From positions 1 to 64,000 of the forward strand of contig NZ_PPTH01000012.1 in assembly GCF_002954225.1 (NCBI RefSeq): DNA of 64,000 nucleotides. Reading direction: 5' to 3'. The position numbers and the translations under genes are program-made. The first letter of the stretch is position 1. The number at the start of each line of letters is the position of its first letter. The notes beneath the pieces were generated by a model, which was given only the letters and a program-made list of their open reading frames with translations, made no database searches and was not told where the DNA came from. Shown in pieces: positions 1 to 64,000 of the stretch. The stretch is from Arthrobacter ruber. GTDB taxonomy: Bacteria > Actinomycetota > Actinomycetes > Actinomycetales > Micrococcaceae.

Positions 1-930
1 GCCCTGCGGGCCCGGGCCCCGCGTCGTCGACCCGAGGGGGGCCGACGCCGCCGCGTGGGCCGGCGCCTCGGGCTCGCCGACCGTCAGACGGCGGCCGCGC
101 GACGAGCGCGAGGGGATCGCCGCCAGCAGGCCCTGCGTGTAGGGGTGGCGGGGGTCCCCGAGGACGGCCTGCATGCTGCCCTCCTCCACGATCACGCCGT
201 CACGCATGACCGCCACCCGATCGGCGAGGCCCGCGACGACGGCCAGGTCATGGCTGACCACGAGCATCGCCGTCCTGGCCCCCTTCAGACCGCCCAGCAG
301 GCGGAGGACCTGCGCGGCGATCGTCGCGTCCAGCGCCGTCGTCGGCTCGTCCGCGATGAGGAAGCCCGGGTCCGCGGCGATCGCGGAGGCGATGAGCGCC
401 CTCTGGCGGAGCCCGCCGGAGAGCTGGTGCGGGTACTGGGCAGCCCGGATCTCGGGATCCGGCACGCCGACCGATGCCAGGAGGTCGACGACGCGCTCGC
501 GGCGTGCTGCACGGCCGAGGTCTCCGTGCAGGCGCAGGACCTCGCCCACCTCGTCACCCACCGTGCGGAGGGAGTCGAGCGATGACAGCGCGTCCTGCAG
601 GATGAATCCGGCCTCGCGGCCGCGGACGCGCGTCCACTGGCGTTCGCCCCACGTGGAGGCGTCCTGGCCGTTGAAGTGCTGCGTACGGGACCGGACGTGC
701 GCACCCGCGCCGGTGAGTCCCACGAGGGTCCGGGCGGTGACGGACTTGCCGGAGCCCGACTCACCGACGAGCGCGAGGCACTCGCCCGGCCGGATGGACA
801 GACTCAGGTCGTGGACGACCTCCCGGCGGTGGATGCCGTGGCCGAACGCGACGGAGAGTCCCTCGAGTTCGACGACGGGCGTGTCGACCGGGATCGGCGG
901 GACGGGGGGAGTCAGGGTCGTGGAGCTCAT
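1..930 (-). CDS. Peptide/nickel-type ABC transporter ATP-binding protein (3' part beyond window)
   Basis: ATPase subunit that powers the importer encoded by the three genes upstream of it on this strand. The first 310 residues are visible. They contain a Walker A motif GESGSGKS at about residues 56-63, a Q-loop (FILQD), the ABC signature LSGGLRQR, Walker B with FLIADEPTTALD and the H-loop SHDL. The text HPYTQGLLAAIPSR is typical of the DppD/OppD C-terminal region. The ATG overlaps the stop codon of the upstream permease gene as ATGA, so translation is probably coupled. The gene continues past base 1, so I cannot tell whether it is a single ATPase of about 330 residues or a fused two-ATPase protein. 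Confidence 0.9.
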   Translation of the reverse strand, partial: MSSTTLTPPVPPIPVDTPVVELEGLSVAFGHGIHRREVVHDLSLSIRPGECLALVGESGSGKSVTARTLVGLTGAGAHVRSRTQHFNGQDASTWGERQWTRVRGREAGFILQDALSSLDSLRTVGDEVGEVLRLHGDLGRAARRERVVDLLASVGVPDPEIRAAQYPHQLSGGLRQRALIASAIAADPGFLIADEPTTALDATIAAQVLRLLGGLKGARTAMLVVSHDLAVVAGLADRVAVMRDGVIVEEGSMQAVLGDPRHPYTQGLLAAIPSRSSRGRRLTVGEPEAPAHAAASAPLGSTTRGPGPQG

Positions 931-1838
931 GCGAGCCTCCCTTCGGCACGGCGGCGGAGCTCGCGCCCGAGGACGGTGATGGACAGGACGGTGGCGACGA
1001 GGAAGGCCGCGGGGAACGTGATCATCCAGGGCGCGTTCGAGATGAAGTTGCGCCCGGCGGAGAGCATGGCTCCCCATTCGGGCGCGGGTGGCGGAGTCCC
1101 GAGTCCGAGGAAGCTCAGGGACGCGCCCGCTCCGATGGCCGATCCGACGCCGATGGTCGCGAGGACCAGCACGGGCCTGACGACGTTCGGCAGGGTGTGG
1201 GTCACCAGGATCCGCCAGGCCGGCAGGCCGAGGGTCCGGGCGGCCTCGACGAAGCCCGACCGCCGGACGAGGTGCGTCTGCGCCCGGGTGATCCGGGCGT
1301 AGTACGCGATGCTGCCGGCTCCGATCGCGAGGATGGCGTTCTCCGTGCCGCCGCCGATGATCCCGATGACCACGAGCGCGAGGAGGATCTCGGGGATGGC
1401 AAGGGTGACGTCGAGGAACCGCATCACGGAGGCTTCGACGAGCCTCCCGTTGAGGCCTGCGAGGAGGCCGATCGCGGTCCCGCCGACCACGCCGATGGCC
1501 GTCGCGCCGATCCCGATGTACAGGGAGGTCGCCGCACCGTGGACGATGCGCGTGTAGTTGTCGGCACCGGAGTCGTCCGTCCCGAACCAGGCGGCGGCGC
1601 CCGGCGCCTCGAAGCTCCGGGCCGGATCCACCGCGTAGGGGTCGGCGGGTGCGAGCAGGCCGGGCGCGAGGACCGCAGCTGCGAGCCACAGGAGGAACGC
1701 CGAGGAGAGCAGGATGCCGGGACGGAAGCGCCACCGCCGCCGCCGCGCCCTCTCGGGACCCTGAAGGGCGGACGGCTGTGCGGGGAGTGCGGCCAACGGG
1801 GCGACGGCCGCCGGGATGGTGCGTGAGGCGATGCTCAT
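927..1838 (-). CDS. ABC transporter permease, DppC/OppC type
   Basis: Inner-membrane permease of a peptide-type importer, 303 residues. A cytoplasmic N-terminus of about 35 residues (including RARRRRWRFRP) precedes the first membrane helix (ILLSSAFLLWLAAAVL), followed by five more hydrophobic segments. The EAA loop that docks the ATPase is visible as EAARTLGLPAWRILVTHTLPN-like sequence at about residue 198. An extracytoplasmic stretch with DPYAVDPARSFEAPGAAAWF matches the DppC family. It overlaps the upstream permease and the downstream ATPase gene by 4 bases each. The substrate cannot be deduced from the permease. Confidence 0.92.
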   Translation of the reverse strand: MSIASRTIPAAVAPLAALPAQPSALQGPERARRRRWRFRPGILLSSAFLLWLAAAVLAPGLLAPADPYAVDPARSFEAPGAAAWFGTDDSGADNYTRIVHGAATSLYIGIGATAIGVVGGTAIGLLAGLNGRLVEASVMRFLDVTLAIPEILLALVVIGIIGGGTENAILAIGAGSIAYYARITRAQTHLVRRSGFVEAARTLGLPAWRILVTHTLPNVVRPVLVLATIGVGSAIGAGASLSFLGLGTPPPAPEWGAMLSAGRNFISNAPWMITFPAAFLVATVLSITVLGRELRRRAEGRLA

Positions 1839-2767
1839 GCCGTCACCACTTTCGGGTCGATGAGCGTGTACAGGAGGTCGATCACGAGGTTCACGACGAC
1901 GTAGACCGCGGCCGAGAGCAGCACGATCCCGATGATGACCGGCAGGTCCTTGTTGTAGACCGAGGCCAGGGTGAGCGAGCCGATGCCCTGCCGGCTGAAG
2001 AGGGTCTCGACCACCACCGACCCGCCGAGCAGTGCTGCGACGACGAACCCGGACATCGTCATGACGGGGATGACGGCGTGGCGCAGGGCGTGCCGGATCC
2101 GGACCGGGAGGTCGCGCATGCCGCGCGAGCGGGCCGTCAGGATGAACGGCTGTTCCAGGACGTCGTCGAGCTCGTTGCGCAGGACCTGCGAGAGGGTCCC
2201 GAAGACCGCCAGGGCGAGGGTGAGCGCCGGGAGGACGAGCGCGGCCGGGCCCTGGTTCCCGCCGATGGGGAACCAGCGCAGCGTGAACGAGAAGACGATG
2301 AGCAGCGCGAAGCCGATGATGAACGTCGGCGTCGCGGCGAACACCACCTCGATCCCCGGGACGATGGACCGGACCCAGGAGGTGCGCTGTGCCGACAGGA
2401 TCGCGACCGCGAACGTGAGCGGCAGGGCGATGACGACGGCGGCGCCCGCGAGGGCCGCCGTCGCGCCGATCTGCTGCCCGATCGCTTCCGTGACGGGCAG
2501 TCGCAGCCGGTAGGACTGGCCGAGGTCGCCCTGCAGCAGGTTGCCCAGGTAGCTGCCGTACTGCACGATGAACGGCTGGTCGAGGAGGTAGTCGGCCCGC
2601 ACCTGCGCCAGCGTCTCGGCGGTGGGCCGGGCGTCGGGACCGCCGAGGATCAGCAGCGCCGTGTCACCCGGGATGAGGTAGACCGCGAGGAACGTCAGTG
2701 TCGCGGCTCCCCAGAGGACGCCGATCCCGACGGTCAGGCGCGTGAGGATGCGCCGGAGCACGGCCAC
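1835..2767 (-). CDS. ABC transporter permease, DppB/OppB type
   Basis: First permease of the importer, 310 residues. The N-terminus (MAVLRRILTRLTVGIGVLWG) starts straight into a membrane helix, as is usual for DppB proteins. The family loop YLIPGDTALLILGG follows, and the C-terminal half carries an EAA-type motif with TARSRGMRDLPVRIRH. Six membrane segments can be picked out. The start codon lies one base after the stop of the receptor gene and the end overlaps the next permease by 4 bases, so the four transport genes form one operon. Confidence 0.92.
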   Translation of the reverse strand: MAVLRRILTRLTVGIGVLWGAATLTFLAVYLIPGDTALLILGGPDARPTAETLAQVRADYLLDQPFIVQYGSYLGNLLQGDLGQSYRLRLPVTEAIGQQIGATAALAGAAVVIALPLTFAVAILSAQRTSWVRSIVPGIEVVFAATPTFIIGFALLIVFSFTLRWFPIGGNQGPAALVLPALTLALAVFGTLSQVLRNELDDVLEQPFILTARSRGMRDLPVRIRHALRHAVIPVMTMSGFVVAALLGGSVVVETLFSRQGIGSLTLASVYNKDLPVIIGIVLLSAAVYVVVNLVIDLLYTLIDPKVVTA

Positions 2768-4429
2768 CTACTCGGCCTTCCACGCGTAGGTCAGCACGGG
2801 TACGGGGTGCGAGGTGTCCACGGCGACGCCCTGGACCGTGGTCGCGTAGGCGAACTGGCTCGGGTTCTCGTAGAGCGGGACGCCGGGAACGATCTCGAGC
2901 AGCCGATGCTGGGCCTTCGCGTAGGCCTCCGCGGCCTCGGGCCCGTCGTCGGCCTTCCGGGCCGTCGCGAGCAGCTCGTCGAGTGCGGGGTCGTTCACGT
3001 AGGAGGAGTTCTGACCGATCCGCTCACCCGTGATCTCGGAGGAGTGGTAGCGGATGAACAGCACGTCGGTGGTGTTCGTGTGCCACACGCCGGCCAGCGC
3101 GTCGTAGTCACCGGCGTAGCGGAGTTCGGTCAGCTGGGCCTGGGGGAGCTGGATGATCTGGAGGTCGAAGCCTGCCTTGCGGGCCTCTCCCTGCAGCTGC
3201 ACGAGCAGGGGACTCGGCGTCGAACTCTCCACGGTCGGCACCTCGACCACGAGTCGCTTGCCGTCCTTCGTGCGGAAGCCCTCGTCGTCGCGGCCGGTCC
3301 AGCCGGCGTCGTCGAGCAGTTCGTTCGCACGCTCGGGGTCGTGGGCGAGGACGCCTTCCACGGTGGGGTCGTAGTACTTGCTCTCCTTCGACAGGAAGCC
3401 GTCGATCGGTGTGTAGGTGCCGAAGCCGAGGCTGTCCGTGACGGCCTTCGTGTCCACCGCGGCGGCGAACGCCTGGCGGACCGCGAGGTCGTCGAACGGC
3501 GCACGGCCCAGGTTGAAGCTCAGCACGTAGGGGCTGCCGGTCCGGGGGAGGTTCTCGTAGGTGAAGTCGGGATCCGCCTGCACGGCCGCGGCGTTCTGGG
3601 GTGCGAGGTTCTCCGTCAGGTCGTACTGGCCGGACGCAAGGGACTGGTGGCGGATCACCGGCTCGCTGACGAGGGTCACCTCGACGCCGTCGAGCAGCGC
3701 GGCGCCGTCGCCCTCCAGCCATTCGGGCGCCCAGTCGTAGCCCTCGCGCTTGGTGTAGCTGATGCTCTGGCCCGGCCGGTAGTCGGCGACGGTGAACGGC
3801 CCCGTCCCGATGGGCTCCTGGCACAGCGTCTCGGGTGATTCGGTGATGGCCTTGCCCGAGTTCATGCCGAGCCAGGACTGGGCGAGCGTGTAGAGGAAGG
3901 GGGTGTAGGGGTAGGCGAGGTGGGCCTCGAAGGTGTACTCGTCGATCACCGTGCCGTCGACGTAGGGGGCGATGTAGGCGGCGGCCAGGGGCGACTTCGT
4001 GGCCGGGTCCCTCATGTGCTCGAAGTTCTGGCCGAGGACCTCGGCGTTCCAGGGGGAGCCGTCGCTGAAGGTGACGCCCTGCTTCAGGTGGAACGTGTAG
4101 GTCCTGCCGTCCTCGGAGACGTCCCACGACTCGGCGAGGTAGGGGGCGATGTCCCCGTCCTCGTCCAGGGTCACCACGTTGTCGTAGATCAGGCGCCCCA
4201 GGAACTGCTGCTGCGTGGCGGAGATGCCGTGGCCGTCGAGGCAGCCCGGCTCGGCAGAGATGGACACGTCGAGGATGCCGCCGGCCACGGGCTCGCCGTT
4301 CGCTCCGGCGGACGGGCCGGCCGGGCCGGCGCAGCCGGTGGCCAGGGCCAGCAGGGCGACGGCGGAAAGGGCCGTCAATTCGCGGAATGTGTTTCGATTT
4401 CGGGCAGGCGGAATTACGGATGCATTCAT
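2768..4429 (-). CDS. ABC transporter substrate-binding lipoprotein, family 5 (peptide type)
   Basis: Extracytoplasmic receptor of the importer, 553 residues, the usual size for the SBP_bac_5 family. The N-terminus has an export signal ending in LLALATGCAG, where the Cys would be lipidated. The mature protein contains family features such as LAESWDVSEDGRTYTFHLKQGVTF-like text and later VRQAFAAAVDTKAV. A good ribosome site (GAAGGA) lies 7 bases before the ATG. It is the first gene of the operon and has a leader of about 250 bases with folding potential and a tiny Cys-containing reading frame. Substrates of this family range from peptides to nickel and opines; this one is not determined. Confidence 0.92.
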   Translation of the reverse strand: MNASVIPPARNRNTFRELTALSAVALLALATGCAGPAGPSAGANGEPVAGGILDVSISAEPGCLDGHGISATQQQFLGRLIYDNVVTLDEDGDIAPYLAESWDVSEDGRTYTFHLKQGVTFSDGSPWNAEVLGQNFEHMRDPATKSPLAAAYIAPYVDGTVIDEYTFEAHLAYPYTPFLYTLAQSWLGMNSGKAITESPETLCQEPIGTGPFTVADYRPGQSISYTKREGYDWAPEWLEGDGAALLDGVEVTLVSEPVIRHQSLASGQYDLTENLAPQNAAAVQADPDFTYENLPRTGSPYVLSFNLGRAPFDDLAVRQAFAAAVDTKAVTDSLGFGTYTPIDGFLSKESKYYDPTVEGVLAHDPERANELLDDAGWTGRDDEGFRTKDGKRLVVEVPTVESSTPSPLLVQLQGEARKAGFDLQIIQLPQAQLTELRYAGDYDALAGVWHTNTTDVLFIRYHSSEITGERIGQNSSYVNDPALDELLATARKADDGPEAAEAYAKAQHRLLEIVPGVPLYENPSQFAYATTVQGVAVDTSHPVPVLTYAWKAE

Positions 4430-4692
4430 GGGAGTTCCTTCGGGCGTTCCGGCGCAGCACAGCGTGCCGGGAAATGGGTGAAGAAGAGAATGGGCGCGAC
4501 GGGCGCCGGGGATCCTGCTAGGGGAGGGCGGTGCAGTTCACGATGAGTGCCTTTCGAAATGCTCTTGCCCGCACCGGACCGGCGCCGCAGCGCCGAGGAG
4601 AAGGCCGCTTCGTCATCCGAACCACCCAGGAACATGGGGTTGGTGCGCGGTCCAGTCGGAGCTTTCCGACCGCGTCTCTTGAAGCTGGAACA
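4430..4692 (-). promoter_or_regulatory. Long structured 5' leader of the peptide-importer operon
   Basis: Between the candidate promoter and the receptor gene lie about 250 non-coding bases. On the minus strand they can form competing hairpins: GTCGGA with TCCGAC (4-base loop) is nested in CGCGGTC with GACCGCG. Next comes a stem between ACCAACCCCA and TGGGTGGT. I could not match it to the SAM, cobalamin or other riboswitch consensus sequences I know. An attenuator or an unlisted regulatory RNA is possible. Confidence 0.4.
4518..4541 (-). CDS. Putative 7-residue leader peptide (MNCTALP) upstream of the peptide importer
   Basis: A very short reading frame, GTG AAC TGC ACC GCC CTC CCC TAG, begins 8 bases after an AAAGG ribosome site. 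It lies inside the leader of the importer operon, about 90 bases before the receptor gene. Short Cys-containing leader peptides control sulfur-related genes in other actinobacteria. By analogy this one could couple translation to expression of the importer. There is only one Cys codon, so the case rests mainly on position and ribosome-site quality. Confidence 0.35.
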   Translation of the reverse strand: MNCTALP

Positions 4693-4724
4693 ACTATAGG
4701 CAGACGATTCTCCTATTCGGTCAA
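4693..4724 (-). promoter_or_regulatory. Candidate promoter of the peptide-importer operon
   Basis: On the minus strand TTGACC (4719-4724) is followed by TATAGT (4693-4698). Both hexamers are good, but the 20-base spacer is longer than ideal. The predicted transcript would start near 4686. Confidence 0.4.
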
Positions 4725-4803
4725 TGAAAAGAAATATGACGGGTACCACGAATATCCCGGACGCGGGCGATGGTTCCGTGAGAAGGCGGTCGGCGGGGGA
4801 GTG

Positions 4804-4833
4804 CTGACTGCCGCGCGGGCTGCGATATAGAGT
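4804..4833 (+). promoter_or_regulatory. Candidate leaderless promoter of the CYTH/CHAD gene
   Basis: CTGACT (4804-4809) is followed by overlapping -10 candidates TATAGA (4826-4831) and TAGAGT (4828-4833). The ATG follows after 7 or 5 bases and no ribosome site is present, which suggests a leaderless transcript. Confidence 0.45.
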
Positions 4834-4838
4834 GCCGT

Positions 4839-6359
4839 ATGGCTCTGGACCCTGCAGTCGAGATCGAGCGGAAGTTCGACGTCGAGAACGACACCCCGCT
4901 CCCGTCCCTGATGGACCTACCCGGCGTCGGGAGCGTGGACCAGCCGGCGGAGCACCACCTCGAGGCCGAGTACTACGACACCGAGGACCTGCGGCTCGCC
5001 TCCCACCGGATCACGCTGCGACGGCGAACGGGCGGCGAGGACGCGGGATGGCACCTGAAGCTCCCGGCCGGGCCGGAGGAGCGCCACGAGTACAGGAAGC
5101 CGGTGCGCGGGAGCTCGAAGGGCGTGCCCAAGGCCCTCCTCGGGTTGGTCCGCGTGCACATCCGGGGTGCCGCCCTGGTGCCGGTGGCCCGGCTGAGCAC
5201 GCGGCGGATCGTCCACCGCCTGCGAGGGACCGGCGGTGAGGTCCTCGCCGACCTCATGGACGACCATGTGCAGGCCGAGGCGCTCCACCCCGCATCGTCC
5301 GGACGGCAGTGGCGCGAATGGGAGCTCGAGCTGGTGGACGGGTCGAGGGACCTGCTGGACGCCGGCGAGTCCGTGATCGCCGCCGCGGGGGGCACTCCTG
5401 CCGCTCACGGCTCCAAGCTCGCACGCGCCCTGGGCGGAGCGGTTCCTGCCGCGGTCGACGGGGTTGCCGCGGTGACGCCGGGCGGCACCGCCGGAGCGGT
5501 CCTGCTCGCCTACCTCGACGAGCAGGTGCGGGCGCTGAAGCAGCAGGACCCCCAGGTGCGGCTCGACGCGCAGGACGCGATCCACCGGATGAGGGTCGCG
5601 CTGCGCCGGACGCGATCGGTGCTCGCGACCTACCGGAGCCTGCTCGACGACGCCGACGCCGTGCGCCTCCTGCGCGGGGAGCTGAAGTGGCTGGCCGGGG
5701 TCCTCGGCACGGCGCGCGACGCACAGGTGATGCACGCACGGCTCAGGGAGATGCTCGCCGGTGAACCGGCCGACCTCCTGCTGGGTCCGGTGGAGCGCAC
5801 CGTCGAGGTGGAACTGGGAGGCGGCTACAGGAAGGCCCACGCCAAGGTCCTCCGGGCGCTCGACGGACAACGCTACTTCCGCCTGCTGGACGCGCTCGAT
5901 TCCCTCCTGGCCGCTCCGGCACTTGCTCCGCGAGCGGCCGGACCGGCGGACCGGGTGCTCCCTGCCCTGATCAACCGCGACCTGAAGCGGCTCTGGGCGG
6001 TCGTCCACGAGGCGAGGAACCACCCTGCGGGGCTCGGTGACCATCCTGCCCTGCACGAGGCGCGCAAGGTCGCCAAACGGGTGCGCTACGCGGCCGAGGC
6101 TGCCACACCGATCGGGCGGAAGAAGGTGGTGCGGATCGCCGAGGCGGCCCAGGGGCTCCAGAAGATCCTCGGCGAGCACCAGGACAGCGTGGTGACCCGG
6201 GACCTGCTGCGGCGGCTCGGTGCCTCGGCCACCCAGCAGGGTGGGAACGGCTTCAGCTACGGCCGCCTGCACGCCCTCGAACAGGTGGCGGCCCTGGACG
6301 CCGAGGCACGTTTCCGCGCTGAATGGGAGTACTTCCCGACGCCGCTGAAGAAGAAGTAG
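4839..6359 (+). CDS. CYTH and CHAD domain protein
   Basis: A 506-residue protein with two linked domains. The N-terminal CYTH domain (about 1-205) opens with EIERKF, the ExExK signature of triphosphate-tunnel enzymes, and carries the expected charged strands (TLRRRTGG, WHLKLP). The C-terminal CHAD domain (about 215-506) is helical and rich in His, Arg and Lys, with DAIHRMRVALRRTRS and HEARKVAKRVRYAAEA. CHAD domains bind polyphosphate in other bacteria and CYTH domains act on triphosphates, so a role in inorganic phosphate or polyphosphate metabolism is likely. The gene stands alone and converges with the VOC gene. No ribosome site precedes the ATG. Confidence 0.88.
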   Translation: MALDPAVEIERKFDVENDTPLPSLMDLPGVGSVDQPAEHHLEAEYYDTEDLRLASHRITLRRRTGGEDAGWHLKLPAGPEERHEYRKPVRGSSKGVPKALLGLVRVHIRGAALVPVARLSTRRIVHRLRGTGGEVLADLMDDHVQAEALHPASSGRQWREWELELVDGSRDLLDAGESVIAAAGGTPAAHGSKLARALGGAVPAAVDGVAAVTPGGTAGAVLLAYLDEQVRALKQQDPQVRLDAQDAIHRMRVALRRTRSVLATYRSLLDDADAVRLLRGELKWLAGVLGTARDAQVMHARLREMLAGEPADLLLGPVERTVEVELGGGYRKAHAKVLRALDGQRYFRLLDALDSLLAAPALAPRAAGPADRVLPALINRDLKRLWAVVHEARNHPAGLGDHPALHEARKVAKRVRYAAEAATPIGRKKVVRIAEAAQGLQKILGEHQDSVVTRDLLRRLGASATQQGGNGFSYGRLHALEQVAALDAEARFRAEWEYFPTPLKKK

Positions 6360-6441
6360 CGACGCACACCGGCGAACGGGACCGGCGCCGGGGGAGTCGC
6401 GGGCGACCCTCGCACCACGCACGAGGCGCCCGCACCGAGTA

Positions 6442-6870
6442 TCAGCTGATGGAGACCGTGCCGTCGTCCAGGACGTGCCAGCCCGGGTTGTGCGCGATCT
6501 CCCAGACGATTTTGTTCGGGTCGCGCACGGCGGCATGGAAGATGCCGCCGAAGGCGCTCTCCTGGGGCTCCTTGAGCAGGACGCCGCCGGCACGCGCCAT
6601 GGCAGCGACGACGTCGTGCACCTCCTCGCGGCTGCCGACGTTGTGGGACAGGGTGACGCCGGACGGCGCGGGCGCCGTCCCGAGTCCGAGGTCCTCGGCG
6701 AACTTGTCGGCGCGGAACAGGCCGAGCAGGAGCCCGGGTGCCACCTGGTAGAAGATCACCTCGTCGGGGACGTCCAGCGCCGGCGACCATCCCAGCCCGT
6801 CCTGGTAGAAGGACCGCGCGTCGTCGAGGTCGTGCGTGGCAAGCGTGATGAAGTGCAGTTGCTGCTCCAT
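6442..6870 (-). CDS. VOC (glyoxalase/bleomycin-resistance fold) family protein
   Basis: A 142-residue single-module vicinal-oxygen-chelate protein. It starts with the family pattern ([25 protein letters not shown]) and ends with a second beta-alpha unit including [21 protein letters not shown]. Members are metal-dependent lyases, dioxygenases or drug-binding proteins, and the sequence alone does not say which. TAGGCT lies 6 bases before the ATG, so the transcript is probably leaderless. It converges with the CYTH/CHAD gene and lies downstream of the lipid kinase on the same strand. Confidence 0.85.
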
Positions 6871-6876
6871 GGCGAG

Positions 6877-6882
6877 AGCCTA
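6877..6882 (-). promoter_or_regulatory. -10 element TAGGCT, leaderless start of the VOC gene
   Basis: TAGGCT on the minus strand ends 6 bases before the ATG at 6870, and no Shine-Dalgarno sequence is present between them. Confidence 0.5.
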
Positions 6883-6905
6883 CGCGCTGCCCGGATGCGG
6901 GTCGA

Positions 6906-7808
6906 TCAGCCGAGGATGGCCAGCGCCTGGCGGACGCTGTCGATCGTGATGTCCGTCCCGGCGGCGACGTCCTTGACCTCGCCGTCGATCTGGTAGGGGA
7001 GGGGCTTCAGCGTCGAGAACCGGTACTGGCTGTAGCTCGGCTGGTCGCCCAGGCCCTTCGTGGAGGCACGCAGGGCGGTCAGGAGGATCTTCCACTTGGC
7101 CATGTGCGGGAAGGTGATGACCTCGAATTTCCCGTCGGCGGGGTGGTCGTCGGCTTCGCTGAGGGTCGCATACTTCGCCATCTGGGAGATGTTCGCGAAC
7201 ACGAGGCTGTCGAACTTCCGGCGCTTGCCGTCGCTCTGCCGGATCTCGAAGGGCTTGAACTTGCGGAAGGTCCTCACCACGGAGAACATCTCCTTCATGG
7301 CACCCTTGCTGCCCTTCTCGAGGTCGATCGCCATGATCGGTGTCAGGCCGAATCCGATGTACGAGTGCGCGTACACGGGATCGGCAGCGGGCACGGCGTC
7401 CGTTCCGCCGATGCTGATGCGGAGCAGGTCGATCCTGCGCACGTTGCCCTCCACGATCGCCTCGCCCAGGGGCTTGCGTCCCGTGACGCGACTGTGGTCG
7501 TTCGCATTGCCTGCCGCCAGGACGGCGCTCACGACGTCGTCCCGCCCGCTGGCCATGACACCGTTGACCACCTCGTTGTATCCGCCGTCGCCACTGACGG
7601 ACACCACGAGCGCGTTCCCTGCGGACGCAGCCTCCCGCGCGAGATCGATGGCGTGACCCGCATGCTCGGTGGGCGTCAGCCGCACATCGGTCTCGGGCAG
7701 CGCGGGCGCCAGCTCGTTCCGGAGCTCCTCTGCGAGCGTCGGGGCGTCCCCGGTGCTGTTGGGGTTGAAGATGATCGTGATCGCGTCGAACCTGCGGGGT
7801 GATTCCAT
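6906..7808 (-). CDS. Diacylglycerol kinase-family lipid kinase
   Basis: A 300-residue protein with the DAGK catalytic fold. Near the N-terminus IIFNPNSTGD forms the nucleotide-binding loop, and VSGDGGYNEVVNGV is the GGDGTxNEV signature with Tyr in place of Thr/Leu. GNANDHSR corresponds to the GTxNDFAR motif. Relatives phosphorylate diacylglycerol, ceramide or similar lipids with ATP at the membrane. I chose the ATG at 7808 because GAAGG lies 8 bases before it. An in-frame ATG at 7862 would add 18 residues of poor family similarity. Confidence 0.82.
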   Translation of the reverse strand: MESPRRFDAITIIFNPNSTGDAPTLAEELRNELAPALPETDVRLTPTEHAGHAIDLAREAASAGNALVVSVSGDGGYNEVVNGVMASGRDDVVSAVLAAGNANDHSRVTGRKPLGEAIVEGNVRRIDLLRISIGGTDAVPAADPVYAHSYIGFGLTPIMAIDLEKGSKGAMKEMFSVVRTFRKFKPFEIRQSDGKRRKFDSLVFANISQMAKYATLSEADDHPADGKFEVITFPHMAKWKILLTALRASTKGLGDQPSYSQYRFSTLKPLPYQIDGEVKDVAAGTDITIDSVRQALAILG

Positions 7809-8110
7809 GGCCTGTACCTTCGGTGGTTGCTGACTCTCGTATGAAGCGGCAGCTCCCAGCATAAGTAAGCACGCTTATTATAAGTAGCCCCGGCTCGCCC
7901 CAATATTTCTCCCCGGTTCCGACGGAGTGCACCCGGCAGCCGCAGTGGCAGCCGGAATCGTCGCTGCGTCAAGACCCCCGAGCGCCGGTGGGCTTCATGT
8001 CCCGGCGGCGTGAACAGCACTACGGTGGGACCATCCGGGGAGGGTGCGCACAGCGCAGGATCCTCCCGGGCCAGCCGGAGGACCCGGCAACCCCTACAGG
8101 AAGATCCATC
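7809..8110. other. Intergenic region between the lipid kinase and the small acidic gene
   Basis: About 300 bases without a convincing gene. The left part holds the lipid-kinase promoter. The right part has TACGGT (8021-8026), a possible -10 for the gene at 8111, followed by a leader in which CCGGGGAGG can pair with CCTCCCGG and which ends in GGACCCGGCAACCCC. Confidence 0.4.
7866..7882 (-). promoter_or_regulatory. Promoter and possible operator of the lipid-kinase gene
   Basis: A perfect TATAAT (7877-7882, minus strand) is followed by a short palindrome, TAAGC-AC-GCTTA (7867-7878 region), which touches the -10 element. The -35 candidate TTGGGG (7898-7903) gives a short 15-base spacer. A repressor site is plausible, but the regulator is unknown. 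Confidence 0.4.
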
Positions 8111-8323
8111 GTGAACGAATCCGCCGCACGCCCGCCCCATGACGAAACCGCCGACGAGGAGCTCTCGACATCCTTGGCGGGTCACAGCACGTTGCCCGAC
8201 GCCGACGGCGACGGTCCCGCGCCGGCAGATGCGCCACCGGCGGAGGACACCGATGTGCTGGACGAGGATTCTCCCGTTCTGGAGGAGATCGACGACAGTC
8301 CTGTCCGGACCGAGAACAGCTGA
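8111..8323 (+). CDS. Small acidic hypothetical protein
   Basis: A 70-residue reading frame starting at GTG, with AGGAAG 7 bases upstream. The product is very acidic and rich in Pro, Ala and Asp (for example DADGDGPAPADAPPAEDTD), with no hydrophobic segment or known motif. Such composition suggests a disordered protein. Function unknown. Upstream in-frame ATG codons at 7988 and 7997 exist, but the sequence before the GTG does not look coding. Confidence 0.45.
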   Translation: MNESAARPPHDETADEELSTSLAGHSTLPDADGDGPAPADAPPAEDTDVLDEDSPVLEEIDDSPVRTENS

Positions 8324-8378
8324 CGAACGGCGGACCGGCAGCGTTTCCAGGACACTGGAGGAGGGGCGGAAACCCGCT

Positions 8379-8406
8379 ACCTGACATAATGTAGATTATC
8401 GGCGAT
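8379..8406 (-). other. dif: dif-like chromosome-dimer resolution site (XerC/XerD target)
   Basis: Read on the minus strand this 28-mer is ATCGCCGATAA, TCTACA, TTATGTCAGGT: two 11-base arms around a 6-base centre, the standard dif layout. The arms share inverted ATAA and TTAT ends. As I recall it, the actinobacterial dif pattern reads CCGATAAT, two variable bases, then ACATTATGTCAAGT. This site matches at every conserved position except one A-to-G change in the right arm and the outermost left base. The site lies in a non-coding gap, as expected. Genes to its right are mainly on the minus strand, consistent with a fork arriving from that side. Confidence 0.8.
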
Positions 8407-8695
8407 TTGCTGCGGCTCCGGAAGGGGCGTCGCGGCGTCCCATACAGGTCCCTCCGACGTGGCACCTGTGGATCGGGAAAAGCGCGTGCTGCGCGATCCC
8501 TCCGAGCAGGACCGAGAGCCGACGTCCGCCGGTGGATGTCCCGCCCACCGGCGCCCGCGCCGTGCAGCGCGGGGCGCCGACAGGCGCGGCGCTACGGGGC
8601 CACAGTCATACGCCTGGCGGCGCCCGGATGTACCATTCCGCCGGTCTGCTCGGTCGGTTCCAGGGTGGCTGTGGGTCGATGACTACGAACCTCTA

Positions 8696-8724
8696 GGGCG
8701 TTATACAGATTTCGCTATAAGCCC
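8696..8724 (+). promoter_or_regulatory. Inverted repeat in the promoter of the AAA-type ATPase gene
   Basis: GGGCGTTATA (8696-8705) faces TATAAGCCC (8716-8724), an inverted repeat with one unpaired G. It covers the expected -35 and spacer region of the promoter whose -10 is at 8726-8731, so it may be an operator. Confidence 0.4.
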
Positions 8725-8725
8725 G

Positions 8726-8731
8726 TATATT
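8726..8731 (+). promoter_or_regulatory. -10 element TATATT, leaderless start of the ATPase gene
   Basis: TATATT ends 7 bases before the ATG at 8739, with no ribosome site. A weak -35 (TTATAC, 8701-8706) lies 19 bases upstream. Confidence 0.45.
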
Positions 8732-8738
8732 TCCCTAC

Positions 8739-9911
8739 ATGCACTTGGAACTGAACCCGTACAACCCCGGATCAGGACTGCCGCCGCGCGTCATGGGAGG
8801 CCGCCAGAGGGAGATCGACGCGTTCGACCTCATCGTCGCACGCACCCAGCGCGATCTCCCGAACCGGGGCATGGTGCTGTCCGGCCTCCGTGGTGTCGGC
8901 AAGACGGTGCTCCTCAACTACCTCCGGGCCCATGCGGACAACCATGGCTGGTTCACCATCTGGCTCGAGGGCAAGCCCGAAGCCCAGGGCTTCACGGAGG
9001 TGCGGGAGAAATTCGCGCGGGAACTCACCTCGGCCGCCCGCCGGTACAACGGACCGTCGGGCAAGGACCGCCTCCGGCAGGCCTTCGGGACCATACAGTC
9101 GTTCAACGTCGCCCTCGGAGTCCCGGGCATCAAGGCGGAGCTGGACCTGGGCTCCGACCGGGCGAACTCGGGCACCATCGACATCGACCTCGAGGAGCTG
9201 GTCGAGGACGTGTCGCTCGCGCTGAAGGCCGACAGGAGCGCGTTCGCGGTCTTCATCGACGAGATGCAGGACCTCGACCACGAACTGCTCACCGCCCTCA
9301 TCACCGTGCAGCACGCAGCCGGTCAGCGGGGCTGGCCGTTCTACATCATCGGCGCCGGCCTGCCCAATCTCCCCACGACGCTCAGTGAGGCCAGGACCTA
9401 CGCCGAGAGGTTGTTCACCTACCGCACGATCGGTCCGCTCGACGACGACGATGCCGCCTATGCGCTGACCCGACCGGCCAGGGAGATGGGTGCTGAGTTC
9501 TCCGCGAGCGCCCTGGGGACCCTGCTCGACGCCTCCGGGCGGTATCCCTACTTCATCCAGGAGTTCGGGAAGGCGATCTGGGACGCGTCCCCCGGCACGC
9601 CGTTCACGGAGGAGGATGCCGAGGTCGCGGTCGCGATCGGTCGGAGCCAGCTCGACGCCGGCTTCTTCTCCTCCCGCTGGGGGCGGGCCACCCGCAGGGA
9701 ACGCGGCTACCTGAAGGCGATGGCGCACGACGGGGACGCGGGATCGAGCACCAGCCGGATCGCCGAGCGGCTCGGTGTGAAGATGACGGCACTGGGCCCG
9801 GCCAGGGCGCAGCTCATCAGCAAGGGCATCATCTACTCCCCCGAATACGGGCGGGTGGCCTTCACCGTGCCGGGAATGGCCGCCTTCATCCTCCGCCAGC
9901 ACGACGACTAG
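8739..9911 (+). CDS. AAA/archaeal-type ATPase with C-terminal winged helix
   Basis: A 390-residue P-loop ATPase. Walker A is GLRGVGKT (residues 49-56) and Walker B is AVFIDEMQD (about 168-176). A sensor-like segment (YIIGAGLPNLP) follows, then a C-terminal region with a winged-helix look (SRIAERLGVKMTALGPARAQLISKG). The layout resembles the ORC1-like or archaeal ATPase (STAND-related) families, which bind DNA or act as switches. The exact role is unknown. It is a single gene 333 bases from the dif-like site, convergent with the UvrA paralogue. Its promoter is leaderless and carries an inverted repeat. Confidence 0.75.
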   Translation: MHLELNPYNPGSGLPPRVMGGRQREIDAFDLIVARTQRDLPNRGMVLSGLRGVGKTVLLNYLRAHADNHGWFTIWLEGKPEAQGFTEVREKFARELTSAARRYNGPSGKDRLRQAFGTIQSFNVALGVPGIKAELDLGSDRANSGTIDIDLEELVEDVSLALKADRSAFAVFIDEMQDLDHELLTALITVQHAAGQRGWPFYIIGAGLPNLPTTLSEARTYAERLFTYRTIGPLDDDDAAYALTRPAREMGAEFSASALGTLLDASGRYPYFIQEFGKAIWDASPGTPFTEEDAEVAVAIGRSQLDAGFFSSRWGRATRRERGYLKAMAHDGDAGSSTSRIAERLGVKMTALGPARAQLISKGIIYSPEYGRVAFTVPGMAAFILRQHDD

Positions 9912-9977
9912 ACGCGGGCGGCCCACCCGGTCCTACCGCGGGCGGGACCCCGAACCGGGACGAGGCGGAGGTGCGGG

Positions 9978-12377
9978 TCACGCGCCCACGTACTCCGCGA
10001 GGTGCCGGCCGGTCAGCGTGGACCGCGACGCCACGAGATCCGCCGGGGTCCCCTCGAAGACGACCTTGCCGCCGTCGTGTCCCGCGCCCGGCCCGATGTC
10101 GATGATCCAGTCCGCATGCGCCATGACGGCCTGGTGGTGCTCGATGACGATCACCGACTTGCCGGCGTCCACGAGCCGGTCCAGCAGGCCGAGCAGGTTC
10201 TCGACGTCGGCCAGGTGCAGCCCGGCCGTGGGCTCGTCGAGGACAAGGATGCCGCCCTTCTCCCCCATGTGCGTGGCGAGCTTGAGGCGTTGACGCTCGC
10301 CGCCGGACAGGGTGGTCAGGGGCTGCCCGAGGCTGAGATACCCGAGTCCGACGTCGGACAGGCGGCCGAGGATCGCGTGGGCGGCCGGCACCCTCGCCTC
10401 GCCCGCCCCGAAGAACCCGGTGGCCTCGGTGACGGGCATCGCAAGGACCTCGCTGATGTCCTTGCCGTCGAGCCTGTACTCCAGCACCTCGGCCATGAAG
10501 CGCTTGCCGCCGCACACCTCGCAGGTCGTCGCGACGCCCGCCATCATGGCCAGGTCCGTGAAGATGACGCCGGCGCCGTTGCAGGTGGGGCACGCACCCT
10601 CCGAGTTGGCGCTGAACAGGGCGGGCTTGACCCCGTTGGCCTTCGCGAACGCCTTGCGGATGGACTCGAGCATCCCGGTGTAGGTCGCCGGGTTGCTGCG
10701 CCGGGAGCCCTTGATGGCCGTCTGGTCCACTGCGACCACGCCCTCCCGGGGCGACACGGAGCCGTGGATCAGCGAGCTCTTGCCGGATCCGGCCACGCCC
10801 GTGACCACGCACAGGACGCCGAGCGGGATGTCGACGTCGACGTCGCGCACGTTGTGGGAGGTGGCTCCCCTGATCTCCAGCTCCCCCCGGGGCGGGCGCA
10901 CGGAGGCCTTCAGGGCAGCCCGGTCGTCGAGGTGCCTGCCCGTCAGGGTTCCGCTGCGCCGCAGCCCCTCCACGGTTCCCTCGAAGCACACCGTGCCGCC
11001 CCCCGTCCCTGCGCCCGGGCCGAGGTCCACCGCATGGTCGGCGATCGCGATCATCTCGGGCTTGTGCTCCACCACGAGCACCGTGTTGCCCTTGTCCCGC
11101 AGGCGCAGCAGCAGGTCGTTCATGCGCTGGATGTCATGCGGGTGCAGCCCGATCGTCGGCTCGTCGAAGACGTAGGTGATGTCCGTCAGGGACGACCCGA
11201 GATGACGGATCATCTTGGTCCGCTGGGACTCGCCGCCCGACAGTGTGCCCGACGGGCGGTCGAGGCTGAGATAACCGAGCCCGATCTCCACGAAGGAGTC
11301 GAGGGTCTCCCCCAGTGCGGTCAGCAGCGGCGCGACCGACGGCTCACGCAGCCCCCGCACCCAAACCGCGAGGTCGCTGATCTGCAGGGCGCAGGCGTCG
11401 GCGATGCTGATCCCGGCGACCTTCGAGGACCGTGCAGCCTCGCTGAGGCGCGTCCCGTCGCAGTCCGGGCAGGTGGTGAAGGTGACCGCCCGGTCCACGA
11501 ACGCGCGGATGTGCGGCTGCATCGCCTCGCGGTCCTTGGACAGCATAGACTTCTGGATCTTCGGGATGAGGCCCTCGTAGGTGATGTTGATGCCATCCAC
11601 CTTGATCTTGGTCGGCTCCTTGTAGAGCAGGTCCTGCAGCTCCCGCTTCGTGAAGTCCCGGATGGGCTTGTCGGCGTCGAAGAAGCCCGTGGCGCTGTAG
11701 ATCCGGCCGTACCAGCCCTCCATGCTGTAGCCGGGGATGGTCAGCGCTCCGGCGTTGAGGGACTTCGTGTCGTCGTAGAGCTGCGTGAGGTCCATGTCCG
11801 TCACGGACCCCATGCCCTCGCACCGCGGGCACATGCCACCGGTCACGGTGAAGCTGCGGCGCTCCTTGACGGTGGTGCCGCCGCGTTCGATCGTGACGGC
11901 ACCGGCCCCGCTGACCGAGGCGACGTTGAAGGAGAAGGCCTGCGGGGGCCCGATCTGCGGCCGGCCCAGGCGCGAGAACACGATCCGCAGCATGGCGTTG
12001 ACGTCGGTGGCGGTGCCCACGGTGGAGCGCGGGTTGGCGCCCATGCGTTCCTGGTCCACGATGATCGCCGTCGTGAGCCCCTCGAGGACGTCCACCTCGG
12101 GCCGGGCGAGTGGCGGCATGAACCCCTGCAGGAAGGCGCTGTACGTCTCGTTGATCATGCGCTGCGACTCGGCGGCGATGGTGTCGAAGACCAGCGAGCT
12201 CTTGCCCGACCCCGAGACGCCGGTGAAGACCGACAGTCGGCGCTTCGGGATGTCGATGGTGATGTCCTTGAGGTTGTTCTCCCGTGCGCCCTGGACCCGG
12301 ATGAGGTCGTGGCTGTCCGCAGCGTGCGCCGCTCCCTCTGCCCCCGCCTGCTGCGCGTCCGTCGTGGCCGTGCTCAT
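9978..12377 (-). CDS. UvrA paralogue (short, excinuclease ABC subunit A-like ATPase)
   Basis: A 799-residue two-cassette ATPase of the UvrA family. The first cassette has GVSGSGKSSL and LSGGESQRTKM; the second has GVAGSGKSSL and LSGGERQRLKL. Cys pairs such as CPRCEGMG, CPDCDGTR and CPTCNGAG...CEVCGGKR mark the zinc modules. At about 800 residues it lacks roughly 150 residues of housekeeping UvrA, consistent with loss of the UvrB-interaction region. This class (UvrA2/DrrC-like) is linked to DNA-binding drug tolerance rather than core repair. The ATG at 12377 has GGAGG 4 bases before it. It is divergent from the peptide deformylase gene. Confidence 0.88.
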   Translation of the reverse strand: MSTATTDAQQAGAEGAAHAADSHDLIRVQGARENNLKDITIDIPKRRLSVFTGVSGSGKSSLVFDTIAAESQRMINETYSAFLQGFMPPLARPEVDVLEGLTTAIIVDQERMGANPRSTVGTATDVNAMLRIVFSRLGRPQIGPPQAFSFNVASVSGAGAVTIERGGTTVKERRSFTVTGGMCPRCEGMGSVTDMDLTQLYDDTKSLNAGALTIPGYSMEGWYGRIYSATGFFDADKPIRDFTKRELQDLLYKEPTKIKVDGINITYEGLIPKIQKSMLSKDREAMQPHIRAFVDRAVTFTTCPDCDGTRLSEAARSSKVAGISIADACALQISDLAVWVRGLREPSVAPLLTALGETLDSFVEIGLGYLSLDRPSGTLSGGESQRTKMIRHLGSSLTDITYVFDEPTIGLHPHDIQRMNDLLLRLRDKGNTVLVVEHKPEMIAIADHAVDLGPGAGTGGGTVCFEGTVEGLRRSGTLTGRHLDDRAALKASVRPPRGELEIRGATSHNVRDVDVDIPLGVLCVVTGVAGSGKSSLIHGSVSPREGVVAVDQTAIKGSRRSNPATYTGMLESIRKAFAKANGVKPALFSANSEGACPTCNGAGVIFTDLAMMAGVATTCEVCGGKRFMAEVLEYRLDGKDISEVLAMPVTEATGFFGAGEARVPAAHAILGRLSDVGLGYLSLGQPLTTLSGGERQRLKLATHMGEKGGILVLDEPTAGLHLADVENLLGLLDRLVDAGKSVIVIEHHQAVMAHADWIIDIGPGAGHDGGKVVFEGTPADLVASRSTLTGRHLAEYVGA

Positions 12378-12544
12378 GGTGCCTCCATCCTTCGGGGGCC
12401 GCCTCAGCGCGCCGCCGGTGTCCGTCTCGGGGAGCCGCGCCGCACAACCGGCCGCGGGCAGCACGTCTGATTCTCCGTCGTCGTGCCGCGACGAGCAATG
12501 GGGTGGGCGCCCGTTCCTGTCCGCGATTGTGATTTGCTGGAGGG

Positions 12545-13201
12545 ATGACGTCAGCTGCTCCGGGCAACCACCTCAGTCCCAACCTGCCCCCCGCGGCCCT
12601 CGTGGAGCTGGTGGGTGCCGTGCTGGCGCAGGACCTGCCGGCGATCGTACGCGCGGGCGACCCCGTGCTGCGCCGGCCTGCGCAGGACTTCGACGGGCAG
12701 CTCGACGACGCCGTCCTGGGGAACCTGATCTCCACGATGCGCCGGGTGATGCACGAGGCCCCGGGCGTGGGCCTCGCCGCACCGCAGATCGGCATCCCCC
12801 TGAGGATCGCCGTGCTGGAGGATCAGGGCGTCCAGGACCCGGAGGTCGCCGCGGCACGGGCCCGCACTCCCCTGCCCTTCACGGTGATCATCAACCCCCG
12901 CTACGAAGCCGCGGACGGGAGCGTGGCCTCGTTCTACGAGGGCTGCCTCTCCGTTCCCGGCTACCAGGCCGTCGTCGAGCGCCCCGCGAGCATCACCGCC
13001 ACCTACACACGGCCCGACGGCGTCACCGTCACGGAGGGCTTCGAGGGCTGGCCGGCCCGGATCGTCCAGCACGAGACCGACCACCTGAACGGGCAGCTGT
13101 ACCTGGACAGGGCGGTCCTGCGGTCCCTCAGTGCCGACCAGGAGCATCCCCGGTGGGCGCAGCCGACCGTCGACGACGCGCGGCGGGGCCTCGGTTTCTG
13201 A
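12545..13201 (+). CDS. def: Peptide deformylase
   Basis: Removes the formyl group from the N-terminal Met of new proteins using a metal ion. All three motifs are present: GVGLAAPQIG (about 77-86), EGCLS (about 137-141) and QHETDHLNG (about 179-187), giving the Cys and two His metal ligands and the catalytic Glu. At 218 residues it is longer than the 160-190 of most deformylases because of a 25-residue N-terminal extension and a longer loop before IINPRY. The GGAGGG directly abuts the ATG, too close for an ideal ribosome site. A second deformylase next to fmt is usual in this group, so this may be the accessory copy. Confidence 0.92.
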   Translation: MTSAAPGNHLSPNLPPAALVELVGAVLAQDLPAIVRAGDPVLRRPAQDFDGQLDDAVLGNLISTMRRVMHEAPGVGLAAPQIGIPLRIAVLEDQGVQDPEVAAARARTPLPFTVIINPRYEAADGSVASFYEGCLSVPGYQAVVERPASITATYTRPDGVTVTEGFEGWPARIVQHETDHLNGQLYLDRAVLRSLSADQEHPRWAQPTVDDARRGLGF

Positions 13202-13220
13202 GCCCCACCACGCCGTGCGC

Positions 13221-15263
13221 CTACCGGGCGGCGCTGTCAGCCGGGTTGGCGTCGGTGGGCAGGTACCGCGCCCACCAGCGCAGGATGTGCTCGAAGCGCT
13301 GCCGGCGGTGCCAGGGAGTGCCCGACCGTGAGAGCTCGTGCGTCTCGCCGGGGAACACGAGCAGCTCGGTCTCGACACCCTGCTTCTTCAGCGCCGTGTA
13401 GTACCGCTGTGCCTGCTCGATCGGGCACCGCAGATCCTCCTCGGAGTGGATGACGAACGCCGGGGTCCGCACCTGTCCGATCTGCGCGAACGGGTTCTGC
13501 TCCGCCACGTGCGCGGGATCCGTGCCCGTGTACTGCTCCGAGAAGAACCAGCCGATGTCCGATGATCCCACGAACGACGGCGGATCGAGATACCCCCGCT
13601 CGACGATCGCCGCCTCGAACCGGTGGTCGTGGGCGATGGTCCATGCCGTCAGGTAGCCCCCGTAGGAGCCGCCCATGACGCCGAGGCGTCCGGTGTCCAT
13701 GGCATCGAACTCCGCGAGCGCGCCGTCCAGGAAGCCGAGGACGTCGTCGAGGTCCACCGTGCCCATCGCCTCCTTGATGACCCGCCCGTGCTCCTGCCCG
13801 TAGCCGGCGGCGCCGCGGGGGTTGCACAGCAGCACCGCATAACCCGCGGCGGCGTACACCTGGGCCTCGTCGAAGTACCCCCACCCGTACTGGGCGAAGG
13901 GGCCGCCGTGGATGACGAGCAGCACCGGGTGCGGGCCCTCCCCCTCGGGCAGGACCACCCATCCGTGCACGGGCGTGCCGTCGGGTGCCGGGTAGGAGCG
14001 CTCCTGCAGGTCTCCCACGCGCGTCTGCTCGCGCAGCGGGGCGGAGAAGTCCGAGACCGGCCGCAGCGAGGAGCCGTCGACGACGGCGACGTCCCCGGAG
14101 GTGGACGGGTCGGTGTAGGACACGACGACGGCGCCGCCCGCCGCAGCGGCCCCGGTCACCACGGTGGGGCCGGTGACGAGCGTGTCGCTCCGCCCCGCCG
14201 CCGAGACGCGCAGCAGCTCGCCCGCGCCGCGTGAGCGGTTGACGACGAGGACGGAGTCCGGTCCGTCGGCGACGATCTCCTGGACCTCTCCGAGGTCGAC
14301 GGTCTCCGGGTCGGTGAGGCGCCGCACGTCCTGCGGGTCCGCCAGCGGCAGGACGTAGAGGGCCGTGTTGCGGGCCACGAAGTCCAGCCCCGACGGGGAC
14401 AGGTCCGAGGCCAGGAAGAACAGCGACGTGCCGTCGGCGCCGGGCCGGGGTGCGCTGCAGCCGAGCCGGGTGTCCCCGGTCAGGTTCGTCAGCTGCCGGG
14501 GGTCGCCGCCGTCGAGGTCCACCGAGTGGATGTCGGACACGAGCGTGGAGTCCGCGTCCGCCGCGAGGGCGGCGGTGAAGAGGATGCGCCGTCCGTCGGT
14601 GGAGAAGACCGGTTCGAGGTGATCGGCGTCGGCCGTCGTCACCTGCCGGGCGGCGGGCACCGCGCCCTGCTCCTCCAGGGCGCCCGGTCCGTCGTCGTGC
14701 TGCTGCCCGCGCCGGCCGACGGCGGCGACGAACGGTTCGGCATCGAGGTCGGGCACGGCCACGATGAACACCTGCGAGCGCTTGTCCGTCGTGTAGCCCA
14801 GGCCGTTCATGCGGTACTTGTACCCGGTGATCAGGCGTGGGTCCTCCTGGCCAGCACCCACGCCGTCCAGGGTGCCGTAGCGTCCGGTCTCCGCCACCCT
14901 CGCGGCGAAGACGATCGTCCGCGCGTCGGGTGCGATGTCGAAGTGGGCGACGCCCAGGGGCTGGTCCGTCAGCTGCACGGGCTCGCCGCCGGCGGCGCGC
15001 ACCGCGAACAGCTGCGGTTTGCCGCCCGGCGCCGCCCGGAGGAACACGAGGAGCTCGCCGTCGCGCGAGTACTGCGGGGCGGTGTCACGGAATCCCCGGG
15101 TCAGCCGTCGGCGGCCGCCCTCGAACGTGAGCTCCCACAGCTGGCCCACATAGGAGTCGGCGCGGAGGTCGGGGCGGGTCGCGGCGACCACGAGGCGGGA
15201 GCCGTCGGGGTGCAGCGTCGGGGTGCCCGTGGTGGTCAGGAGTTCGATCTGGTGTGGTTTCAC
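13221..15263 (-). CDS. S9 family prolyl-oligopeptidase-like serine peptidase
   Basis: A 680-residue protein with an N-terminal beta-propeller of WD40-like repeats (about 1-400, with LHPDGSRLVV and PQYSRDGELLVF) and a C-terminal alpha/beta-hydrolase domain. The catalytic triad is visible: Ser in MGGSYGGYL, Asp in HSEEDLRC and His in GETHELSR. Such enzymes cleave short peptides or acyl-amino acids in the cytoplasm. No signal peptide is present. I placed the start at the GTG at 15263 because a good promoter (TTGACT-N17-TCTAGT) ends 7 bases before it. Reading frame further upstream overlaps the divergent methyltransferase gene. Confidence 0.9.
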   Translation of the reverse strand: MKPHQIELLTTTGTPTLHPDGSRLVVAATRPDLRADSYVGQLWELTFEGGRRRLTRGFRDTAPQYSRDGELLVFLRAAPGGKPQLFAVRAAGGEPVQLTDQPLGVAHFDIAPDARTIVFAARVAETGRYGTLDGVGAGQEDPRLITGYKYRMNGLGYTTDKRSQVFIVAVPDLDAEPFVAAVGRRGQQHDDGPGALEEQGAVPAARQVTTADADHLEPVFSTDGRRILFTAALAADADSTLVSDIHSVDLDGGDPRQLTNLTGDTRLGCSAPRPGADGTSLFFLASDLSPSGLDFVARNTALYVLPLADPQDVRRLTDPETVDLGEVQEIVADGPDSVLVVNRSRGAGELLRVSAAGRSDTLVTGPTVVTGAAAAGGAVVVSYTDPSTSGDVAVVDGSSLRPVSDFSAPLREQTRVGDLQERSYPAPDGTPVHGWVVLPEGEGPHPVLLVIHGGPFAQYGWGYFDEAQVYAAAGYAVLLCNPRGAAGYGQEHGRVIKEAMGTVDLDDVLGFLDGALAEFDAMDTGRLGVMGGSYGGYLTAWTIAHDHRFEAAIVERGYLDPPSFVGSSDIGWFFSEQYTGTDPAHVAEQNPFAQIGQVRTPAFVIHSEEDLRCPIEQAQRYYTALKKQGVETELLVFPGETHELSRSGTPWHRRQRFEHILRWWARYLPTDANPADSAAR

Positions 15264-15270
15264 CCTTCCG

Positions 15271-15299
15271 ACTAGACCCGAAACGGTGGCCTGAGTCAA
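15271..15299 (-). promoter_or_regulatory. Leaderless promoter of the S9 peptidase gene
   Basis: On the minus strand TTGACT (15294-15299), a 17-base spacer and TCTAGT (15271-15276) stand 7 bases before the GTG. Its -35 overlaps the -35 region expected for the divergent methyltransferase promoter. Confidence 0.6.
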
Positions 15300-15320
15300 C
15301 GGTAGGGCGGAGAGTCTCTC

Positions 15321-15326
15321 TAGGAT
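15321..15326 (+). promoter_or_regulatory. -10 element TAGGAT, leaderless start of rlmA
   Basis: TAGGAT ends 6 bases before the GTG at 15333. The -35 position (about 15298-15303) falls on the -35 of the divergent peptidase promoter. Confidence 0.5.
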
Positions 15327-15332
15327 GGGACG

Positions 15333-16220
15333 GTGCCTCCGCTCCCCCGCGACCTCCTGGTCTGCCCTGTCTGCGCCTCCCCGCTGGAGGAGACGGACCG
15401 CACCCTGGCCTGCGCGCAGGGTCACCGGTTCGATGCGGCCCGTCAGGGCTACTTTAACCTGCTGACAGGCAGGGGCTCGCCGTTCGAGGGCGATACCGCC
15501 GAGATGGTGGACGCACGGGAGCAGTTCCTGGGCTCGGGCGCCTACGAGCCTCTGCGCCGCGCGGTCGTCGCGGCAGCGCTCGCGCACGCATCGGCACCCG
15601 GCGTGGTCCTCGATGCCGGTGCAGGCACGGGGTACTACCTGGACGGGCTCGCGGGCACGGCTCCGGGGGTCTTCCCCGTCGCGCTCGATCTGTCCAAGGC
15701 GGCCCTGCGGCGTGCCGCCCGCAGGCTCCCCGGCGGCATCAGCATCGTCTGGGACGTCTGGCGCCCGCTGCCGTTCGCCTCCGGCTCGGTGGACGTCCTC
15801 CTGAACGTCTTCGCACCCAGGAACGCCGACGAGTTCGTCCGCGTGCTGGCACCGGGCGGGTGCGTCGTCGTCGTCACGCCGCGGCCGGGCCACCTCGCCG
15901 GGCTCGAGGCGGTGGGACCGCTCCTGTCCGTGCCCGCATACAAGGCCGACGACGTCCTCGCCTCCTTCGGGGGCGCGCTGGTGGAGGCCGCCCGCGAGGA
16001 CCTCGACTACGTGATGTCCCTGCCACAGGACCTGGCGCGCTCGGCGCTGGTCATGGGACCCGCGGCGCGCCATGCACGGGCCGGGCAGGCGGGTCCCGTG
16101 GTAGGGCCGGCCGCGCCCCTCGAGGTCGCGGCACGCTTCACGGTCCAGGTGCTGGTCGCGCCGGGGTTCTCGCCCGACCGGGAGGGGCCCATACGGGATC
16201 CCGAAGGCACGGAAGGGTAA
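15333..16220 (+). CDS. rlmA: 23S rRNA (guanine) N1-methyltransferase, RlmA family
   Basis: A 295-residue SAM-dependent methyltransferase. The N-terminal zinc finger CPVC...C...GHRFD (residues 10-30) followed by QGYFNLL is the signature of the RrmA/TlrB family, which methylates G745 or G748 in hairpin 35 of 23S rRNA. The SAM-binding loop is VVLDAGAGTGYYL (about 89-101), and NVFAPRNADEFVRVLAPGG matches the family's motif IV region. TlrB members give tylosin tolerance; housekeeping members modify the ribosome, and the two cannot be told apart here. Confidence 0.85.
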   Translation: MPPLPRDLLVCPVCASPLEETDRTLACAQGHRFDAARQGYFNLLTGRGSPFEGDTAEMVDAREQFLGSGAYEPLRRAVVAAALAHASAPGVVLDAGAGTGYYLDGLAGTAPGVFPVALDLSKAALRRAARRLPGGISIVWDVWRPLPFASGSVDVLLNVFAPRNADEFVRVLAPGGCVVVVTPRPGHLAGLEAVGPLLSVPAYKADDVLASFGGALVEAAREDLDYVMSLPQDLARSALVMGPAARHARAGQAGPVVGPAAPLEVAARFTVQVLVAPGFSPDREGPIRDPEGTEG

Positions 16221-16324
16221 CGACTGCCCCGGGCCGGGGTCCGGAGCCTAGGTTATGTCGGAGGCGTTTGCCAGAATGGGAGGACCGGCAGCTTCCTGCG
16301 GCCGGGATACGAGGGGGATGCTCG

Positions 16325-16810
16325 ATGGAGTGGTTGCTCGACAACGGCTGGATCCTGTGGCTGGTGCTGTTCCTGGGACTGGCTGCCGTGGAGACCCTAA
16401 CCCTCGACCTGTTCTTCCTCATGCTGTCCGTCGGCGCGCTGGCCGCCCTCGTCGCGACGTTCGCCGGCGCGGGGCTCGTCCTGCAGATCGTCGTCTTCGC
16501 GGTCGTGTCCCTGCTCATGATCCTGCTCGTCCGGCCCATCGCCGTCCGCCACCTCCGCAAGGGCCCGGCGGACCAGCTGAACAACATCGACCGTCTCGTC
16601 GGGGCCTCGGCCCTCGCCCTGGAACCCGTGACGGCCCACTCCGGGACGGTGAAGATCGGCGGCGACACCTGGACCGCCCGCTCGGCCGACGGCGCCGCCC
16701 TTCCCGCCGGGACGCGCCTGTCCGTCGCGAGGATCGACGGCGCCACCGCCGTCGTCGAGCCCGCTGCCTCGCGGGACGACCGCCCCGCGCCTCCCGTCGC
16801 CGACGCGTAG
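16325..16810 (+). CDS. NfeD family membrane protein
   Basis: A 161-residue protein with an N-terminal block of three to four membrane helices (WILWLVLFLGLAAVETLTLDLFFLMLSVG onward) and a C-terminal soluble OB-fold (LVGASALALEPVTAHSGTVKIGGDTW). NfeD proteins pair with stomatin-like proteins in membrane microdomains, and the stomatin gene follows 75 bases downstream. The ATG has GAGGGG 8 bases upstream. Confidence 0.88.
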   Translation: MEWLLDNGWILWLVLFLGLAAVETLTLDLFFLMLSVGALAALVATFAGAGLVLQIVVFAVVSLLMILLVRPIAVRHLRKGPADQLNNIDRLVGASALALEPVTAHSGTVKIGGDTWTARSADGAALPAGTRLSVARIDGATAVVEPAASRDDRPAPPVADA

Positions 16811-16885
16811 GCGCCCCACTCTTCCCGCACCCCCGGGCCACACACCGGCCCTGACGGGTGCACCCACCACAACGCAAGGGGATCC

Positions 16886-17818
16886 ATGAACGGCTCCGCC
16901 GGAGGAATCGGACTCACCATCGTCCTGATCGTCCTCGTCATCTTCGTCCTGGTCGTACTCGTGAAGTCGGTCAGGATCATTCCGCAGGCACGCGCCGGCG
17001 TCGTCGAGCGGCTCGGAAAGTACCAGAGGACGCTGAACCCGGGCCTGACCATCCTGATCCCGTTCGTCGACCGGCTGCTGCCGCTGCTCGACCTGCGCGA
17101 GCAGGTGGTCTCCTTCCCTCCGCAGCCCGTGATCACCGAGGACAACCTCGTGGTGTCCATCGACACGGTGGTCTATTTCCAGGTCACGGACCCGCGTGCG
17201 GCGACCTACGAGATCGCCAACTACATCCAGGCCGTGGAGCAGCTGACCACCACCACCCTGCGGAACGTGGTCGGCGGGCTGAACCTCGAGGAGGCCCTCA
17301 CCTCGCGCGACCAGATCAACGGGCAGCTCCGCGGCGTCCTCGACGAGGCCACGGGTAGGTGGGGCATCCGGGTGGGCCGCGTGGAGCTCAAGGCCATCGA
17401 CCCGCCCCATTCCATCCAGGACTCGATGGAGAAGCAGATGCGTGCCGAGCGCGACCGCCGCGCCGCGATCCTCACGGCGGAGGGCACCAAGCAGTCCGCG
17501 ATCCTGACCGCCGAGGGCCAGCGTCAGGCCGCCATCCTGGCCGCAGAGGGTGACGCGAAGGCCGCGATCCTCCGCGCCGACGGCGAGGCGCAGGCCATCC
17601 ACAAGGTGTTCGACGCGATCCACAAGGGCAACCCGACGCAGAAGCTTCTTGCCTACCAGTACCTGCAGACGCTGCCAAAACTGGCCGATGGTTCGGCGAA
17701 CAAGCTCTGGATCATCCCGAGCGAGGTCGGTGAGGCCCTGAAGGGCATCGGCAACGTGCTGGGGACCACCACGCCGGACTCCCCCGCCGACGGACCGGAG
17801 ATGGTCTCCCGCGGCTGA
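16886..17818 (+). CDS. SPFH domain (stomatin/prohibitin-like) membrane protein
   Basis: A 310-residue protein with one N-terminal membrane anchor (GLTIVLIVLVIFVLVVLV), an SPFH domain (about 28-190, with RAGVVERLGKYQRTLNPGL) and a coiled-coil tail rich in EG-A-I-L repeats (AAILTAEGTKQSAILTAEG). This is the QmcA/stomatin layout. The family forms large membrane rings that organise proteases or other membrane proteins. AAGGGG precedes the ATG by 5 bases. It follows nfeD and ends just before a strong hairpin, so the two genes form a closed operon. Confidence 0.9.
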   Translation: MNGSAGGIGLTIVLIVLVIFVLVVLVKSVRIIPQARAGVVERLGKYQRTLNPGLTILIPFVDRLLPLLDLREQVVSFPPQPVITEDNLVVSIDTVVYFQVTDPRAATYEIANYIQAVEQLTTTTLRNVVGGLNLEEALTSRDQINGQLRGVLDEATGRWGIRVGRVELKAIDPPHSIQDSMEKQMRAERDRRAAILTAEGTKQSAILTAEGQRQAAILAAEGDAKAAILRADGEAQAIHKVFDAIHKGNPTQKLLAYQYLQTLPKLADGSANKLWIIPSEVGEALKGIGNVLGTTTPDSPADGPEMVSRG

Positions 17819-17831
17819 TCCGCCGCCCGGG

Positions 17832-17871
17832 CACGAGGGCCGCCACCGCTCCGGCGGTGGCGGCCCTCGTG
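17832..17871 (+). terminator. Hairpin after the NfeD/stomatin operon
   Basis: A 17-bp perfect stem (17832-17848 with 17855-17871) closes a 6-base loop, just after the stomatin stop codon. No T tract follows, which is common for actinobacterial terminators. Confidence 0.7.
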
Positions 17872-17959
17872 GTTCCCGGCAGGTGCCGGCAAGTGCCGGC
17901 GTGCCGGCGGCGTCACGCGGGCTGACCTGTATACTTAGGTGTTTACCCCTTCGCCTGCG

Positions 17960-17985
17960 GGAACATCCCCGCACGGCATGGTGTT
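17960..17985 (+). promoter_or_regulatory. SigR/SigH-type stress promoter upstream of rbpA
   Basis: GGGAAC (17959-17964), exactly 18 bases, then GTT (17983-17985) fits the GGAA(T/C)-N18-GTT pattern of the thiol-oxidative-stress sigma factor. In Streptomyces rbpA belongs to this regulon, which supports the call. A conventional -10 (TATACT, 17930-17935) lies just upstream and may give basal expression. Confidence 0.6.
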
Positions 17986-18119
17986 GTACAGACGGCTTCC
18001 CTTCCACCTCCCGGTGGCAGCGGTACCGGGTGTGTCGGTGACACGGCCCGGGGATCTTCGGGAAAGAACAGCGGCAACGGCTTCCGGCGAACGGGGGCCA
18101 CGGTGAGTAGGAGACAATC

Positions 18120-18467
18120 ATGAGCGATCGCAGCCTGCGCGGCATGCGCCTCGGAGCGCAGTCCATGGAGACGGAATCCGGCGTCGAGCCCGCTCCGCGG
18201 CAGCGGGTCGAGTACCGGTGCGAGGACGGCGAGCGGGTCTTCGTGACCTTCTCGTCCGAGGCCGAGATCCCGGCCACCTGGGTCTCGAAGACCGGCAAGG
18301 AGGCCCTCCTGGTCGACGGCGAGAAGCCTGACACCTCGAACGACAAGCCCGTGCGCACGCACTGGGACATGCTCCTCGAGCGCCGCTCCGTCGAGGAACT
18401 CGAGCAGATCCTGCAGGACCGCCTGACCATCCTGCGCGAGCGTCGTGGAGAGCGCCGCTCGGCCTAG
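18120..18467 (+). CDS. rbpA: RNA polymerase-binding protein RbpA
   Basis: A 115-residue actinobacterial transcription factor that binds RNA polymerase and the principal sigma factor and stabilises open complexes. Recognised from MSDRSLRGMRLGAQSME at the N-terminus, the central fold around YRCEDGERVFVTFSSEAEIPATW, and the C-terminal sigma-interaction helix (THWDMLLERRSVEELEQIL). AGGAG lies 7 bases before the ATG. The leader of about 130 bases is preceded by a SigR/SigH-like promoter. Confidence 0.95.
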   Translation: MSDRSLRGMRLGAQSMETESGVEPAPRQRVEYRCEDGERVFVTFSSEAEIPATWVSKTGKEALLVDGEKPDTSNDKPVRTHWDMLLERRSVEELEQILQDRLTILRERRGERRSA

Positions 18468-18501
18468 CCGATGGACGCGACGCGATCCTGGCGTCGGGCA
18501 T

Positions 18502-18539
18502 GCAGAAGGGGCACCCGCGGTGGCGGGTGCCCCTTCTGC
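18502..18539. terminator. Bidirectional hairpin between rbpA and the mannosyltransferase gene
   Basis: A 17-bp perfect stem (18502-18518 with 18523-18539) with the 4-base loop GGTG sits between two convergent genes and can serve both. Confidence 0.75.
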
Positions 18540-18558
18540 GTCCGGGTGGGTGCCGGGG

Positions 18559-19284
18559 TCAGCCCCGTCCGGTGAGTGTGCGCCAGCGGGCACCGAGTCC
18601 CCACCGGGTGACATTGGCGATGGCCTCGAAGACGATGTTGCCGCTCATCTTCGAATCACCGAGCTCACGCTCGACGAACGTGATCGGGACCTCCACGATC
18701 GTCAGGCGCTGCCGGGCGACCCGGAAGGTCATATCGACCTGGAAGCCATACCCCACCGATGCCACCGCGGACAGGTCCAGGGCCTCCAGGGTGGAACGGC
18801 GGAAGGCCCGGAACCCGGCGGTGATGTCGCGCACGGGCAGGCCCAGCATCAGGCGCGAGTAGGTGCTGCCCGCGCGCGAGAGCAGCTTGCGGTGCGCGGG
18901 CCAGTTCACCACACTGCCCCCGGGCACCCAGCGGCTGCCGATCACCAGGTCCGCCCGGTCCACCGCATCCAGCAGCGAGGGCAGTTGTTCGGGTCTGTGG
19001 GAGCCATCGGCGTCCATCTCCACCAGCACGTCGTAATCCCGGGCCAGGGCCCACCGGAAACCGGCGATGTACGCCGCGCCCAGGCCCTCCTTGCCCGTGC
19101 GGTGCAGCACGTGGACCTGCCCGTCGGCCGCCGCTGCCCGGTCGGCGAGATCACCGGTACCGTCGGGGCTGTTGTCGTCGACGATCAGGACGTCCGACGC
19201 CGGGACCGCCGCACGCAGGCGGGCGAGGGTCAACGGGAGCGACTCGATCTCGTTGTAGGTGGGGATGATCGTGACGACTCGCAC
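18559..19284 (-). CDS. Polyprenol monophosphomannose synthase (GT2 family)
   Basis: A 241-residue glycosyltransferase that moves mannose from GDP-mannose to polyprenol phosphate at the cytoplasmic face of the membrane, for lipoglycan and protein mannosylation. Motifs: IIPTYNE at the N-terminus, VDDNSPDGT, the metal-binding MDADGSH, and the acceptor-side [12 protein letters not shown]. It lacks the membrane domain of eukaryotic-type or fused Ppm1 proteins, and no apolipoprotein N-acyltransferase gene is adjacent as in mycobacteria. The GTG start has GAAAGG about 10 bases before it. Confidence 0.9.
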
Positions 19285-19716
19285 GCAGCCGGGGCCTTTC
19301 CATCAGGGGATGCGCAACGCGCAGGGACCGCTCCGCACACAGCGGAACGAGTCCAAGCATAGGCGACGCGCCCGCCGCATCCGGGTAACCCCCGCCGCCC
19401 CCGGACAAGGGCGGGCAGATCCACGCGTCTTCGTACCGGTGCCGGCACGGATGACGCCACCGTTCTCTACCGACCCGTGGACCCGCCCTTGAGTGCCAGC
19501 TCCGCCAAGATGGGCAACACGCGCCGTTTCGAAGGCCGATGCATTGCGCTCAGGAGACCAGCCGGGTGCCCTCCGTCAGGAGGTCATCCAACCCGTAACG
19601 CAAAAGCTTACGTGCTGTGGAGTGAGAGTCAACAGCGCCCTGACCTGCGGCGATGTGCTTCGTCGCAGGTCAGGAGGGTGCGGGTCCCGGCGACTGATTC
19701 CCGCATCGGGGCAGCG
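19285..19716. other. Intergenic region between the mannosyltransferase and amidohydrolase genes
   Basis: About 430 bases without a convincing gene. It holds the hairpin at 19639-19674. I see no tRNA, repeat or clear promoter in the rest. Confidence 0.4.
19639..19674 (-). terminator. Hairpin downstream of the amidohydrolase gene
   Basis: A 15-bp stem (19639-19653 with 19660-19674, one G-T pair) around a 6-base loop lies about 45 bases after the stop codon of the leftward amidohydrolase gene. Confidence 0.6.
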
Positions 19717-21354
19717 TCAGGAGGCGGGGAAACCGTCGGCCGCGAACAGGCGCCGTCCCTCGTGCACGGTCTCGAGGCAGAGCGGCGCGTTCTCCGTGTC
19801 CAGGGCCGGCAGCAGAGGTGTGCCCGCCCTGGGATCGGTGCTCCAGGACTGCACGCGGTTGTCCGGTGTCTGCACCATGAGTTCGTCGACTTGCCACACC
19901 GCGAAGGACGCCGGGGTCCCTGGGGCGAGCTGGCCCATCATCGGACTGCGGCCCGCGAGCCGCCACCCCGCCCTGCTGTGGCCGATGAACGCGGCGCGGG
20001 CGGAGATGTTCTCCGAGCCGTTGCTGTGCTGCAGGCATGCGCGGACCGACGCCCAGGGATCGAGCGGTGTGACGGGGCTGTCCGAGCCGAGCGCCAGGAG
20101 GACCCCCGCGGACAGGAGGGACGCGAAACGGTTCATCCCGGCGCTGCGCCCCCCGAGCCGCTGCCCGTACAGGCCGCCGTCGATCCCCCACAGGGCGTCG
20201 AAGGCCGGCTGTCCGCTGACGGCGACGCCGTGGTGCACCAGGGCGTCGATGGCGGCGTCGTCGGCGAGTTCTACGTGTTCGAGGCGGTGGCGCGCCCGGC
20301 GCACGGCCTCCACGCCCAGCTCCCCCGCCGTCACCTCGAGCCCCCGCAGGACGACGTCGAGCCCGGCATCGCCGATGACGTGGAAGCCGGCCTGGACGGT
20401 CTCGGCGGTCGTGGCGAGCAGGTGGGCGGCGACGGCGTCCTCGTCGAGGTAGAGAGTCCCGCGGCTGCCGGGATCGTCGCTGTAGGGCTCCCGCAGCGCC
20501 GCGGTGCGCGAGCCGATGGAACCGTCGACGTTCAGGTCCCCGGCCAGGCCCGCGAGCCTGCCGCCGAAGCCCTGCATGAGCTCGCGGACCTCCTCGCGGG
20601 ACGAGGTGAGCTGCGCCCAGTACGGGATGACCTCCGGCAGGGGGATCTCGCGCTGCGGGCCGTCGAGCGACAGGAGCGTCTCCAGGTCCTCCCGGGGCGC
20701 GATATGCGGGGCGGCCATCTCCGTGACCGCGACGTAGCCCCGGCTCGCGGCATGCAGCAGCGCGGCCCGCTGGTAGGTGCTGCGCTGGTCGGGGGTGAGG
20801 CTGCGGGTCGCCCGCCGTGCGGCCTCGTGCGCCGCGCGCACCACGAAGCCGTCGTCCCACCCGTCGAGGCCGGCGAGGCCCAGGCCCGCCGCGAGGGCGC
20901 CGGACACCACCGCGGAGTGGATGTCGGCCCGTACCAGGTAGACGAGGGCGCCCCCGCCGGCGCGGTCGAGTTCCGCAGCCGTCGGCACGCGCCGCTCCGG
21001 CCAGGACGACTCGTCCCAGCCGAAGCCGAGGATCGTCGCGGGTCCGGCCGTGGCCGCGGCGGACACCGCGGCCAGGAGCTCCGCGAGGGAGCGGCAGGCC
21101 GTCAGGTCGAGCGATCCGAGGGCGATCCCCGTCTCCGTCGTATGCGTGTGGGCATCGACGAACCCGGGCGTGATCAGGGCACCGTCCAGGTCGACGCTGC
21201 GCACGCCGGGCCCCTCGAGGTTCGTCGCAGCGTGTTCGGTCCCCACCCAGGCAACGGTCCCGCCGTCGACGAGCATGGCGGTGGCGAAGGGATCGGCGGG
21301 GCTGTAGACGGAGCCGTTGCGGTAGAGGACGGGGGTGGGGCGTGGGCTGGGCAT
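19717..21354 (-). CDS. Amidohydrolase family protein (YtcJ-like)
   Basis: A 545-residue metal-dependent hydrolase. The N-terminal beta-sandwich (YRNGSVYSPADP) leads to the metal-binding GFVDAHTHTTETG. Later features include FHVIGDAGLD, RLEHVELADD and the terminal LGSDSPVTPLDPW, all typical of the YtcJ branch of the amidohydrolase_3 family. Substrates of this branch are mostly unknown. No signal peptide is seen. No strong ribosome site precedes the ATG, which lies 47 bases after the helicase stop codon, so it is probably the last gene of the HelY transcript. Confidence 0.85.
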   Translation of the reverse strand: MPSPRPTPVLYRNGSVYSPADPFATAMLVDGGTVAWVGTEHAATNLEGPGVRSVDLDGALITPGFVDAHTHTTETGIALGSLDLTACRSLAELLAAVSAAATAGPATILGFGWDESSWPERRVPTAAELDRAGGGALVYLVRADIHSAVVSGALAAGLGLAGLDGWDDGFVVRAAHEAARRATRSLTPDQRSTYQRAALLHAASRGYVAVTEMAAPHIAPREDLETLLSLDGPQREIPLPEVIPYWAQLTSSREEVRELMQGFGGRLAGLAGDLNVDGSIGSRTAALREPYSDDPGSRGTLYLDEDAVAAHLLATTAETVQAGFHVIGDAGLDVVLRGLEVTAGELGVEAVRRARHRLEHVELADDAAIDALVHHGVAVSGQPAFDALWGIDGGLYGQRLGGRSAGMNRFASLLSAGVLLALGSDSPVTPLDPWASVRACLQHSNGSENISARAAFIGHSRAGWRLAGRSPMMGQLAPGTPASFAVWQVDELMVQTPDNRVQSWSTDPRAGTPLLPALDTENAPLCLETVHEGRRLFAADGFPAS

Positions 21355-21401
21355 GGGGTTGCGGCGAGGCTTTCTGTGGTCGGTGCGTTCCCGGAACGGG
21401 A

Positions 21402-24224
21402 CTATTCACTGATGTTCGAGTATGCCACCACGCCGCGGCGGACCAGCCGGATCGCCCTGACGCACGTCTGCTGCAGGCCCCCCGGGAGGTCCGGCACCTT
21501 GGCCAGCTGGTCGAGGAGGTCGATGACCTGCTTCGACCAGCGGACGAAGTCCCCGGCAGCGAGTTCGGTCCCGCTCAGGGCGGCCTGCAGGGACCGGCCC
21601 TGCGCCCACTTGAACATCGGCCAGACGAGCGAGAGCTCCGGTTCGCTGGTGACGGGCAGCCGGTGCTGCTCCTCGACGTCGTTGAGCTGTGACCATTGCC
21701 GGATGATCGTCTCCACGGAACCCTCGAGGGACACGCTCGGCATGACCGGCCGCATGCCGCGCTCCTCGCGCTTCGCCTGGTACACGAGCACCGTGGTGAG
21801 GGCGGCGAGCTCCGCGGCGTCGAGGTCGCTGAAGGCACCCTCCTCGACGCAGAGCGCGATCAGGAGGTCCTTGTCGCCGTAGATGCGGCGCAGCTTCTGG
21901 CCCGAGGCGCTCACGGTCACGGCGTCGTCGGTGTACTCGAGGTACCCGTAGTGGCCGAGGACCTCGGAGACGCGGTCGAACGTCTTGGCGATGGTGTTGG
22001 TGCGGCCACGGATCTGCCCCGCGAGGTTGTCCGTCTCCCGGCGCAGCTTCCACCAGCGCTCCGCCCATCGCGCGTGCTGCTCCCGTTCGCTGCAGCCGTG
22101 GCAGGGGTGCGCCCTGAGCCGGCGCCGCAGGTCCGTGATGGCGCGCTCCTCGGCGGCCGCCGACGCAGAATGGCTCGCCGACACGCGGTCCGCACCGCGC
22201 CGGGGCGGCCGGTTCTCGGCCAGCGCGTTGCGCAGCGAGGAGGTCAGGTCACGGCGGTCCTTGGGGCTGCGCACGCTGAAGTGCTTGGGGATGCGGATAC
22301 GGGAGAGAACCTCGACGGGGCCGTCCAGGTCCTGCACGCCCACCCGGCGGATCTGCGTCTCCAGGGTGAGCACGGTGGGACGGGGCTCGCGGGACGTGTC
22401 ACCGTCGAGGACGACGGCGTAGCCCTGGCTCCTTCCCCCGGGGACGTCGATCACGTCACCCGGACGAAGGGCCTCGAGTGAGGTCTCGGCCGCCGAGCGC
22501 AGGTTCCGGGACCTGTCCCGCGACGCCCTCGACTCGAGGTCGGACAGCTCGCGCCGGAGGTTCGCGTACTCGCGGAAGTCGCCGAGGTGGCACGTCATGG
22601 ACTTCTCGTAGCCCTTGAGCGATTCCTCGCGGCTGCGCACCTGCTTGGCGAGGCCGACGACGGACCGGTCCGCCTGGAACTGGGCGAAGGACGTCTCGAG
22701 GATCTCGCGGGAGCGCTCCTGCCCGAACTGCGCCATGAGGTTGATGCTCATGTTGTACGTCGGCCGGAAGCTCGAGTTCAGCGGATAGGTGCGGCGGGAG
22801 GCGAGGCCGGCCACCGCGCCGGGATCGGTGCCCGGCTGCCACAGGACCACGGCGTGGCCCTCGACATCGATCCCGCGCCGTCCAGCCCGCCCGGTGAGCT
22901 GCGTGTATTCCCCCGCCGTCACGTCCACGTGGGCCTCGCCGTTGAACTTGTCCAGCTTCTCGAGCACCACGGTCCGGGCTGGCATGTTCACCCCGAGGGC
23001 GAGGGTCTCCGTCGCGAACACGGCCTTGACCAGTCCCGCGGCGAACAGCCGCTCCACGATCTCCTTGAAGGTCGGCAGCATCCCGGCATGGTGCGCGGTG
23101 AAGCCACGGATGAGGCCCTCCCGCCACGTCCAGAAGCCGAGGATCTCGAGGTCGTCGCGCGGGATGTCCTGTGTGGCCTCGTCGATGGTCTCGCTGATCT
23201 CGTCGCGCTCGTCCTCCGTGGTGAGCCACAGCCCGGCGTGCAGGCACTGCGTCACCGCAGCCTCGCACCCCGCCCGGGAGAAGATGAACGTGATGGCGGG
23301 CAGGAGATCGGAGCGGTCCAGGGCGCTGATCACCTGCGGACGCGTGGCCCGCCGAACCACCGACATCTGCTGGGGGCCGCCTCGCCCGCTGCGCGACTTC
23401 CCGCGGCGGCCTCCCGCACCCCAGTTGGCCCGCTGGTTGAGCCGGATCTCGTTGCTCGCCAGGTCCAGCAGTTCGGGATTGACGTCGTACTGGTCGCGTG
23501 CGCCGGTCTCGGCCCCGGCGGGTGCGGCCTCGTCGAAGGCGATGTCCCCGGCGAACAGGTCGATCAGGTTCTGCCCCACCATCACGTGCTGCCACAGCGG
23601 GACGGGGCGGTGCTCGGACACGACGACGTCCGTGTCGCCGCGGACGGTGTCCAGCCACGCGCCGAACTCCTCGGCGTTGGACACCGTGGCGCTCAGCGAC
23701 ACGAGCTTGACCTCGGTGGGCAGGTGGATGATGACCTCCTCCCATACCGCTCCCCGGAAGCGGTCGGCGAGGTAGTGCACCTCGTCCATGACCACGTAGC
23801 CGAGGTTGTCGAGGGCGTCGGAGTTCGCGTACAGCATGTTCCGCAGCACCTCGGTGGTCATCACGATCACGTCGGCGTCGGCGTTGATGCTCGTGTCCCC
23901 CGTCAGCAGTCCCACGCGGTCGCTGCCGTGCACAGCCGCCAGCTCCGAGTACTTCTGATTGCTGAGGGCCTTGATGGGCGTGGTGTAGAAGGCCTTGAGG
24001 CCGTGCTGCAGGGCCATGAAGACCGCGAACTCGCCCACCACGGTCTTGCCGGCGCCCGTGGGCGCAGCCACGAGGACACCCCTGCCCGCCTCGAGGGCCG
24101 TGCACGCCTCCCGCTGGAACGGATCGAGCTCGAAGTCCAGGGTCTGCTCGAACCGGAACAGCTGGGTCCGTGAACGCTCCGTACGGGCCTTGGCAGCGGC
24201 ATATCTCTCCGCGGGGGTGGTCAT
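21402..24224 (-). CDS. helY: DEAD/DEAH-box RNA helicase, HelY (Ski2/Mtr4-like)
   Basis: A 940-residue superfamily 2 helicase. Walker A APTGAGKT lies near residue 56, the box II motif DEVHYLAD follows near 145, and motif VI is LTGRAGRRGID. The long C-terminal part includes the DSHCT domain of Ski2-like helicases. Mycobacterial helY likewise lies beside tatC, tatA, pafC and pafB, matching this neighbourhood. Two ATG codons are adjacent. The second (24224) is 6 bases after TAGGGT and fits the leaderless pattern of the region, so I chose it; the first (24227) would add one Met. Confidence 0.93.
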   Translation of the reverse strand: MTTPAERYAAAKARTERSRTQLFRFEQTLDFELDPFQREACTALEAGRGVLVAAPTGAGKTVVGEFAVFMALQHGLKAFYTTPIKALSNQKYSELAAVHGSDRVGLLTGDTSINADADVIVMTTEVLRNMLYANSDALDNLGYVVMDEVHYLADRFRGAVWEEVIIHLPTEVKLVSLSATVSNAEEFGAWLDTVRGDTDVVVSEHRPVPLWQHVMVGQNLIDLFAGDIAFDEAAPAGAETGARDQYDVNPELLDLASNEIRLNQRANWGAGGRRGKSRSGRGGPQQMSVVRRATRPQVISALDRSDLLPAITFIFSRAGCEAAVTQCLHAGLWLTTEDERDEISETIDEATQDIPRDDLEILGFWTWREGLIRGFTAHHAGMLPTFKEIVERLFAAGLVKAVFATETLALGVNMPARTVVLEKLDKFNGEAHVDVTAGEYTQLTGRAGRRGIDVEGHAVVLWQPGTDPGAVAGLASRRTYPLNSSFRPTYNMSINLMAQFGQERSREILETSFAQFQADRSVVGLAKQVRSREESLKGYEKSMTCHLGDFREYANLRRELSDLESRASRDRSRNLRSAAETSLEALRPGDVIDVPGGRSQGYAVVLDGDTSREPRPTVLTLETQIRRVGVQDLDGPVEVLSRIRIPKHFSVRSPKDRRDLTSSLRNALAENRPPRRGADRVSASHSASAAAEERAITDLRRRLRAHPCHGCSEREQHARWAERWWKLRRETDNLAGQIRGRTNTIAKTFDRVSEVLGHYGYLEYTDDAVTVSASGQKLRRIYGDKDLLIALCVEEGAFSDLDAAELAALTTVLVYQAKREERGMRPVMPSVSLEGSVETIIRQWSQLNDVEEQHRLPVTSEPELSLVWPMFKWAQGRSLQAALSGTELAAGDFVRWSKQVIDLLDQLAKVPDLPGGLQQTCVRAIRLVRRGVVAYSNISE

Positions 24225-24230
24225 CATTCC

Positions 24231-24236
24231 ACCCTA
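24231..24236 (-). promoter_or_regulatory. -10 element TAGGGT, leaderless start of helY
   Basis: TAGGGT on the minus strand ends 6 bases before the second ATG (24224). No ribosome site is present. Confidence 0.5.
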
Positions 24237-24351
24237 GACGCTCGGCACCGGCCCGGCATCCGGCGTCTGGGCGGACCATCCCGGCGCGGGGCGTGCTTCC
24301 GCCGATGCCGCCGCGGCCGGCCCGCCGGGACGGCCGGCAGGACGTCCGCTG

Positions 24352-25191
24352 CTAGACGGTGTCCAGGGACGAGGCGGTGTCGGCGGTGGCTTCGACGGCG
24401 GCTTCGCGGGCGGCGTTGCGGCGGGCGCGGCGTTTGTCGTTGAGCAGGCAGAGGCCGATGGCGACGAAGAACAGCAGCAGCAGCGGGACGGCGAGGTAGA
24501 ACATGCTCAGCGCGTCCCCGCCGGGGGCGGCCATCGCGGCGAACAGGCACACGAGGAACACGGTGATCCGCCATGCCTTGAGGATCTGCTTGCCGGAGAC
24601 CAGGCCCACCATGTTCAGGCCCACCAGGACCACGGGTAGCAGGAACGCGATGCCGAAGGCCAGCATGAGCCGCAGGACGAACGTGAAGTACACCGAGACG
24701 CTGATGTAGTTGGAGAAGTCCTCGGGGGTGAATTCGGTCAGGACCCGGACCGCGTTGGGCAGGATCAGCCACGCCAGGGCGATGCCTGCCAGGAACAGGG
24801 GGAACGCGACGGCGATGAACGCCAGCGCGATGCGGCGTTCCTTGGTCTTGAGCCCGGGGGTGATGAACGCCCACAGCTGGTACAGCCAGACCGGGCTGGA
24901 GATGACCAGGCCCAGGAACACGGAGACCTGGATGAGCAGGTCGAACGGGGAGGCGGCGCTGTCGAAGTTCAGCGACGCCGTCCTGCCGTCCTGGGCGTTG
25001 ATCGCGATGATGGGCGCCGCCAGCGCCCGCAGGACCGGCTCGTAGATGAAGAATCCGGCGACCGTCGCGAGGAGAACCGCGATCGAGGACTTGAACAGCC
25101 GGTTGCGTGCCTCGCGCAGGTGTTCCTTCAGGGCCATGCGCCCCTCGGGGTTGGCCTTGCGCCCGCGCGGGCGGGCCTTTGCTGGTGACAC
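24352..25191 (-). CDS. tatC: Sec-independent protein translocase subunit TatC
   Basis: A 279-residue inner-membrane protein with six membrane helices that recognises twin-arginine signal peptides. The N-terminal MALKEHLREARNRL is the conserved TatC entry motif. The periplasmic loops and the segment SPVWLYQLWAFITPGLKTKERR are diagnostic. The C-terminal tail is basic and then acidic. The GTG at 25191 gives an 18-residue N-terminal extension, common in actinobacteria. The ATG at 25137, with GAGGGG just before it, is a possible alternative. Confidence 0.95.
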   Translation of the reverse strand: MSPAKARPRGRKANPEGRMALKEHLREARNRLFKSSIAVLLATVAGFFIYEPVLRALAAPIIAINAQDGRTASLNFDSAASPFDLLIQVSVFLGLVISSPVWLYQLWAFITPGLKTKERRIALAFIAVAFPLFLAGIALAWLILPNAVRVLTEFTPEDFSNYISVSVYFTFVLRLMLAFGIAFLLPVVLVGLNMVGLVSGKQILKAWRITVFLVCLFAAMAAPGGDALSMFYLAVPLLLLFFVAIGLCLLNDKRRARRNAAREAAVEATADTASSLDTV

Positions 25192-25206
25192 GGGGACGTT
25201 CCGGGC

Positions 25207-25608
25207 CTACTGGCTGGTGGAGGAGGTACTGCCGTGCTGCGGACCGCCCGCGGGGTACTGCCCGTCGGCGCGTCCCTCAGCGTGTCCCTGGTTCCGGGCC
25301 TCGCCCGGGTAGGGCGCCTGCCGGCCGGGCTGACCGGGCTGACCGTACGGTTGGCCCTGGGGCTCGCCCTGGTGCTGGCCGGGCTGGTAGGTGGGGGTGT
25401 AGGTCTGCGGTGCCGGGTTGGTGACGACACGGCCCTCGACGGGGTCCGTGCCCGGGTCGTTGTTCTCGTCCTTCATCTGCTTCACCTCGGACTTGAAGAT
25501 CCGCAGGGACTGGCCCACGCTGCGCGCCAGACCAGGCAGCTTCGGAGCGCCGAACAGAACGATCGCAAGAACGATGATGATGACGATGTGCCAGCCTTCG
25601 AGCCTCAT
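25207..25608 (-). CDS. tatA: Sec-independent protein translocase subunit TatA
   Basis: A 133-residue protein with a short N-terminal membrane helix (WHIVIIIVLAIVLFG), the FG hinge with APKLPGLARSVGQSLRIFKSE, the amphipathic helix, and a long tail rich in Gln, Pro and Gly. TatA forms the size-variable pore of the twin-arginine route. The tail of about 80 residues is longer than in most TatA proteins and is probably disordered. The ATG at 25608 has GAGGA 7 bases upstream, better than the TTG two codons earlier. tatC follows 15 bases downstream. Confidence 0.94.
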   Translation of the reverse strand: MRLEGWHIVIIIVLAIVLFGAPKLPGLARSVGQSLRIFKSEVKQMKDENNDPGTDPVEGRVVTNPAPQTYTPTYQPGQHQGEPQGQPYGQPGQPGRQAPYPGEARNQGHAEGRADGQYPAGGPQHGSTSSTSQ

Positions 25609-25644
25609 GCCCAATTCCTCTCGTTGATCCCCCTCCAGTTTAGG

Positions 25645-25995
25645 TCACAGGTGGGGCATGTCCTGCAGGAGCTGGGGCTGGCCGCGCCCGGCGCGCTTGA
25701 CGATCCGGCGGCTGCGCCGGTCGTCGATCCGACGGAGCCGTGCGAGATCGCGGGCGGCCCGGACATCCTCGGGCCTCGAGAACACGGCGGGGACGGGGAT
25801 CCCGGGGACGCCGCGGGTGGGAGGCGCACCGGCGTCGTCAGACGGGACGTTAACCTCGAGGCGGTCCATCGCTTCCCCGAATTCACCGAGAGTTCGCATT
25901 CCGCGGCGGAAGACGCGGAAGCCGACCACCACCAGGAAGATCACGCTGACGGCCACCAGCGCAACCCACAGCACGATCCACATCCACCAGAGCAT
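25645..25995 (-). CDS. Single-pass membrane protein of unknown function
   Basis: A 116-residue protein with an N-terminal membrane helix (WIVLWVALVAVSVIFLVVVGFRVF) and a basic cytoplasmic tail ending in Arg-rich text (RIDDRRSRRIVKRAGRG). It lies between pafBC and tatA on the same strand. I do not recognise a family. The ATG follows TAGACT by 6 bases, and this -10 includes the TAG stop codon of pafBC, so the gene seems to have its own leaderless promoter inside the cluster. Confidence 0.75.
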   Translation of the reverse strand: MLWWMWIVLWVALVAVSVIFLVVVGFRVFRRGMRTLGEFGEAMDRLEVNVPSDDAGAPPTRGVPGIPVPAVFSRPEDVRAARDLARLRRIDDRRSRRIVKRAGRGQPQLLQDMPHL

Positions 25996-26001
25996 GGCTT
26001 C

Positions 26002-26007
26002 AGTCTA
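26002..26007 (-). promoter_or_regulatory. -10 element TAGACT overlapping the pafBC stop codon
   Basis: TAGACT on the minus strand ends 6 bases before the ATG at 25995. Its first three bases are the TAG stop codon of pafBC. Confidence 0.5.
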
Positions 26008-27993
26008 GGCCAGGGCCTGGTGCGCGCGGGCGGCCTCGAGCCAGCGGAGGGTCTCCTCGCGCAGTTCGTCCGGTGCCACGACGGCCGCGGACCCGCCGAG
26101 GCCGGCGACGAGGCCGGGGATCCACGCACTCGAGGCGACCTTCAGTCGGGCAGCGAGCCGGTCCTCGCCGAGTTCCTGCACGGCGTCCGCGTTGTACTGG
26201 GCTGCGATCCAACGGGCCCGGGGCTCCAGCAGGAGCGTGACGGCCTGATCGGTGGTGCCGGAACGGTAGGGCAGGGCGGTCTGCCGGTCCCGGGCGAGGG
26301 ACTCCTCGTCCACGAGCGCGGTGGCGGGCTGGTCCGTGAGCGTGGCGGTCTGGATGCGGTCGAGCCGGAAGTTGCGCAGGCCGTCGGAGTCCACGCTCCA
26401 TGCCTCCAGGTACCAGGTGTCCTGGTGCAGGAAGATCCGGATGGGCTCGACCAGACGGTGCGTGATCTCGTCGCGCGTCGGCACGAAGTAATCGACTGCC
26501 ACCCGCACCCGGGAGTGCAGGGCTGCCTGCAGCACCTCGAGCGTCGGGTCGATGTCGTCCTCCGTCAGCTTGGTGGCCACGGCGGTGCCGATGCGGGCGG
26601 CGTCCCCCGTGGCGGCCGTCAGCTTCGTCTGGGCGCTGACGATCGCCTCGTTGTTCCTCATGCCGGGCAGCTCCCGCAGGGCCTGCAGCCCGACGATCAG
26701 GGAGCATGCCTCGTCCATGCTCAGCTTCACGGGCTCCGCGAGGTCGCGCGCGTTCGTCAGGTAGATCCGGCCGTCCTCGATGTTCACGTCCATCAGGCCG
26801 TCGGGGTAGTGCCGCGGGCCGCTCACGAACAGCAGGTCCAGGTCCTTGGTCAGCTGGCTCTCACTGATGTCGAACTTGGCCGCCGTCTCCTCCACCTCGG
26901 CCCCGGGGTGCGCGAGGAGGTACGGCACGAGGTCGAGCAGGCGCAGCAGGTGGTCCTGCGCGGAGGACTTCCGCCGCGGCGCCTGCCGCACCCCCTTGGG
27001 GAACTCGAGCCCGCGCGGTGCCGCCACCGCGGCGTCGTACGCGCCCTCCAGAAGCCGTCCGACCTCCGCTGCCAGCTCCTGCGGATCCTCGACGCGGGCG
27101 TTGACCCCCAGTCCGGCCACGGTCGCCGCCATGGGGCTCGACGCCGCGTACGGCACGCGCAGGATGTCCCACTCCTCCCCCGTCTGGAGGACCTCCGTCT
27201 CCTTGCGGACCCTGAGGACCTGGCAGGAGCCGGGCCGGACGGCGACGACGGCGACACGGTCGGGCTCCCTGCGGGACAGGGAGGAGAGCGTCTGGTTCAT
27301 GTCGAAGGACGCAGGTACCTCGAAGGTGCCCTCCAGCACCACGGGCTCGCCGGTCATCCGGGAGAGCCGGAAGAAGCGCTCGGCCTGGCGGGTGGTGTCG
27401 TAGCCCACCACGTACCAGTGGCCGAAGCGGGCCCCCATGCCCCACGGGTGCACGGTCCTCAGCTCCTCGCGGCCCGTGCTGGCGGCCCGGTACGGGAAGC
27501 GCAGGGGTGCGCGGGAGGTGAGCGCCTGCCAGACGATGTCCCAATAGGGGGCGTCCGTGGTGATCCGGGGCTGGATGAGGGGCGTGAGCTCGATCCCGCC
27601 GTCGGTACTCCGCGAGCTCAGCTTCCTCAGGGCACGGGAGGCCGCGGAGTCGAGGGAGCCCTGGTCCCAGACGCCCGCGGCCAGGTTCAGCACGGCGTAT
27701 TCCTCGGGCTGGAACGTGACGCCGCCCAGACGGTAGTCCTCGGCGCTGATGCGGTACCGCTGCACCGTGTTGTCGTTGTCGAACAGGGTGTCCTCGCTGA
27801 AGGACTCCAGCGGGATGCCCTGCTCGCGCAGCGCCGCCTTGTCCCGGTCGAAGAGCTTCTCGCGGGCCGCTGCGGACGTCGCCTCGCGGTACAGGTCGAT
27901 CTCCTCGAACAACTCCTCCTTCGTGAATCCGCGGCGGCTCGAGAGGAGCATGATCACGAGGGTGAGGAGGCGTTCGGTACGTTTTGCGGACAC
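26005..27993 (-). CDS. pafBC: PafBC, fused WYL-domain DNA-damage transcription activator
   Basis: A 662-residue protein equal to mycobacterial PafB plus PafC in one chain. Each half (about 1-325 and 340-662) has a winged-helix domain (for example RLLTLVIMLLSSRRGFTKEEL), a WYL domain and a C-terminal WCX extension. PafBC activates the LexA-independent DNA-damage response in mycobacteria, and a natural fusion has been described in Arthrobacter. In mycobacteria the separate genes follow pafA; here two FKBP genes lie between. The GTG start is 6 bases after TAGGGT. Confidence 0.93.
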   Translation of the reverse strand: MSAKRTERLLTLVIMLLSSRRGFTKEELFEEIDLYREATSAAAREKLFDRDKAALREQGIPLESFSEDTLFDNDNTVQRYRISAEDYRLGGVTFQPEEYAVLNLAAGVWDQGSLDSAASRALRKLSSRSTDGGIELTPLIQPRITTDAPYWDIVWQALTSRAPLRFPYRAASTGREELRTVHPWGMGARFGHWYVVGYDTTRQAERFFRLSRMTGEPVVLEGTFEVPASFDMNQTLSSLSRREPDRVAVVAVRPGSCQVLRVRKETEVLQTGEEWDILRVPYAASSPMAATVAGLGVNARVEDPQELAAEVGRLLEGAYDAAVAAPRGLEFPKGVRQAPRRKSSAQDHLLRLLDLVPYLLAHPGAEVEETAAKFDISESQLTKDLDLLFVSGPRHYPDGLMDVNIEDGRIYLTNARDLAEPVKLSMDEACSLIVGLQALRELPGMRNNEAIVSAQTKLTAATGDAARIGTAVATKLTEDDIDPTLEVLQAALHSRVRVAVDYFVPTRDEITHRLVEPIRIFLHQDTWYLEAWSVDSDGLRNFRLDRIQTATLTDQPATALVDEESLARDRQTALPYRSGTTDQAVTLLLEPRARWIAAQYNADAVQELGEDRLAARLKVASSAWIPGLVAGLGGSAAVVAPDELREETLRWLEAARAHQALA

Positions 27994-27999
27994 GGGGAA

Positions 28000-28005
28000 A
28001 CCCTA
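28000..28005 (-). promoter_or_regulatory. -10 element TAGGGT, leaderless start of pafBC
   Basis: TAGGGT on the minus strand ends 6 bases before the GTG at 27993. pafBC is also insulated from the upstream FKBP gene by a hairpin. Confidence 0.55.
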
Positions 28006-28021
28006 CCTTCACTGGAAGCGG

Positions 28022-28065
28022 CAGGAGGGACGCAGGCCAACCGGGGTTGACCTGCGTCCCTCCTG
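28022..28065 (-). terminator. Hairpin between the FKBP gene and pafBC
   Basis: A 15-bp perfect stem (28022-28036 with 28051-28065) closes a 14-base loop that can pair further. It lies after the FKBP gene on the minus strand, without a T tract, and suggests that pafBC is transcribed separately. Confidence 0.65.
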
Positions 28066-28098
28066 GACGGTGCTACTGTGCGATCCTGCTCGACGGTG

Positions 28099-28124
28099 CT
28101 GATCGACGATGCTGATCGACGATG
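28099..28124. repeat. Two tandem copies of a 13-bp unit
   Basis: CTGATCGACGATG occurs twice without a gap, in the spacer between the FKBP stop codon and the hairpin. A partial third copy precedes it. No function is evident. Confidence 0.6.
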
Positions 28125-28159
28125 CTGCCGGACCGCCGGGTCGAACGCCCGGGCCGCGG

Positions 28160-28555
28160 CTAGCGGACCGCGAGCAGGTCCACGACGAAGATGAGCGCCT
28201 CGTTCGGTCCGATGGCCGACCCGGCACCGCTCGGCCCGTAGGCCAGGTGCGACGGGATCTCGAGGCGGCGTCGCCCGCCGACCTTCATGCCGAGCAGGCC
28301 CTGGTCCCAGCCCTGGATGACCTGGCCCACGCCGACGCGGAAATCGAGCGGGGCTCCGCGGTTCCAGGAGGCGTCGAACTCCTCGCCCGTCGAGAATGCG
28401 ACCCCTACATAGTGCGTGGAGACGGTGTTGCCTGCCTTCGCCTCGTCACCGGTTCCCTCGATGATGTCCTCGATGACGAGGTCGGTGGGTACCGCGTGGT
28501 CGGGGAAGTCGATCTCGGGCTTCTGCCGGTCGAAGCTGCGCTGTCCGAAGGACAT
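28160..28555 (-). CDS. FKBP-type peptidyl-prolyl cis-trans isomerase, cytoplasmic
   Basis: A 131-residue single-domain FKBP that speeds proline isomerisation in protein folding. The fold is complete: VIEDIIEGTGDEAKAGNTVSTHYVG, FDASWNRGAPLDFRVGVGQVIQGWDQGLLGMKVGGRRRLEIP and LAYGPSGAGSAIGPNEALIFVVDLL. Active-site residues Tyr, Asp, Phe, Val, Ile and Trp can be seen. No signal peptide is present. The ATG at 28555 has GAAAGGA 6 bases upstream. It follows the lipoprotein FKBP gene by 65 bases. Confidence 0.93.
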   Translation of the reverse strand: MSFGQRSFDRQKPEIDFPDHAVPTDLVIEDIIEGTGDEAKAGNTVSTHYVGVAFSTGEEFDASWNRGAPLDFRVGVGQVIQGWDQGLLGMKVGGRRRLEIPSHLAYGPSGAGSAIGPNEALIFVVDLLAVR

Positions 28556-28620
28556 GGTTTTCCTTTCGTCGGAGGATGGGGATACGGAAGGGAGGGAACG
28601 TACGTCTGGGACGGCCCGGA

Positions 28621-29565
28621 CTACTGGGCGGCTTCCTTGCCGGTGATCTCGACGTAGAACACGAGCGTGCCGGAGGGCTGGCCCTGGGTCGCGTTGGGGT
28701 AGGCCCACGGCTCGGGGATGACGAGCAGGACCTTGGAGCCGACCTTCTGGCCGGTGAGGCCCTTCGTCCAGCCGGTGATGACGCCGGTCAGAGGGAAGGT
28801 CGCGGGCTCGCCGCGGTCGAAGCTCGAGTCGAACTTCTCGCCGTCGTAGGTCCAGCCGGTGTAGTTCGCCGTGATGGTGTCGGCCTCGGCGAGCACCTCG
28901 CCGTCGCCCTCCTCGAGCACCTTCACGACGAGGTCGTCGGAGGGCTCGTTCTCGGGGATGGTGACCTCGGGGGCTCCGTTCTCACCGAAGGTGAAGGTGG
29001 GCAGCCGGCCCTCGTCGTCGAGCTTCTTGACGTCCTCGGGAGAGAGGACCGCGGGCTCGGGCGGGGGCTGCTCGGAGGAGATGACCTTGAGCACGAGGAT
29101 CTGCTTCGGGTTCTCGGGTGCACCCTCGGGCGCACCCTCCGGGGCCTCGGGGGCGGGGGCGGCGAAGGCGACCTGCGAGCCGACCTTCGTGCCGATGAGG
29201 ACCTCGTAGAGTTCGGGGAACTGGCCCTTGAAGCTCTCATCCATGGGGAGCACCTGGGGCTCACCCTGGCTGTACGTGTCCCCGAGGACGGCGCCGTCCT
29301 CGGCGTTGAGCGCCACGAGCTGCACGCGGATCTGCTCGCCCTCGTTGATCTCGGCTCCTTCGCCCTCGGCCACCGTCTTGGCGGCGGCGGCGCTGGTGTC
29401 CAGCGGCGACTCGAACTCGACCGTCGGTGCTTCCTCGTCGGACCCGCCGCTCACCTTGACCGTGTCGAAGATCTCGGCGGCGCCCGCCGATTTCCCCGTC
29501 GAGGTACCGCCGCATGCTGTCAGCAACAGCAGCAGGGGAAGGAGGATCGCTAGTACTTTTCGCAC
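28621..29565 (-). CDS. FKBP-type peptidyl-prolyl isomerase lipoprotein
   Basis: A 314-residue exported protein with a lipoprotein signal (LLPLLLLLTACGG, Cys near residue 18). The C-terminal domain (about 205-314) is a typical FKBP (VLEEGDGEVLAEADTITANYTG, SFDRGEPATFPL, VITGWTKGL). The middle region (about 60-180) looks like a degenerate second FKBP domain, with an Ala/Pro/Glu-rich insert. It probably assists folding outside the membrane. It sits between pafA and the cytoplasmic FKBP gene, an arrangement I know from related actinobacteria. Confidence 0.9.
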   Translation of the reverse strand: MRKVLAILLPLLLLLTACGGTSTGKSAGAAEIFDTVKVSGGSDEEAPTVEFESPLDTSAAAAKTVAEGEGAEINEGEQIRVQLVALNAEDGAVLGDTYSQGEPQVLPMDESFKGQFPELYEVLIGTKVGSQVAFAAPAPEAPEGAPEGAPENPKQILVLKVISSEQPPPEPAVLSPEDVKKLDDEGRLPTFTFGENGAPEVTIPENEPSDDLVVKVLEEGDGEVLAEADTITANYTGWTYDGEKFDSSFDRGEPATFPLTGVITGWTKGLTGQKVGSKVLLVIPEPWAYPNATQGQPSGTLVFYVEITGKEAAQ

Positions 29566-29707
29566 AGAACCACTTTCAGATCGATGTTCAGGTCACGCCG
29601 CCCGCGGACCAAAGGCCCCGACCAGCCTAACGGCTCGGGCTGGGCGCTTTCTCCTCCGGACCCGCTGTTGACGGCCGATCACCCGTCGCGGTGCTGCGTG
29701 CGCGGCA

Positions 29708-31069
29708 TCACAGTTGCTGCAGGAGTGCCTCGACGCGCTCGTCGACGGAGGTGAACGGGTCCTTGCAGAGGATGGTCTGCTGTGCGCGGTCGTTGAGCTT
29801 CAGGTGCACCCAGTCCACCGTGTAGTCGCGGTTGGCCTCCTTCGCCCGGCGGACGAATTCGCCGCGGAGCCTGGCACGCGTGGTCTGCGGCGGCACGTCC
29901 ACCGCCTCCTTGACGGCGGTGTCGTCCACCACCCGGGCGGTCTCCCCGTGGGACTGGAGCAGGAAGAACAGGCCGCGGGACCGCGAGATGTCGTGATATG
30001 TGAGATCGAGCTGGGCCGCCCTGGCGGAGTCGAGGTCCTCCCCCGAGCGCTCCAGGTAGCGGTCTATCAGCTTCTTCTTGATCGCCCAGTCCACCTCCCT
30101 GTCGATGCGGCCGGTGTCCCCCGTCTCCACGGCGTCGAGCACCCGCTCCCACAGGTCCAGGATGGTCGGCACGTGCTGATTGTGCGCGCCGTGCCGGTCC
30201 ACGAACCCCGTCAGGCGGTCCAGGTACTCCCGCTGCATCTCCAGCGCGGTCATGTGCCGGCCGTTCGCGAGCTTCAGCAGGTGCCGGCCCGTGAGGTCGT
30301 GGGAGATCTCGCGGATGCTCCGGATGGGGTTCTCCAGCCGGAAGTCGCGCATCATCTCCCCTGCCTCGACCATGCGCAGCAGCAGGTCGACGGAGCCGAC
30401 CTTGAGCAGCATCGTGGTCTCGGACATGTTCGAGTCGCCGGCGATCACGTGGAGGCGGCGGTAGTGCTCGGCGTCGGCATGCGGTTCGTCGCGCGTGTTG
30501 ATGATCGGGCGGGAGCGGGTCGTGGCCGAGGAGATACCCTCCCATAGGTGGTCCGCGCGCTGCGAGAACGCGTAGAGGGAACCGGTCTGCGTCTTCAGGA
30601 CCTTGCCGGCACCGACGAGCAGCTGCCGCGTCACGAGGAACGGGATGAGGATGTCCGCGAGCCGTGCGAACTCCAGCTTGCGCGGGATGAGGTAGTTCTC
30701 GTGGCTGCCGTAGGAGTTGCCCGCGGAATCGGTGTTGTTCTTGAAGAGGTAGATCTTGCCGTCGTAACCCTCCTGCGCCAGCTTGCGCTGCGCCTCGGAG
30801 ACGAGGTCCTCCAGGATCAGTTCGCCGGCGCGGTCGTGGGCGACGAGCTGGGCGAGGTCGTCGCACTCCGCGGTGGCGTACTCGGGGTGGGAGCCGACGT
30901 CGAGGTAGAGGCGTGACCCGTTGGTGAGGAAGACGTTGGAGGACCGGCCCCAGCTGACGACCTTGCGGAAGAGGTACCGGGCCACCTCCTCGGGAGACAG
31001 CGGACGCGAGTTGGGGCCCGAGTAGGAGATCCCGAACTCGGTCTCGACCCCGAAGATCCGCCGGTCCAT
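29708..31069 (-). CDS. pafA: Pup ligase PafA
   Basis: A 453-residue enzyme that joins the C-terminal Glu of Pup to lysines of target proteins using ATP. The N-terminus [13 protein letters not shown] carries the metal- and ATP-binding Glu residues. [14 protein letters not shown] contains the catalytic Asp, and [13 protein letters not shown] and [13 protein letters not shown] line the active site as in glutamine-synthetase-like ligases. The length matches the family. Its start codon overlaps the prcA stop codon (TGATG), so it is translated with the proteasome genes. Confidence 0.97.
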
Positions 31070-31809
31070 CAGGTGTCCTGTCCGTCCTGCGCCAGGAGGG
31101 CCTCGAGCTCGGGGCCCCCGATGCGGCGGAAGGCGCGGCGGGTCCCCCGCAGCGTGTCGGGGTCGCGTTCGAGGAAGGCGACCTCGAGGACGGTCGGATC
31201 GAGGGGCTGGACTGTGTCCGCCGGTGTGCCGGGCGACGCGGCGTCGTTCCGCAGGGCACGCGCGGCGGCGCGGACGGCGTCGGTGAGGCCGAGATCGGTG
31301 GACCAGGCACCGCGCAGGGCCTCGATGACGACGTCGGCGGCACCGCCCATGACCACGAAGCCCGACTCGTCGGCGATCGAGCCGTCGAACGTCAGCCGGT
31401 AGAGGTGGTCGGCCTCCTGGGTGCGGCCCACCTCGGCCACCACGAGTTCCACCTCGAAGGGCTTGCTCTCGGCGGTGAACACGGCGCCCAGGCTCTGTGC
31501 GTAGACGCTGGCGAGCCCCCGGGCCGTGACGTCCTCCCGGGCGTAGGAGTAGCCGCGCACGTCCGCGTAGCGCACCCCCGCCTGCCGGAGGCTCTCGAAC
31601 TCGTTGTACTTGCCGACGGCTGCGAAGGCGATGCGATCGTAGATCTCGCCCAGCTTGTGCAGCGAGGGCGAGGGATTCTCGGCAACGAGGGCGATGCCGT
31701 CGTAGCAGCTCATCACCACCACCGACCTGCCCCGCCCGATGCCCTTCCGCGCAAAATCCGCGCGGTCCTTCATCAGCTGCTCGGGGGACACGTAGAACTG
31801 CTGGGTCAC
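31069..31809 (-). CDS. prcA: Proteasome alpha subunit PrcA
   Basis: A 246-residue structural subunit that forms the outer rings of the 20S proteasome and its entry gate. The N-terminus ([22 protein letters not shown]) is the gating and H0-helix region. [19 protein letters not shown] and [23 protein letters not shown] are standard alpha-subunit text. The GTG at 31809 has GGAGG 7 bases upstream and lies 2 bases after the prcB stop codon. Confidence 0.96.
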
Positions 31810-31811
31810 CG

Positions 31812-32639
31812 CTAGGCCTCCCTGCCGGCCGCGGAGCGGGCATCGATGACCGAGCGCGAGGCGGCCTCGAGGTCGCGCTCCGGGATGCGGCGGGCACCTG
31901 CCGCGTCGACGACGTAGACCACGGGCCACAGCGAGCGCACGGCGTCAGGTCCGCCCGTCGCGGAGTCGTCGTCCGCGGCGTCGTAGAGGGCCTCCACGGC
32001 GACGCGCACCGCCGACGCCTCGTCCAGGCGCGGGTTCCACAGCTTCTTGAGCGCTCCCCGGGCGAAGACCGACCCGGAGCCGATCGAGTGGTGCTCGTGC
32101 TCCTCGTACCGTCCGCCCGTCACGTCGAAGGAGAACAGCCGTCCGGTGTGGCGGTCGGCGTCGAACCCGGCGAAGAGCGGGACGACGGCGAGTCCCTGCA
32201 TGGCCATCGGGAGGTTCTGCCGGACCATCGCGGCGAGCCGGTTGGCCTTGCCGTCGAGGCTCATCATGGTGGCCTCGATCTTCTCGTAGTGCTCGAGCTC
32301 CACCTGGAACAGGCGGGCGAGGTCCACCCCGATCCCGGCGCTGCCGGCGATGCCGAGGACGGAGTAGTGGTCGGCGCGGAAGACTTTCTCGATGTGGCGG
32401 CTCGCGATGACGTTGCCCATCGTGGCGCGCCGGTCACCGGCCATGAGGACCCCGCCGGGGAAGCTCAGGGAGACGATCGTGGTGGCGTGAGGGGCCAGGT
32501 GGGCGGCGTCCGCCGCCGGGCTCACCGGACCGAGCGTCCGGTTGGACGGCAGCAGTGCGGGGTGGTGCACACCGAGATAGTCGGCGAACGAGGTCGAGGC
32601 GGCGCGGGGAACCGTTGCTGCTGCTTCGTCCGGGAGCAT
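31812..32639 (-). CDS. prcB: Proteasome beta subunit PrcB
   Basis: A 275-residue precursor of the catalytic subunit. The mature enzyme should begin at Thr53 ([11 protein letters not shown]), whose hydroxyl is the nucleophile, after removal of a 52-residue propeptide. The residue before it is Ala (HATTIV), whereas mycobacterial PrcB has Gly (HGTTIV). Other family text includes [19 protein letters not shown] and [20 protein letters not shown]. The start lies 3 bases after the pup stop codon. Confidence 0.96.
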
Positions 32640-32642
32640 CCG

Positions 32643-32846
32643 CTACTGGCCGCCCTTCTGCACGAATCCACGCACGAACTCCTCCGCGTTGGACTCGAGG
32701 ACGCCGTCGATCTCATCGAGGAGGTCGTCCACGCCCTGGGTCTGCGTGGAGTCCTGGGCCGCGGGGGCGGCGGGGCCGGGCTCGGGGATCTCCTCCTCCA
32801 CCTCGGAGGCCGATCCGCTGGTGTTCCTGCGGTCCTGCGTAGCCAT
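32643..32846 (-). CDS. pup: Prokaryotic ubiquitin-like protein Pup
   Basis: A 67-residue, mostly disordered, acidic protein attached to lysines to mark proteins for the proteasome. The C-terminal half (DDLLDEIDGVLESNAEEFVRGFVQKGGQ-like) contains the coiled region that binds Arc/Mpa. It ends in Gly-Gly-Gln, so Dop must deamidate the Gln to Glu before ligation. GGGGAG lies 4 bases before the ATG. Confidence 0.97.
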   Translation of the reverse strand: MATQDRRNTSGSASEVEEEIPEPGPAAPAAQDSTQTQGVDDLLDEIDGVLESNAEEFVRGFVQKGGQ

Positions 32847-32892
32847 TGGGCTCCCCTTCCGTGCATGCGTGATCCGATGTGGGATCAGGTTC

Positions 32893-34539
32893 CTATGGTG
32901 CCACGCGGCGATCGGGGCCGCTCAACAATCGGGCGAGGAAATCCTCTGCGTCGGCTGCTACGTCGAACAATTCGGCCGTCAGCGCCGCCGTTCCCCGCAA
33001 CGGCTCGCGGGTCTGGACGCGCTGCAGCCTGCGCTCCCCCGCGAGTTCGAAGATCAGCGAGTCCCAGCTCGCGCCCACCACGGCCGCCGGGTACTCGGCG
33101 ATGCAGCGGCCCCGGAAGTAGGCCCGCGTGTCCCTCGGCGGCTCGACGGCAGCGCGGGCCACGTCGGCGGGTGACACCAGCAGGTCGACGTCGTTGCGGC
33201 GTGCGAGGCGCTGGTAGATCCCCTTCTCCGGGCGCAGGTCCGCGTACTGCAGGTCGATCAGGGCCAGGCGGGGATCGGTCCAGGCGAGGCCGTCCCGCGC
33301 CCGGTACGCCTCCAGCACCTTCAGCTTGGCGATCCAGTCCACCTGGCGCGCGGCGTCCATCGGATCGCGGCGCAGCGTCGCCAGGAGTGACTGCCAGCGG
33401 TCGACGACGTCGCGCGTCTGCTCGTCGGCATCCGTGGGCAGGGCGGCGAGGACCGCCTCGCAGTACAGCTCCTGCAGGTCGAGACCGGTCAGGTCCCGGC
33501 CGTCGGTCAGGCGCACCGTGGCCCGCAGCGTCGGGTCATGGCTGATGGTGCGCAGCGCCTCCACCGGGTCCGCGAGGACCGGGACCGGTGCGAGGCCCTG
33601 CTCGATCAGCGAGAGCACCAGGGAGGTCGTCCCCACCTTCAGGTAGTTCGACACCTCGTTGAGGTTCGCGTCGCCGATGATGACGTGGAGCCGCCGGTAC
33701 TTCTCGGCGACGGCATGCGGCTCGTCCCGCGTGTTGATGATGGGACGCCGCACCGTGGTCTCGAGGCCGATCTCGTTCTCGAAGAAGTCCGCCCGCTGGC
33801 TCACCTGGAATCCGGGCGCCTGGTTGAGCGGACCGAGGCCCACGCGCCCGGCCCCGCAGATGATCTGGCGGGAGACGAAGAAGGGGATGAGCGCTTCGGC
33901 GAGCTTCGTGAAGGGGACGCTGCGGGGTACGAGGTAGTTCTCGTGGGCCCCGTAGGACACGCTCTTGCTGTCGGTGTTGTTCTTGTACAGGATGACGGGC
34001 GAGAAGCCGGGCATGGTCCCGATGCGCTGCATGGCGGTGACTGCGACGTGGTCGCCCGCCCGGTCCCACAGGACCGCGTCGAGGGGGTTGGTCACCTCCG
34101 GCGAGGAGTACTCGGGGTGGGCATGGTCGACATAAAGCCTCGCCCCGTTGTTGAGCACCAGGTTCATGAGCACGGCGGCGTCGACGGGCTCTCCGCGTTC
34201 GAGCGCGATCTGCTCGGCGGTCAGCTCGGCGGACTCGTCGGTCAGCTGGCTCGGGTGCGCGGCGGCGCGATCCATCCGGAAGCCGCGCGCGTCCGTCAGC
34301 GGGGTCTCGTCCGTGTAGTCCCACCGCGTCCCGGCGAGATTGCCGAGCCCCTCGCGCAGGGTCGCCGCGTACGCGTTGACCACCTGCGAGGACAGCAGCG
34401 TCGGATTCGCGGACGGCAGGGCGGGGGCGATGATCCCGTACTCGGTCTCGGTCCCCATGACCCGGTGGACGGAGATCCCCTCACCCACCCGGGGCAGCGT
34501 GTCCTCGGGCCCGGTCCCTCGTCCCCCGGTTCCGATCAC
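32893..34539 (-). CDS. dop: Pup deamidase/depupylase Dop
   Basis: A 548-residue relative of PafA that converts the Gln end of Pup to Glu and removes Pup from proteins. MGTETEYGI gives the nucleotide-binding Glu residues, [16 protein letters not shown] holds the catalytic Asp, and [19 protein letters not shown] is shared with PafA. The Dop-specific insert (about 80-115, with [22 protein letters not shown]) separates it from PafA. The ATG at 34539 overlaps the arc stop codon as ATGA; an internal ATG at residue 28 could also start the conserved part. Confidence 0.96.
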
Positions 34540-36305
34540 AGATACTGGCCCGTATTCGCCGTCGTCTCGATGGACTTGCCGGGTTCCTGGCCGGCCTTGC
34601 CCTGCACGATGGTCCTGATGTAGGTGATGCGCTCGCCCTTCTTACCGGAGATGCGCGCCCAGTCGTCGGGGTTCGTGGTGTTCGGCATGTCCTCGTGCTC
34701 CCGGAACTCGTCCACCACGGCCCGCATGAGGTGCTCGATGCGCAGGCCCTTGCTGCCGTCGAGGAGGAGGTCCTTGATGGCGTACTTCTTGGCGCGGTCC
34801 ACCACGTTCTGGATCACGGCGCCGGAGTTGAAGTCCTTGAAGTACAGCATCTCGGTGTCCCCGTTGGCGTAGGTCACCTCGAGGTACTCGTTGGACTTGT
34901 CCGTCGAGTACATCTTCTCCACAGTTCGGCGGATCATCTCGGAGATGGTGGTCTGCGGATCATGCCCGTTCTCCGCGAGGTCGTCGGCATGCAGCGGCAG
35001 GTCGGCGGTGATGTACTTGGCGAAGATCTCGGCGGCGCCCTCGGCGTCGGGCCGCTGGATCTTGATCTTCACGTCCAGGCGGCCCGGCCGCAGGATCGCC
35101 GGATCGATCATGTCCTCGCGGTTCGAGGCGCCGATGACGATCACGTTCTCGAGCTTCTCCACGCCGTCGATCTCGCTCAGGAGCTGGGGCACGATGGTGG
35201 TCTCGACGTCGGAGGACACTCCTGTGCCTCGGGTGCGGAACAGCGAGTCCATCTCGTCGAAGAACACCACCACGGGGCTGCCGTCCGAGGCCTTCTCGCG
35301 GGCCCTGGCGAAGATGAGCCGGATGTGGCGCTCGGTCTCGCCCACGTACTTGTCCAGCAGTTCCGGGCCCTTGATGTTCAGGAAGTAGCTCCGGATCTGC
35401 TCCACGCCGGCCCGCTCCGCGGCGCGCGCCGCGAGGGAGTTGGCGACGGCTTTCGCGATGAGGGTCTTGCCGCACCCGGGAGGCCCGTAGAGCAGGATCC
35501 CCTTGGGCGGCTTGAGGCCGTGCTCCCGGTAGAGGTCCGGGTGCAGGAAGGGCAGCTCGACCGCGTCGCGGATCTGCTCGATCTGGGGGCCGAGCCCGCC
35601 GATGTCGCCGTAGGCGATGTCCGGGACCTCCTCGAGCACGAGGTTCTCCACCTCGCTGCGCGGCACCTTCTCGAGACCGTAGCCGGACTTCGTGTCGACG
35701 GCGAGCGCGTCTCCCACCCGGATCTGCTCGGCCCGCAACGGCCCGCTGAGCCTGATGACGCGTTCGTCGTCGGTGCGGCCCACCACGAGGGCACGATCGG
35801 CGCCCAGGAGCTCCTTGACCGTGACGATCTCTCCGGCTCGCTCGTAGCCGAGCGCCGCGACGACGGTGAGGGACTCGTTGAGCAGCACCTCCTGGCCCGG
35901 GGCGAGCTGGCGGACGTTGATCAGGGGGCTGACGGTGACGCGGAGCTTCCGCCCCGACTGCAGGATGTCCGCCGTGTCCTGCACGGTCGCCTCGGTGGTG
36001 GTCCCCGGTTCCGAGGGCCGCTTCGGGTTCACCTGCATCACGGTGGCGAAGCTGAAGGGTGCCGCGCCCTCCTTCTCGAGGGCGGCCTTGAGCCGTACGA
36101 TCTCCGTGCGGGCGGACTCGAGGGCCGAGACGAGCCTGCCGTTGTTCTGCGTGGCCGCGGCCAGCTGGCGGTCGATCGACCGCAGCTTGTCCCGCACCAC
36201 GTTCAGCTGGCGCTGGGCGACGGAGTGCTCGGCGGAGGGGCCGGCCGCAGGCGGGAGGGGCCCCCGCTGGTCAGCGCCGGGAGGGTAGTCGTCGGGTTCC
36301 GCCAT
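34536..36305 (-). CDS. arc: Proteasome-associated AAA ATPase Arc/Mpa
   Basis: A 589-residue ring ATPase that binds Pup and feeds tagged proteins to the proteasome. An N-terminal coiled coil (about 25-80) is followed by two OB folds and an AAA module with Walker A GPPGCGKT and Walker [12 protein letters not shown]. The C-terminus ends in GQYL, the tail that docks into PrcA pockets. I chose the ATG at 36305 because GAGGTGG lies about 9 bases before it; a GTG six codons earlier is the alternative. It heads the arc-dop-pup-prcB-prcA-pafA series. Confidence 0.96.
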
Positions 36306-36347
36306 GTCGGTTCGCCACCTCACGTTCGAACTTTCAGCTGTCTTTCG

Positions 36348-36353
36348 ACCTTA
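36348..36353 (-). promoter_or_regulatory. -10 element TAAGGT upstream of arc
   Basis: TAAGGT on the minus strand lies about 43 bases before the arc ATG and could start the proteasome transcript with a short leader. No clear -35 was seen. Confidence 0.35.
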
Positions 36354-36475
36354 GCGCAGAGCCGCCTCCGCAGTGCGGCCTGTTCTGTCCGGTGTGGACC
36401 GCACGGGCTTGATGTGCAGTCGACACCGCTGGGTCAACGTGCGGCCCCGCCCACACGATCCACCGGCGGCGCCAC

Positions 36476-37546
36476 CTACTCGACGGAGCCGCCGTCGGCG
36501 ATCGCGTCGCGCCGGGCCTGGGCCTCCTCCGGGGGGAGGGAGCCGCGCTGGATGGTCGACGCCGCATCGCGTGCGACCCGTCGGAGGCGCTTGTCGGACA
36601 CGTCGCGCTCCCCCACGGCCTGGGGGGTCCAGGCGTTGAGGTCCTCCTCGCTGAACCCGGTCTTGGACGGCCGGCGCTTGGGCGTGAAACCCGTGGCGCC
36701 GGGGGCCAGTCGACGGGTGGTGATGAGGAACCCGGTGTGGGCGACCATGCGGTGGTCGGGCCGGACGGCGAGGCCCTCGAGGTGCCAGCCGCGCACCATG
36801 GACTCCCAGCCCTCCGGCTCGGTGAAGCGCCCGTCGGCCCGGATGGCCTCGGCGGTGCGGGAGAGCTGGGTGACGGTGGCGACGTAGCTGATCCATACGC
36901 CGCCGGGGGCGAGGACCGTGGCGACGGCGTCCAGGCACTCCCACGGAGCGAGCATGTCGAGCACCACGCGGTCCACCGCGCCGGGTTCCTCCTGCTCCAG
37001 CACCTGCTCCTGGAAGTCGCCGAGCGTGATCTGCCATGCAGGGTGGGGGCCGCCGAAGATCGTCTCCACGTTGCCGCGCGCGATGTCGGCGAACTCCTCG
37101 CGCCGCTCGAACGAGTGGAGGGAACCGGCGTCGCCGACGGCCCGCAGGAGCGAGATGGACAGGGCGCCCGAGCCGACGCCGGCCTCGACCACGCGCGCCC
37201 CGGGGAAGATGTCCGCCATCGTCACGATCTGGCCCGCGTCCTTGGGGTAAACCACGGCGGCACCGCGGGGCATCGAGAGCACGAAGTCCGACAGGAGGGG
37301 CCGCAGCGCCTGGTAGAGCTGCCCTGTGGTGTTCTCGAGGATGGTCCCCTCGGTGGCGCCGATCAGGGCGTCGTGCTGCAGGAAGCCCTTGTGGGTGTGG
37401 AAGGCGCCGCCGGGTGTCAGGGTGATGGTGTTCATGCGGCCCTTCTCGTCGGTCAGCTGCACCCGCTCCCCGGCTCGGAAGGGCCCGCGCCGCGCGTGCG
37501 CGCCATGCGGGGTCGGGGAGGCGTGGGGCTGTGGAGGGGTGCTCAT
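36476..37546 (-). CDS. trmI: tRNA (adenine-58-N1)-methyltransferase TrmI
   Basis: A 356-residue methyltransferase that modifies A58 in the T-loop of tRNA. The N-terminal beta-barrel leads to a Rossmann domain with the SAM loop VVEAGVGSGALS (about 120-131) and the catalytic-region motif VVLDMLAPWE. The family text GQLYQALRPLLSDFVLSMPRGAAVVYPKDAGQI is clear. A C-terminal extension rich in basic residues (about 290-356) goes beyond the core. AAGGA lies 5 bases before the ATG. The same gene flanks arc in mycobacteria. Confidence 0.95.
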   Translation of the reverse strand: MSTPPQPHASPTPHGAHARRGPFRAGERVQLTDEKGRMNTITLTPGGAFHTHKGFLQHDALIGATEGTILENTTGQLYQALRPLLSDFVLSMPRGAAVVYPKDAGQIVTMADIFPGARVVEAGVGSGALSISLLRAVGDAGSLHSFERREEFADIARGNVETIFGGPHPAWQITLGDFQEQVLEQEEPGAVDRVVLDMLAPWECLDAVATVLAPGGVWISYVATVTQLSRTAEAIRADGRFTEPEGWESMVRGWHLEGLAVRPDHRMVAHTGFLITTRRLAPGATGFTPKRRPSKTGFSEEDLNAWTPQAVGERDVSDKRLRRVARDAASTIQRGSLPPEEAQARRDAIADGGSVE

Positions 37547-37652
37547 GGGAGTCCTTCGGCGTGGGCCGGCGGAACCGGCGTGGGTGAACGGGTGCTGGCG
37601 GTGGACGGGAGATGGAAGGAGCGGACGGGGCGGACCGGTGGGCCCGCGCCGG

Positions 37653-38807
37653 TCAGGGGCCGGGAGTGCCCTTGCCCGTGATGGCGTGCACGACGGTCCG
37701 CTGGTGGAGCACTCCGGTCACCGCGCCCTGGCGGTTGATCACGGCGTACTCGCTGCCCTCGAGGCGTGCGAGGAACTGGACCAGTTCCTGCCCCTCCGCC
37801 CACTCGGGGACGTAGGCGCCGGCCGCGAGGCGCCGGGCGGCGGCGTCGACCGGCGTCGTTCCCGCCGCCTCGTCGGGGACGGCGAGCAGGGCGGCCTCGT
37901 CGACCACCGCTTCCGGGGTCCCGGAGGGAGCTGTGACGACGACGGCGACACCGGGGTTCTCGCGCAGCATGCGGCGCGCGACGGCGATGCTCGTGCCCGC
38001 CGGCAGGCCGAGGGCGCGCTGCTGGAGCCTGCCGGCACTGATCTCCGGAAGGCGCTGGCGCATCCGGGCGTTCTCGATGGCGGCGCTCGCGCCCATCCAC
38101 AGGAAGGCGCCCATCACGACGGTGATGACGATCAGGGTCAGGTCCGGCTGCTGCCCGCGGACCAGTGGAAGGCCCACCACGACGCCGAGGAAGAGGATGA
38201 CGATGATGCGTCCGGCCCAGCCCGCGGCGACGGTGCCCCTCTCCTGGCTTCCGGTCGCCTTCCACACCGCGCTCTCGACGAGGCGGCCGCCGTCCAGCGG
38301 GAGGCCGGGCAGGACGTTGAAGAGGGCCACGAGCAGATTGGCCCAGACGAGGATGGTGGTCAGCAGGTAGGAGACGGACCCCGGCGTCATGGCCTGCAGG
38401 AGGGCCCAGCCGAGGCCCGCGAGGACGAAGTTCGCGGCCGGCCCGGCGAGGGCCACGAGGAGCGAGCGCCCGGGTGAGGCGTTGAAGCTCGCGAACTGGG
38501 TGTGGCCGCCCCACAGGTTGAGCACGATCCGGGTGGTGGGCCAGCCGAAGGCGCGCGCCGTGAGGGCGTGCGCGAGTTCGTGCAGGAGCACCGAGGCGGC
38601 GAGGAGCAGCGCGTAGCCGAGGGCGACGCCGTACGCGCCCGCTCCGAGCCCCGGGAAATTGGCCGCCACGCGCGGGCCGAACACCAGCACGATGAAGGCC
38701 GTGATGACGAACCAGGACCAGGCCAGGACCACGGGGATCCCGGCGATGCGGCCCAGGGACAGGCCGGGGCTCGGCTCGGGCCTGGCCGCCTGCTGGCCGC
38801 TGCTCAT
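37653..38807 (-). CDS. Site-2 protease-like M50 metallopeptidase with CBS-type domain
   Basis: A 384-residue membrane protein. The zinc motif HELAH lies in the third membrane segment (VLLHELAHALTARAFG), and the third ligand is in NVLPGLPLDGGR. The C-terminal cytoplasmic part (about 255-384) looks like a pair of CBS domains (LPAGTSIAVARRMLRENPG and LEGSEYAVINRQGAVTGVL). Such SpoIVFB/Rip-type proteases cut membrane-bound regulators. Start overlaps the stop of the HAD gene (ATGA), so the two are co-translated. Confidence 0.9.
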   Translation of the reverse strand: MSSGQQAARPEPSPGLSLGRIAGIPVVLAWSWFVITAFIVLVFGPRVAANFPGLGAGAYGVALGYALLLAASVLLHELAHALTARAFGWPTTRIVLNLWGGHTQFASFNASPGRSLLVALAGPAANFVLAGLGWALLQAMTPGSVSYLLTTILVWANLLVALFNVLPGLPLDGGRLVESAVWKATGSQERGTVAAGWAGRIIVILFLGVVVGLPLVRGQQPDLTLIVITVVMGAFLWMGASAAIENARMRQRLPEISAGRLQQRALGLPAGTSIAVARRMLRENPGVAVVVTAPSGTPEAVVDEAALLAVPDEAAGTTPVDAAARRLAAGAYVPEWAEGQELVQFLARLEGSEYAVINRQGAVTGVLHQRTVVHAITGKGTPGP

Positions 38808-39592
38808 GCGTCCTCACGAACCCCGCGGGCATCACCGTTTCCGGCGTCCCGGGGCAGGAGTGCCGCGAGATCGGCCGGGGTCCGCCCGGCGAGCGTCTCC
38901 CAGTCGGTGCGGCGGTCGTCGGCCGGGAGCGGCACGAAGTGCGGGACGGCGAGCGTGACCAGGCCGGCCGCCAGCGCGGAGGTCACACCGGGCAGGGAGT
39001 CCTCGACGGCCACGACGCGGTCCTTGCGCAGGCCCGGGTGGTCCGCCGCGAGCAGGTCGAAGCCCAGCTGGTAGGCCTCCGGGTCGGGCTTGCCGGCGCT
39101 CACGCGGTCCCCCGTCACCAGGTGGCTGAAGGTGCCCTCCGGCAGCCGGGCCGCCACCGCGCTCGCGAGGAGCGTCTCGGACATGGTGACCATCGCGCAG
39201 GGGACCCCCTCCTCGCGCAGCGCGGCGAGCAGCTCCCGCGCCCCGGGCCGCCAGGGGACCGCTGCCCGGACCTCGGCTGCGACCCGCTCCGTCAGGTGCC
39301 CGATGATCTCCCGGATCCCGAGCTCCACACCCGCCTGCTGGAGCTGTCCGGCGGAGTACTCGAGCGCCTGGCCCACGAGGGCCGTGGCCTGCTCGGTGGT
39401 CCAGGTGCCGCCGAAGGACTCGACCAGTTCCTTCTCGGCCCTGATCCAGTACGGCTCCGTGTCGACGATCGTCCCGTCCATGTCCCAGAGGACCGCCTGC
39501 AGGCCGCGGAGGGTCCCGCTGCCTGCCTCGTGGAGGTCGTCGGATCGGGTGCCGGACAGCGTCTGGACGGTGCCTGTGGGGTGGTTGGCCAT
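38804..39592 (-). CDS. HAD family hydrolase, beta-phosphoglucomutase-like
   Basis: A 262-residue phosphatase or mutase of HAD subfamily IA. Motif I is WDMDGTIVDTEPYW with the nucleophilic Asp, motif II is the Thr in AMVTMSE, and motif III/IV are K in SAGKPDPEAY and VEDSLPGV. The helical cap domain lies between motif I and II. Substrate unknown; sugar phosphates are typical. TAGACT ends 7 bases before the ATG, so the transcript is probably leaderless. Divergent from the PAC2 gene. Confidence 0.9.
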   Translation of the reverse strand: MANHPTGTVQTLSGTRSDDLHEAGSGTLRGLQAVLWDMDGTIVDTEPYWIRAEKELVESFGGTWTTEQATALVGQALEYSAGQLQQAGVELGIREIIGHLTERVAAEVRAAVPWRPGARELLAALREEGVPCAMVTMSETLLASAVAARLPEGTFSHLVTGDRVSAGKPDPEAYQLGFDLLAADHPGLRKDRVVAVEDSLPGVTSALAAGLVTLAVPHFVPLPADDRRTDWETLAGRTPADLAALLPRDAGNGDARGVREDA

Positions 39593-39599
39593 GCCTCCA

Positions 39600-39605
39600 A
39601 GTCTA
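39600..39605 (-). promoter_or_regulatory. -10 element TAGACT, leaderless start of the HAD/M50 operon
   Basis: TAGACT on the minus strand ends 7 bases before the ATG at 39592. GGAGG lies directly against the ATG, too close to act as a ribosome site. Confidence 0.5.
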
Positions 39606-39661
39606 CGGTGGGGCCCCGGCGGACCCGCACGTCAGCTCTGCGCGTAGTGCCGGAAGCACGC

Positions 39662-39691
39662 CTGACATGGCTGCGCGCCGGGGTTTAGGGT
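39662..39691 (+). promoter_or_regulatory. Leaderless promoter of the PAC2 gene
   Basis: CTGACA (39662-39667), an 18-base spacer and TAGGGT (39686-39691) stand 6 bases before the GTG at 39698. Confidence 0.55.
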
Positions 39692-39697
39692 GAGAGC

Positions 39698-40588
39698 GTG
39701 GACAGCTTCGAAGAGAATCAGCCGAACGGCATACAGGACCTTTTCCAGGATGCCGGCGAGCCCGAGCGACGGACCACGATCCTGCTCGCGGCCTTCGAGG
39801 GCTGGAACGACGCCGGGGAGGCGGCGAGCGACGCCCTGAAGTACATGGGGCGGTTCTTCGGCAGCGAACGGATCTCCACCATCGACGCCGACGAGTTCTA
39901 CGACTTCCAGTTCACGCGCCCGATGATCAAGCGGAACTCCTCGGGGCAGCGCCGCATCAAGTGGCCCAACACCCGGATCAGCAAGACGGTGGTGCCGGAC
40001 TCGAACGTGGACCTGATCCTCGTCAACGGCGTCGAGCCCTCCTACAAGTGGCGTGCCTACACGGCAGAGCTGGTCGCGCTGGCCAAGGAGCTCAGCGTCG
40101 ACTGCATCGTGCTGGTCGGGGCGCTGCTGGCCGACGTCCCCCACTCGCGTCCCATCCCCGTGACCGTCACCTCGGACGACGACCTCGTGCGCGAGAGCCT
40201 GGACGTGGAGCCGTCCACCTACGAGGGGCCGATCGGGATCGTGGGCGTGCTGGCGGAGATGGGACTGCTCGCGGATATCCCCACCCTGTCGCTGTGGGCC
40301 GCCGTACCGCACTATGTGGGCCAGTCACCGTCCCCGAAGGCTCAGCTCGCCCTGCTGAACAAGCTCGAGGAGATCCTGCAGGTCACGGTGGACACGCACA
40401 TGCTGACGGAGGAGTCGGAGGCCTGGGAGCGCGGCGTGGACGAACTGGCCACGGAGGATCCGGAGGTCGCGGCCTACGTGCGGCAGCTCGAGGAGGCCAA
40501 GGACACGGTGGACCTGCCCGAGGCGAGCGGCGAATCGATAGCCCGCGAGTTCGAGCGCTACCTCAAGAAGCGGCGCCGCGAGCAGTAG
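39698..40588 (+). CDS. PAC2 family protein (proteasome assembly chaperone-like fold)
   Basis: A 296-residue protein with the PAC2 fold, named for the eukaryotic proteasome assembly chaperone 2. Family text includes LLAAFEGWNDAGEAASDALKYM, FEDVDADEFYDF-like sequence around residue 62 and VGALLADVPHSRPIPVT. A C-terminal helical, acidic tail ends in RYLKKRRRE. The role in actinobacteria is not established. Its place about 2 kb upstream of the proteasome block, and the mycobacterial PAC2 gene near mshC, make a link to proteasome biology plausible but unproven. Confidence 0.88.
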   Translation: MDSFEENQPNGIQDLFQDAGEPERRTTILLAAFEGWNDAGEAASDALKYMGRFFGSERISTIDADEFYDFQFTRPMIKRNSSGQRRIKWPNTRISKTVVPDSNVDLILVNGVEPSYKWRAYTAELVALAKELSVDCIVLVGALLADVPHSRPIPVTVTSDDDLVRESLDVEPSTYEGPIGIVGVLAEMGLLADIPTLSLWAAVPHYVGQSPSPKAQLALLNKLEEILQVTVDTHMLTEESEAWERGVDELATEDPEVAAYVRQLEEAKDTVDLPEASGESIAREFERYLKKRRREQ

Positions 40589-40682
40589 CCGGGAGGTACC
40601 CCCAGTAGGTGCGGGCACCGGGTGGCGCTGCGGGCAGACCGGAGGAGCGCCGCACCGACGTGCGGGAACGGGGCCGGGACGG

Positions 40683-41957
40683 CTAGAGCCGGACGCCGAG
40701 CAGGGCGTCGAGGACGTCGGACAGCGCCTGCCGGCCGGCGGCGTCCCCGGCACCGCCCCTGAGGCCCGCTGCCCACGCGTCCACGGCCGCCACGGCCGAC
40801 GGCGCGTCGAGGTCGTCCGCCAGGCGTTCACGGATCCGCTCACGCACGACGTCGACATCGGCCCGCGTGGCATCGTCGGCGGCCTCCCGCCATGCGGCGA
40901 GGCGGCCCACGGCCTCCTCCAGCACCCGGTCCGTCCAGGACCAGTCCGCTCGGTAGTGGTGGGCCAGGAGGGCCAGACGGATCGCCGCGGGATCGACGCC
41001 GTCCCGGCGCAGCCGGGACACCAGGACCAGGTTCCCCCGGGACTTGCTCATCTTCTCGCCCTCGAACCCGACCATGCCGGCGTGGGCGTAGTGGCGGGCG
41101 AGGGGCGTGCCGCCGGCGGCCCACGCGTGCGATGCGCTCATCTCGTGGTGCGGGAACACGAGATCCGAGCCGCCGCCCTGCACGGTGAAGGGTGAGGGCA
41201 GGAAGCGCCGGGCGATCACGGCGCACTCGATGTGCCAGCCGGGCCTTCCCTCGCCCAGCGACCCGCCGGGCCAGCGCGGCTCGCCCGCCCGCGCGCTGCG
41301 CCACAGCAGCGGATCGAGCGCGTTGCGCTTGCCCGGGCGCGCCGGGTCCCCGCCACGCTCCGCGGACAGCGCGAGCATGGTCCCGGCGTCGAGGTGGGAG
41401 ACCTGCCCCAGGAACCAGCGGGCGTCGTCGTCCTCCCCGAGCGCGGCGCACGCGTCGAGGTCGAAGTAGATGTCACCGTCGGGCTCGCCCTCGCTCCCGT
41501 GGACGGCGTAGGCGAGGCCGCGCCCCACCAGGTCCTCGACGACGGGCACGATCCAGTCGATCGACTCGACGGCGCCGATGTACCGGTCGGGCGGCAGCAC
41601 GTTGAGGGCTTCCATGTCCTCCCGGAACAGGGCGATCTGCCCGGCCGCGAGGTCCTGCCAGTCCACGCCTGTCGCGGTCGCGCGCTCGAGGAGGGGATCG
41701 TCGACGTCGGTCACGTTCTGTACGTAGGACACCGTGGATCCGGCGTCCCGCCACGTCCGGTTCAGCAGGTCGAAGGCCACGTAGGTGGCCGCGTGCCCGA
41801 GGTGGGTGGCGTCGTAGGGGGTGATGCCGCAGACGTAGAGGCTACGCTCGGGCTCGGCCGCGAGCGGTGCCGGCTCCTGGAGGGCGGTGTCGAACAGGGT
41901 GATGTCCGACTGGGTGCCGTCGAGTTCTGGGACAGGAGTCGAGTTCCACGCAATCAC
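40683..41957 (-). CDS. mshC: Cysteine:GlcN-Ins ligase MshC (mycothiol biosynthesis)
   Basis: A 424-residue relative of cysteinyl-tRNA synthetase that joins cysteine to glucosaminyl-inositol, the third enzyme step of mycothiol synthesis. The HIGH-type motif is [18 protein letters not shown], the KMSKS loop is [11 protein letters not shown], and zinc ligands lie in [10 protein letters not shown] and WHIECAVIA. It lacks the tRNA-binding C-terminal domain of a true CysRS. The GTG at 41957 is 7 bases after TAAGGT, which also contains a weak AAGG ribosome site. Confidence 0.94.
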
Positions 41958-41964
41958 ACGTTCT

Positions 41965-41970
41965 ACCTTA
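41965..41970 (-). promoter_or_regulatory. -10 element TAAGGT upstream of mshC
   Basis: TAAGGT on the minus strand ends 7 bases before the GTG at 41957, giving a possible leaderless start just after uppP. Confidence 0.4.
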
Positions 41971-41980
41971 CGGCCCGGCG

Positions 41981-42805
41981 TCAGGCGCTGATGACACCGA
42001 GGCCGAGCAGCACGTACAGCGCGAGACCGAGCAGGATCCGGTACCAGACGAAGAGTCCGTAGCCGCGCGTCGTGACGAACTTCAGGAACCAGCCGATGAT
42101 CGCGAAGCCCACGACGAAGGCCACCACGGTGGCCAGCGCCGTCTCCGGGAGGGCGTACGGGCCGGTCTCGTCGTAGCTCTTCACGAGCTGGAACACGCCG
42201 CTGCCGAAGACGGCCGGGATCGCGAGGAGGAAAGAGTAGCGGGCCGCGGCCTCGCGTGTGTAGCCCATGAGCAGGCCCGCCGTGATGGTCCCGCCCGAGC
42301 GCGACACGCCCGGGACGAGGGCCAGAGCCTGCGCCAGTCCGTACAGGATGCCGTGCCGGTACGTCAGGCTCGAGAGGTCGCGCGTCTGCCGTCCCACGTG
42401 GTCGGCGACGGCCAGGATCAGCCCGAAGACGATCAGCATAGTGGCCACGATCCACATGCTGCGGAACGTGCTCTCGATCTGGTCCTGGAACAGGAGGCCG
42501 AGCACCACGATCGGGACGCTGCCGAGGATGACGAGCCAGCCCATGCGCACATCCGGGTCGTTCCGCGGAACCGTGCCCCGCAGGGCGCCGAACCACGACC
42601 TGACGATCCGGACGATGTCCCGCCAGAAGAACACGACGACGGCGGTCTCCGTGCCGAGCTGCGTGATCGCTGTGAATGCCGCCCCCGGGTCCTGCGCGTT
42701 CGGCAGGAGCTCGCCCACGATGCGCAGGTGTGCGCTCGAGGAGATGGGCAGGAATTCGGTGAGGCCCTGGACGAATCCCAGGATGACTGCTTCTATCCAA
42801 TGCAC
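41981..42805 (-). CDS. uppP: Undecaprenyl-diphosphatase UppP/BacA
   Basis: A 274-residue integral membrane enzyme that recycles undecaprenyl diphosphate to the monophosphate for cell-wall synthesis; extra copies raise bacitracin tolerance. Motifs: [20 protein letters not shown] at the N-terminus with the catalytic Glu and Ser, and [17 protein letters not shown] with the key Arg. Seven to eight hydrophobic segments. The GTG start is 7 bases after TAGGGT. mshC follows 23 bases downstream. Confidence 0.96.
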
Positions 42806-42812
42806 CCTTACG

Positions 42813-42818
42813 ACCCTA
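42813..42818 (-). promoter_or_regulatory. -10 element TAGGGT, leaderless start of uppP
   Basis: TAGGGT on the minus strand ends 7 bases before the GTG at 42805. It lies 24 bases from the opposite-facing -10 of the next gene. Confidence 0.55.
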
Positions 42819-42842
42819 AGCCATGCGGCGAGGGCCAGGCTT

Positions 42843-42848
42843 TAGGCT
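42843..42848 (+). promoter_or_regulatory. -10 element TAGGCT, leaderless start of the aldo/keto-reductase-like gene
   Basis: TAGGCT ends 7 bases before the ATG at 42856. Its -35 region falls onto the -10 region of the divergent uppP promoter. Confidence 0.5.
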
Positions 42849-42855
42849 AGGCCTC

Positions 42856-43788
42856 ATGCAACGGCGAAACGTGGGAGCGAGCGGCCTGACCGTCTCTGCG
42901 CTGGGACTGGGCACCATGAACTGGGGCCAGGAGGTGACCGAGGAGGCGGCCCGCGAGCAGCTCCGGCTGTTCACCGACGCCGGGGGCACCCTCGTCGAGA
43001 CCGCGGCCCGCTACGGCGAGGGCCAGGCCGAGGCGATGCTCGGGTCCTTCATCGGCGATACCGTGGCACGCTCGGAGCTCGTCCTCGTGGTGCAGGGCGG
43101 TACCACCCGCTCGGGCAGCCGGCGCCTCGACAGTTCCAGGCGCGGCCTGCTCGACTCCCTGGATGCGTCCCTGTCACTGCTCGGCACGGACCACGTGGAC
43201 GTGTGGCTCGCGCCCTCCCCCGATCCCGCGGTTCCACTGCAGGAGACCCTGAGCGCGCTCGGCGTGGCCTACTCGAGCGGCCGCGCTCGCTATGTGGGGG
43301 TCTCCAACTACTCCGGCTGGGAGTTCGCGCGGGCCGCGTCGACGGCGTCCTTCCCCCTCCTGGTCAACGACGTCGAGTACTCGCTCGTGAGCCGGGGCGC
43401 CGAACGCGAGGTCTTCCCGGCGGCCGAGGCCTGCGGCGCGGCGGTCCTGGCTTGGGGCCCCCTCGGCCGTGGGGTCCTCACCGGCAAGTACCGCGGCAGG
43501 ATCCCCGCGGAGTCACGCGCCGCGTCCGAGGTGTGGTCGCCCTACGTCGAGCCCTACCTCTCCGGGAAACCCCAGCGGGTCACGGAGGCTCTGTGCACCG
43601 CGTCCCGGGGCCTTGACCTGCAGCCGCACGAGCTCGCGCTGCGCTGGCTCCTGCACCGGCCCGGCGTCGCCGCGGCGATCATCGGCGCGCGGACCCCGCA
43701 GCAGCTCAAGGAGATCCTGGAGACCAGCGGCGCACCCGTCGCCGGGCCCATCGCGGAGGTGCTGGACGAGGTCTCGGCCCTGTCCTGA
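42856..43788 (+). CDS. Aldo/keto reductase family protein lacking the catalytic tetrad
   Basis: A 310-residue TIM-barrel protein of the aldo/keto reductase family (GASGLTVSALGLGTMNWG at the start; RARYVGVSNYSGWEF in the middle; a C-terminal NADPH-side segment IIGARTPQQLKEIL). Of the Asp-Tyr-Lys-His tetrad only Tyr53 remains. Asp is Glu48 (LVETAARYG), Lys is Gln80 (VLVVQGG) and His is Pro120 (WLAPSPDP). The cofactor side looks intact, so it may bind NADPH without normal reductase activity. The ATG at 42856 fits a leaderless start; an in-frame ATG at 42823 overlaps the uppP promoter. Confidence 0.85.
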   Translation: MQRRNVGASGLTVSALGLGTMNWGQEVTEEAAREQLRLFTDAGGTLVETAARYGEGQAEAMLGSFIGDTVARSELVLVVQGGTTRSGSRRLDSSRRGLLDSLDASLSLLGTDHVDVWLAPSPDPAVPLQETLSALGVAYSSGRARYVGVSNYSGWEFARAASTASFPLLVNDVEYSLVSRGAEREVFPAAEACGAAVLAWGPLGRGVLTGKYRGRIPAESRAASEVWSPYVEPYLSGKPQRVTEALCTASRGLDLQPHELALRWLLHRPGVAAAIIGARTPQQLKEILETSGAPVAGPIAEVLDEVSALS

Positions 43789-43882
43789 TCCGTCGTGTCC
43801 CGACCGGCCCTCCCATGATCGGTCCGTCGCCTCAGGGCCGCCCGCCCGTCGGTGCCGGACAGGGGAACCGGCCGCTCCGTGG

Positions 43883-44251
43883 TCAGTGCTCTATCTCGGC
43901 CTCGACGCGGTCCGACGCGAAGCCGGTACCGTCACCGCCATCCTCGGCGTCGTCGGCATCGTCGTCGGCGATGTCGTCGACAACCTCGAGGTCGTCGTCC
44001 TCGAGGTCGTCGTCGTCGTCGTCCGCGAGGTCGGGATCGTCGTCGTCCGATTCCTCGTAGATCTCGAAGGGCGTCAGCTCGCCGAAGGCGTCGTAGAGGG
44101 CTTCCTCGTACACCTCGAACGCGTCCACGATGCCGAGGTACGCCGCTGCGACCGCGGGGTCCGTCTCGCGCCGGCGTGACGCCGACGCAGCGAGGTGTTC
44201 CTCGAGGGCCGTCACGAGCGACTGGAGCGCGACACGCGGATCTATGCTCAT
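43883..44251 (-). CDS. Small protein with Asp/Glu-rich tail, unknown function
   Basis: A 122-residue protein. The N-terminal half (about 1-70) is a helical pattern (LQSLVTALEEHLAASASRRR...DAFEVYEEALYDAFGEL). The C-terminal half is a run of Asp and Glu, with blocks such as DLADDDDDDLEDDD. No known domain. The ATG is 6 bases after TAACGT and probably leaderless. It is divergent from the DUF5703-like gene with a 40-base gap. Confidence 0.75.
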   Translation of the reverse strand: MSIDPRVALQSLVTALEEHLAASASRRRETDPAVAAAYLGIVDAFEVYEEALYDAFGELTPFEIYEESDDDDPDLADDDDDDLEDDDLEVVDDIADDDADDAEDGGDGTGFASDRVEAEIEH

Positions 44252-44257
44252 GGCTAG

Positions 44258-44263
44258 ACGTTA
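44258..44263 (-). promoter_or_regulatory. -10 element TAACGT, leaderless start of the acidic-tail gene
   Basis: TAACGT on the minus strand ends 6 bases before the ATG at 44251. A divergent -10 (TAAAGT, 44268-44273) serves the next gene. Confidence 0.45.
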
Positions 44264-44291
44264 TCGGTAAAGTGATCCGAACTGGAGGGAT

Positions 44292-44525
44292 ATGCGAGAA
44301 CATTTTCTGAACGCCACGGCCGTCCGGCAACGCGATTACGGGCGGCAATACGAGTATCTCGTCCTCACCGTCAACGCCGGTGAGCCCCTGCCCGCGGCAC
44401 GGAAGCTGCTGACCGAACACGCCGAGTACGGGAAGTGGGAACTGGAGCGCAGCTGCATCTACATGGGTGGCAGCAGGCGGTACTGGCTGCGACGCAAGGT
44501 GCTGCGGGTCGAGCGCACCGCCTAG
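44292..44525 (+). CDS. DUF5703-like small protein
   Basis: A 77-residue protein similar to what I recall of the actinobacterial DUF5703 family: YEYLVLTVNAGEPLPAARKLLTEHAEYGKWELERSCIY-like text and a basic end (RRYWLRRKVLRV). Function unknown. GGAGGG lies 2-3 bases before the ATG, closer than usual. It converges with the acyl-CoA dehydrogenase gene. Confidence 0.8.
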   Translation: MREHFLNATAVRQRDYGRQYEYLVLTVNAGEPLPAARKLLTEHAEYGKWELERSCIYMGGSRRYWLRRKVLRVERTA

Positions 44526-44544
44526 CGACCGACGGGCGCCTGTC

Positions 44545-45705
44545 TCAGGTGGACGGCGGACCGAGCAGGGCCGTGGCCACGGTGGCGCGCGCCGACTCCT
44601 CCGTCGATGGGTGGAACTGACCGGCAAGGGCGTCGCGGTGCAGACGCGCCACCTCGGACGACGCCGAGAAGCCCGAGCCACCGCCCACGTGCAGAGCCGC
44701 ACCGGTCGCGGCGACCGCCGCGTCGACTGCGTGGGTCTTCAGCGTCACGAGCCGCGCGAACCACTGCGATCCGACGTCGGTCCGGGCGTCGAGGTCCTGC
44801 GTCACGCTGCGGAGCTCGGCCTCGGCCCCGGTCCGCCGCATGGCCGCGCCGGCCAGGAGGTTCCGGAGCACAGGGTCGTCGGCGAGCGGGCGGTCCGCGA
44901 CGTGGCTCCGCCGCCGGGCCAGTGCAAGGGCTGCGAGGTCGAGCGCCCGATCCGCGATCCCGAGATAGACCGAGGCGATGAGGCTCTCGAAGGCGGCGAA
45001 GATCCCGAACACGAGGAGGTCCGCGTTCGGGCCGGCCGGGATGCGCCGGAATACGGCGCCGGCGGGCACGCGCACGTCGGACAGGCGGGTCGTGTGGGAC
45101 TGCGTGGCGCGCATCCCGAGCGGGTTCCAGTCCTCGACGATCTCCACGCCGGGCGTCCCGCGCGGCACGAACGCGTGGAGGATAACGTCCTCGCCGTTCT
45201 GCCCCTCGAGCTTGCCGAAGATCCCGAGCCGGGTCCACACGGGCGAGAGGCTCGTGAAGACCTTCGTACCGGTGAAGCCGAAGCCGCCGTCGGGCAGGGA
45301 CTCGACGCGCGTCAGCGAGTCGAACAGCACGGCGTCGTTGCCCGGTTCGGAGACGCCGAACGCGAAGATCTCGCCCTGCGCGGCGTCGTCGAGGACGAAC
45401 CGCAGCGACGCGTCCCCCCGGTCGGCGAGGAGTCCCGCGACGGCCGTCCACACCAGGTGCATGTTGACCCCGAGGGCGGTCGCGGGAGCGGCAGAGGCCA
45501 GCCGCCGCTGTGCAGCTGCCGCCCCTCCCATCCCACCCGCATCGCCCGGCGGGGTGTCCACCAGCATCCGGAGGTACCCGGCGGACTCGAGTTCGGCGAA
45601 GTCCTCCGTGAAGAAGGTGTTGGCGTCGTCGTAACCGGCAGCCCGGGCGCGGAAGCGCTCGAGCAGCTCCGCGGTCAGGAGCGGGTCCGGGGTCGACGCC
45701 GTCAC
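44545..45705 (-). CDS. Acyl-CoA dehydrogenase family protein
   Basis: A 386-residue flavoprotein of the acyl-CoA dehydrogenase fold. N-terminal helices (ELLERFRARAAGYD) are followed by the middle beta domain (FAFGVSEPGNDAVLF, the FAD/substrate loop) and a C-terminal helical domain with SVYLGIADRALDLAALALARR and HVGGGSGFSASSEVARLHRDA. The last segment resembles flavin monooxygenases of the DszC/HpaB side of the family rather than fatty-acid enzymes, since no catalytic Glu is evident near the end. GAGGA lies 6 bases before the GTG. It follows the M20 peptidase gene by 11 bases. Confidence 0.85.
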   Translation of the reverse strand: MTASTPDPLLTAELLERFRARAAGYDDANTFFTEDFAELESAGYLRMLVDTPPGDAGGMGGAAAAQRRLASAAPATALGVNMHLVWTAVAGLLADRGDASLRFVLDDAAQGEIFAFGVSEPGNDAVLFDSLTRVESLPDGGFGFTGTKVFTSLSPVWTRLGIFGKLEGQNGEDVILHAFVPRGTPGVEIVEDWNPLGMRATQSHTTRLSDVRVPAGAVFRRIPAGPNADLLVFGIFAAFESLIASVYLGIADRALDLAALALARRRSHVADRPLADDPVLRNLLAGAAMRRTGAEAELRSVTQDLDARTDVGSQWFARLVTLKTHAVDAAVAATGAALHVGGGSGFSASSEVARLHRDALAGQFHPSTEESARATVATALLGPPST

Positions 45706-45716
45706 GGACGGTCCTC

Positions 45717-47018
45717 TCAGTAGGTGGTGAGGAGGCGGGAGAGCACCTTGGCGCCGAAACGCAGCGAGTCCGTCGGGACGCGCTCGTCGACGCCGTGGAA
45801 CATGCCCGTGAAATCGAGCTCGTCGGGCAGCTGCAGGGGCGCGAAGCCGTAGCCGGTGATGCCGAGGCGGCTCAGCGACTTGTTGTCCGTGCCGCCCGAG
45901 AGCGTGTAGGGCAGGACCTTCGCCCCGGGATCCTCGGCGTGCAGTGCGTCGATCATCGAGTCCACCAGGTTGCCCGCGAAGGGGACCTCGAGGGAGGTGT
46001 CCTTGTGCTCGTAGCTCACGTCTACACCCTCGCCCGCGAGGCCGCGGATGATCTCCAGGACCTGGTCCTGCTGGCCCGGCAGCGTCCGCACGTCGATGAG
46101 CGCCTCGGCGGTGCCGGGGATGACGTTGTGCTTGTACCCGCCCTTCAGGACCGTGGGGTTGGCGGTGTTCTGCAGGGTCGCCCCGACGAAGCGCGCCACC
46201 GTACCCAGCTCCTTGAGGATGATGTCGGGGTTGTCGGGGTCGAACTCGACGCCCGTCAGCTCGGTGACGCCGTCGAGGAACTGGCGGGTGGTGGGGGTGA
46301 GTTCGATGGGCCAGGCGTGGTCGCCGATCCGGGTGACGGCGCGGGCCAGGGCGGTCACGGCGTTGTCGGTGTTGATCTGCGAACCGTGGCCCGCGCGGCC
46401 GTGCGCCACGAGCCGCAACCAGGAGATGCCCTTCTCCGCCGTCTGCAGGAGGTAGGTGCGCTGGCCGCCGATCGTGGCCGAGAAGCCTCCCACCTCGGAG
46501 ATGGCTTCCGTGGCTCCCTCGAAGACCTCAGGCTTGTTGTCCACGAGCCAGGAGGCGCCGTAGGCACCACCGGCTTCCTCGTCGGCGAAGAAGCCGAAGA
46601 TCAGGTCGCGCTGCGGCCGGACGCCGTCGCGCTGCATGGAGCGCAGGACGGACAGGATCATGGCGTCCATGTCCTTCATGTCCACCGCACCGCGGCCCCA
46701 GATCAGGCCGTCCTTCTCCTCGCCGCCGAAGGGATCGACGGTCCAGTCCTCCTTCTGCGCCGGCACGACGTCGAGGTGTCCGTGCACCACGAGGGCGGGG
46801 AGGGAGGAGTTCGTGCCCTCCATGCGGGCGACGACGGAGGTGCGGCCCGGCGCCGATTCGAAGAGCTGCGTGGACAGGCCCACCTCCTCGATGAGTCCCG
46901 CCGTGTACTCCGCGGCCTGCCGCTCCCCCGGCCCCACGTTGTCCCCGAAGTTCGAGGTGTCGATTCGGATCAGGTCCTGGCAGATCCTGACGACTTCATC
47001 TTCGGGTGGCATGCCCAC
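45717..47018 (-). CDS. M20 family metallopeptidase (M20/M25/M40)
   Basis: A 433-residue zinc peptidase of the DapE/ArgE/PepV type. Metal ligands: His in VVHGHLDVVPA, bridging Asp in GRGAVDMKDMDA, and the Glu pair in FFADEEAGGAYG. A dimerisation domain lies between about residues 200 and 320. Substrate unknown; dipeptides or N-acyl amino acids are usual. I chose the GTG at 47018 because GGAGG lies 5 bases before it; the ATG two codons later (47012) is also possible. Likely an operon with the acyl-CoA dehydrogenase-like gene. Confidence 0.88.
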   Translation of the reverse strand: MGMPPEDEVVRICQDLIRIDTSNFGDNVGPGERQAAEYTAGLIEEVGLSTQLFESAPGRTSVVARMEGTNSSLPALVVHGHLDVVPAQKEDWTVDPFGGEEKDGLIWGRGAVDMKDMDAMILSVLRSMQRDGVRPQRDLIFGFFADEEAGGAYGASWLVDNKPEVFEGATEAISEVGGFSATIGGQRTYLLQTAEKGISWLRLVAHGRAGHGSQINTDNAVTALARAVTRIGDHAWPIELTPTTRQFLDGVTELTGVEFDPDNPDIILKELGTVARFVGATLQNTANPTVLKGGYKHNVIPGTAEALIDVRTLPGQQDQVLEIIRGLAGEGVDVSYEHKDTSLEVPFAGNLVDSMIDALHAEDPGAKVLPYTLSGGTDNKSLSRLGITGYGFAPLQLPDELDFTGMFHGVDERVPTDSLRFGAKVLSRLLTTY

Positions 47019-47147
47019 GGGGTCCTCCTCGGTAGTGGTTGCCCTCCAGCCTACCGAGAGCCGGTGGACCGGAGGGTGCACACCGGGTCCCGGCGGGCGC
47101 GTCCTGTACGCCGGACCGTGCCCGGTGAGGACCCGCCCTTCCGGCCC

Positions 47148-48287
47148 CTAGGGTCCCTCGGTGAACTCCTCGGTGATCTCACCGATGTACTGGATGGTGA
47201 GGACCGGCGAGTCCATCTCGTCGGTGCCGGCGACCAGCGCGACGTACAGGTGTTCGTCCTCGAAGCCCGAGGCCACGTAGTCGAAGCTCTTCCATGTCGG
47301 GTGCTCGGCGGCACCGTGCCAGGCGGGGTGCAGCAGCAGGTCCTCCCATTCGGACTCCGCCGGCAGGCCCTCCAGTCCGAGCGCCGCGACGACGGTGTGC
47401 TCCACGGCCACGGGGCAGAGGAAGTACCGGGCGGAGGCGTACGGGCTGATGTCGACCAGGGTGCCTTCGGCCAGTGCCTTCTGGCGCGCCGGGCCGGGGT
47501 GCTTCTCCGGGATCTCGTGGGTGAGCTGGTGTTCGAGCAGATCGACCTGCTCGGTGCTGGGCATCCCCTCCGGGTAGAGGTAGGGGTTCACGCGGGAGGC
47601 AGGGTCGTACGGCACGAACCAGGCAGGCTCCTCCGGCTGCCTGCCCTCCGGGGCCGGCTGGTAGGCGTCCTCCAGCACGGTGGTCTCCTCGAGCAGTCCG
47701 ACCACCAGGCGGTCGAGGTTCACGGCACCGAGGTTCGCGCCGTACTCGGTATCGGCGTTCCGTACGCCCTTCTTGGCGAAGCAGTAGGCGGCGAGCTCGT
47801 GCGCGAAGGTGCGCGGGTCCTCCCAGCCGAGCTCGAAGTCCGATGCCACCTCGGCCGCGACGACGGCGAAGCGCTGCATGAACCCGGCGGTGTAGTAGCG
47901 CCGGTACGCCGGGGGCAGGATGTCGACGACCCGCGCTCCCGCGGAGGTGATATACGCCTGCGGGTCGCCGCCGGCGGCCTCGATCGTGCGCAGCGCGAAG
48001 ATGTCGTCGAAGATCCCGCCCAGCACGATCGGGATGGACTGCCGCAGTGCGCCACGGAGCAGCTGCGCGAGCACCAGGTCCTTGAGCCGGGCTTCCGGGG
48101 AGTCGTAGTTGGACGCCGGGAGCTGACCCTCCTCGTCGAGCTGCATCCGTCCGATGCACGCGCCCTGCAGTTCCGGGCCGCCGAAGTAGCCGAGCAGGGT
48201 CAGGTGGACACCCTCGAGCTTCCGGCCCTCGTTGATCAGGTCGATCTGCCGGGGCGTGAGGTCATGCGGGTCGATCTCCGGTGCCAC
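47148..48287 (-). CDS. Unrecognised 379-residue protein
   Basis: I do not recognise this protein. It is soluble, acidic and without signal peptide or repeats. It begins with IDPHDLTPRQIDLINEGRKLEG and contains IPIVLGGIFDDIFALRTIEAAGG, YYTAGFMQRFAVVAAEVASDFELG and CFAKKGVRNADTEYGANLGAVNLDRLV. The evenly spaced hydrophobic positions and near absence of stop-prone frames show it is a real gene. The GTG at 48287 has GAGGAG 4 bases before it. It lies 129 bases upstream of the M20 gene on the same strand. Confidence 0.75.
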   Translation of the reverse strand: MAPEIDPHDLTPRQIDLINEGRKLEGVHLTLLGYFGGPELQGACIGRMQLDEEGQLPASNYDSPEARLKDLVLAQLLRGALRQSIPIVLGGIFDDIFALRTIEAAGGDPQAYITSAGARVVDILPPAYRRYYTAGFMQRFAVVAAEVASDFELGWEDPRTFAHELAAYCFAKKGVRNADTEYGANLGAVNLDRLVVGLLEETTVLEDAYQPAPEGRQPEEPAWFVPYDPASRVNPYLYPEGMPSTEQVDLLEHQLTHEIPEKHPGPARQKALAEGTLVDISPYASARYFLCPVAVEHTVVAALGLEGLPAESEWEDLLLHPAWHGAAEHPTWKSFDYVASGFEDEHLYVALVAGTDEMDSPVLTIQYIGEITEEFTEGP

Positions 48288-48458
48288 GCCACTCCTCGCT
48301 CGACGGTGGCGCCAGACTAGCAGCCTGGAGCCGCACACGCTGGGCGATTCGAGCTCATCTGTGCGCCGGGGATAGCAGATGGTTCGTCGTCGGTCGCTTC
48401 TCCGTCCCCACAGACTTCACCATGAGTACCATCACTCCCATTGAGGCACTCCGATCAC

Positions 48459-48487
48459 TTCTGTTTCTGCCCGCCGAAGGATATGCT
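48459..48487 (+). promoter_or_regulatory. Candidate promoter of the proline-rich protein gene
   Basis: TTCTGT (48459-48464), a 17-base spacer and TATGCT (48482-48487) predict a short leader of about 30 bases that includes the ribosome site GAGGGAA. Confidence 0.45.
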
Positions 48488-48525
48488 ATGCGCCGGGCGT
48501 CGGGCCCACAGACCGAGGGAACCTC

Positions 48526-49281
48526 ATGAGCAAGCCACTGAACCGGACGATGTCCGCTGCCGCCGTCGTCCTGATCGGAGGGCTAGCCCTCGGTATCCCT
48601 GCGGCGTCGGCCGAGGAGCCCACCTCTGATCCTTCGGCCCCCCCGTCGACAGTCACTTCCCCGTCGACAGTCACTTCCCCGTCGACAGTCACTTCCCCGC
48701 CGACGTCCGAGCAGGTAGTGCCCACCACTCCCGCCCCGACCACACCTGGCGTGGTTACGGATCCGCCGGTGGAGACACCTGGCCCGTCTGCTCCAGCCCC
48801 GACCCAACCCCCGGCTCCGACTCCGACTCCGACTCCTGAAGCTCCTCCCGCCCCGGAGACCGCTGTCCCCGTCCCAGCGCCGGTGGAGACGCGGGCGCCC
48901 GATCCGGCCCCGAACCAGTTCCACGAGTGGCAGCCCATCCAGCAGGTCGGGCCGTCGATCCTGCCTCCCGGGGCCCCGCTGCCGGAACCGATCTTCGAGG
49001 AGGTGCCTCCCGTGGCCGAGGTCGCGCCCGTGGAGGAGGCGCCTGCCGAAGCCGCTCCGGTGGCCAAGCCGACGGTACCGGCCGAACCCGCACCAACAGC
49101 GACGTCGTCCGCGTCCGCGTCCGCGTCCGCGCCCGCGAGCGCGGAACCGATCGCGATCGAGCGGGCCGACTCCCCTCGGGGGTTCGAGGTTCCGCTGCTG
49201 GCGGGTCTGTCCGTCGTGATCCTCGGCTGCATCGCCGGGCTGGTGAAGATCTTCGGCTTCCCCCGGCGCCACGCAGCCTAG
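48526..49281 (+). CDS. Exported proline-rich, membrane-anchored surface protein
   Basis: A 251-residue protein with an N-terminal signal peptide (AAAVVLIGGLALGIPAASAEE, cut after ASA), a long Pro/Thr/Ala/Val-rich low-complexity region (about 32-215), and a C-terminal membrane helix (LLAGLSVVILGCIAGLVKIF) with a basic end (PRRHAA). There is no LPXTG motif. The layout fits a cell-wall-spanning stalk. The region near the start is built from exact 18-bp DNA repeats coding PSTVTS. GAGGGAA precedes the ATG by 3 bases. Confidence 0.8.
   Translation: MSKPLNRTMSAAAVVLIGGLALGIPAASAEEPTSDPSAPPSTVTSPSTVTSPSTVTSPPTSEQVVPTTPAPTTPGVVTDPPVETPGPSAPAPTQPPAPTPTPTPEAPPAPETAVPVPAPVETRAPDPAPNQFHEWQPIQQVGPSILPPGAPLPEPIFEEVPPVAEVAPVEEAPAEAAPVAKPTVPAEPAPTATSSASASASAPASAEPIAIERADSPRGFEVPLLAGLSVVILGCIAGLVKIFGFPRRHAA
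48643..48696 (+). repeat. Three exact tandem copies of an 18-bp coding repeat
   Basis: The unit CCGTCGACAGTCACTTCC is repeated three times without a change and codes for PSTVTS. Perfect identity at the DNA level points to recent copy-number change. A shorter 6-bp repeat (GCGTCC) codes the Ser-Ala run near 49110. Confidence 0.9.
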
Positions 49282-49735
49282 CTTCACAGGCACTTCGCCA
49301 GGGCGCAGGGTGCCGTGCACGAATCCCCCTGCCGTCCCAGCGCACCCTGGACGGTCGCCGGTGTGGGGTCCTTACAGAACCACCCTCGTTCTTCGGGACG
49401 TCGACCACGGCATCTCCTTGCACTCACCGGGAGTCCGCTCCTGACTCATGGAGGGCTGCAGTCTGCTGATCTGCCTGCCTGAGGGGATGTCCCACCCGGA
49501 CAGGGCGGCAACCGGCACGGTCATGCGTCCTGAGATGCTGCGTCCTTGGGCCTCAGGTCTGGTGTCCGTTGCGGACCCGCATCCTACTGCTTGAGGCAAC
49601 CACCACCCCATCAGGAACTTCCGTCGATACCAGTCCATGCCGAGGCAGTCTCCCCGCTGCACATCGTAGGGGATGCGCAGCACAGCGGCTTCGGCACTCG
49701 CATGGTCGCAACTACTCCTCGCGTGGTCGAGGCAC
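49282..49735. other. Non-coding or degraded region between the surface protein gene and the tRNA terminator
   Basis: About 450 bases without a gene I can support. A weak 8-bp inverted repeat (CAGGGTGC at 49306-49313, GCACCCTG at 49342-49349) may end the surface-protein transcript. The rest is poorer in G+C at third positions than the neighbours. A minus-strand frame at 49372-49737 codes for 121 residues but lacks a ribosome site and shows no family. Confidence 0.35.
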
Positions 49736-49765
49736 AAAAAAACCCCCGGCGAACCGGGGGTTTTT
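49736..49765 (-). terminator. Intrinsic terminator of the tRNA-Leu gene
   Basis: The minus strand forms CCCCCGG-TTCG-CCGGGGG flanked by A and T runs, ending in seven T residues (49736-49742). This is the only textbook hairpin plus T tract in the window, and it begins 5 bases after the tRNA. Confidence 0.95.
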
Positions 49766-49770
49766 CCTGT

Positions 49771-49853
49771 GCGCGGAGGGGGACTTGAACCCCCACCCTC
49801 AATAAGAGGACTAGCACCTCAAGCTAGCGCGTCTGCCATTCCGCCACCCGCGC
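49771..49853 (-). tRNA. tRNA-Leu (anticodon GAG)
   Basis: An 83-base tRNA reading CUC and CUU codons. The acceptor stem GCGCGGG pairs with TCCGCGC (one G-T). The D arm is GCG...CGC. The anticodon stem is CTAGC/GCTAG with loop TTGAGGT, placing GAG at the anticodon. A long variable arm with CCTC/GAGG marks a class II tRNA. The T arm is GGGGG-TTCAAGT-CCCCC. CCA is not encoded. Confidence 0.95.
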
Positions 49854-50093
49854 GGGTGGTATTTCGCGGTCGAAACCGGCGAAAGCAACGAGTAAGACAT
49901 TACCACGGGTACGCCGGTGTTGTTGCATCGGCGGCTGTGGCGCGGCGGCGGAAGCCGCCGATCGTGCCCTGCTACATCGACGACATCCGGCCCACCGCGC
50001 CGCAGCGCGTCGAAGAAGCGTTCGCGTGGGATCGCCGCCTACGCCTGCGGTGCCTGGGACCGACGCGTACCCATAAGTCATCCGTCAGGAGCA

Positions 50094-50121
50094 TGGACAA
50101 CGTTATGGATCTGAGTATCTT
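50094..50121 (+). promoter_or_regulatory. Leaderless promoter of the ABC exporter operon
   Basis: TGGACA (50094-50099), a 16-base spacer and TATCTT (50116-50121) stand 7 bases before the ATG at 50129. Confidence 0.5.
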
Positions 50122-50128
50122 CGGTGCC

Positions 50129-51115
50129 ATGAGCACCCCCATCCAGGTCCGCGGTCTCGTGAAACGTTTCGGTCGCGCGCTCGCTCTCGACAGCCTCGAT
50201 CTCGAGGTCGCATCGGGAGAGGTGCACGGTTTCCTCGGCCCGAACGGTGCCGGGAAGTCGACGACCATCCGCATCCTCCTGGGGCTCGCACGGGCGTCCG
50301 CCGGTGAGGTGACCGTGTTCGGCCGGGACCCGTGGAAGGAGGCATCCGCTCTGCATCGACTGATCGCGTACGTGCCGGGAGATGTCAGCATCTGGCCGAA
50401 TCTCACGGGCGGCGAGGCGGTCGACCTGCTGGGCCGGCTCCGCGGGAGCCCGGACGACAAGGCCGGTTATCGGGGACGCCGCGACCGTCTGGTCGAGGCG
50501 TTCCAGTTCGACCCGCGCAAGAAGGGCCGCGCGTACTCGAAGGGCAACCGGCAGAAGGTCGCGCTCATCGCAGCATTCGCGACGCCCGCCGACCTGTACA
50601 TCATGGACGAACCGACGAGTGGCCTCGACCCGCTGATGGAGGTCGTCTTCGATCGGGAGGTGGCCCGCGTCGCCGCCGAGGGCGCAACGGTCCTGCTGTC
50701 GAGTCACATCCTCTCGGAGGTCGAGGAGCTCTGCGATCGGGTCAGCATCATCCGCGCCGGCCGGACCGTCGAATCCGGCACGCTCGCCGAGCTCCGCCAC
50801 CTCACACGCACCCAGATCACCTTCTCTGCCGAGGGACAAGTGGATATGGCGGGCGACGCGCTGAAGGGCGCCGCCGCACCCGGCTCGTTGAAGGGCATCC
50901 CCGACGTGCACGACGTCATCGTGGACCACGGCAGACTGACCTTCACGATCGACAGCGACCGGGTGGCCGCCGTGCTTCCCGAACTCGCCCGCCGGAACGT
51001 GCAGGGACTCACCGTGGCGCCGCCGTCGCTCGAGGAGCTGTTCCTGCGTCACTACGGCGACGAGATAGTCCCCGGTAGGACATCCGAGCGGGCCGTCGCC
51101 GCCGCGCGGGTCTGA
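50129..51115 (+). CDS. ABC exporter ATP-binding protein
   Basis: A 328-residue ATPase of the drug-exporter type. Walker A GPNGAGKS is near residue 40, Walker B is DLYIMDEPTSGLDP, and the H-loop is LLSSHIL. The signature motif is YSKGNRQK rather than LSGGQ, a variant seen in antibiotic-exporter ATPases of actinobacteria. The C-terminal 90 residues form the extension common in this subfamily. The promoter suggests a leaderless start at 50129; longer in-frame starts upstream lack ribosome sites. The stop overlaps the permease ATG. Confidence 0.88.
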   Translation: MSTPIQVRGLVKRFGRALALDSLDLEVASGEVHGFLGPNGAGKSTTIRILLGLARASAGEVTVFGRDPWKEASALHRLIAYVPGDVSIWPNLTGGEAVDLLGRLRGSPDDKAGYRGRRDRLVEAFQFDPRKKGRAYSKGNRQKVALIAAFATPADLYIMDEPTSGLDPLMEVVFDREVARVAAEGATVLLSSHILSEVEELCDRVSIIRAGRTVESGTLAELRHLTRTQITFSAEGQVDMAGDALKGAAAPGSLKGIPDVHDVIVDHGRLTFTIDSDRVAAVLPELARRNVQGLTVAPPSLEELFLRHYGDEIVPGRTSERAVAAARV

Positions 51116-52740
51116 TGTCCGCCCTGGGCTTGCTGCTCGGTCTGCGCCTGCGCCGCGACCGGGTGCAGCTCGCGCTGTGGATCATCGGTACTGCCGCGCT
51201 CGCGCTGTTCGCGACCGTCTCGCTCGCCGACACGTTCGGGAGCGCCGACGAACGCCGTACCCTGTTGGCGCTTGCCATTGCGACACCGGCTGTCCTCGTG
51301 TTCCGTGGCACGCCGAACGGGGCCGGACTCGACGAGGTGACGTTCTTCGCGATCTTCGCGTTCCTGGCACTGCTCGCCGGGCTGATGAGTACCTTCCTCG
51401 CGGTCCGGCACACCCGTGGCGATGAGGAGCAGGGGCGCGCGGAGATGGTCTCCGCGACATCGGCCGGGCGGATGACGCCGGTGCTCGCCACACTGGTGCA
51501 TGGGATCGGGGCGAATGCCGTCCTCGGCGCCGCGGTGGCCGTGGCCTTCGTCGCGGGCGGCCTCGACGCGACCGGTTCAGGAGTCGCGGGTGCGGCGGTC
51601 GCGGCATGCGGGGTCGCGTTCCTCGCCTTCGGGCTCTTCGCCGCCCAGGTTCTGCGCACCTCACGCGGCGCGAACGGTCTCTCCGTCGCCTTCGTGGTGG
51701 GCGCGTACGTCCTGCGCGGCCTCGGCGACGCCGCCGGTACCGCATCCCCGGACCTGCTGTCCGTCACGCCCGCCTGGCCGAGCCGGCTGTCGCCGATCGG
51801 CTGGGCGCAGCGCACCGGGGCCTGGAACCAGAACGACCTCATGCCGCTCCTGCTCGATCTCGTGTTCGCTGCAGTGCTCGTCGCCGTCGTCCTCGCGCTG
51901 CAGTCGGTCCGGGACACCGGCGCGAGCCTTCTCGCTCCGCGTGCCGGCCGGGCGACGGCGCCTGCGGCACTCTCGGGGTCCTTCGGACTCGCCTGGCGAC
52001 TCACGCGCGCAGGCGTACTCGCCTGGGCCGTCGGCGCGTTCGTCGCCGGCGTGCTCGCGACGACGCTGACCACCCTCGTCGGCCGGATCGGTGAACAGGC
52101 ACCGGAGGTCGCGGCGACACTCGGACGCCTCTCCCGGGCCGGATCCACACTGGAGCAGGCGCTCGTGGCGACGATCTTCTCGCTTGTCGGCATGCTCGCT
52201 GCTGCCTGCGCCATCCAGGTGATGATCAGGGCGCGTCAGGAGGAGACGAGCGGCACCGCCGAACTACTCCTCGGGTCGAGTCCGGTGGGGCGGTTGCGCT
52301 GGGCGGCGACGTACGTCGGCGCAGGGGCTGTCGGCATCGCCATCGTGCTGCTGGCGGCATTCCTCGGCGCGGTGCTCGGAGCGGCGGGTGGCGGCGAGAC
52401 GTCCGCCGCGATCGGCGACGCTGCCCAGGCCGCCGTCGGGCAGGTGCCGGTAGCGCTCGTGTTCCTCGGCGTCGCGCTCGTCGTCTTCGTCCTCCTGCCC
52501 GCGCTGACGGTCCCCCTCACCTGGTCGCTGCTCGGCCTCGCGACGATCCTCGGCATCTTCGGAGGACTCATCGGGCTCCCGGAGTGGATCGTCGACCTGT
52601 CTCCGTTCGCCAACTCCCCGGTGCCCGCCGGGGACAGCGTCGACTGGACCGGCGGCGTCTGGATGCTCGTGATCGCTGCCGCGGCGATCACGGGTGGAAC
52701 AGTGATCGCGGGCCGCCGTGAACTGCGGACGGGAGGCTGA
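51115..52740 (+). CDS. ABC exporter permease (polyketide/antibiotic exporter-like)
   Basis: A 541-residue membrane protein with about twelve hydrophobic segments in two similar halves, each starting with a short cytoplasmic helix (LLLGLRLRRDRVQLALW and LAWRLTRAGVLAWAVG). The family is often annotated as an antibiotic exporter permease. It partners the ATPase encoded just before it (TGATG overlap). No regulator gene is adjacent, so the substrate is unknown; tolerance to a natural product is a reasonable guess. Confidence 0.88.
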   Translation: MSALGLLLGLRLRRDRVQLALWIIGTAALALFATVSLADTFGSADERRTLLALAIATPAVLVFRGTPNGAGLDEVTFFAIFAFLALLAGLMSTFLAVRHTRGDEEQGRAEMVSATSAGRMTPVLATLVHGIGANAVLGAAVAVAFVAGGLDATGSGVAGAAVAACGVAFLAFGLFAAQVLRTSRGANGLSVAFVVGAYVLRGLGDAAGTASPDLLSVTPAWPSRLSPIGWAQRTGAWNQNDLMPLLLDLVFAAVLVAVVLALQSVRDTGASLLAPRAGRATAPAALSGSFGLAWRLTRAGVLAWAVGAFVAGVLATTLTTLVGRIGEQAPEVAATLGRLSRAGSTLEQALVATIFSLVGMLAAACAIQVMIRARQEETSGTAELLLGSSPVGRLRWAATYVGAGAVGIAIVLLAAFLGAVLGAAGGGETSAAIGDAAQAAVGQVPVALVFLGVALVVFVLLPALTVPLTWSLLGLATILGIFGGLIGLPEWIVDLSPFANSPVPAGDSVDWTGGVWMLVIAAAAITGGTVIAGRRELRTGG

Positions 52741-52825
52741 GTCCTGCGGAGGCCGGGCGAAGGGCAGTCGCGCAGAGGGCGGTCGGGCAGTCGGACGCCG
52801 TACCCGTCGCCGCAGACTCCCCCCG

Positions 52826-53767
52826 CTAGCGGCCTCCGCTGAACGGGGGGTTCGTCCCCCCGCTGACGCCGTCGACGACAGCGGGGAACCGCGGACTCCA
52901 GGCGAGTTCGCGTCGGGCGCGGGCGTTCGCCACCCGCATGGAGATCCCGGAGAAGAGCGACGTCCCGTACGGGGCGGCGGCGGCGAGGACCCACGCGGGG
53001 ACGGTCAGCGGGCGCGGGAGACCGCGGGCATCGGCCATGGCGTCCGCATACTCCCTGAAGGTCGCCGGGGTGTCATCCACCACGTTGTACACGCGCCCCG
53101 GGCTGCCCTGCCCGAGTGCGGCAACCGTGGCGGCCGCGGCGTCGTCGTGATGCACGAAGGGGATCTCGCCCCCGTGCCGCACGATCGGAAGGGCCCGCCT
53201 GCGCAGCATCGCTGCGATCGTCTCCGCGTCGGCGCCGTACAGCAGGCCGTACCGCAGGACGACGCCCTCGATGCCGGCAGCGGTCAGGGTCTGCCGTTCC
53301 GCGGACACCATCGCCTCGAGGTGCTCGTCGAAGGCGTTGCCGGCGGGGACGCCGAACGGGGATTCCTCCGTGAGGGGCTCGCTGCCGTGGTCGCGATATC
53401 CGTACCCGAACACGATCGACTGCGTGAGGAACCTGCGGGCACCCGTCTCGTGGGCGGCTTCGAGGAGATGGGTGGTGCCGAGATCGCGCAACCGGTTCGT
53501 CGCCCGCATGTCGCGATGCCTCAGCGGGGCCTTGCTCAGCGATGTCAGCTCGTGGATGACGGCGTCGAACCGGCGCCCGCGCACCGCCCTCAGGAACGTG
53601 TCGCGTGCCAGCACGTCGAGGATCAGTGCGGAACCGCCGGCCGCCTCGATGCGTCCGGCACCGGCGCTCGATCGGCTCGTCCCGCACACGTCATGGCCTG
53701 CCGCGAGAAGCCGTCGGAGCAGGGGGATGCCGAGGGCGCCGGAGGCCCCCGCAAGAAGCACACGCAT
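52826..53767 (-). CDS. NAD-dependent epimerase/dehydratase family protein
   Basis: A 313-residue Rossmann-fold protein of the extended short-chain dehydrogenase type. The cofactor loop is LLAGASGALGIPLLRRLLAAGH (residues 4-25). The usual YxxxK is not obvious; near the expected site the text is FDEHLEAMVSAERQT, so the catalytic Tyr may be missing or moved. It could be an NAD(P)-binding protein rather than an active epimerase. GGAAGGG lies 8 bases before the ATG. It converges with the ABC exporter operon. Confidence 0.8.
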   Translation of the reverse strand: MRVLLAGASGALGIPLLRRLLAAGHDVCGTSRSSAGAGRIEAAGGSALILDVLARDTFLRAVRGRRFDAVIHELTSLSKAPLRHRDMRATNRLRDLGTTHLLEAAHETGARRFLTQSIVFGYGYRDHGSEPLTEESPFGVPAGNAFDEHLEAMVSAERQTLTAAGIEGVVLRYGLLYGADAETIAAMLRRRALPIVRHGGEIPFVHHDDAAAATVAALGQGSPGRVYNVVDDTPATFREYADAMADARGLPRPLTVPAWVLAAAAPYGTSLFSGISMRVANARARRELAWSPRFPAVVDGVSGGTNPPFSGGR

Positions 53768-53970
53768 TGTCCGCACCCTTCCTCCTGGACATCTGCAGGG
53801 TATGGCGCGGACGACGTCCCGTCTAGGGTGAACCCCGGCCGCTCGACCTCGGGCGAGCAGCGTTCCCGCCGCGAGGACCGGCGTATGCACGGGCGCCACC
53901 CCGAGGCCAGGACTCCCGTCACCGCCGGGCGTGCGTATGCTGGCCTGGAGAGCGACCCGCACCACGGGTC

Positions 53971-54279
53971 ATGCCGCGAGTGGCCCGAACGCATGGAATG
54001 GATGGCGTGGACGAGACGACCCCCGACCAGGACCAGTACGCCCTGACGTTCGATGCCATGCAGCGCGCCAACATCTCGACCGGCGAGCTCTGGCTCCACT
54101 ACTTCAGCATGGGCGGTGGCATCGACGAGTACGAGGTCAACGCCTACCTGCACGGGCTGATCGACCTGCCCGACCACGAGCGGGACTGCATCGCGCAGGC
54201 CGTCAACGAACTGTTCGACGACCTGTGCCGGCAGCAGGGCGCTCCCTACAGCTCCGGCCGCACACGGCGCTGCGGCTGA
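53971..54279 (+). CDS. Small conserved-looking protein, unknown function
   Basis: A frame of 102 residues whose convincing part is YALTFDAMQRANISTGELWLHYFSMGGGIDEYEVNAYLHGLIDLPDHERDCIAQAVNELFDDL, a compact helical domain. No known family. The start is uncertain: ATG at 53971, ATG at 53998 and GTG at 54007 are in frame and none has a good ribosome site. I list the longest form; the N-terminal 12 residues may not be translated. Confidence 0.6.
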   Translation: MPRVARTHGMDGVDETTPDQDQYALTFDAMQRANISTGELWLHYFSMGGGIDEYEVNAYLHGLIDLPDHERDCIAQAVNELFDDLCRQQGAPYSSGRTRRCG

Positions 54280-54293
54280 TCCCTGACGCCCGT

Positions 54294-55040
54294 TCAGCCC
54301 AGAGCGGGCCCGGCGATGAGCGCCAGCGGTCCGACGGACACGGCGAGCGCGGTCCCGATGACCAGCGCGAAGGACGCGAGCCACACCGGTGACGGGACGC
54401 GCGTGGCACCCTGCAGCAGGAAGGCGTCCGAGGAGGCGAGGTCCCGCTGCCGTACGTGGACGCGCACCACCTTGACCCAGTCCCGGCACGACCCCACCAG
54501 CAGGGCGATACCGAGGACCAGGCAGACATAGCCGGCCGGCGCCCCTCCCCCGAACCACACAAGCGCCAGCGACGCGGCGGCGCTGCTGCCCAGGATGAGG
54601 ACTCCCTGCCCGTTACGGATGAGGACGAGCGCGGCCACGAGGACCAGCGCACCCACGGAGAGCGCTGCGGCGGCCCAGCCGTGGGCGGCACTCCAGACGA
54701 GGACCGCACCCACGACGGCGGGCACCGGATACCCCCAGAAGGTCGTGAAGGCTGCGCGCCAGCCGCGGCGCCCCCTGCTCGTGGTGGTCCCGGAATGGTC
54801 GAGGCGCAGCGTGATCCCGGTGACGCGCTGCAGGGTCAGCAGCGCGGCCACCGCATGACCGAGCTCGTGCACCACGGTGACGAAGAGGCCGAAGAACCGC
54901 CACGAGCGACGCGGCACCGACAGGACGACGGCCACCACCACGATCGCGGTGAGACCGGCGACGCCGATCTCCGGCGGGAGCGCGCGGGCGAACCCGCCGG
55001 TGATCCGTTCCCAGAGCAGGGCCGGGTCGAAGGGCGTCAC
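54294..55040 (-). CDS. M50B-like membrane metallopeptidase family protein
   Basis: A 248-residue membrane protein with HELGH in VTVVHELGHAVAALL (about residues 57-61), the mark of the M50B group, and six to seven hydrophobic segments. The third zinc ligand (NxxPxxxLDG) of true site-2 proteases is not visible, so activity is uncertain. The GTG start is 2 bases after the kynureninase stop codon, which suggests co-transcription, although no functional link is obvious. Confidence 0.75.
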   Translation of the reverse strand: MTPFDPALLWERITGGFARALPPEIGVAGLTAIVVVAVVLSVPRRSWRFFGLFVTVVHELGHAVAALLTLQRVTGITLRLDHSGTTTSRGRRGWRAAFTTFWGYPVPAVVGAVLVWSAAHGWAAAALSVGALVLVAALVLIRNGQGVLILGSSAAASLALVWFGGGAPAGYVCLVLGIALLVGSCRDWVKVVRVHVRQRDLASSDAFLLQGATRVPSPVWLASFALVIGTALAVSVGPLALIAGPALG

Positions 55041-55042
55041 GC

Positions 55043-56299
55043 TCAGGCGCTGCCGCCCGCAACGGGACCGCCCGAGGTCGCGAGGCGGGCGGCGATAGCC
55101 TCGACCGCCACCGCGACCTCGGAGAAGGAGGTTGACAGCGGCGAGAGTCCCAGCCGGATCCCGCCCGGGTTGCGGAAGTCGGGGATGACACCCTCCTGCC
55201 ACAGCTCGGGCACCATGCCGGCGAAGGCGGGGTGGTCGATGGTGATGTGGCTCCCCCGCTCGGACGCCGTGCGCGGCGAGGCGAGCACGACGCCGAACGG
55301 GGCCAGCATTTCGTCCACCGCGTCCACCGCGAAGGCGGTCAGGAGCTCGGACTTGCGCCGGACCGCCGGCATGCCGACGTCCCCGATGAGATCCAGCATC
55401 TCGCGCATGGCCAGCATGCCGATGATGGGTGGGGTGCCGGAGACGAGCCGCCGGATCCCCTCCGCCGGCTGGTAGGCGGCACCCATGGTGAAGGGGTCGG
55501 CGCTGCCCAGCCAGCCGAGGATCGGCTGGTCCAGGGTGGGCAGGTGGCGTTCGGCCACGTAGGCCCAGGCCGGAGCGCCGGGGCCGCCGTTGAGGTACTT
55601 GTAGCTGCAGCCCGCCGCGTAGTCGACGTCCCAGGCGTCCAGCTCCGCGGGCACGGACCCCACGGAGTGGCTGAGGTCCCACAGCACCAGGGCTCCCGCG
55701 TCGTGGGCGATCGCCGTGATGGCGGGGACGTCGGCGATGTACCCGGAACGGTAGGCCACGTGGCTGAGCAGGACCAGCGCGGTTCGCGGTCCGACGGCGG
55801 CGGCGACGTCCGCGGGGGTGGCTCCGCCGTCGTACGCCACGTCGATCCAGCGCAGCGTGAGTCCGCGCTCGCGGGCGATGCCCTCGACGATGAAGCGGTC
55901 CGTGGGGAAGTTGTCGCGGTCGACGACGATCTCGGTGCGGTCCGGGCGTGCGGCGACTGCGGCGCGGGCGAGTTTGTAGAGCAGGACGCTCGTGGAGTCG
56001 GCGACCACGCACTGCCCGGGCGCCGCGCCGAGCGTCACGCGGCCCAGCTGGTCGCCGATGCGCTGGGGCAGCTCGAGCCAGCCCTCGTCCCAGCCCCGGA
56101 TCAGGCGCCCGCCCCACTGGGTCTCCACGAACGAGCCTAGGCTGTCGAGCGTGGTGGCCAGCGGGCGGCCGAGGGAGTTGCCGTCGAGGTAGGACCGCAC
56201 GGCGCCGTCGTCGGAGCCGAGGAAGAGCTTGCGGTGGTGGGCGAGCGGGTCGGCGGTGTCGAGGTCCGCCGCGCGGAGGGCGAGGGTGGGGCCGGTCAT
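55043..56299 (-). CDS. kynU: Kynureninase
   Basis: A 418-residue PLP enzyme that cleaves kynurenine to anthranilate and alanine in tryptophan breakdown. Evidence: YLDGNSLGRP near residue 38, FPTDRFIVEG, LLSHVAYRSG, the PLP aspartate in LVLWDLSHSVGSVP, and the PLP lysine in CSYKYLNGGPGAPA, all diagnostic. No kynA or kynB gene lies nearby. The ATG is 6 bases after TAGACT, and CTGACC-N17-TAGACT forms a good promoter. Confidence 0.94.
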   Translation of the reverse strand: MTGPTLALRAADLDTADPLAHHRKLFLGSDDGAVRSYLDGNSLGRPLATTLDSLGSFVETQWGGRLIRGWDEGWLELPQRIGDQLGRVTLGAAPGQCVVADSTSVLLYKLARAAVAARPDRTEIVVDRDNFPTDRFIVEGIARERGLTLRWIDVAYDGGATPADVAAAVGPRTALVLLSHVAYRSGYIADVPAITAIAHDAGALVLWDLSHSVGSVPAELDAWDVDYAAGCSYKYLNGGPGAPAWAYVAERHLPTLDQPILGWLGSADPFTMGAAYQPAEGIRRLVSGTPPIIGMLAMREMLDLIGDVGMPAVRRKSELLTAFAVDAVDEMLAPFGVVLASPRTASERGSHITIDHPAFAGMVPELWQEGVIPDFRNPGGIRLGLSPLSTSFSEVAVAVEAIAARLATSGGPVAGGSA

Positions 56300-56305
56300 G
56301 GCCCC

Positions 56306-56334
56306 AGTCTAGGTGGACCCGCCCGGGCGGTCAG
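56306..56334 (-). promoter_or_regulatory. Leaderless promoter of kynU
   Basis: On the minus strand CTGACC (56329-56334), a 17-base spacer and TAGACT (56306-56311) stand 6 bases before the ATG at 56299. Confidence 0.6.
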
Positions 56335-56428
56335 GGTCACGGCGGCGCGGGTGGCCGCAGACGGCGGAAGGACGGCCCCGTTGGGGGGACCGTCCTCCCA
56401 CCGATCGATCAGTGCGCGTGCCCGCGGG

Positions 56429-57397
56429 CTACCGGGAGGCCGCGGTGGAGTACGCCGACTGGATGGAGCGGCCGAAGTACGGCCCGTACATCACGTTCGC
56501 CTGCGTGTTGTACCCGAAGCTGTTGACCGAGTTCTGCGTGCCGGACGCGCCGGACCCGACGAACCAGGGGCCGCCCGACGAGCCGCCGGTCATGTCGCAC
56601 GGGATGCCCTGCGACTGCGTGCCGCCGATCCGGTCCGCGGAGGCCGTCCCGTAGCAGCTGTAGAGACGCTCGCCGGTGAACGGCGTCGCCGCGGGGTAGC
56701 CGTAGGCGGTGTACGTGAGGTTGCGCGCCATATTGAAGCCGATGCTGGACGCGCCGACGGTCGCCGCGAGGGTCCTGCCGTTGAGGGTGTTCACGACGGC
56801 GAATGCGCCGTCGTAGCTGATGTCGCCGCGCGAGACCCACTCGCTGGCCGCGTGGAGCGAGCGGGCCGTCCACTTGCCGTAGGGCGCCGCGCCGTTGCTG
56901 TACGCGGGGACGAAGACGAAATTGGTGGCCCAGCCCGTGGCGAGGTCGTGCGTGCAGTGGCCGGCGGTGGCGACCGTGCTCTGGTTTCCGCTCTGCACCG
57001 AGTTGGCGGAGCAGACGTAGTTCTGGCCGCCCTGGGTGAAGAACACCTTGCCGATGCGGGAGACGGGTGACTGCGCGGTGGCGCGCGGCTCGACGACGGG
57101 CTCCTTGGGTGCCTTCGTCACCGCCTCCTGGCCCGCTTTCGGCAGGACCGACCGGCCCTCGGCGGCCCAGCCTGAGTTGATGGTGTTCGCAGGCCTCGCG
57201 TTCTTCATGCGGTCGGCGGTCCAGTAGGCGTCGAGCGCCGCCTGGCTCTGGTCCTGTTGGTGGGACTGCGTGCCGGCGACGACGGCGTCGATGGGCGGTA
57301 CTGCCGGTGCTGCCTGGGCGGGACCTGCTGTCATCAGCGCTGATGCCATCAGGGCCGACGCAGCGATCATGCCGGCTTTGAGACCTCGAGAGTTCAC
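56429..57397 (-). CDS. Secreted trypsin-like serine protease
   Basis: A 322-residue exported protein. The GTG at 57397 has GAGGAG 4 bases upstream and opens a signal peptide (LKAGMIAASALMASALMTAGPAQAAP, cut near residue 30). The triad is visible: His in TVATAGHCTHD, Asp in SYDGAFAVVN and Ser in MTGGSSGGPWF. Cys pairs near His and Ser fit two disulfides. A propeptide of about 90 residues precedes the catalytic domain. This type resembles the glutamyl-endopeptidase-like secreted proteases of actinobacteria. Confidence 0.9.
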   Translation of the reverse strand: MNSRGLKAGMIAASALMASALMTAGPAQAAPAVPPIDAVVAGTQSHQQDQSQAALDAYWTADRMKNARPANTINSGWAAEGRSVLPKAGQEAVTKAPKEPVVEPRATAQSPVSRIGKVFFTQGGQNYVCSANSVQSGNQSTVATAGHCTHDLATGWATNFVFVPAYSNGAAPYGKWTARSLHAASEWVSRGDISYDGAFAVVNTLNGRTLAATVGASSIGFNMARNLTYTAYGYPAATPFTGERLYSCYGTASADRIGGTQSQGIPCDMTGGSSGGPWFVGSGASGTQNSVNSFGYNTQANVMYGPYFGRSIQSAYSTAASR

Positions 57398-57550
57398 GTG
57401 ACTCCTCTTTCCATACAGTGGGGCAGCCTGCGCGGGCTGCTTCCTGGAGTGTGCCCCGGGCCCCGGGGCCCTGCCAGTGCGAACGGCTGTTTCGGAGGAA
57501 GTGCCCCCGAAATTCATGCGGGCTCTGGACAGGGCCGCGGCGGCATGGAA

Positions 57551-58474
57551 CTATTCGGCGCGTACCCATCCCGTGAAGTGCGGCCGCCGGCGCTCGGCCG
57601 ACCAGCCCATCACCTCGACGAGCCCTCCGCCGACGCCGGCCCCGCGGTCCTGCTGCTCACGCGTGAACGAGGTCGTCACGGTCCCGGGGAGCAGGACCGG
57701 CGTGGTGAAGTCGATCCGCCAGTCCAGCGCCCCGGACGGCGCCGGTACGGCCTCGTCCACCATGCGGGCGGCGAGGTACATGCCGTGGGCGATGGCCCGC
57801 TTCATGCCCAGCGCCCTGGCGGACGTCGCGCTCAGGTGGATGGGATTCCAGTCCCCGGACACCGCGGCGTACTGCCGGCCCGTCCCGGCGTCGAGCCGCC
57901 AGAGACCCGTCGGCACGGGCGCCGCGAACGGCGGGCGATCCTCGTCACCCCGGGGCTCCGCGGTCCCGCCGTCGAACCGCACGCCGCGGGCGAGGTAGAC
58001 CGAGCGGCCGGTCCAGACACGCTCGCCGTCCACGCTCGTCTCCACGACGACGTCCACCTGCGTGCCGGCCGGGTGGGGACGCAGGTCCTCCGCCCGGGCC
58101 ATGACGTCGAGGTGCTCGAACGCCCCGACCTGCCGGTCCTGGTGCACCTCGTTGCTGAGGTGGACCATGCCCAGCAGGGGCAGCGGGAAGTCCGCCCGCG
58201 CGAGGACGCTCATGGCCACGGGGAAGGCGAGGGTGTGGAGGTACGCCGACGGCAGGCGGTCCCGCGCCGTGGAACCGATCAGGTGCTGGAACCGCGTCAG
58301 GGCGCCGAGGTCCACGGCGACGCCGTCGGCGCGGTGCCGCACGGCCGGCAGGACGGTGGGCAGGGCCTCCCTCCGGATCCTGCGCCGCACGGTGAGCGCC
58401 AGCGCCTGACGGTAGAGCTGCGGGAGGTTCGGCACACCGTCGAGGGGAACGTCCTCCGTCAGCGCCCCGCTCAC
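57551..58474 (-). CDS. MaoC-like hot-dog dehydratase (HtdX-like)
   Basis: A 307-residue protein with two hot-dog modules. The C-terminal half holds the MaoC signature (AVSGDWNPIHLSATSARALGMKRAIAHGMYLAARM) with the catalytic Asp and His. The N-terminal half is a degenerate module. Family members hydrate enoyl-CoA or enoyl-ACP. The order dehydratase, large FabG, thiolase matches the mycobacterial htdX-fabG4-fadA2 cluster. The GTG at 58474 overlaps the fabG stop codon by 4 bases. Confidence 0.87.
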   Translation of the reverse strand: MSGALTEDVPLDGVPNLPQLYRQALALTVRRRIRREALPTVLPAVRHRADGVAVDLGALTRFQHLIGSTARDRLPSAYLHTLAFPVAMSVLARADFPLPLLGMVHLSNEVHQDRQVGAFEHLDVMARAEDLRPHPAGTQVDVVVETSVDGERVWTGRSVYLARGVRFDGGTAEPRGDEDRPPFAAPVPTGLWRLDAGTGRQYAAVSGDWNPIHLSATSARALGMKRAIAHGMYLAARMVDEAVPAPSGALDWRIDFTTPVLLPGTVTTSFTREQQDRGAGVGGGLVEVMGWSAERRRPHFTGWVRAE

Positions 58475-59853
58475 GCGCCCACCAGGTTCTGCCCGCACAC
58501 CCGGACCACCTGCCCGTTGATGCCCGCTGCCGCGTCGGAGGCCAGGAAGGCGATGGTCTCGGCGACGTCGACGGGGAGCCCGCCCTGCTGCAGGCTGCTC
58601 AGGCGCCGCGCCACCTGACGGGTGAGCGGCGGGATCTTCGCCGTCATCTCCGTCTCGATGAAGCCCGGCGCCACGGCGTTGATGGTGCGGCCGGCGCCGT
58701 CGAAGGCCACGGCCTGTGCGCGGACCATGCCCATCACCCCTGCCTTGGAGGCGGCGTAGTTGCTCTGCCCTCGGTTGCCCGCGATGCCGCTCGTCGAGGC
58801 GAGGCTGATGATCCGCCCCGTGTCCGAGAACACGGGCGAGGCGAGGAGCTGCTCGTTCATCGCCAACTGGGATGCGATGTTCACGGCGATGACCGAGTCC
58901 CAGAGGGACGCGTCCATGTTGGCGAGCAGCTTGTCCCTCGTGATGCCCGCGTTGTGCACCACGATGTCCAGCGTCCCGAAGCGCCGGCCCACGTGGTCGA
59001 GGATGCGGGCGGCTGCATCGGGGGCGGTGATGTCCACCTGCAGGGCGGTGCCGCCCACGTCGTTGGCCACCCTGGCGAGCTGCTCGCCCGCCGCGGGGAC
59101 GTCGACGGCGACCACGCGGGCGCCGTCGCGGGCGAGGACCTCGGCGATCTTCGCGCCGATGCCGCGCGCGGCGCCGGTCACCACGGCGGTCCTGCCCGCG
59201 AGGGGCTGGTCGGGGACGCCCTCCCACTCCGACATCGAGCGGTTCGCCGCGGCGAGGTCCGCGACCCCCTCGGCGGGAGCGGAGGTCACCTCGATGAACT
59301 GGCCGTCCACGTAGGCGCTCCGGCCGGACAGGAAGAACCGCAGGGCACCGAGGGCGGTGGGGTCGGTCGTCGGGGTGGTGCCGCGCAGCACGATCCCGTT
59401 GGCCGTCGCGCCACCGCGCAGCTCGTGCGCCACGGACCGGAGGGCGCCGTCGATCCCCTGGCGGGCCGCGGCCTCCGCGGGATCAGTGGTGTCGGCGGCG
59501 GATCGGAGGAACCCGACGACGCGCCCGCCCGGCACGAGCAGCCTCACGGCCTGCCCGAGTTCGAGCATCGGGGCCGCGAGGTCGGCCGGGGTGCCCGCGC
59601 GGTCGAGGACGACGACGGCGGCGCTCAGCTTCTCGCCGGGCAGCACGTGCCGCCGGACCTCGACGTCCCAGCCCAGCAGGGCATCGGCGAGCGCGTCGGC
59701 TCCGGCGCCAGCTCCGGTCACGAGGACGGGTTGCGGGGCGAGGACCTCCACCGGGAAGTAGCGCCGCAGTACCGAGGGCCGCGGCAGGCCGAGGGCCTTG
59801 GCGATCCTGCCGGGCAACGGCGTGTTGACGAGGTCCAGGTAGGCGTCGGCCAT
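58471..59853 (-). CDS. fabG: High-molecular-weight 3-oxoacyl-ACP/CoA reductase (FabG4-like)
   Basis: A 460-residue protein in which a flavodoxin-like N-terminal domain (about 1-215) precedes a short-chain dehydrogenase domain. The cofactor loop is VVTGAARGIGAKIAE, and the catalytic set is Asn in HNAG, Ser in ISLASTSG, and Tyr/Lys in SNYAASKAGV. This is the size and layout of mycobacterial FabG4, which reduces 3-oxoacyl-CoA with NADH. Its ATG overlaps the thiolase stop codon (TGATG). Confidence 0.93.
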   Translation of the reverse strand: MADAYLDLVNTPLPGRIAKALGLPRPSVLRRYFPVEVLAPQPVLVTGAGAGADALADALLGWDVEVRRHVLPGEKLSAAVVVLDRAGTPADLAAPMLELGQAVRLLVPGGRVVGFLRSAADTTDPAEAAARQGIDGALRSVAHELRGGATANGIVLRGTTPTTDPTALGALRFFLSGRSAYVDGQFIEVTSAPAEGVADLAAANRSMSEWEGVPDQPLAGRTAVVTGAARGIGAKIAEVLARDGARVVAVDVPAAGEQLARVANDVGGTALQVDITAPDAAARILDHVGRRFGTLDIVVHNAGITRDKLLANMDASLWDSVIAVNIASQLAMNEQLLASPVFSDTGRIISLASTSGIAGNRGQSNYAASKAGVMGMVRAQAVAFDGAGRTINAVAPGFIETEMTAKIPPLTRQVARRLSSLQQGGLPVDVAETIAFLASDAAAGINGQVVRVCGQNLVGA

Positions 59854-61169
59854 CAGTTCCTGCCCTCGAGGATCGCGACGACGCCCTGGCCGCCCGCGGC
59901 GCAGACGGAGATCAGCCCGCGGCCGCCCCGCTCGGAGAGCATCTTGGCGAGGGACGCGACGATGCGCCCGCCGGTCGCGGCGAAGGGGTGCCCGGCCGCG
60001 AGGGAGGAGCCGTTGACGTTGAGCTTGGAGCGGTCGATGCTGCCGAGGGCGCCGTCGAGCCCGAGGACGCGCTTGCAGTAGTCGGCGTCCTCCCAGGCCG
60101 CGAGCGAGCTGAGGACCGTCCCGGCGAAGGCCTCGTGGATCTCGAAGAAGTCGAAGTCCTCGAAGGTGAGGCCGTTGCGCTCGAGCAGGCGGGGCAGTGC
60201 GTGCACCGGGGCCATGAGCAGTCCCTCGCCCCCGTGGACGAAGTCCACGGCCGCCGCCTCGGCGTCGACGACGTTCGCGAGCATGGGCAGGTTGTTGGCC
60301 GTCGCGTACTCCTCGCTGCCGAGCAGGACGACGGCCGCGCCGTCGGTGAGCGGGGTCGAGTTGCCCGCCGTCATGGTCGCCGGCGTCCCCAGGGACGTGC
60401 CGAAGACGGGCTTGAGGCTCGCCAGCTTCTCGAGCGAGGTGTCCGCGCGGAGGTTGGCGTCCCGGGTCACCCCGCGGTACGGGGTCATGAGGTCGGAGAA
60501 GAAGCCGCGGTCGTAGGCGGCCGCGAGGTTCCGGTGGCTGCGGAAGGCGAGCTCGTCCTGCGCCTCGCGGGTGATCTCCCAGGCCGCCGTCGTGAGGGCC
60601 TGGTGCTCGCCCATGGACAGGCCCGTGCGGGGCTCGCCCGTGCTGGGGGCATTGGGTGCGAGGTCCTTCGGGCGGAGCTTGGCGAGGGTGGTGAGCTTCT
60701 GCTGCGTCGTCCTGGCGCGCGAGAGGTCGAGCAGCACGCGCCGCAGTCCCTCGCTCACGGCGATGGGGGCGTCGGAGGCGGAGTCGACGCCGCCGGCGAT
60801 GCCCGACTCGATCTGGCCGAGCCTGATCTTGTTGGAGAGCCCCACCACCGTCTCGAGCCCCGTGGCACAGGCCTGCTGCAGGTCGTAGGCGGGGGTCTCG
60901 GGCGAGAGTGCGGAGCCGAGCACGGCTTCCCGGGTCAGGTTGAAGTCGCGCGAGTGCTTGAGCACGGCGCCTGCGGCGACCTCGCCGATGCGCTCGCCCT
61001 GGAGGCCGAAGCGGGCGACCAGTCCGTCGAGGGCCGCGATGAGCATGTCCTTGTTGGACGAGTAGGCGTACGCCCCGCCCGAGCGGGCGAAGGGGATGCG
61101 GTTGCCGCCGATGACGACTGCCGTGCGGGGTGTGGGGGCAGCGTTGCGCGCCCCGTGCTGATCTGCCAT
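59853..61169 (-). CDS. fadA: Acetyl-CoA acetyltransferase/thiolase (FadA2-like)
   Basis: A 438-residue thiolase. The acylated Cys is in DLQQACATGLETV, and the C-terminal motifs are NVNGSSLAAGHPFAATGGRIV with the catalytic His and VCAAGGQGVV with the second Cys. It cleaves or forms 3-oxoacyl-CoA. It is the first gene of the leftward cluster. GGAG lies 6 bases before the ATG. It faces the TetR gene across a perfect inverted repeat. Confidence 0.95.
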   Translation of the reverse strand: MADQHGARNAAPTPRTAVVIGGNRIPFARSGGAYAYSSNKDMLIAALDGLVARFGLQGERIGEVAAGAVLKHSRDFNLTREAVLGSALSPETPAYDLQQACATGLETVVGLSNKIRLGQIESGIAGGVDSASDAPIAVSEGLRRVLLDLSRARTTQQKLTTLAKLRPKDLAPNAPSTGEPRTGLSMGEHQALTTAAWEITREAQDELAFRSHRNLAAAYDRGFFSDLMTPYRGVTRDANLRADTSLEKLASLKPVFGTSLGTPATMTAGNSTPLTDGAAVVLLGSEEYATANNLPMLANVVDAEAAAVDFVHGGEGLLMAPVHALPRLLERNGLTFEDFDFFEIHEAFAGTVLSSLAAWEDADYCKRVLGLDGALGSIDRSKLNVNGSSLAAGHPFAATGGRIVASLAKMLSERGGRGLISVCAAGGQGVVAILEGRN

Positions 61170-61196
61170 GGAGTGCTCCTGGTGCGAGAGGGTGGA

Positions 61197-61225
61197 TTAC
61201 CGATACCTAGCGTACCTGATACGCT
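61197..61225 (+). promoter_or_regulatory. Leaderless promoter of the tetR/acyl-CoA oxidase operon
   Basis: TTACCG (61197-61202), a 17-base spacer and TACGCT (61220-61225) stand 7 bases before the ATG at 61233, inside the operator. Confidence 0.5.
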
Positions 61226-61232
61226 AGGTATC
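61202..61232. promoter_or_regulatory. TetR-type operator, perfect 13-bp inverted repeat
   Basis: GATACCTAGCGTA (61202-61214) and TACGCTAGGTATC (61220-61232) are exact inverted copies around CCTGA. The repeat lies between the divergent thiolase and tetR genes. It contains a symmetric TACGCT on each strand that can serve as -10 for both directions, so bound repressor would block both. Confidence 0.85.
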
Positions 61233-62015
61233 ATGAAGCTGCGCACTGCCCTCAAGAGTGCCTCCACGGTGCCCGACGGGCAGACGGCCCCCGACGGACG
61301 CTCCAGCCGCTGGGAGAAGCACCGTGCCGAGCGGCGACGGCAGCTCATCAAGACCGCGCGGCGCGCCGTCAGCTCCCTCGGCCCGAAGGCGTCGATGGAG
61401 GACATCGCCGCCGCCGCCGACACCTCCAAGTCGGTCTACTACCGCTACTTCGGCGACAAGACCGGTCTGCAGCGGGCCATGGCGGAGGTGGTCATCGGGC
61501 AGATGCAGCAGAAGGTGATCGACGCCGCGAAGGCCGCAGCCACGCCCCGCGAGGGCCTCCATTCGATGGTGCTCGCCTACCTGCAGATGGCCCAGACCTC
61601 GCCCAACGTCTACGCCTTCGTGACGCGGGTGGGGATCGCCGAATCCGCGGCGGCCGACGACGGCGACCAGGACACCCTCGCCCATTTCCTCGCCGCCATC
61701 ACCGAGATGGTCGCGCGGCCCATGCGCGCCTACCTGCTCTCCCCGGACCGGGCGGCCGGCCCCGACGACGCCGCGCCCCGGTACTGGCCCGCGGCGGCGA
61801 TCGGCATGGTCCGCGCCGCCGGCGAGCACTGGCTCTGCACGCCCGACGGACCCGACAAACCGAGCGAGGAGCAGATGGCCCGCCACATCACGGACTGGCT
61901 CTTCGACGGCATCAGCCGCTACGAGGACCTCGTAGCGCCGGCCGCCCGGCACTCCCCTGCCGCCCCCTCCCGGACCTCCCCCGCAATCCGCCGACCAGCG
62001 AAGGACACGCCATGA
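61233..62015 (+). CDS. TetR family transcriptional regulator
   Basis: A 260-residue repressor-type protein. The helix-turn-helix (about 36-80: RRQLIKTARRAVSSLGPKASMEDIAAAADTSKSVYYRYFGDKTGLQRAM-like) is typical. The C-terminal ligand domain is large and ends in a Pro/Ala-rich tail. Its start codon directly follows the 13-bp inverted repeat, so it very likely controls itself and the divergent thiolase cluster, with an acyl-CoA as the probable ligand. The end overlaps the oxidase gene as ATGA. Confidence 0.92.
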   Translation: MKLRTALKSASTVPDGQTAPDGRSSRWEKHRAERRRQLIKTARRAVSSLGPKASMEDIAAAADTSKSVYYRYFGDKTGLQRAMAEVVIGQMQQKVIDAAKAAATPREGLHSMVLAYLQMAQTSPNVYAFVTRVGIAESAAADDGDQDTLAHFLAAITEMVARPMRAYLLSPDRAAGPDDAAPRYWPAAAIGMVRAAGEHWLCTPDGPDKPSEEQMARHITDWLFDGISRYEDLVAPAARHSPAAPSRTSPAIRRPAKDTP

Positions 62016-64000
62016 CCGACACCATCTCCAGGCCGCAGCAGATCCCCGCGACGGCCGACATCAGGGACGACGACCAGGCCACCGTCGACGTCGCGGAGCT
62101 CGGGGAGCTGCTCCTCGGCCGCTGGGCCCATGTCCGCCGGATCGCCCGGGAACTCGCCGGACGCCCGGAGCTGCACAAGATCGAGGGCCTCACGCACACC
62201 GAGCACCGCCTGCGCTGCTTCGACCAGCTCCACTACCTCGTGGGACAGAAGGCCGTCCACCGCGCCTTCCCGAAGGCTTTCGGCGGCGACGGCGACAACG
62301 GCGGGAACATCGCCGGGTTCGAGGAGCTCGTGGTCGCCGACCCCTCGCTGCAGATCAAGGCGGGCGTCCAGTGGGGCCTCTTCGGCTCCGCCGTGCTGCA
62401 CCTCGGCACCGAACGGCACCATGAGGCGTGGCTGCCGGGCATCATGGACATGGAGATCCCGGGCTGCTTCGCCATGACCGAGACCGGCCACGGCAGCGAC
62501 GTCGCGAGCATCGCCACCACCGCCACGTTCGACCCTGCCACCGACGAGTTCGTCATCGACACCCCCTTCCGCGCCGCCTGGAAGGACTACATCGGCAACG
62601 CCGCTGTGGACGGTCGCGCCGCCGTGGTCTTCGCACAGCTCATCACCAACGGCGTGAACCACGGCGTGCACGGCCTCTACGTGGAGCTGCGCGACGCGGA
62701 CGGCACCTTCAAGCCCGGTGTGGGCGGCGAGGACGACGGCGTCAAGGGCGGCCTCAACGGCATCGACAACGGGCGGCTGCACTTCACCGGCGTCCGGGTC
62801 CCGCGGACCAACCTGCTCAACCGCTACGGCGACGTCGCCGAGGACGGCACGTACAGCTCGCCCATCGCCTCGCCGGGGCGCCGCTTCTTCACGATGCTCG
62901 GCACCCTCGTGCAGGGCCGGGTCTCGCTCGACGGCGCCGCCGTCGCCGCCAGCAAGCTGGCCCTGACCGCGGCCATCACCTACGCCACGCAACGCCGCCA
63001 GTTCAACGCGTCGTCGAACCTGAAGGAGGAGGTGCTGATGGACTACCAGCGGCACCAGCGCAGGCTCCTGCCCCGCCTCGCCGCGACGTACGCGGCGTCC
63101 TTCGCGCACGAGGAACTCCTCGAGAAGTTCGACGGCGTCTTCTCCGGCGAGCACGACACCGACGAGGACCGCCAGGACCTCGAGACCCTCGCCGCAGCCC
63201 TGAAGCCGCTCAGCACGTGGCTGGCACTCGACACGCTGCAGGAGTGCCGCGAGGCGACGGGCGGGCAGGGGTTCCTCATCGAGAACCGCTTCGCCTCGCT
63301 CCGCGCGGACCTCGACGTGTACGTGACCTTCGAGGGCGACAACACCGTCCTGCTGCAGCTGGTTGCCAAGCGCCTGCTGACGGACTACGCCCGCGAGTTC
63401 AAGGGCGTGGACTTCGGGGTGCTCGCCCGGTATGTCGTCACCCAGGCTGCGGGCAGGACCCTGCACCGCTCGGGGCTCCGGCGGGTCGCCCAGACCGTCG
63501 CCGACTCCGGCTCGGAGAAGAAGTCCGCGATCGCCCTGCGCGACGAGGACACGCAGCGCGAACTGCTGACGGACCGCGTGCAGGCCCGCGTGGCCGAGCT
63601 CGCCGCCGTCCTGCGCGGAGCGAAGGGCATGTCGCAGGAGAAGGCTGCCGCACTGTTCAACGAGCACCAGGACGAGCTCATCGAGGTGGCCCACGCGCAC
63701 GCCGAACTGCTGCAGTGGGAGGCCTTCACGCGCGGACTGAAGAAGCTCGAGGACCCGGGCACGCGGGAGGTCCTCACGCGACTGCGCGACCTGTTCGGCC
63801 TGTGCCTGATCCAGAAGGACCTCGCCTGGTTCCTGATGAACGGCCGGTTGTCCTCGCAGCGCGCCCGGACGCTGGACGGTTACATCAACCGCCTGCTGGT
63901 GAAGATCCGCCCGCACGCCCTGGATCTCGTCGAGGCGTTCGGCTACGGCCCGGAGCACCTGCGCTCCGCCGTCGCCGGTGGCGCCGAGCAGGAGCGCCAG
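62012..64000 (+). CDS. Acyl-CoA oxidase/dehydrogenase (3' end beyond window)
   Basis: The visible 663 residues form a large acyl-CoA oxidase-type flavoprotein. The FAD-side loop is GCFAMTETGHGSDVASI (about 150-166), the middle domain includes AAWKDYIGNAA, and the catalytic Glu is in YVTFEGDNTVLLQL (about 437-450). A second helical domain (about 480-663) distinguishes acyl-CoA oxidases from 380-residue dehydrogenases. The product is a 2-enoyl-CoA for the dehydratase, reductase and thiolase encoded divergently. The ATG overlaps the tetR stop codon. No stop is reached before 64000. Confidence 0.88.
   Translation, partial: MTDTISRPQQIPATADIRDDDQATVDVAELGELLLGRWAHVRRIARELAGRPELHKIEGLTHTEHRLRCFDQLHYLVGQKAVHRAFPKAFGGDGDNGGNIAGFEELVVADPSLQIKAGVQWGLFGSAVLHLGTERHHEAWLPGIMDMEIPGCFAMTETGHGSDVASIATTATFDPATDEFVIDTPFRAAWKDYIGNAAVDGRAAVVFAQLITNGVNHGVHGLYVELRDADGTFKPGVGGEDDGVKGGLNGIDNGRLHFTGVRVPRTNLLNRYGDVAEDGTYSSPIASPGRRFFTMLGTLVQGRVSLDGAAVAASKLALTAAITYATQRRQFNASSNLKEEVLMDYQRHQRRLLPRLAATYAASFAHEELLEKFDGVFSGEHDTDEDRQDLETLAAALKPLSTWLALDTLQECREATGGQGFLIENRFASLRADLDVYVTFEGDNTVLLQLVAKRLLTDYAREFKGVDFGVLARYVVTQAAGRTLHRSGLRRVAQTVADSGSEKKSAIALRDEDTQRELLTDRVQARVAELAAVLRGAKGMSQEKAAALFNEHQDELIEVAHAHAELLQWEAFTRGLKKLEDPGTREVLTRLRDLFGLCLIQKDLAWFLMNGRLSSQRARTLDGYINRLLVKIRPHALDLVEAFGYGPEHLRSAVAGGAEQERQ

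Follow-up and report, generated by a model that had tools for sequence, protein, structure and literature searches.

A 28-bp sequence read as the chromosomal dif site of an Arthrobacter genome, and the polar octamer that reverses at it

We describe a 28-bp sequence, almost certainly the dif site belonging to a circular Arthrobacter chromosome. It lies in a 64,000-nucleotide stretch of DNA (hereafter the window), which corresponds to bases 1-64000 of contig C7 (224,578 bp) in a draft assembly of 18 contigs and 3.66 Mb that is rated 100% complete (G000, the own genome). We read the sequence as dif because it occurs as a single copy, its 28 bp are conserved amid flanks that do not align, it is placed opposite dnaA in most measurable relatives, the genome encodes XerC, XerD and FtsK, and an oriented octamer, CGGGGGAG, reverses there. 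On this evidence, both the identity of the site and its place at the chromosome terminus hold as proposed in the preliminary description. The site is unremarkable for a dif, and publications on Corynebacterium, another genus of the phylum, already contain the polar word.

The plus strand at 8379-8406 reads ACCTGACATAATGTAGATTATCGGCGAT, and the minus strand reads ATCGCCGATAA-TCTACA-TTATGTCAGGT in an 11-6-11 layout; the coordinates, the strand and the layout given earlier all match the sequence. The site is composed as follows.

8379..8406, minus strand: dif site, 28 bp, running from XerC arm to XerD arm (sequence, copy number and conservation)
8396..8406, minus strand: XerC arm, ATCGCCGATAA (sequence; arm order by the known dif layout)
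8390..8395, minus strand: 6-bp central region, TCTACA (sequence)
8379..8389, minus strand: XerD arm, TTATGTCAGGT (sequence)

Allowing up to three mismatches, the 28-mer has one match in the window, compared with none in 100 dinucleotide-preserving shuffles, and it is the sole copy across the 18-contig, 3.66-Mb assembly. The preliminary description had proposed this genome search and listed two outcomes that would speak against dif, multiple copies and a closer match at another place; neither was found in the assembly at this threshold. Within the window, no second 28-mer lies within ten mismatches of the site.

Of the 38 genomes of the genus, the own one among them, 34 contain the 20-base core CGATAATNNACATTATGTCA; 33 have it as a single copy and G030 has two. 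The strict core is missing from G018, G020, G022 and G033. Searching with the 28-mer at three mismatches gained one site in G022 and none in the other three, whose assemblies are in 100 contigs (G018), in 210 contigs (G033) or 68% complete (G020). In a named genome collection, the exact 28-mer was found in five contigs, all from Arthrobacter (sp. Br18, A. cheniae, A. echini, A. agilis UMCV2 and A. agilis 4041), and the A. agilis UMCV2 contig is titled chromosome. We aligned 31 of the 35 genus sites, leaving out L017 (ends too close), G029 and both sites of G030. Mean information is 1.98 bits over the 28 dif positions versus 0.14 in the flanks, the former value being partly by construction since 18 of the 28 positions were fixed in the search pattern; the free positions are therefore the fair evidence of conservation. 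Among the free bases of the XerC arm, the first three vary across the 31 loci, G occupies position four in 30 and C position five in all. Only the second and third bases of the central region are free, and these are C in 30 and T in 26 loci. In the XerD arm, TTATGTCA is fixed by the pattern, and the free last three bases are A (19) or G (12), G (16) or C (15), and T (31). The own 28-mer carries the commonest base at 27 of 28 positions, and the flanks do not align among the genus loci, whereas the 28 bp are conserved.

In the wider class, an exact 19-base core is present in 137 of 393 genomes, once in each except G367, which has two. This pattern is strict, so misses are no proof of absence; all of the f24/g35 genomes in the class list (5.8-11 Mb) lack the exact core under it. 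In the available text of Kono et al. (2011, PMC3025954), dif was predicted in 66 of 66 single-chromosome Actinobacteria, with the XerD arm more conserved than the XerC arm. The sites described there are likewise 28 bp long, mostly non-coding and unique, and Arthrobacter adds one more species.

The distance between dif and dnaA was measured in relatives only, because in the own draft dnaA lies on contig C8 and dif on C7. Both lie on one contig in ten relatives, and in eight of these the distance is 0.478-0.528 of the contig (for G024 and G032, of the main contig only).

dnaA-dif distance as a fraction of the contig: G004 0.52, G005 0.519, G013 0.503, G024 0.519
dnaA-dif distance as a fraction of the contig: G028 0.478, G031 0.513, G032 0.528, G037 0.51

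The other two relatives are G002, with dif 0.71 from dnaA, and G006, in which 1.93 Mb separate the two; this is 0.62 of the 3.12-Mb contig they share and roughly 0.49 of the genome size listed, 3.9 Mb. G028 additionally shows 17 DnaA-family matches below the cut-off, in frames of 266-304 aa and several with identical scores, which we would guess are perhaps IstB-kind transposition helper proteins.

Proteins matching the recombination machinery are encoded in the own genome. XerD scores 340.2 bits against an NCBIfam cut-off of 329.6, and XerC, for which this is the best family, scores 321.5 bits, yet 13.7 under the cut-off of 335.15. A third, less similar tyrosine recombinase is also encoded. 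For FtsK, the alpha, motor and gamma domains were all matched, 4TM only weakly, and the gamma domain scores 77.8 bits against a cut-off of 30.6.

An octamer scan for bias toward dif, performed in G013 and a sampled G005, ranked CGGGGGAG first, with 103 copies toward dif and 6 away. In the own contig, three plus-strand and no minus-strand copies lie to the left of dif, and no plus-strand and 27 minus-strand copies to the right, giving 30:0 in total. All 15 copies in the window alone are directed at dif.

3543-3550, 4794-4801 and 6389-6396, plus strand: three copies of CGGGGGAG, pointing right toward dif
9836..61983, minus strand: twelve copies of CGGGGGAG (first 9836-9843, last 61976-61983), pointing left toward dif

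Relative to dif, the strand switch falls between -2003 and +1451 bp in the own contig and between -2381 and +979 bp in G013, where 39 of 39 copies obey the rule over 400 kb (±200 kb). In the sampled G005, the switch is located between stretches at 1.90 and 2.00 Mb, and dif at 1.96 Mb. When single positions of the octamer are substituted, the word comes out as approximately H-R-GGGGAG. The octamer is denser near the terminus, with 14 copies in the first 62 kb to the right versus 13 in the remaining 154 kb of C7, a small sample from one contig. Counted by contig orientation, the whole own genome contains 196 forward and 346 reverse copies, and the backwards control gives 89 and 107. Among the matches listed, C6 carries 14 plus and 1 minus copies, and on C8 the copies up to 79 kb number 2, both minus (dnaA is at 62 kb), followed from 93 kb by 38 plus and 4 minus copies; C5 is mixed, with 2 plus and 6 minus copies among those listed. 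Besides its mixed polarity, C5 (45 kb) has a 1361-aa open frame with an FtsK/SpoIIIE match, and it may be a plasmid or island.

G002 is an exception. Its word is mostly on the plus strand to about 1.0 Mb and on the minus strand at 1.4-2.4 Mb; around dif, RGGGGAG is plus just to the left (9:2) and weakly minus to the right (2:4), and farther out the word is on the minus strand at 2.55-2.7 Mb and has returned to the plus strand by 3.2 Mb. The assembly is 89% complete. These several switch points, together with the distance of 0.71, may be those of a rearranged or misassembled chromosome.

We extended the analysis to 30 genomes from 20 families, chosen from the 137 for spread and flank length, taking flanks of at most 20 kb to the left and right of dif; one arm is short in five of them. 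Near dif, 275 copies of CGGGGGAG point toward the site and 2 away, and toward exceeds away in all 30. The corresponding counts are 393:3 for YGGGGGAG, 312:31 for GHGGGGGA and 595:19 for RGGGGAG. As for the reversed controls in the same genomes, GAGGGGGC gives 24:21 and GAGGGG[AG] 173:117, the latter being mildly biased.

Such words are already in use in Corynebacterium, where, according to the available text of four reports, the AIMS octamers (T/C)GGGGGAG and G(A/T/C)GGGGGA served to place dif (PMC2830990, PMC3022926, PMC3219685, PMC3350403). In C. aurimucosum they number 856 on the leading and 61 on the lagging strand together, in a report that credits Hendrickson and Lawrence 2006 (PMC2830990). 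The Arthrobacter word is the same octamer with the same polarity toward dif. Unlike the Corynebacterium work, the Arthrobacter word was found de novo, extended to 30 genomes in 20 families and set beside an invariant helix of the FtsK gamma domain. The functions of most such octamers are unknown according to the available text of PMC5993296.

The immediate surroundings of dif were described earlier as a gene-free gap, and a simple gene caller indeed called no gene of at least 90 aa between 7862 and 8739, though mechanical ORFs overlap the gap: a 123-aa minus-strand ORF (8094-8465) runs across dif, and an uncertain 70-aa ORF terminates at 8323. A change in coding-strand preference at the site had also been claimed. 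The genes to the right are mostly on the minus strand, as described (6 plus and 23 minus in the first 40 kb), but on the left, where the contig extends for only 8.4 kb, 2 genes are plus and 5 are minus, and therefore no change is visible at dif in the window. Between dif and a uvrA-like gene sits an AAA ATPase gene (8739-9911). The uvrA-like gene (9978-12464) encodes an 828-aa protein that scores 668.1 bits, below the UvrA family cut-off of 729.8, and is perhaps a UvrA paralogue. Farther to the right, a tandem array at 17444-17596 (33-bp unit, 4.6 copies, 72% matches) is located within a called gene (16886-17818).

The AAA ATPase gene bears on a different reading, which we consider very improbable, namely that a plasmid, a phage or a Xer-using integrative element has the 28-mer as its dif-like attachment site. 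In favor of such an origin, no relative of the gene was found by tblastn (1e-10) in three syntenic dif loci (A. echini L092, Br18 L090 and G013 L059), and in A. echini dif lies approximately 70 bp beyond the uvrA-like match; the gene may be a lineage-specific insertion at the terminus. This support is weakened by the genes to the left of dif, which likewise had no match in these loci, and by L091, L093 and L094, which matched none of the nine query proteins. Moreover, only one dif-like sequence is present in the window (up to ten mismatches) and in the genome (up to three), so there is no second attachment site, and a mobile-element origin was rejected for want of a second copy near the first. 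Two further sequences, at 20368 and 43049, differ from the XerC half-site by one mismatch and are without a XerD partner. The core is single in 33 of 38 genus genomes, the exact 28-mer is on a contig titled chromosome, and the polar word reverses at the 28-mer, all of which argue for a chromosomal dif site instead.

GC skew had also been proposed as a check, and the own contig shows no clear switch: skew is +0.069 over the 8.4 kb to the left and about zero over the 215 kb to the right, where the bins stay positive to +80 kb. In G013, GC skew changes sign at dif (20-kb bins), and the sampled G005 is without pattern. Intergenic skew toward dif is +0.061 and +0.016 for the own left and right arms, +0.017 and +0.019 for G013, and +0.003 and -0.004 for G005. 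It is thus positive in five of six arms, as is the third-codon term, for which the own right arm is negative. The sign mostly fits and the size is tiny, and we rejected GC skew as too weak a proof of the terminus. The absence of a clear switch would suit a retired dif with the working terminus elsewhere in the genome, a reading even less credible than the attachment site, given that no other copy exists at up to three mismatches, that the polar word points here from both sides without exception in the own contig, and that the arms equal those in other species.

In E. coli, the guide word KOPS, GGGNAGGG, is a G-rich oriented octamer that reverses at dif. Its polarity had been suggested as a further check, and it proved barely polar here, with 41 copies toward dif and 28 away in the own contig. 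The counts are 54:31 in G013, 58:67 in G005 and 165:107 in the 30 class genomes, a weak bias at most, and GGGNAGGG was rejected as the guide motif here since the counts are near balance. The words thus differ between the two systems (165:107 for GGGNAGGG vs 595:19 for RGGGGAG in the 30 class genomes), and their gamma domains are homologous (PDB 2ve8/2ve9, 2j5o and 2j5p for the E. coli KOPS and FtsK gamma system). An FtsK gamma domain was detected in all 30 genomes searched (27 of the 30 chosen class genomes plus G000, G005 and G013), with 31 matches. Reading one domain per genome and leaving out the second match of G212, we found GFAKAGRLMD in 30 of 30. Where these actinomycete domains carry GFAKAGR, the solved chains 2j5o and 2j5p carry GYNRAAR. 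One of these two chains is from Pseudomonas and the other from E. coli. Because of the polarity of the word and the invariant GFAKAGR helix, we infer that the FtsK gamma domain may be the reader of RGGGGAG. No literature on FtsK and KOPS in Arthrobacter was found within a limited paper collection.

The FtsK/XerCD mechanism of dimer resolution is established in E. coli, and dif in Arthrobacter would operate in the same manner. An odd number of crossovers would join two sister chromosomes as a dimer, and the septal DNA pump FtsK would load on oriented guide words and travel on both arms in the direction of dif. There it would trigger strand exchange between the two dif copies, by XerD and then by XerC, yielding two monomers. 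On both arms the word guiding it toward dif would be RGGGGAG, with CGGGGGAG as the best octamer, rather than the E. coli word GGGNAGGG. FtsK-activated XerCD recombination probably takes place at the Arthrobacter dif.

Additionally, a short pyrimidine-rich box lies next to the XerC arm.

8420..8428, plus strand: flanking box, GGAAGGGGC (minus strand GCCCCTTCC), starting 22 bp before the XerC arm; conserved among loci

Within 32 bp outside the XerC arm, CCCYYYY is present in 18 of 31 genus loci, compared with 0 of 31 in each of seven farther control windows, and in 17 of 90 class loci, compared with 0, 0, 2, 1, 0, 0 and 0. The tighter CCCCTYYC occurs in 10 of 31 genus and 12 of 90 class loci, starting mostly at -24 to -21 and in some cases at -12 or -11. 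By eye, the box is patchy by family: many loci of f22, f30 and this genus have it, and few of f25, f23 and f4 do. Five-base information peaks at 0.66 bits; across the control 870 bp it averages 0.089 and does not exceed 0.24. Weaker enrichment is seen within 40 bp on the XerD side (CCCYYYY, 15 seen and 1.1 expected; RRRRGGG, 8 seen and 0.5 expected), and therefore the specificity of the box for the XerC side is incomplete. A hairpin or terminator was rejected as its cause: across 31 genus and 60 class loci, mean folding energies close to dif are unexceptional compared with those at greater distance, and no common stem was found. A copy of the polar word was likewise rejected: the box is not RGGGGAG, its complement points away from dif, and GAAGGGGC is unbiased in G013 (9:8).

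These observations raise a broader, tentative idea, which we regard as possible and on balance doubtful: that a single segregation code, RGGGGAG, is common to Actinomycetes and recognized by an FtsK gamma helix that does not vary (GFAKAGR for GYNRAAR), and that several lineages add an undescribed accessory box (approximately GCCCCTTCC/CCCCTCTC, with its start 11-24 bp before the XerC arm), so that their dif is more than the bare 28 bp. If this is true, the box could be, for example, the binding site of a protein that orders XerC or that keeps FtsK or transcription off the synapse.

In summary, the dif site almost certainly places the terminus of the Arthrobacter chromosome to the base. A practical rule follows for these high-GC genomes: the terminus is located well by CGGGGGAG together with the dif core, and poorly by GC skew or by the E. 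coli KOPS. If FtsK reads the word, an invariant gamma helix paired with one word would provide a natural test of the FtsK recognition code.
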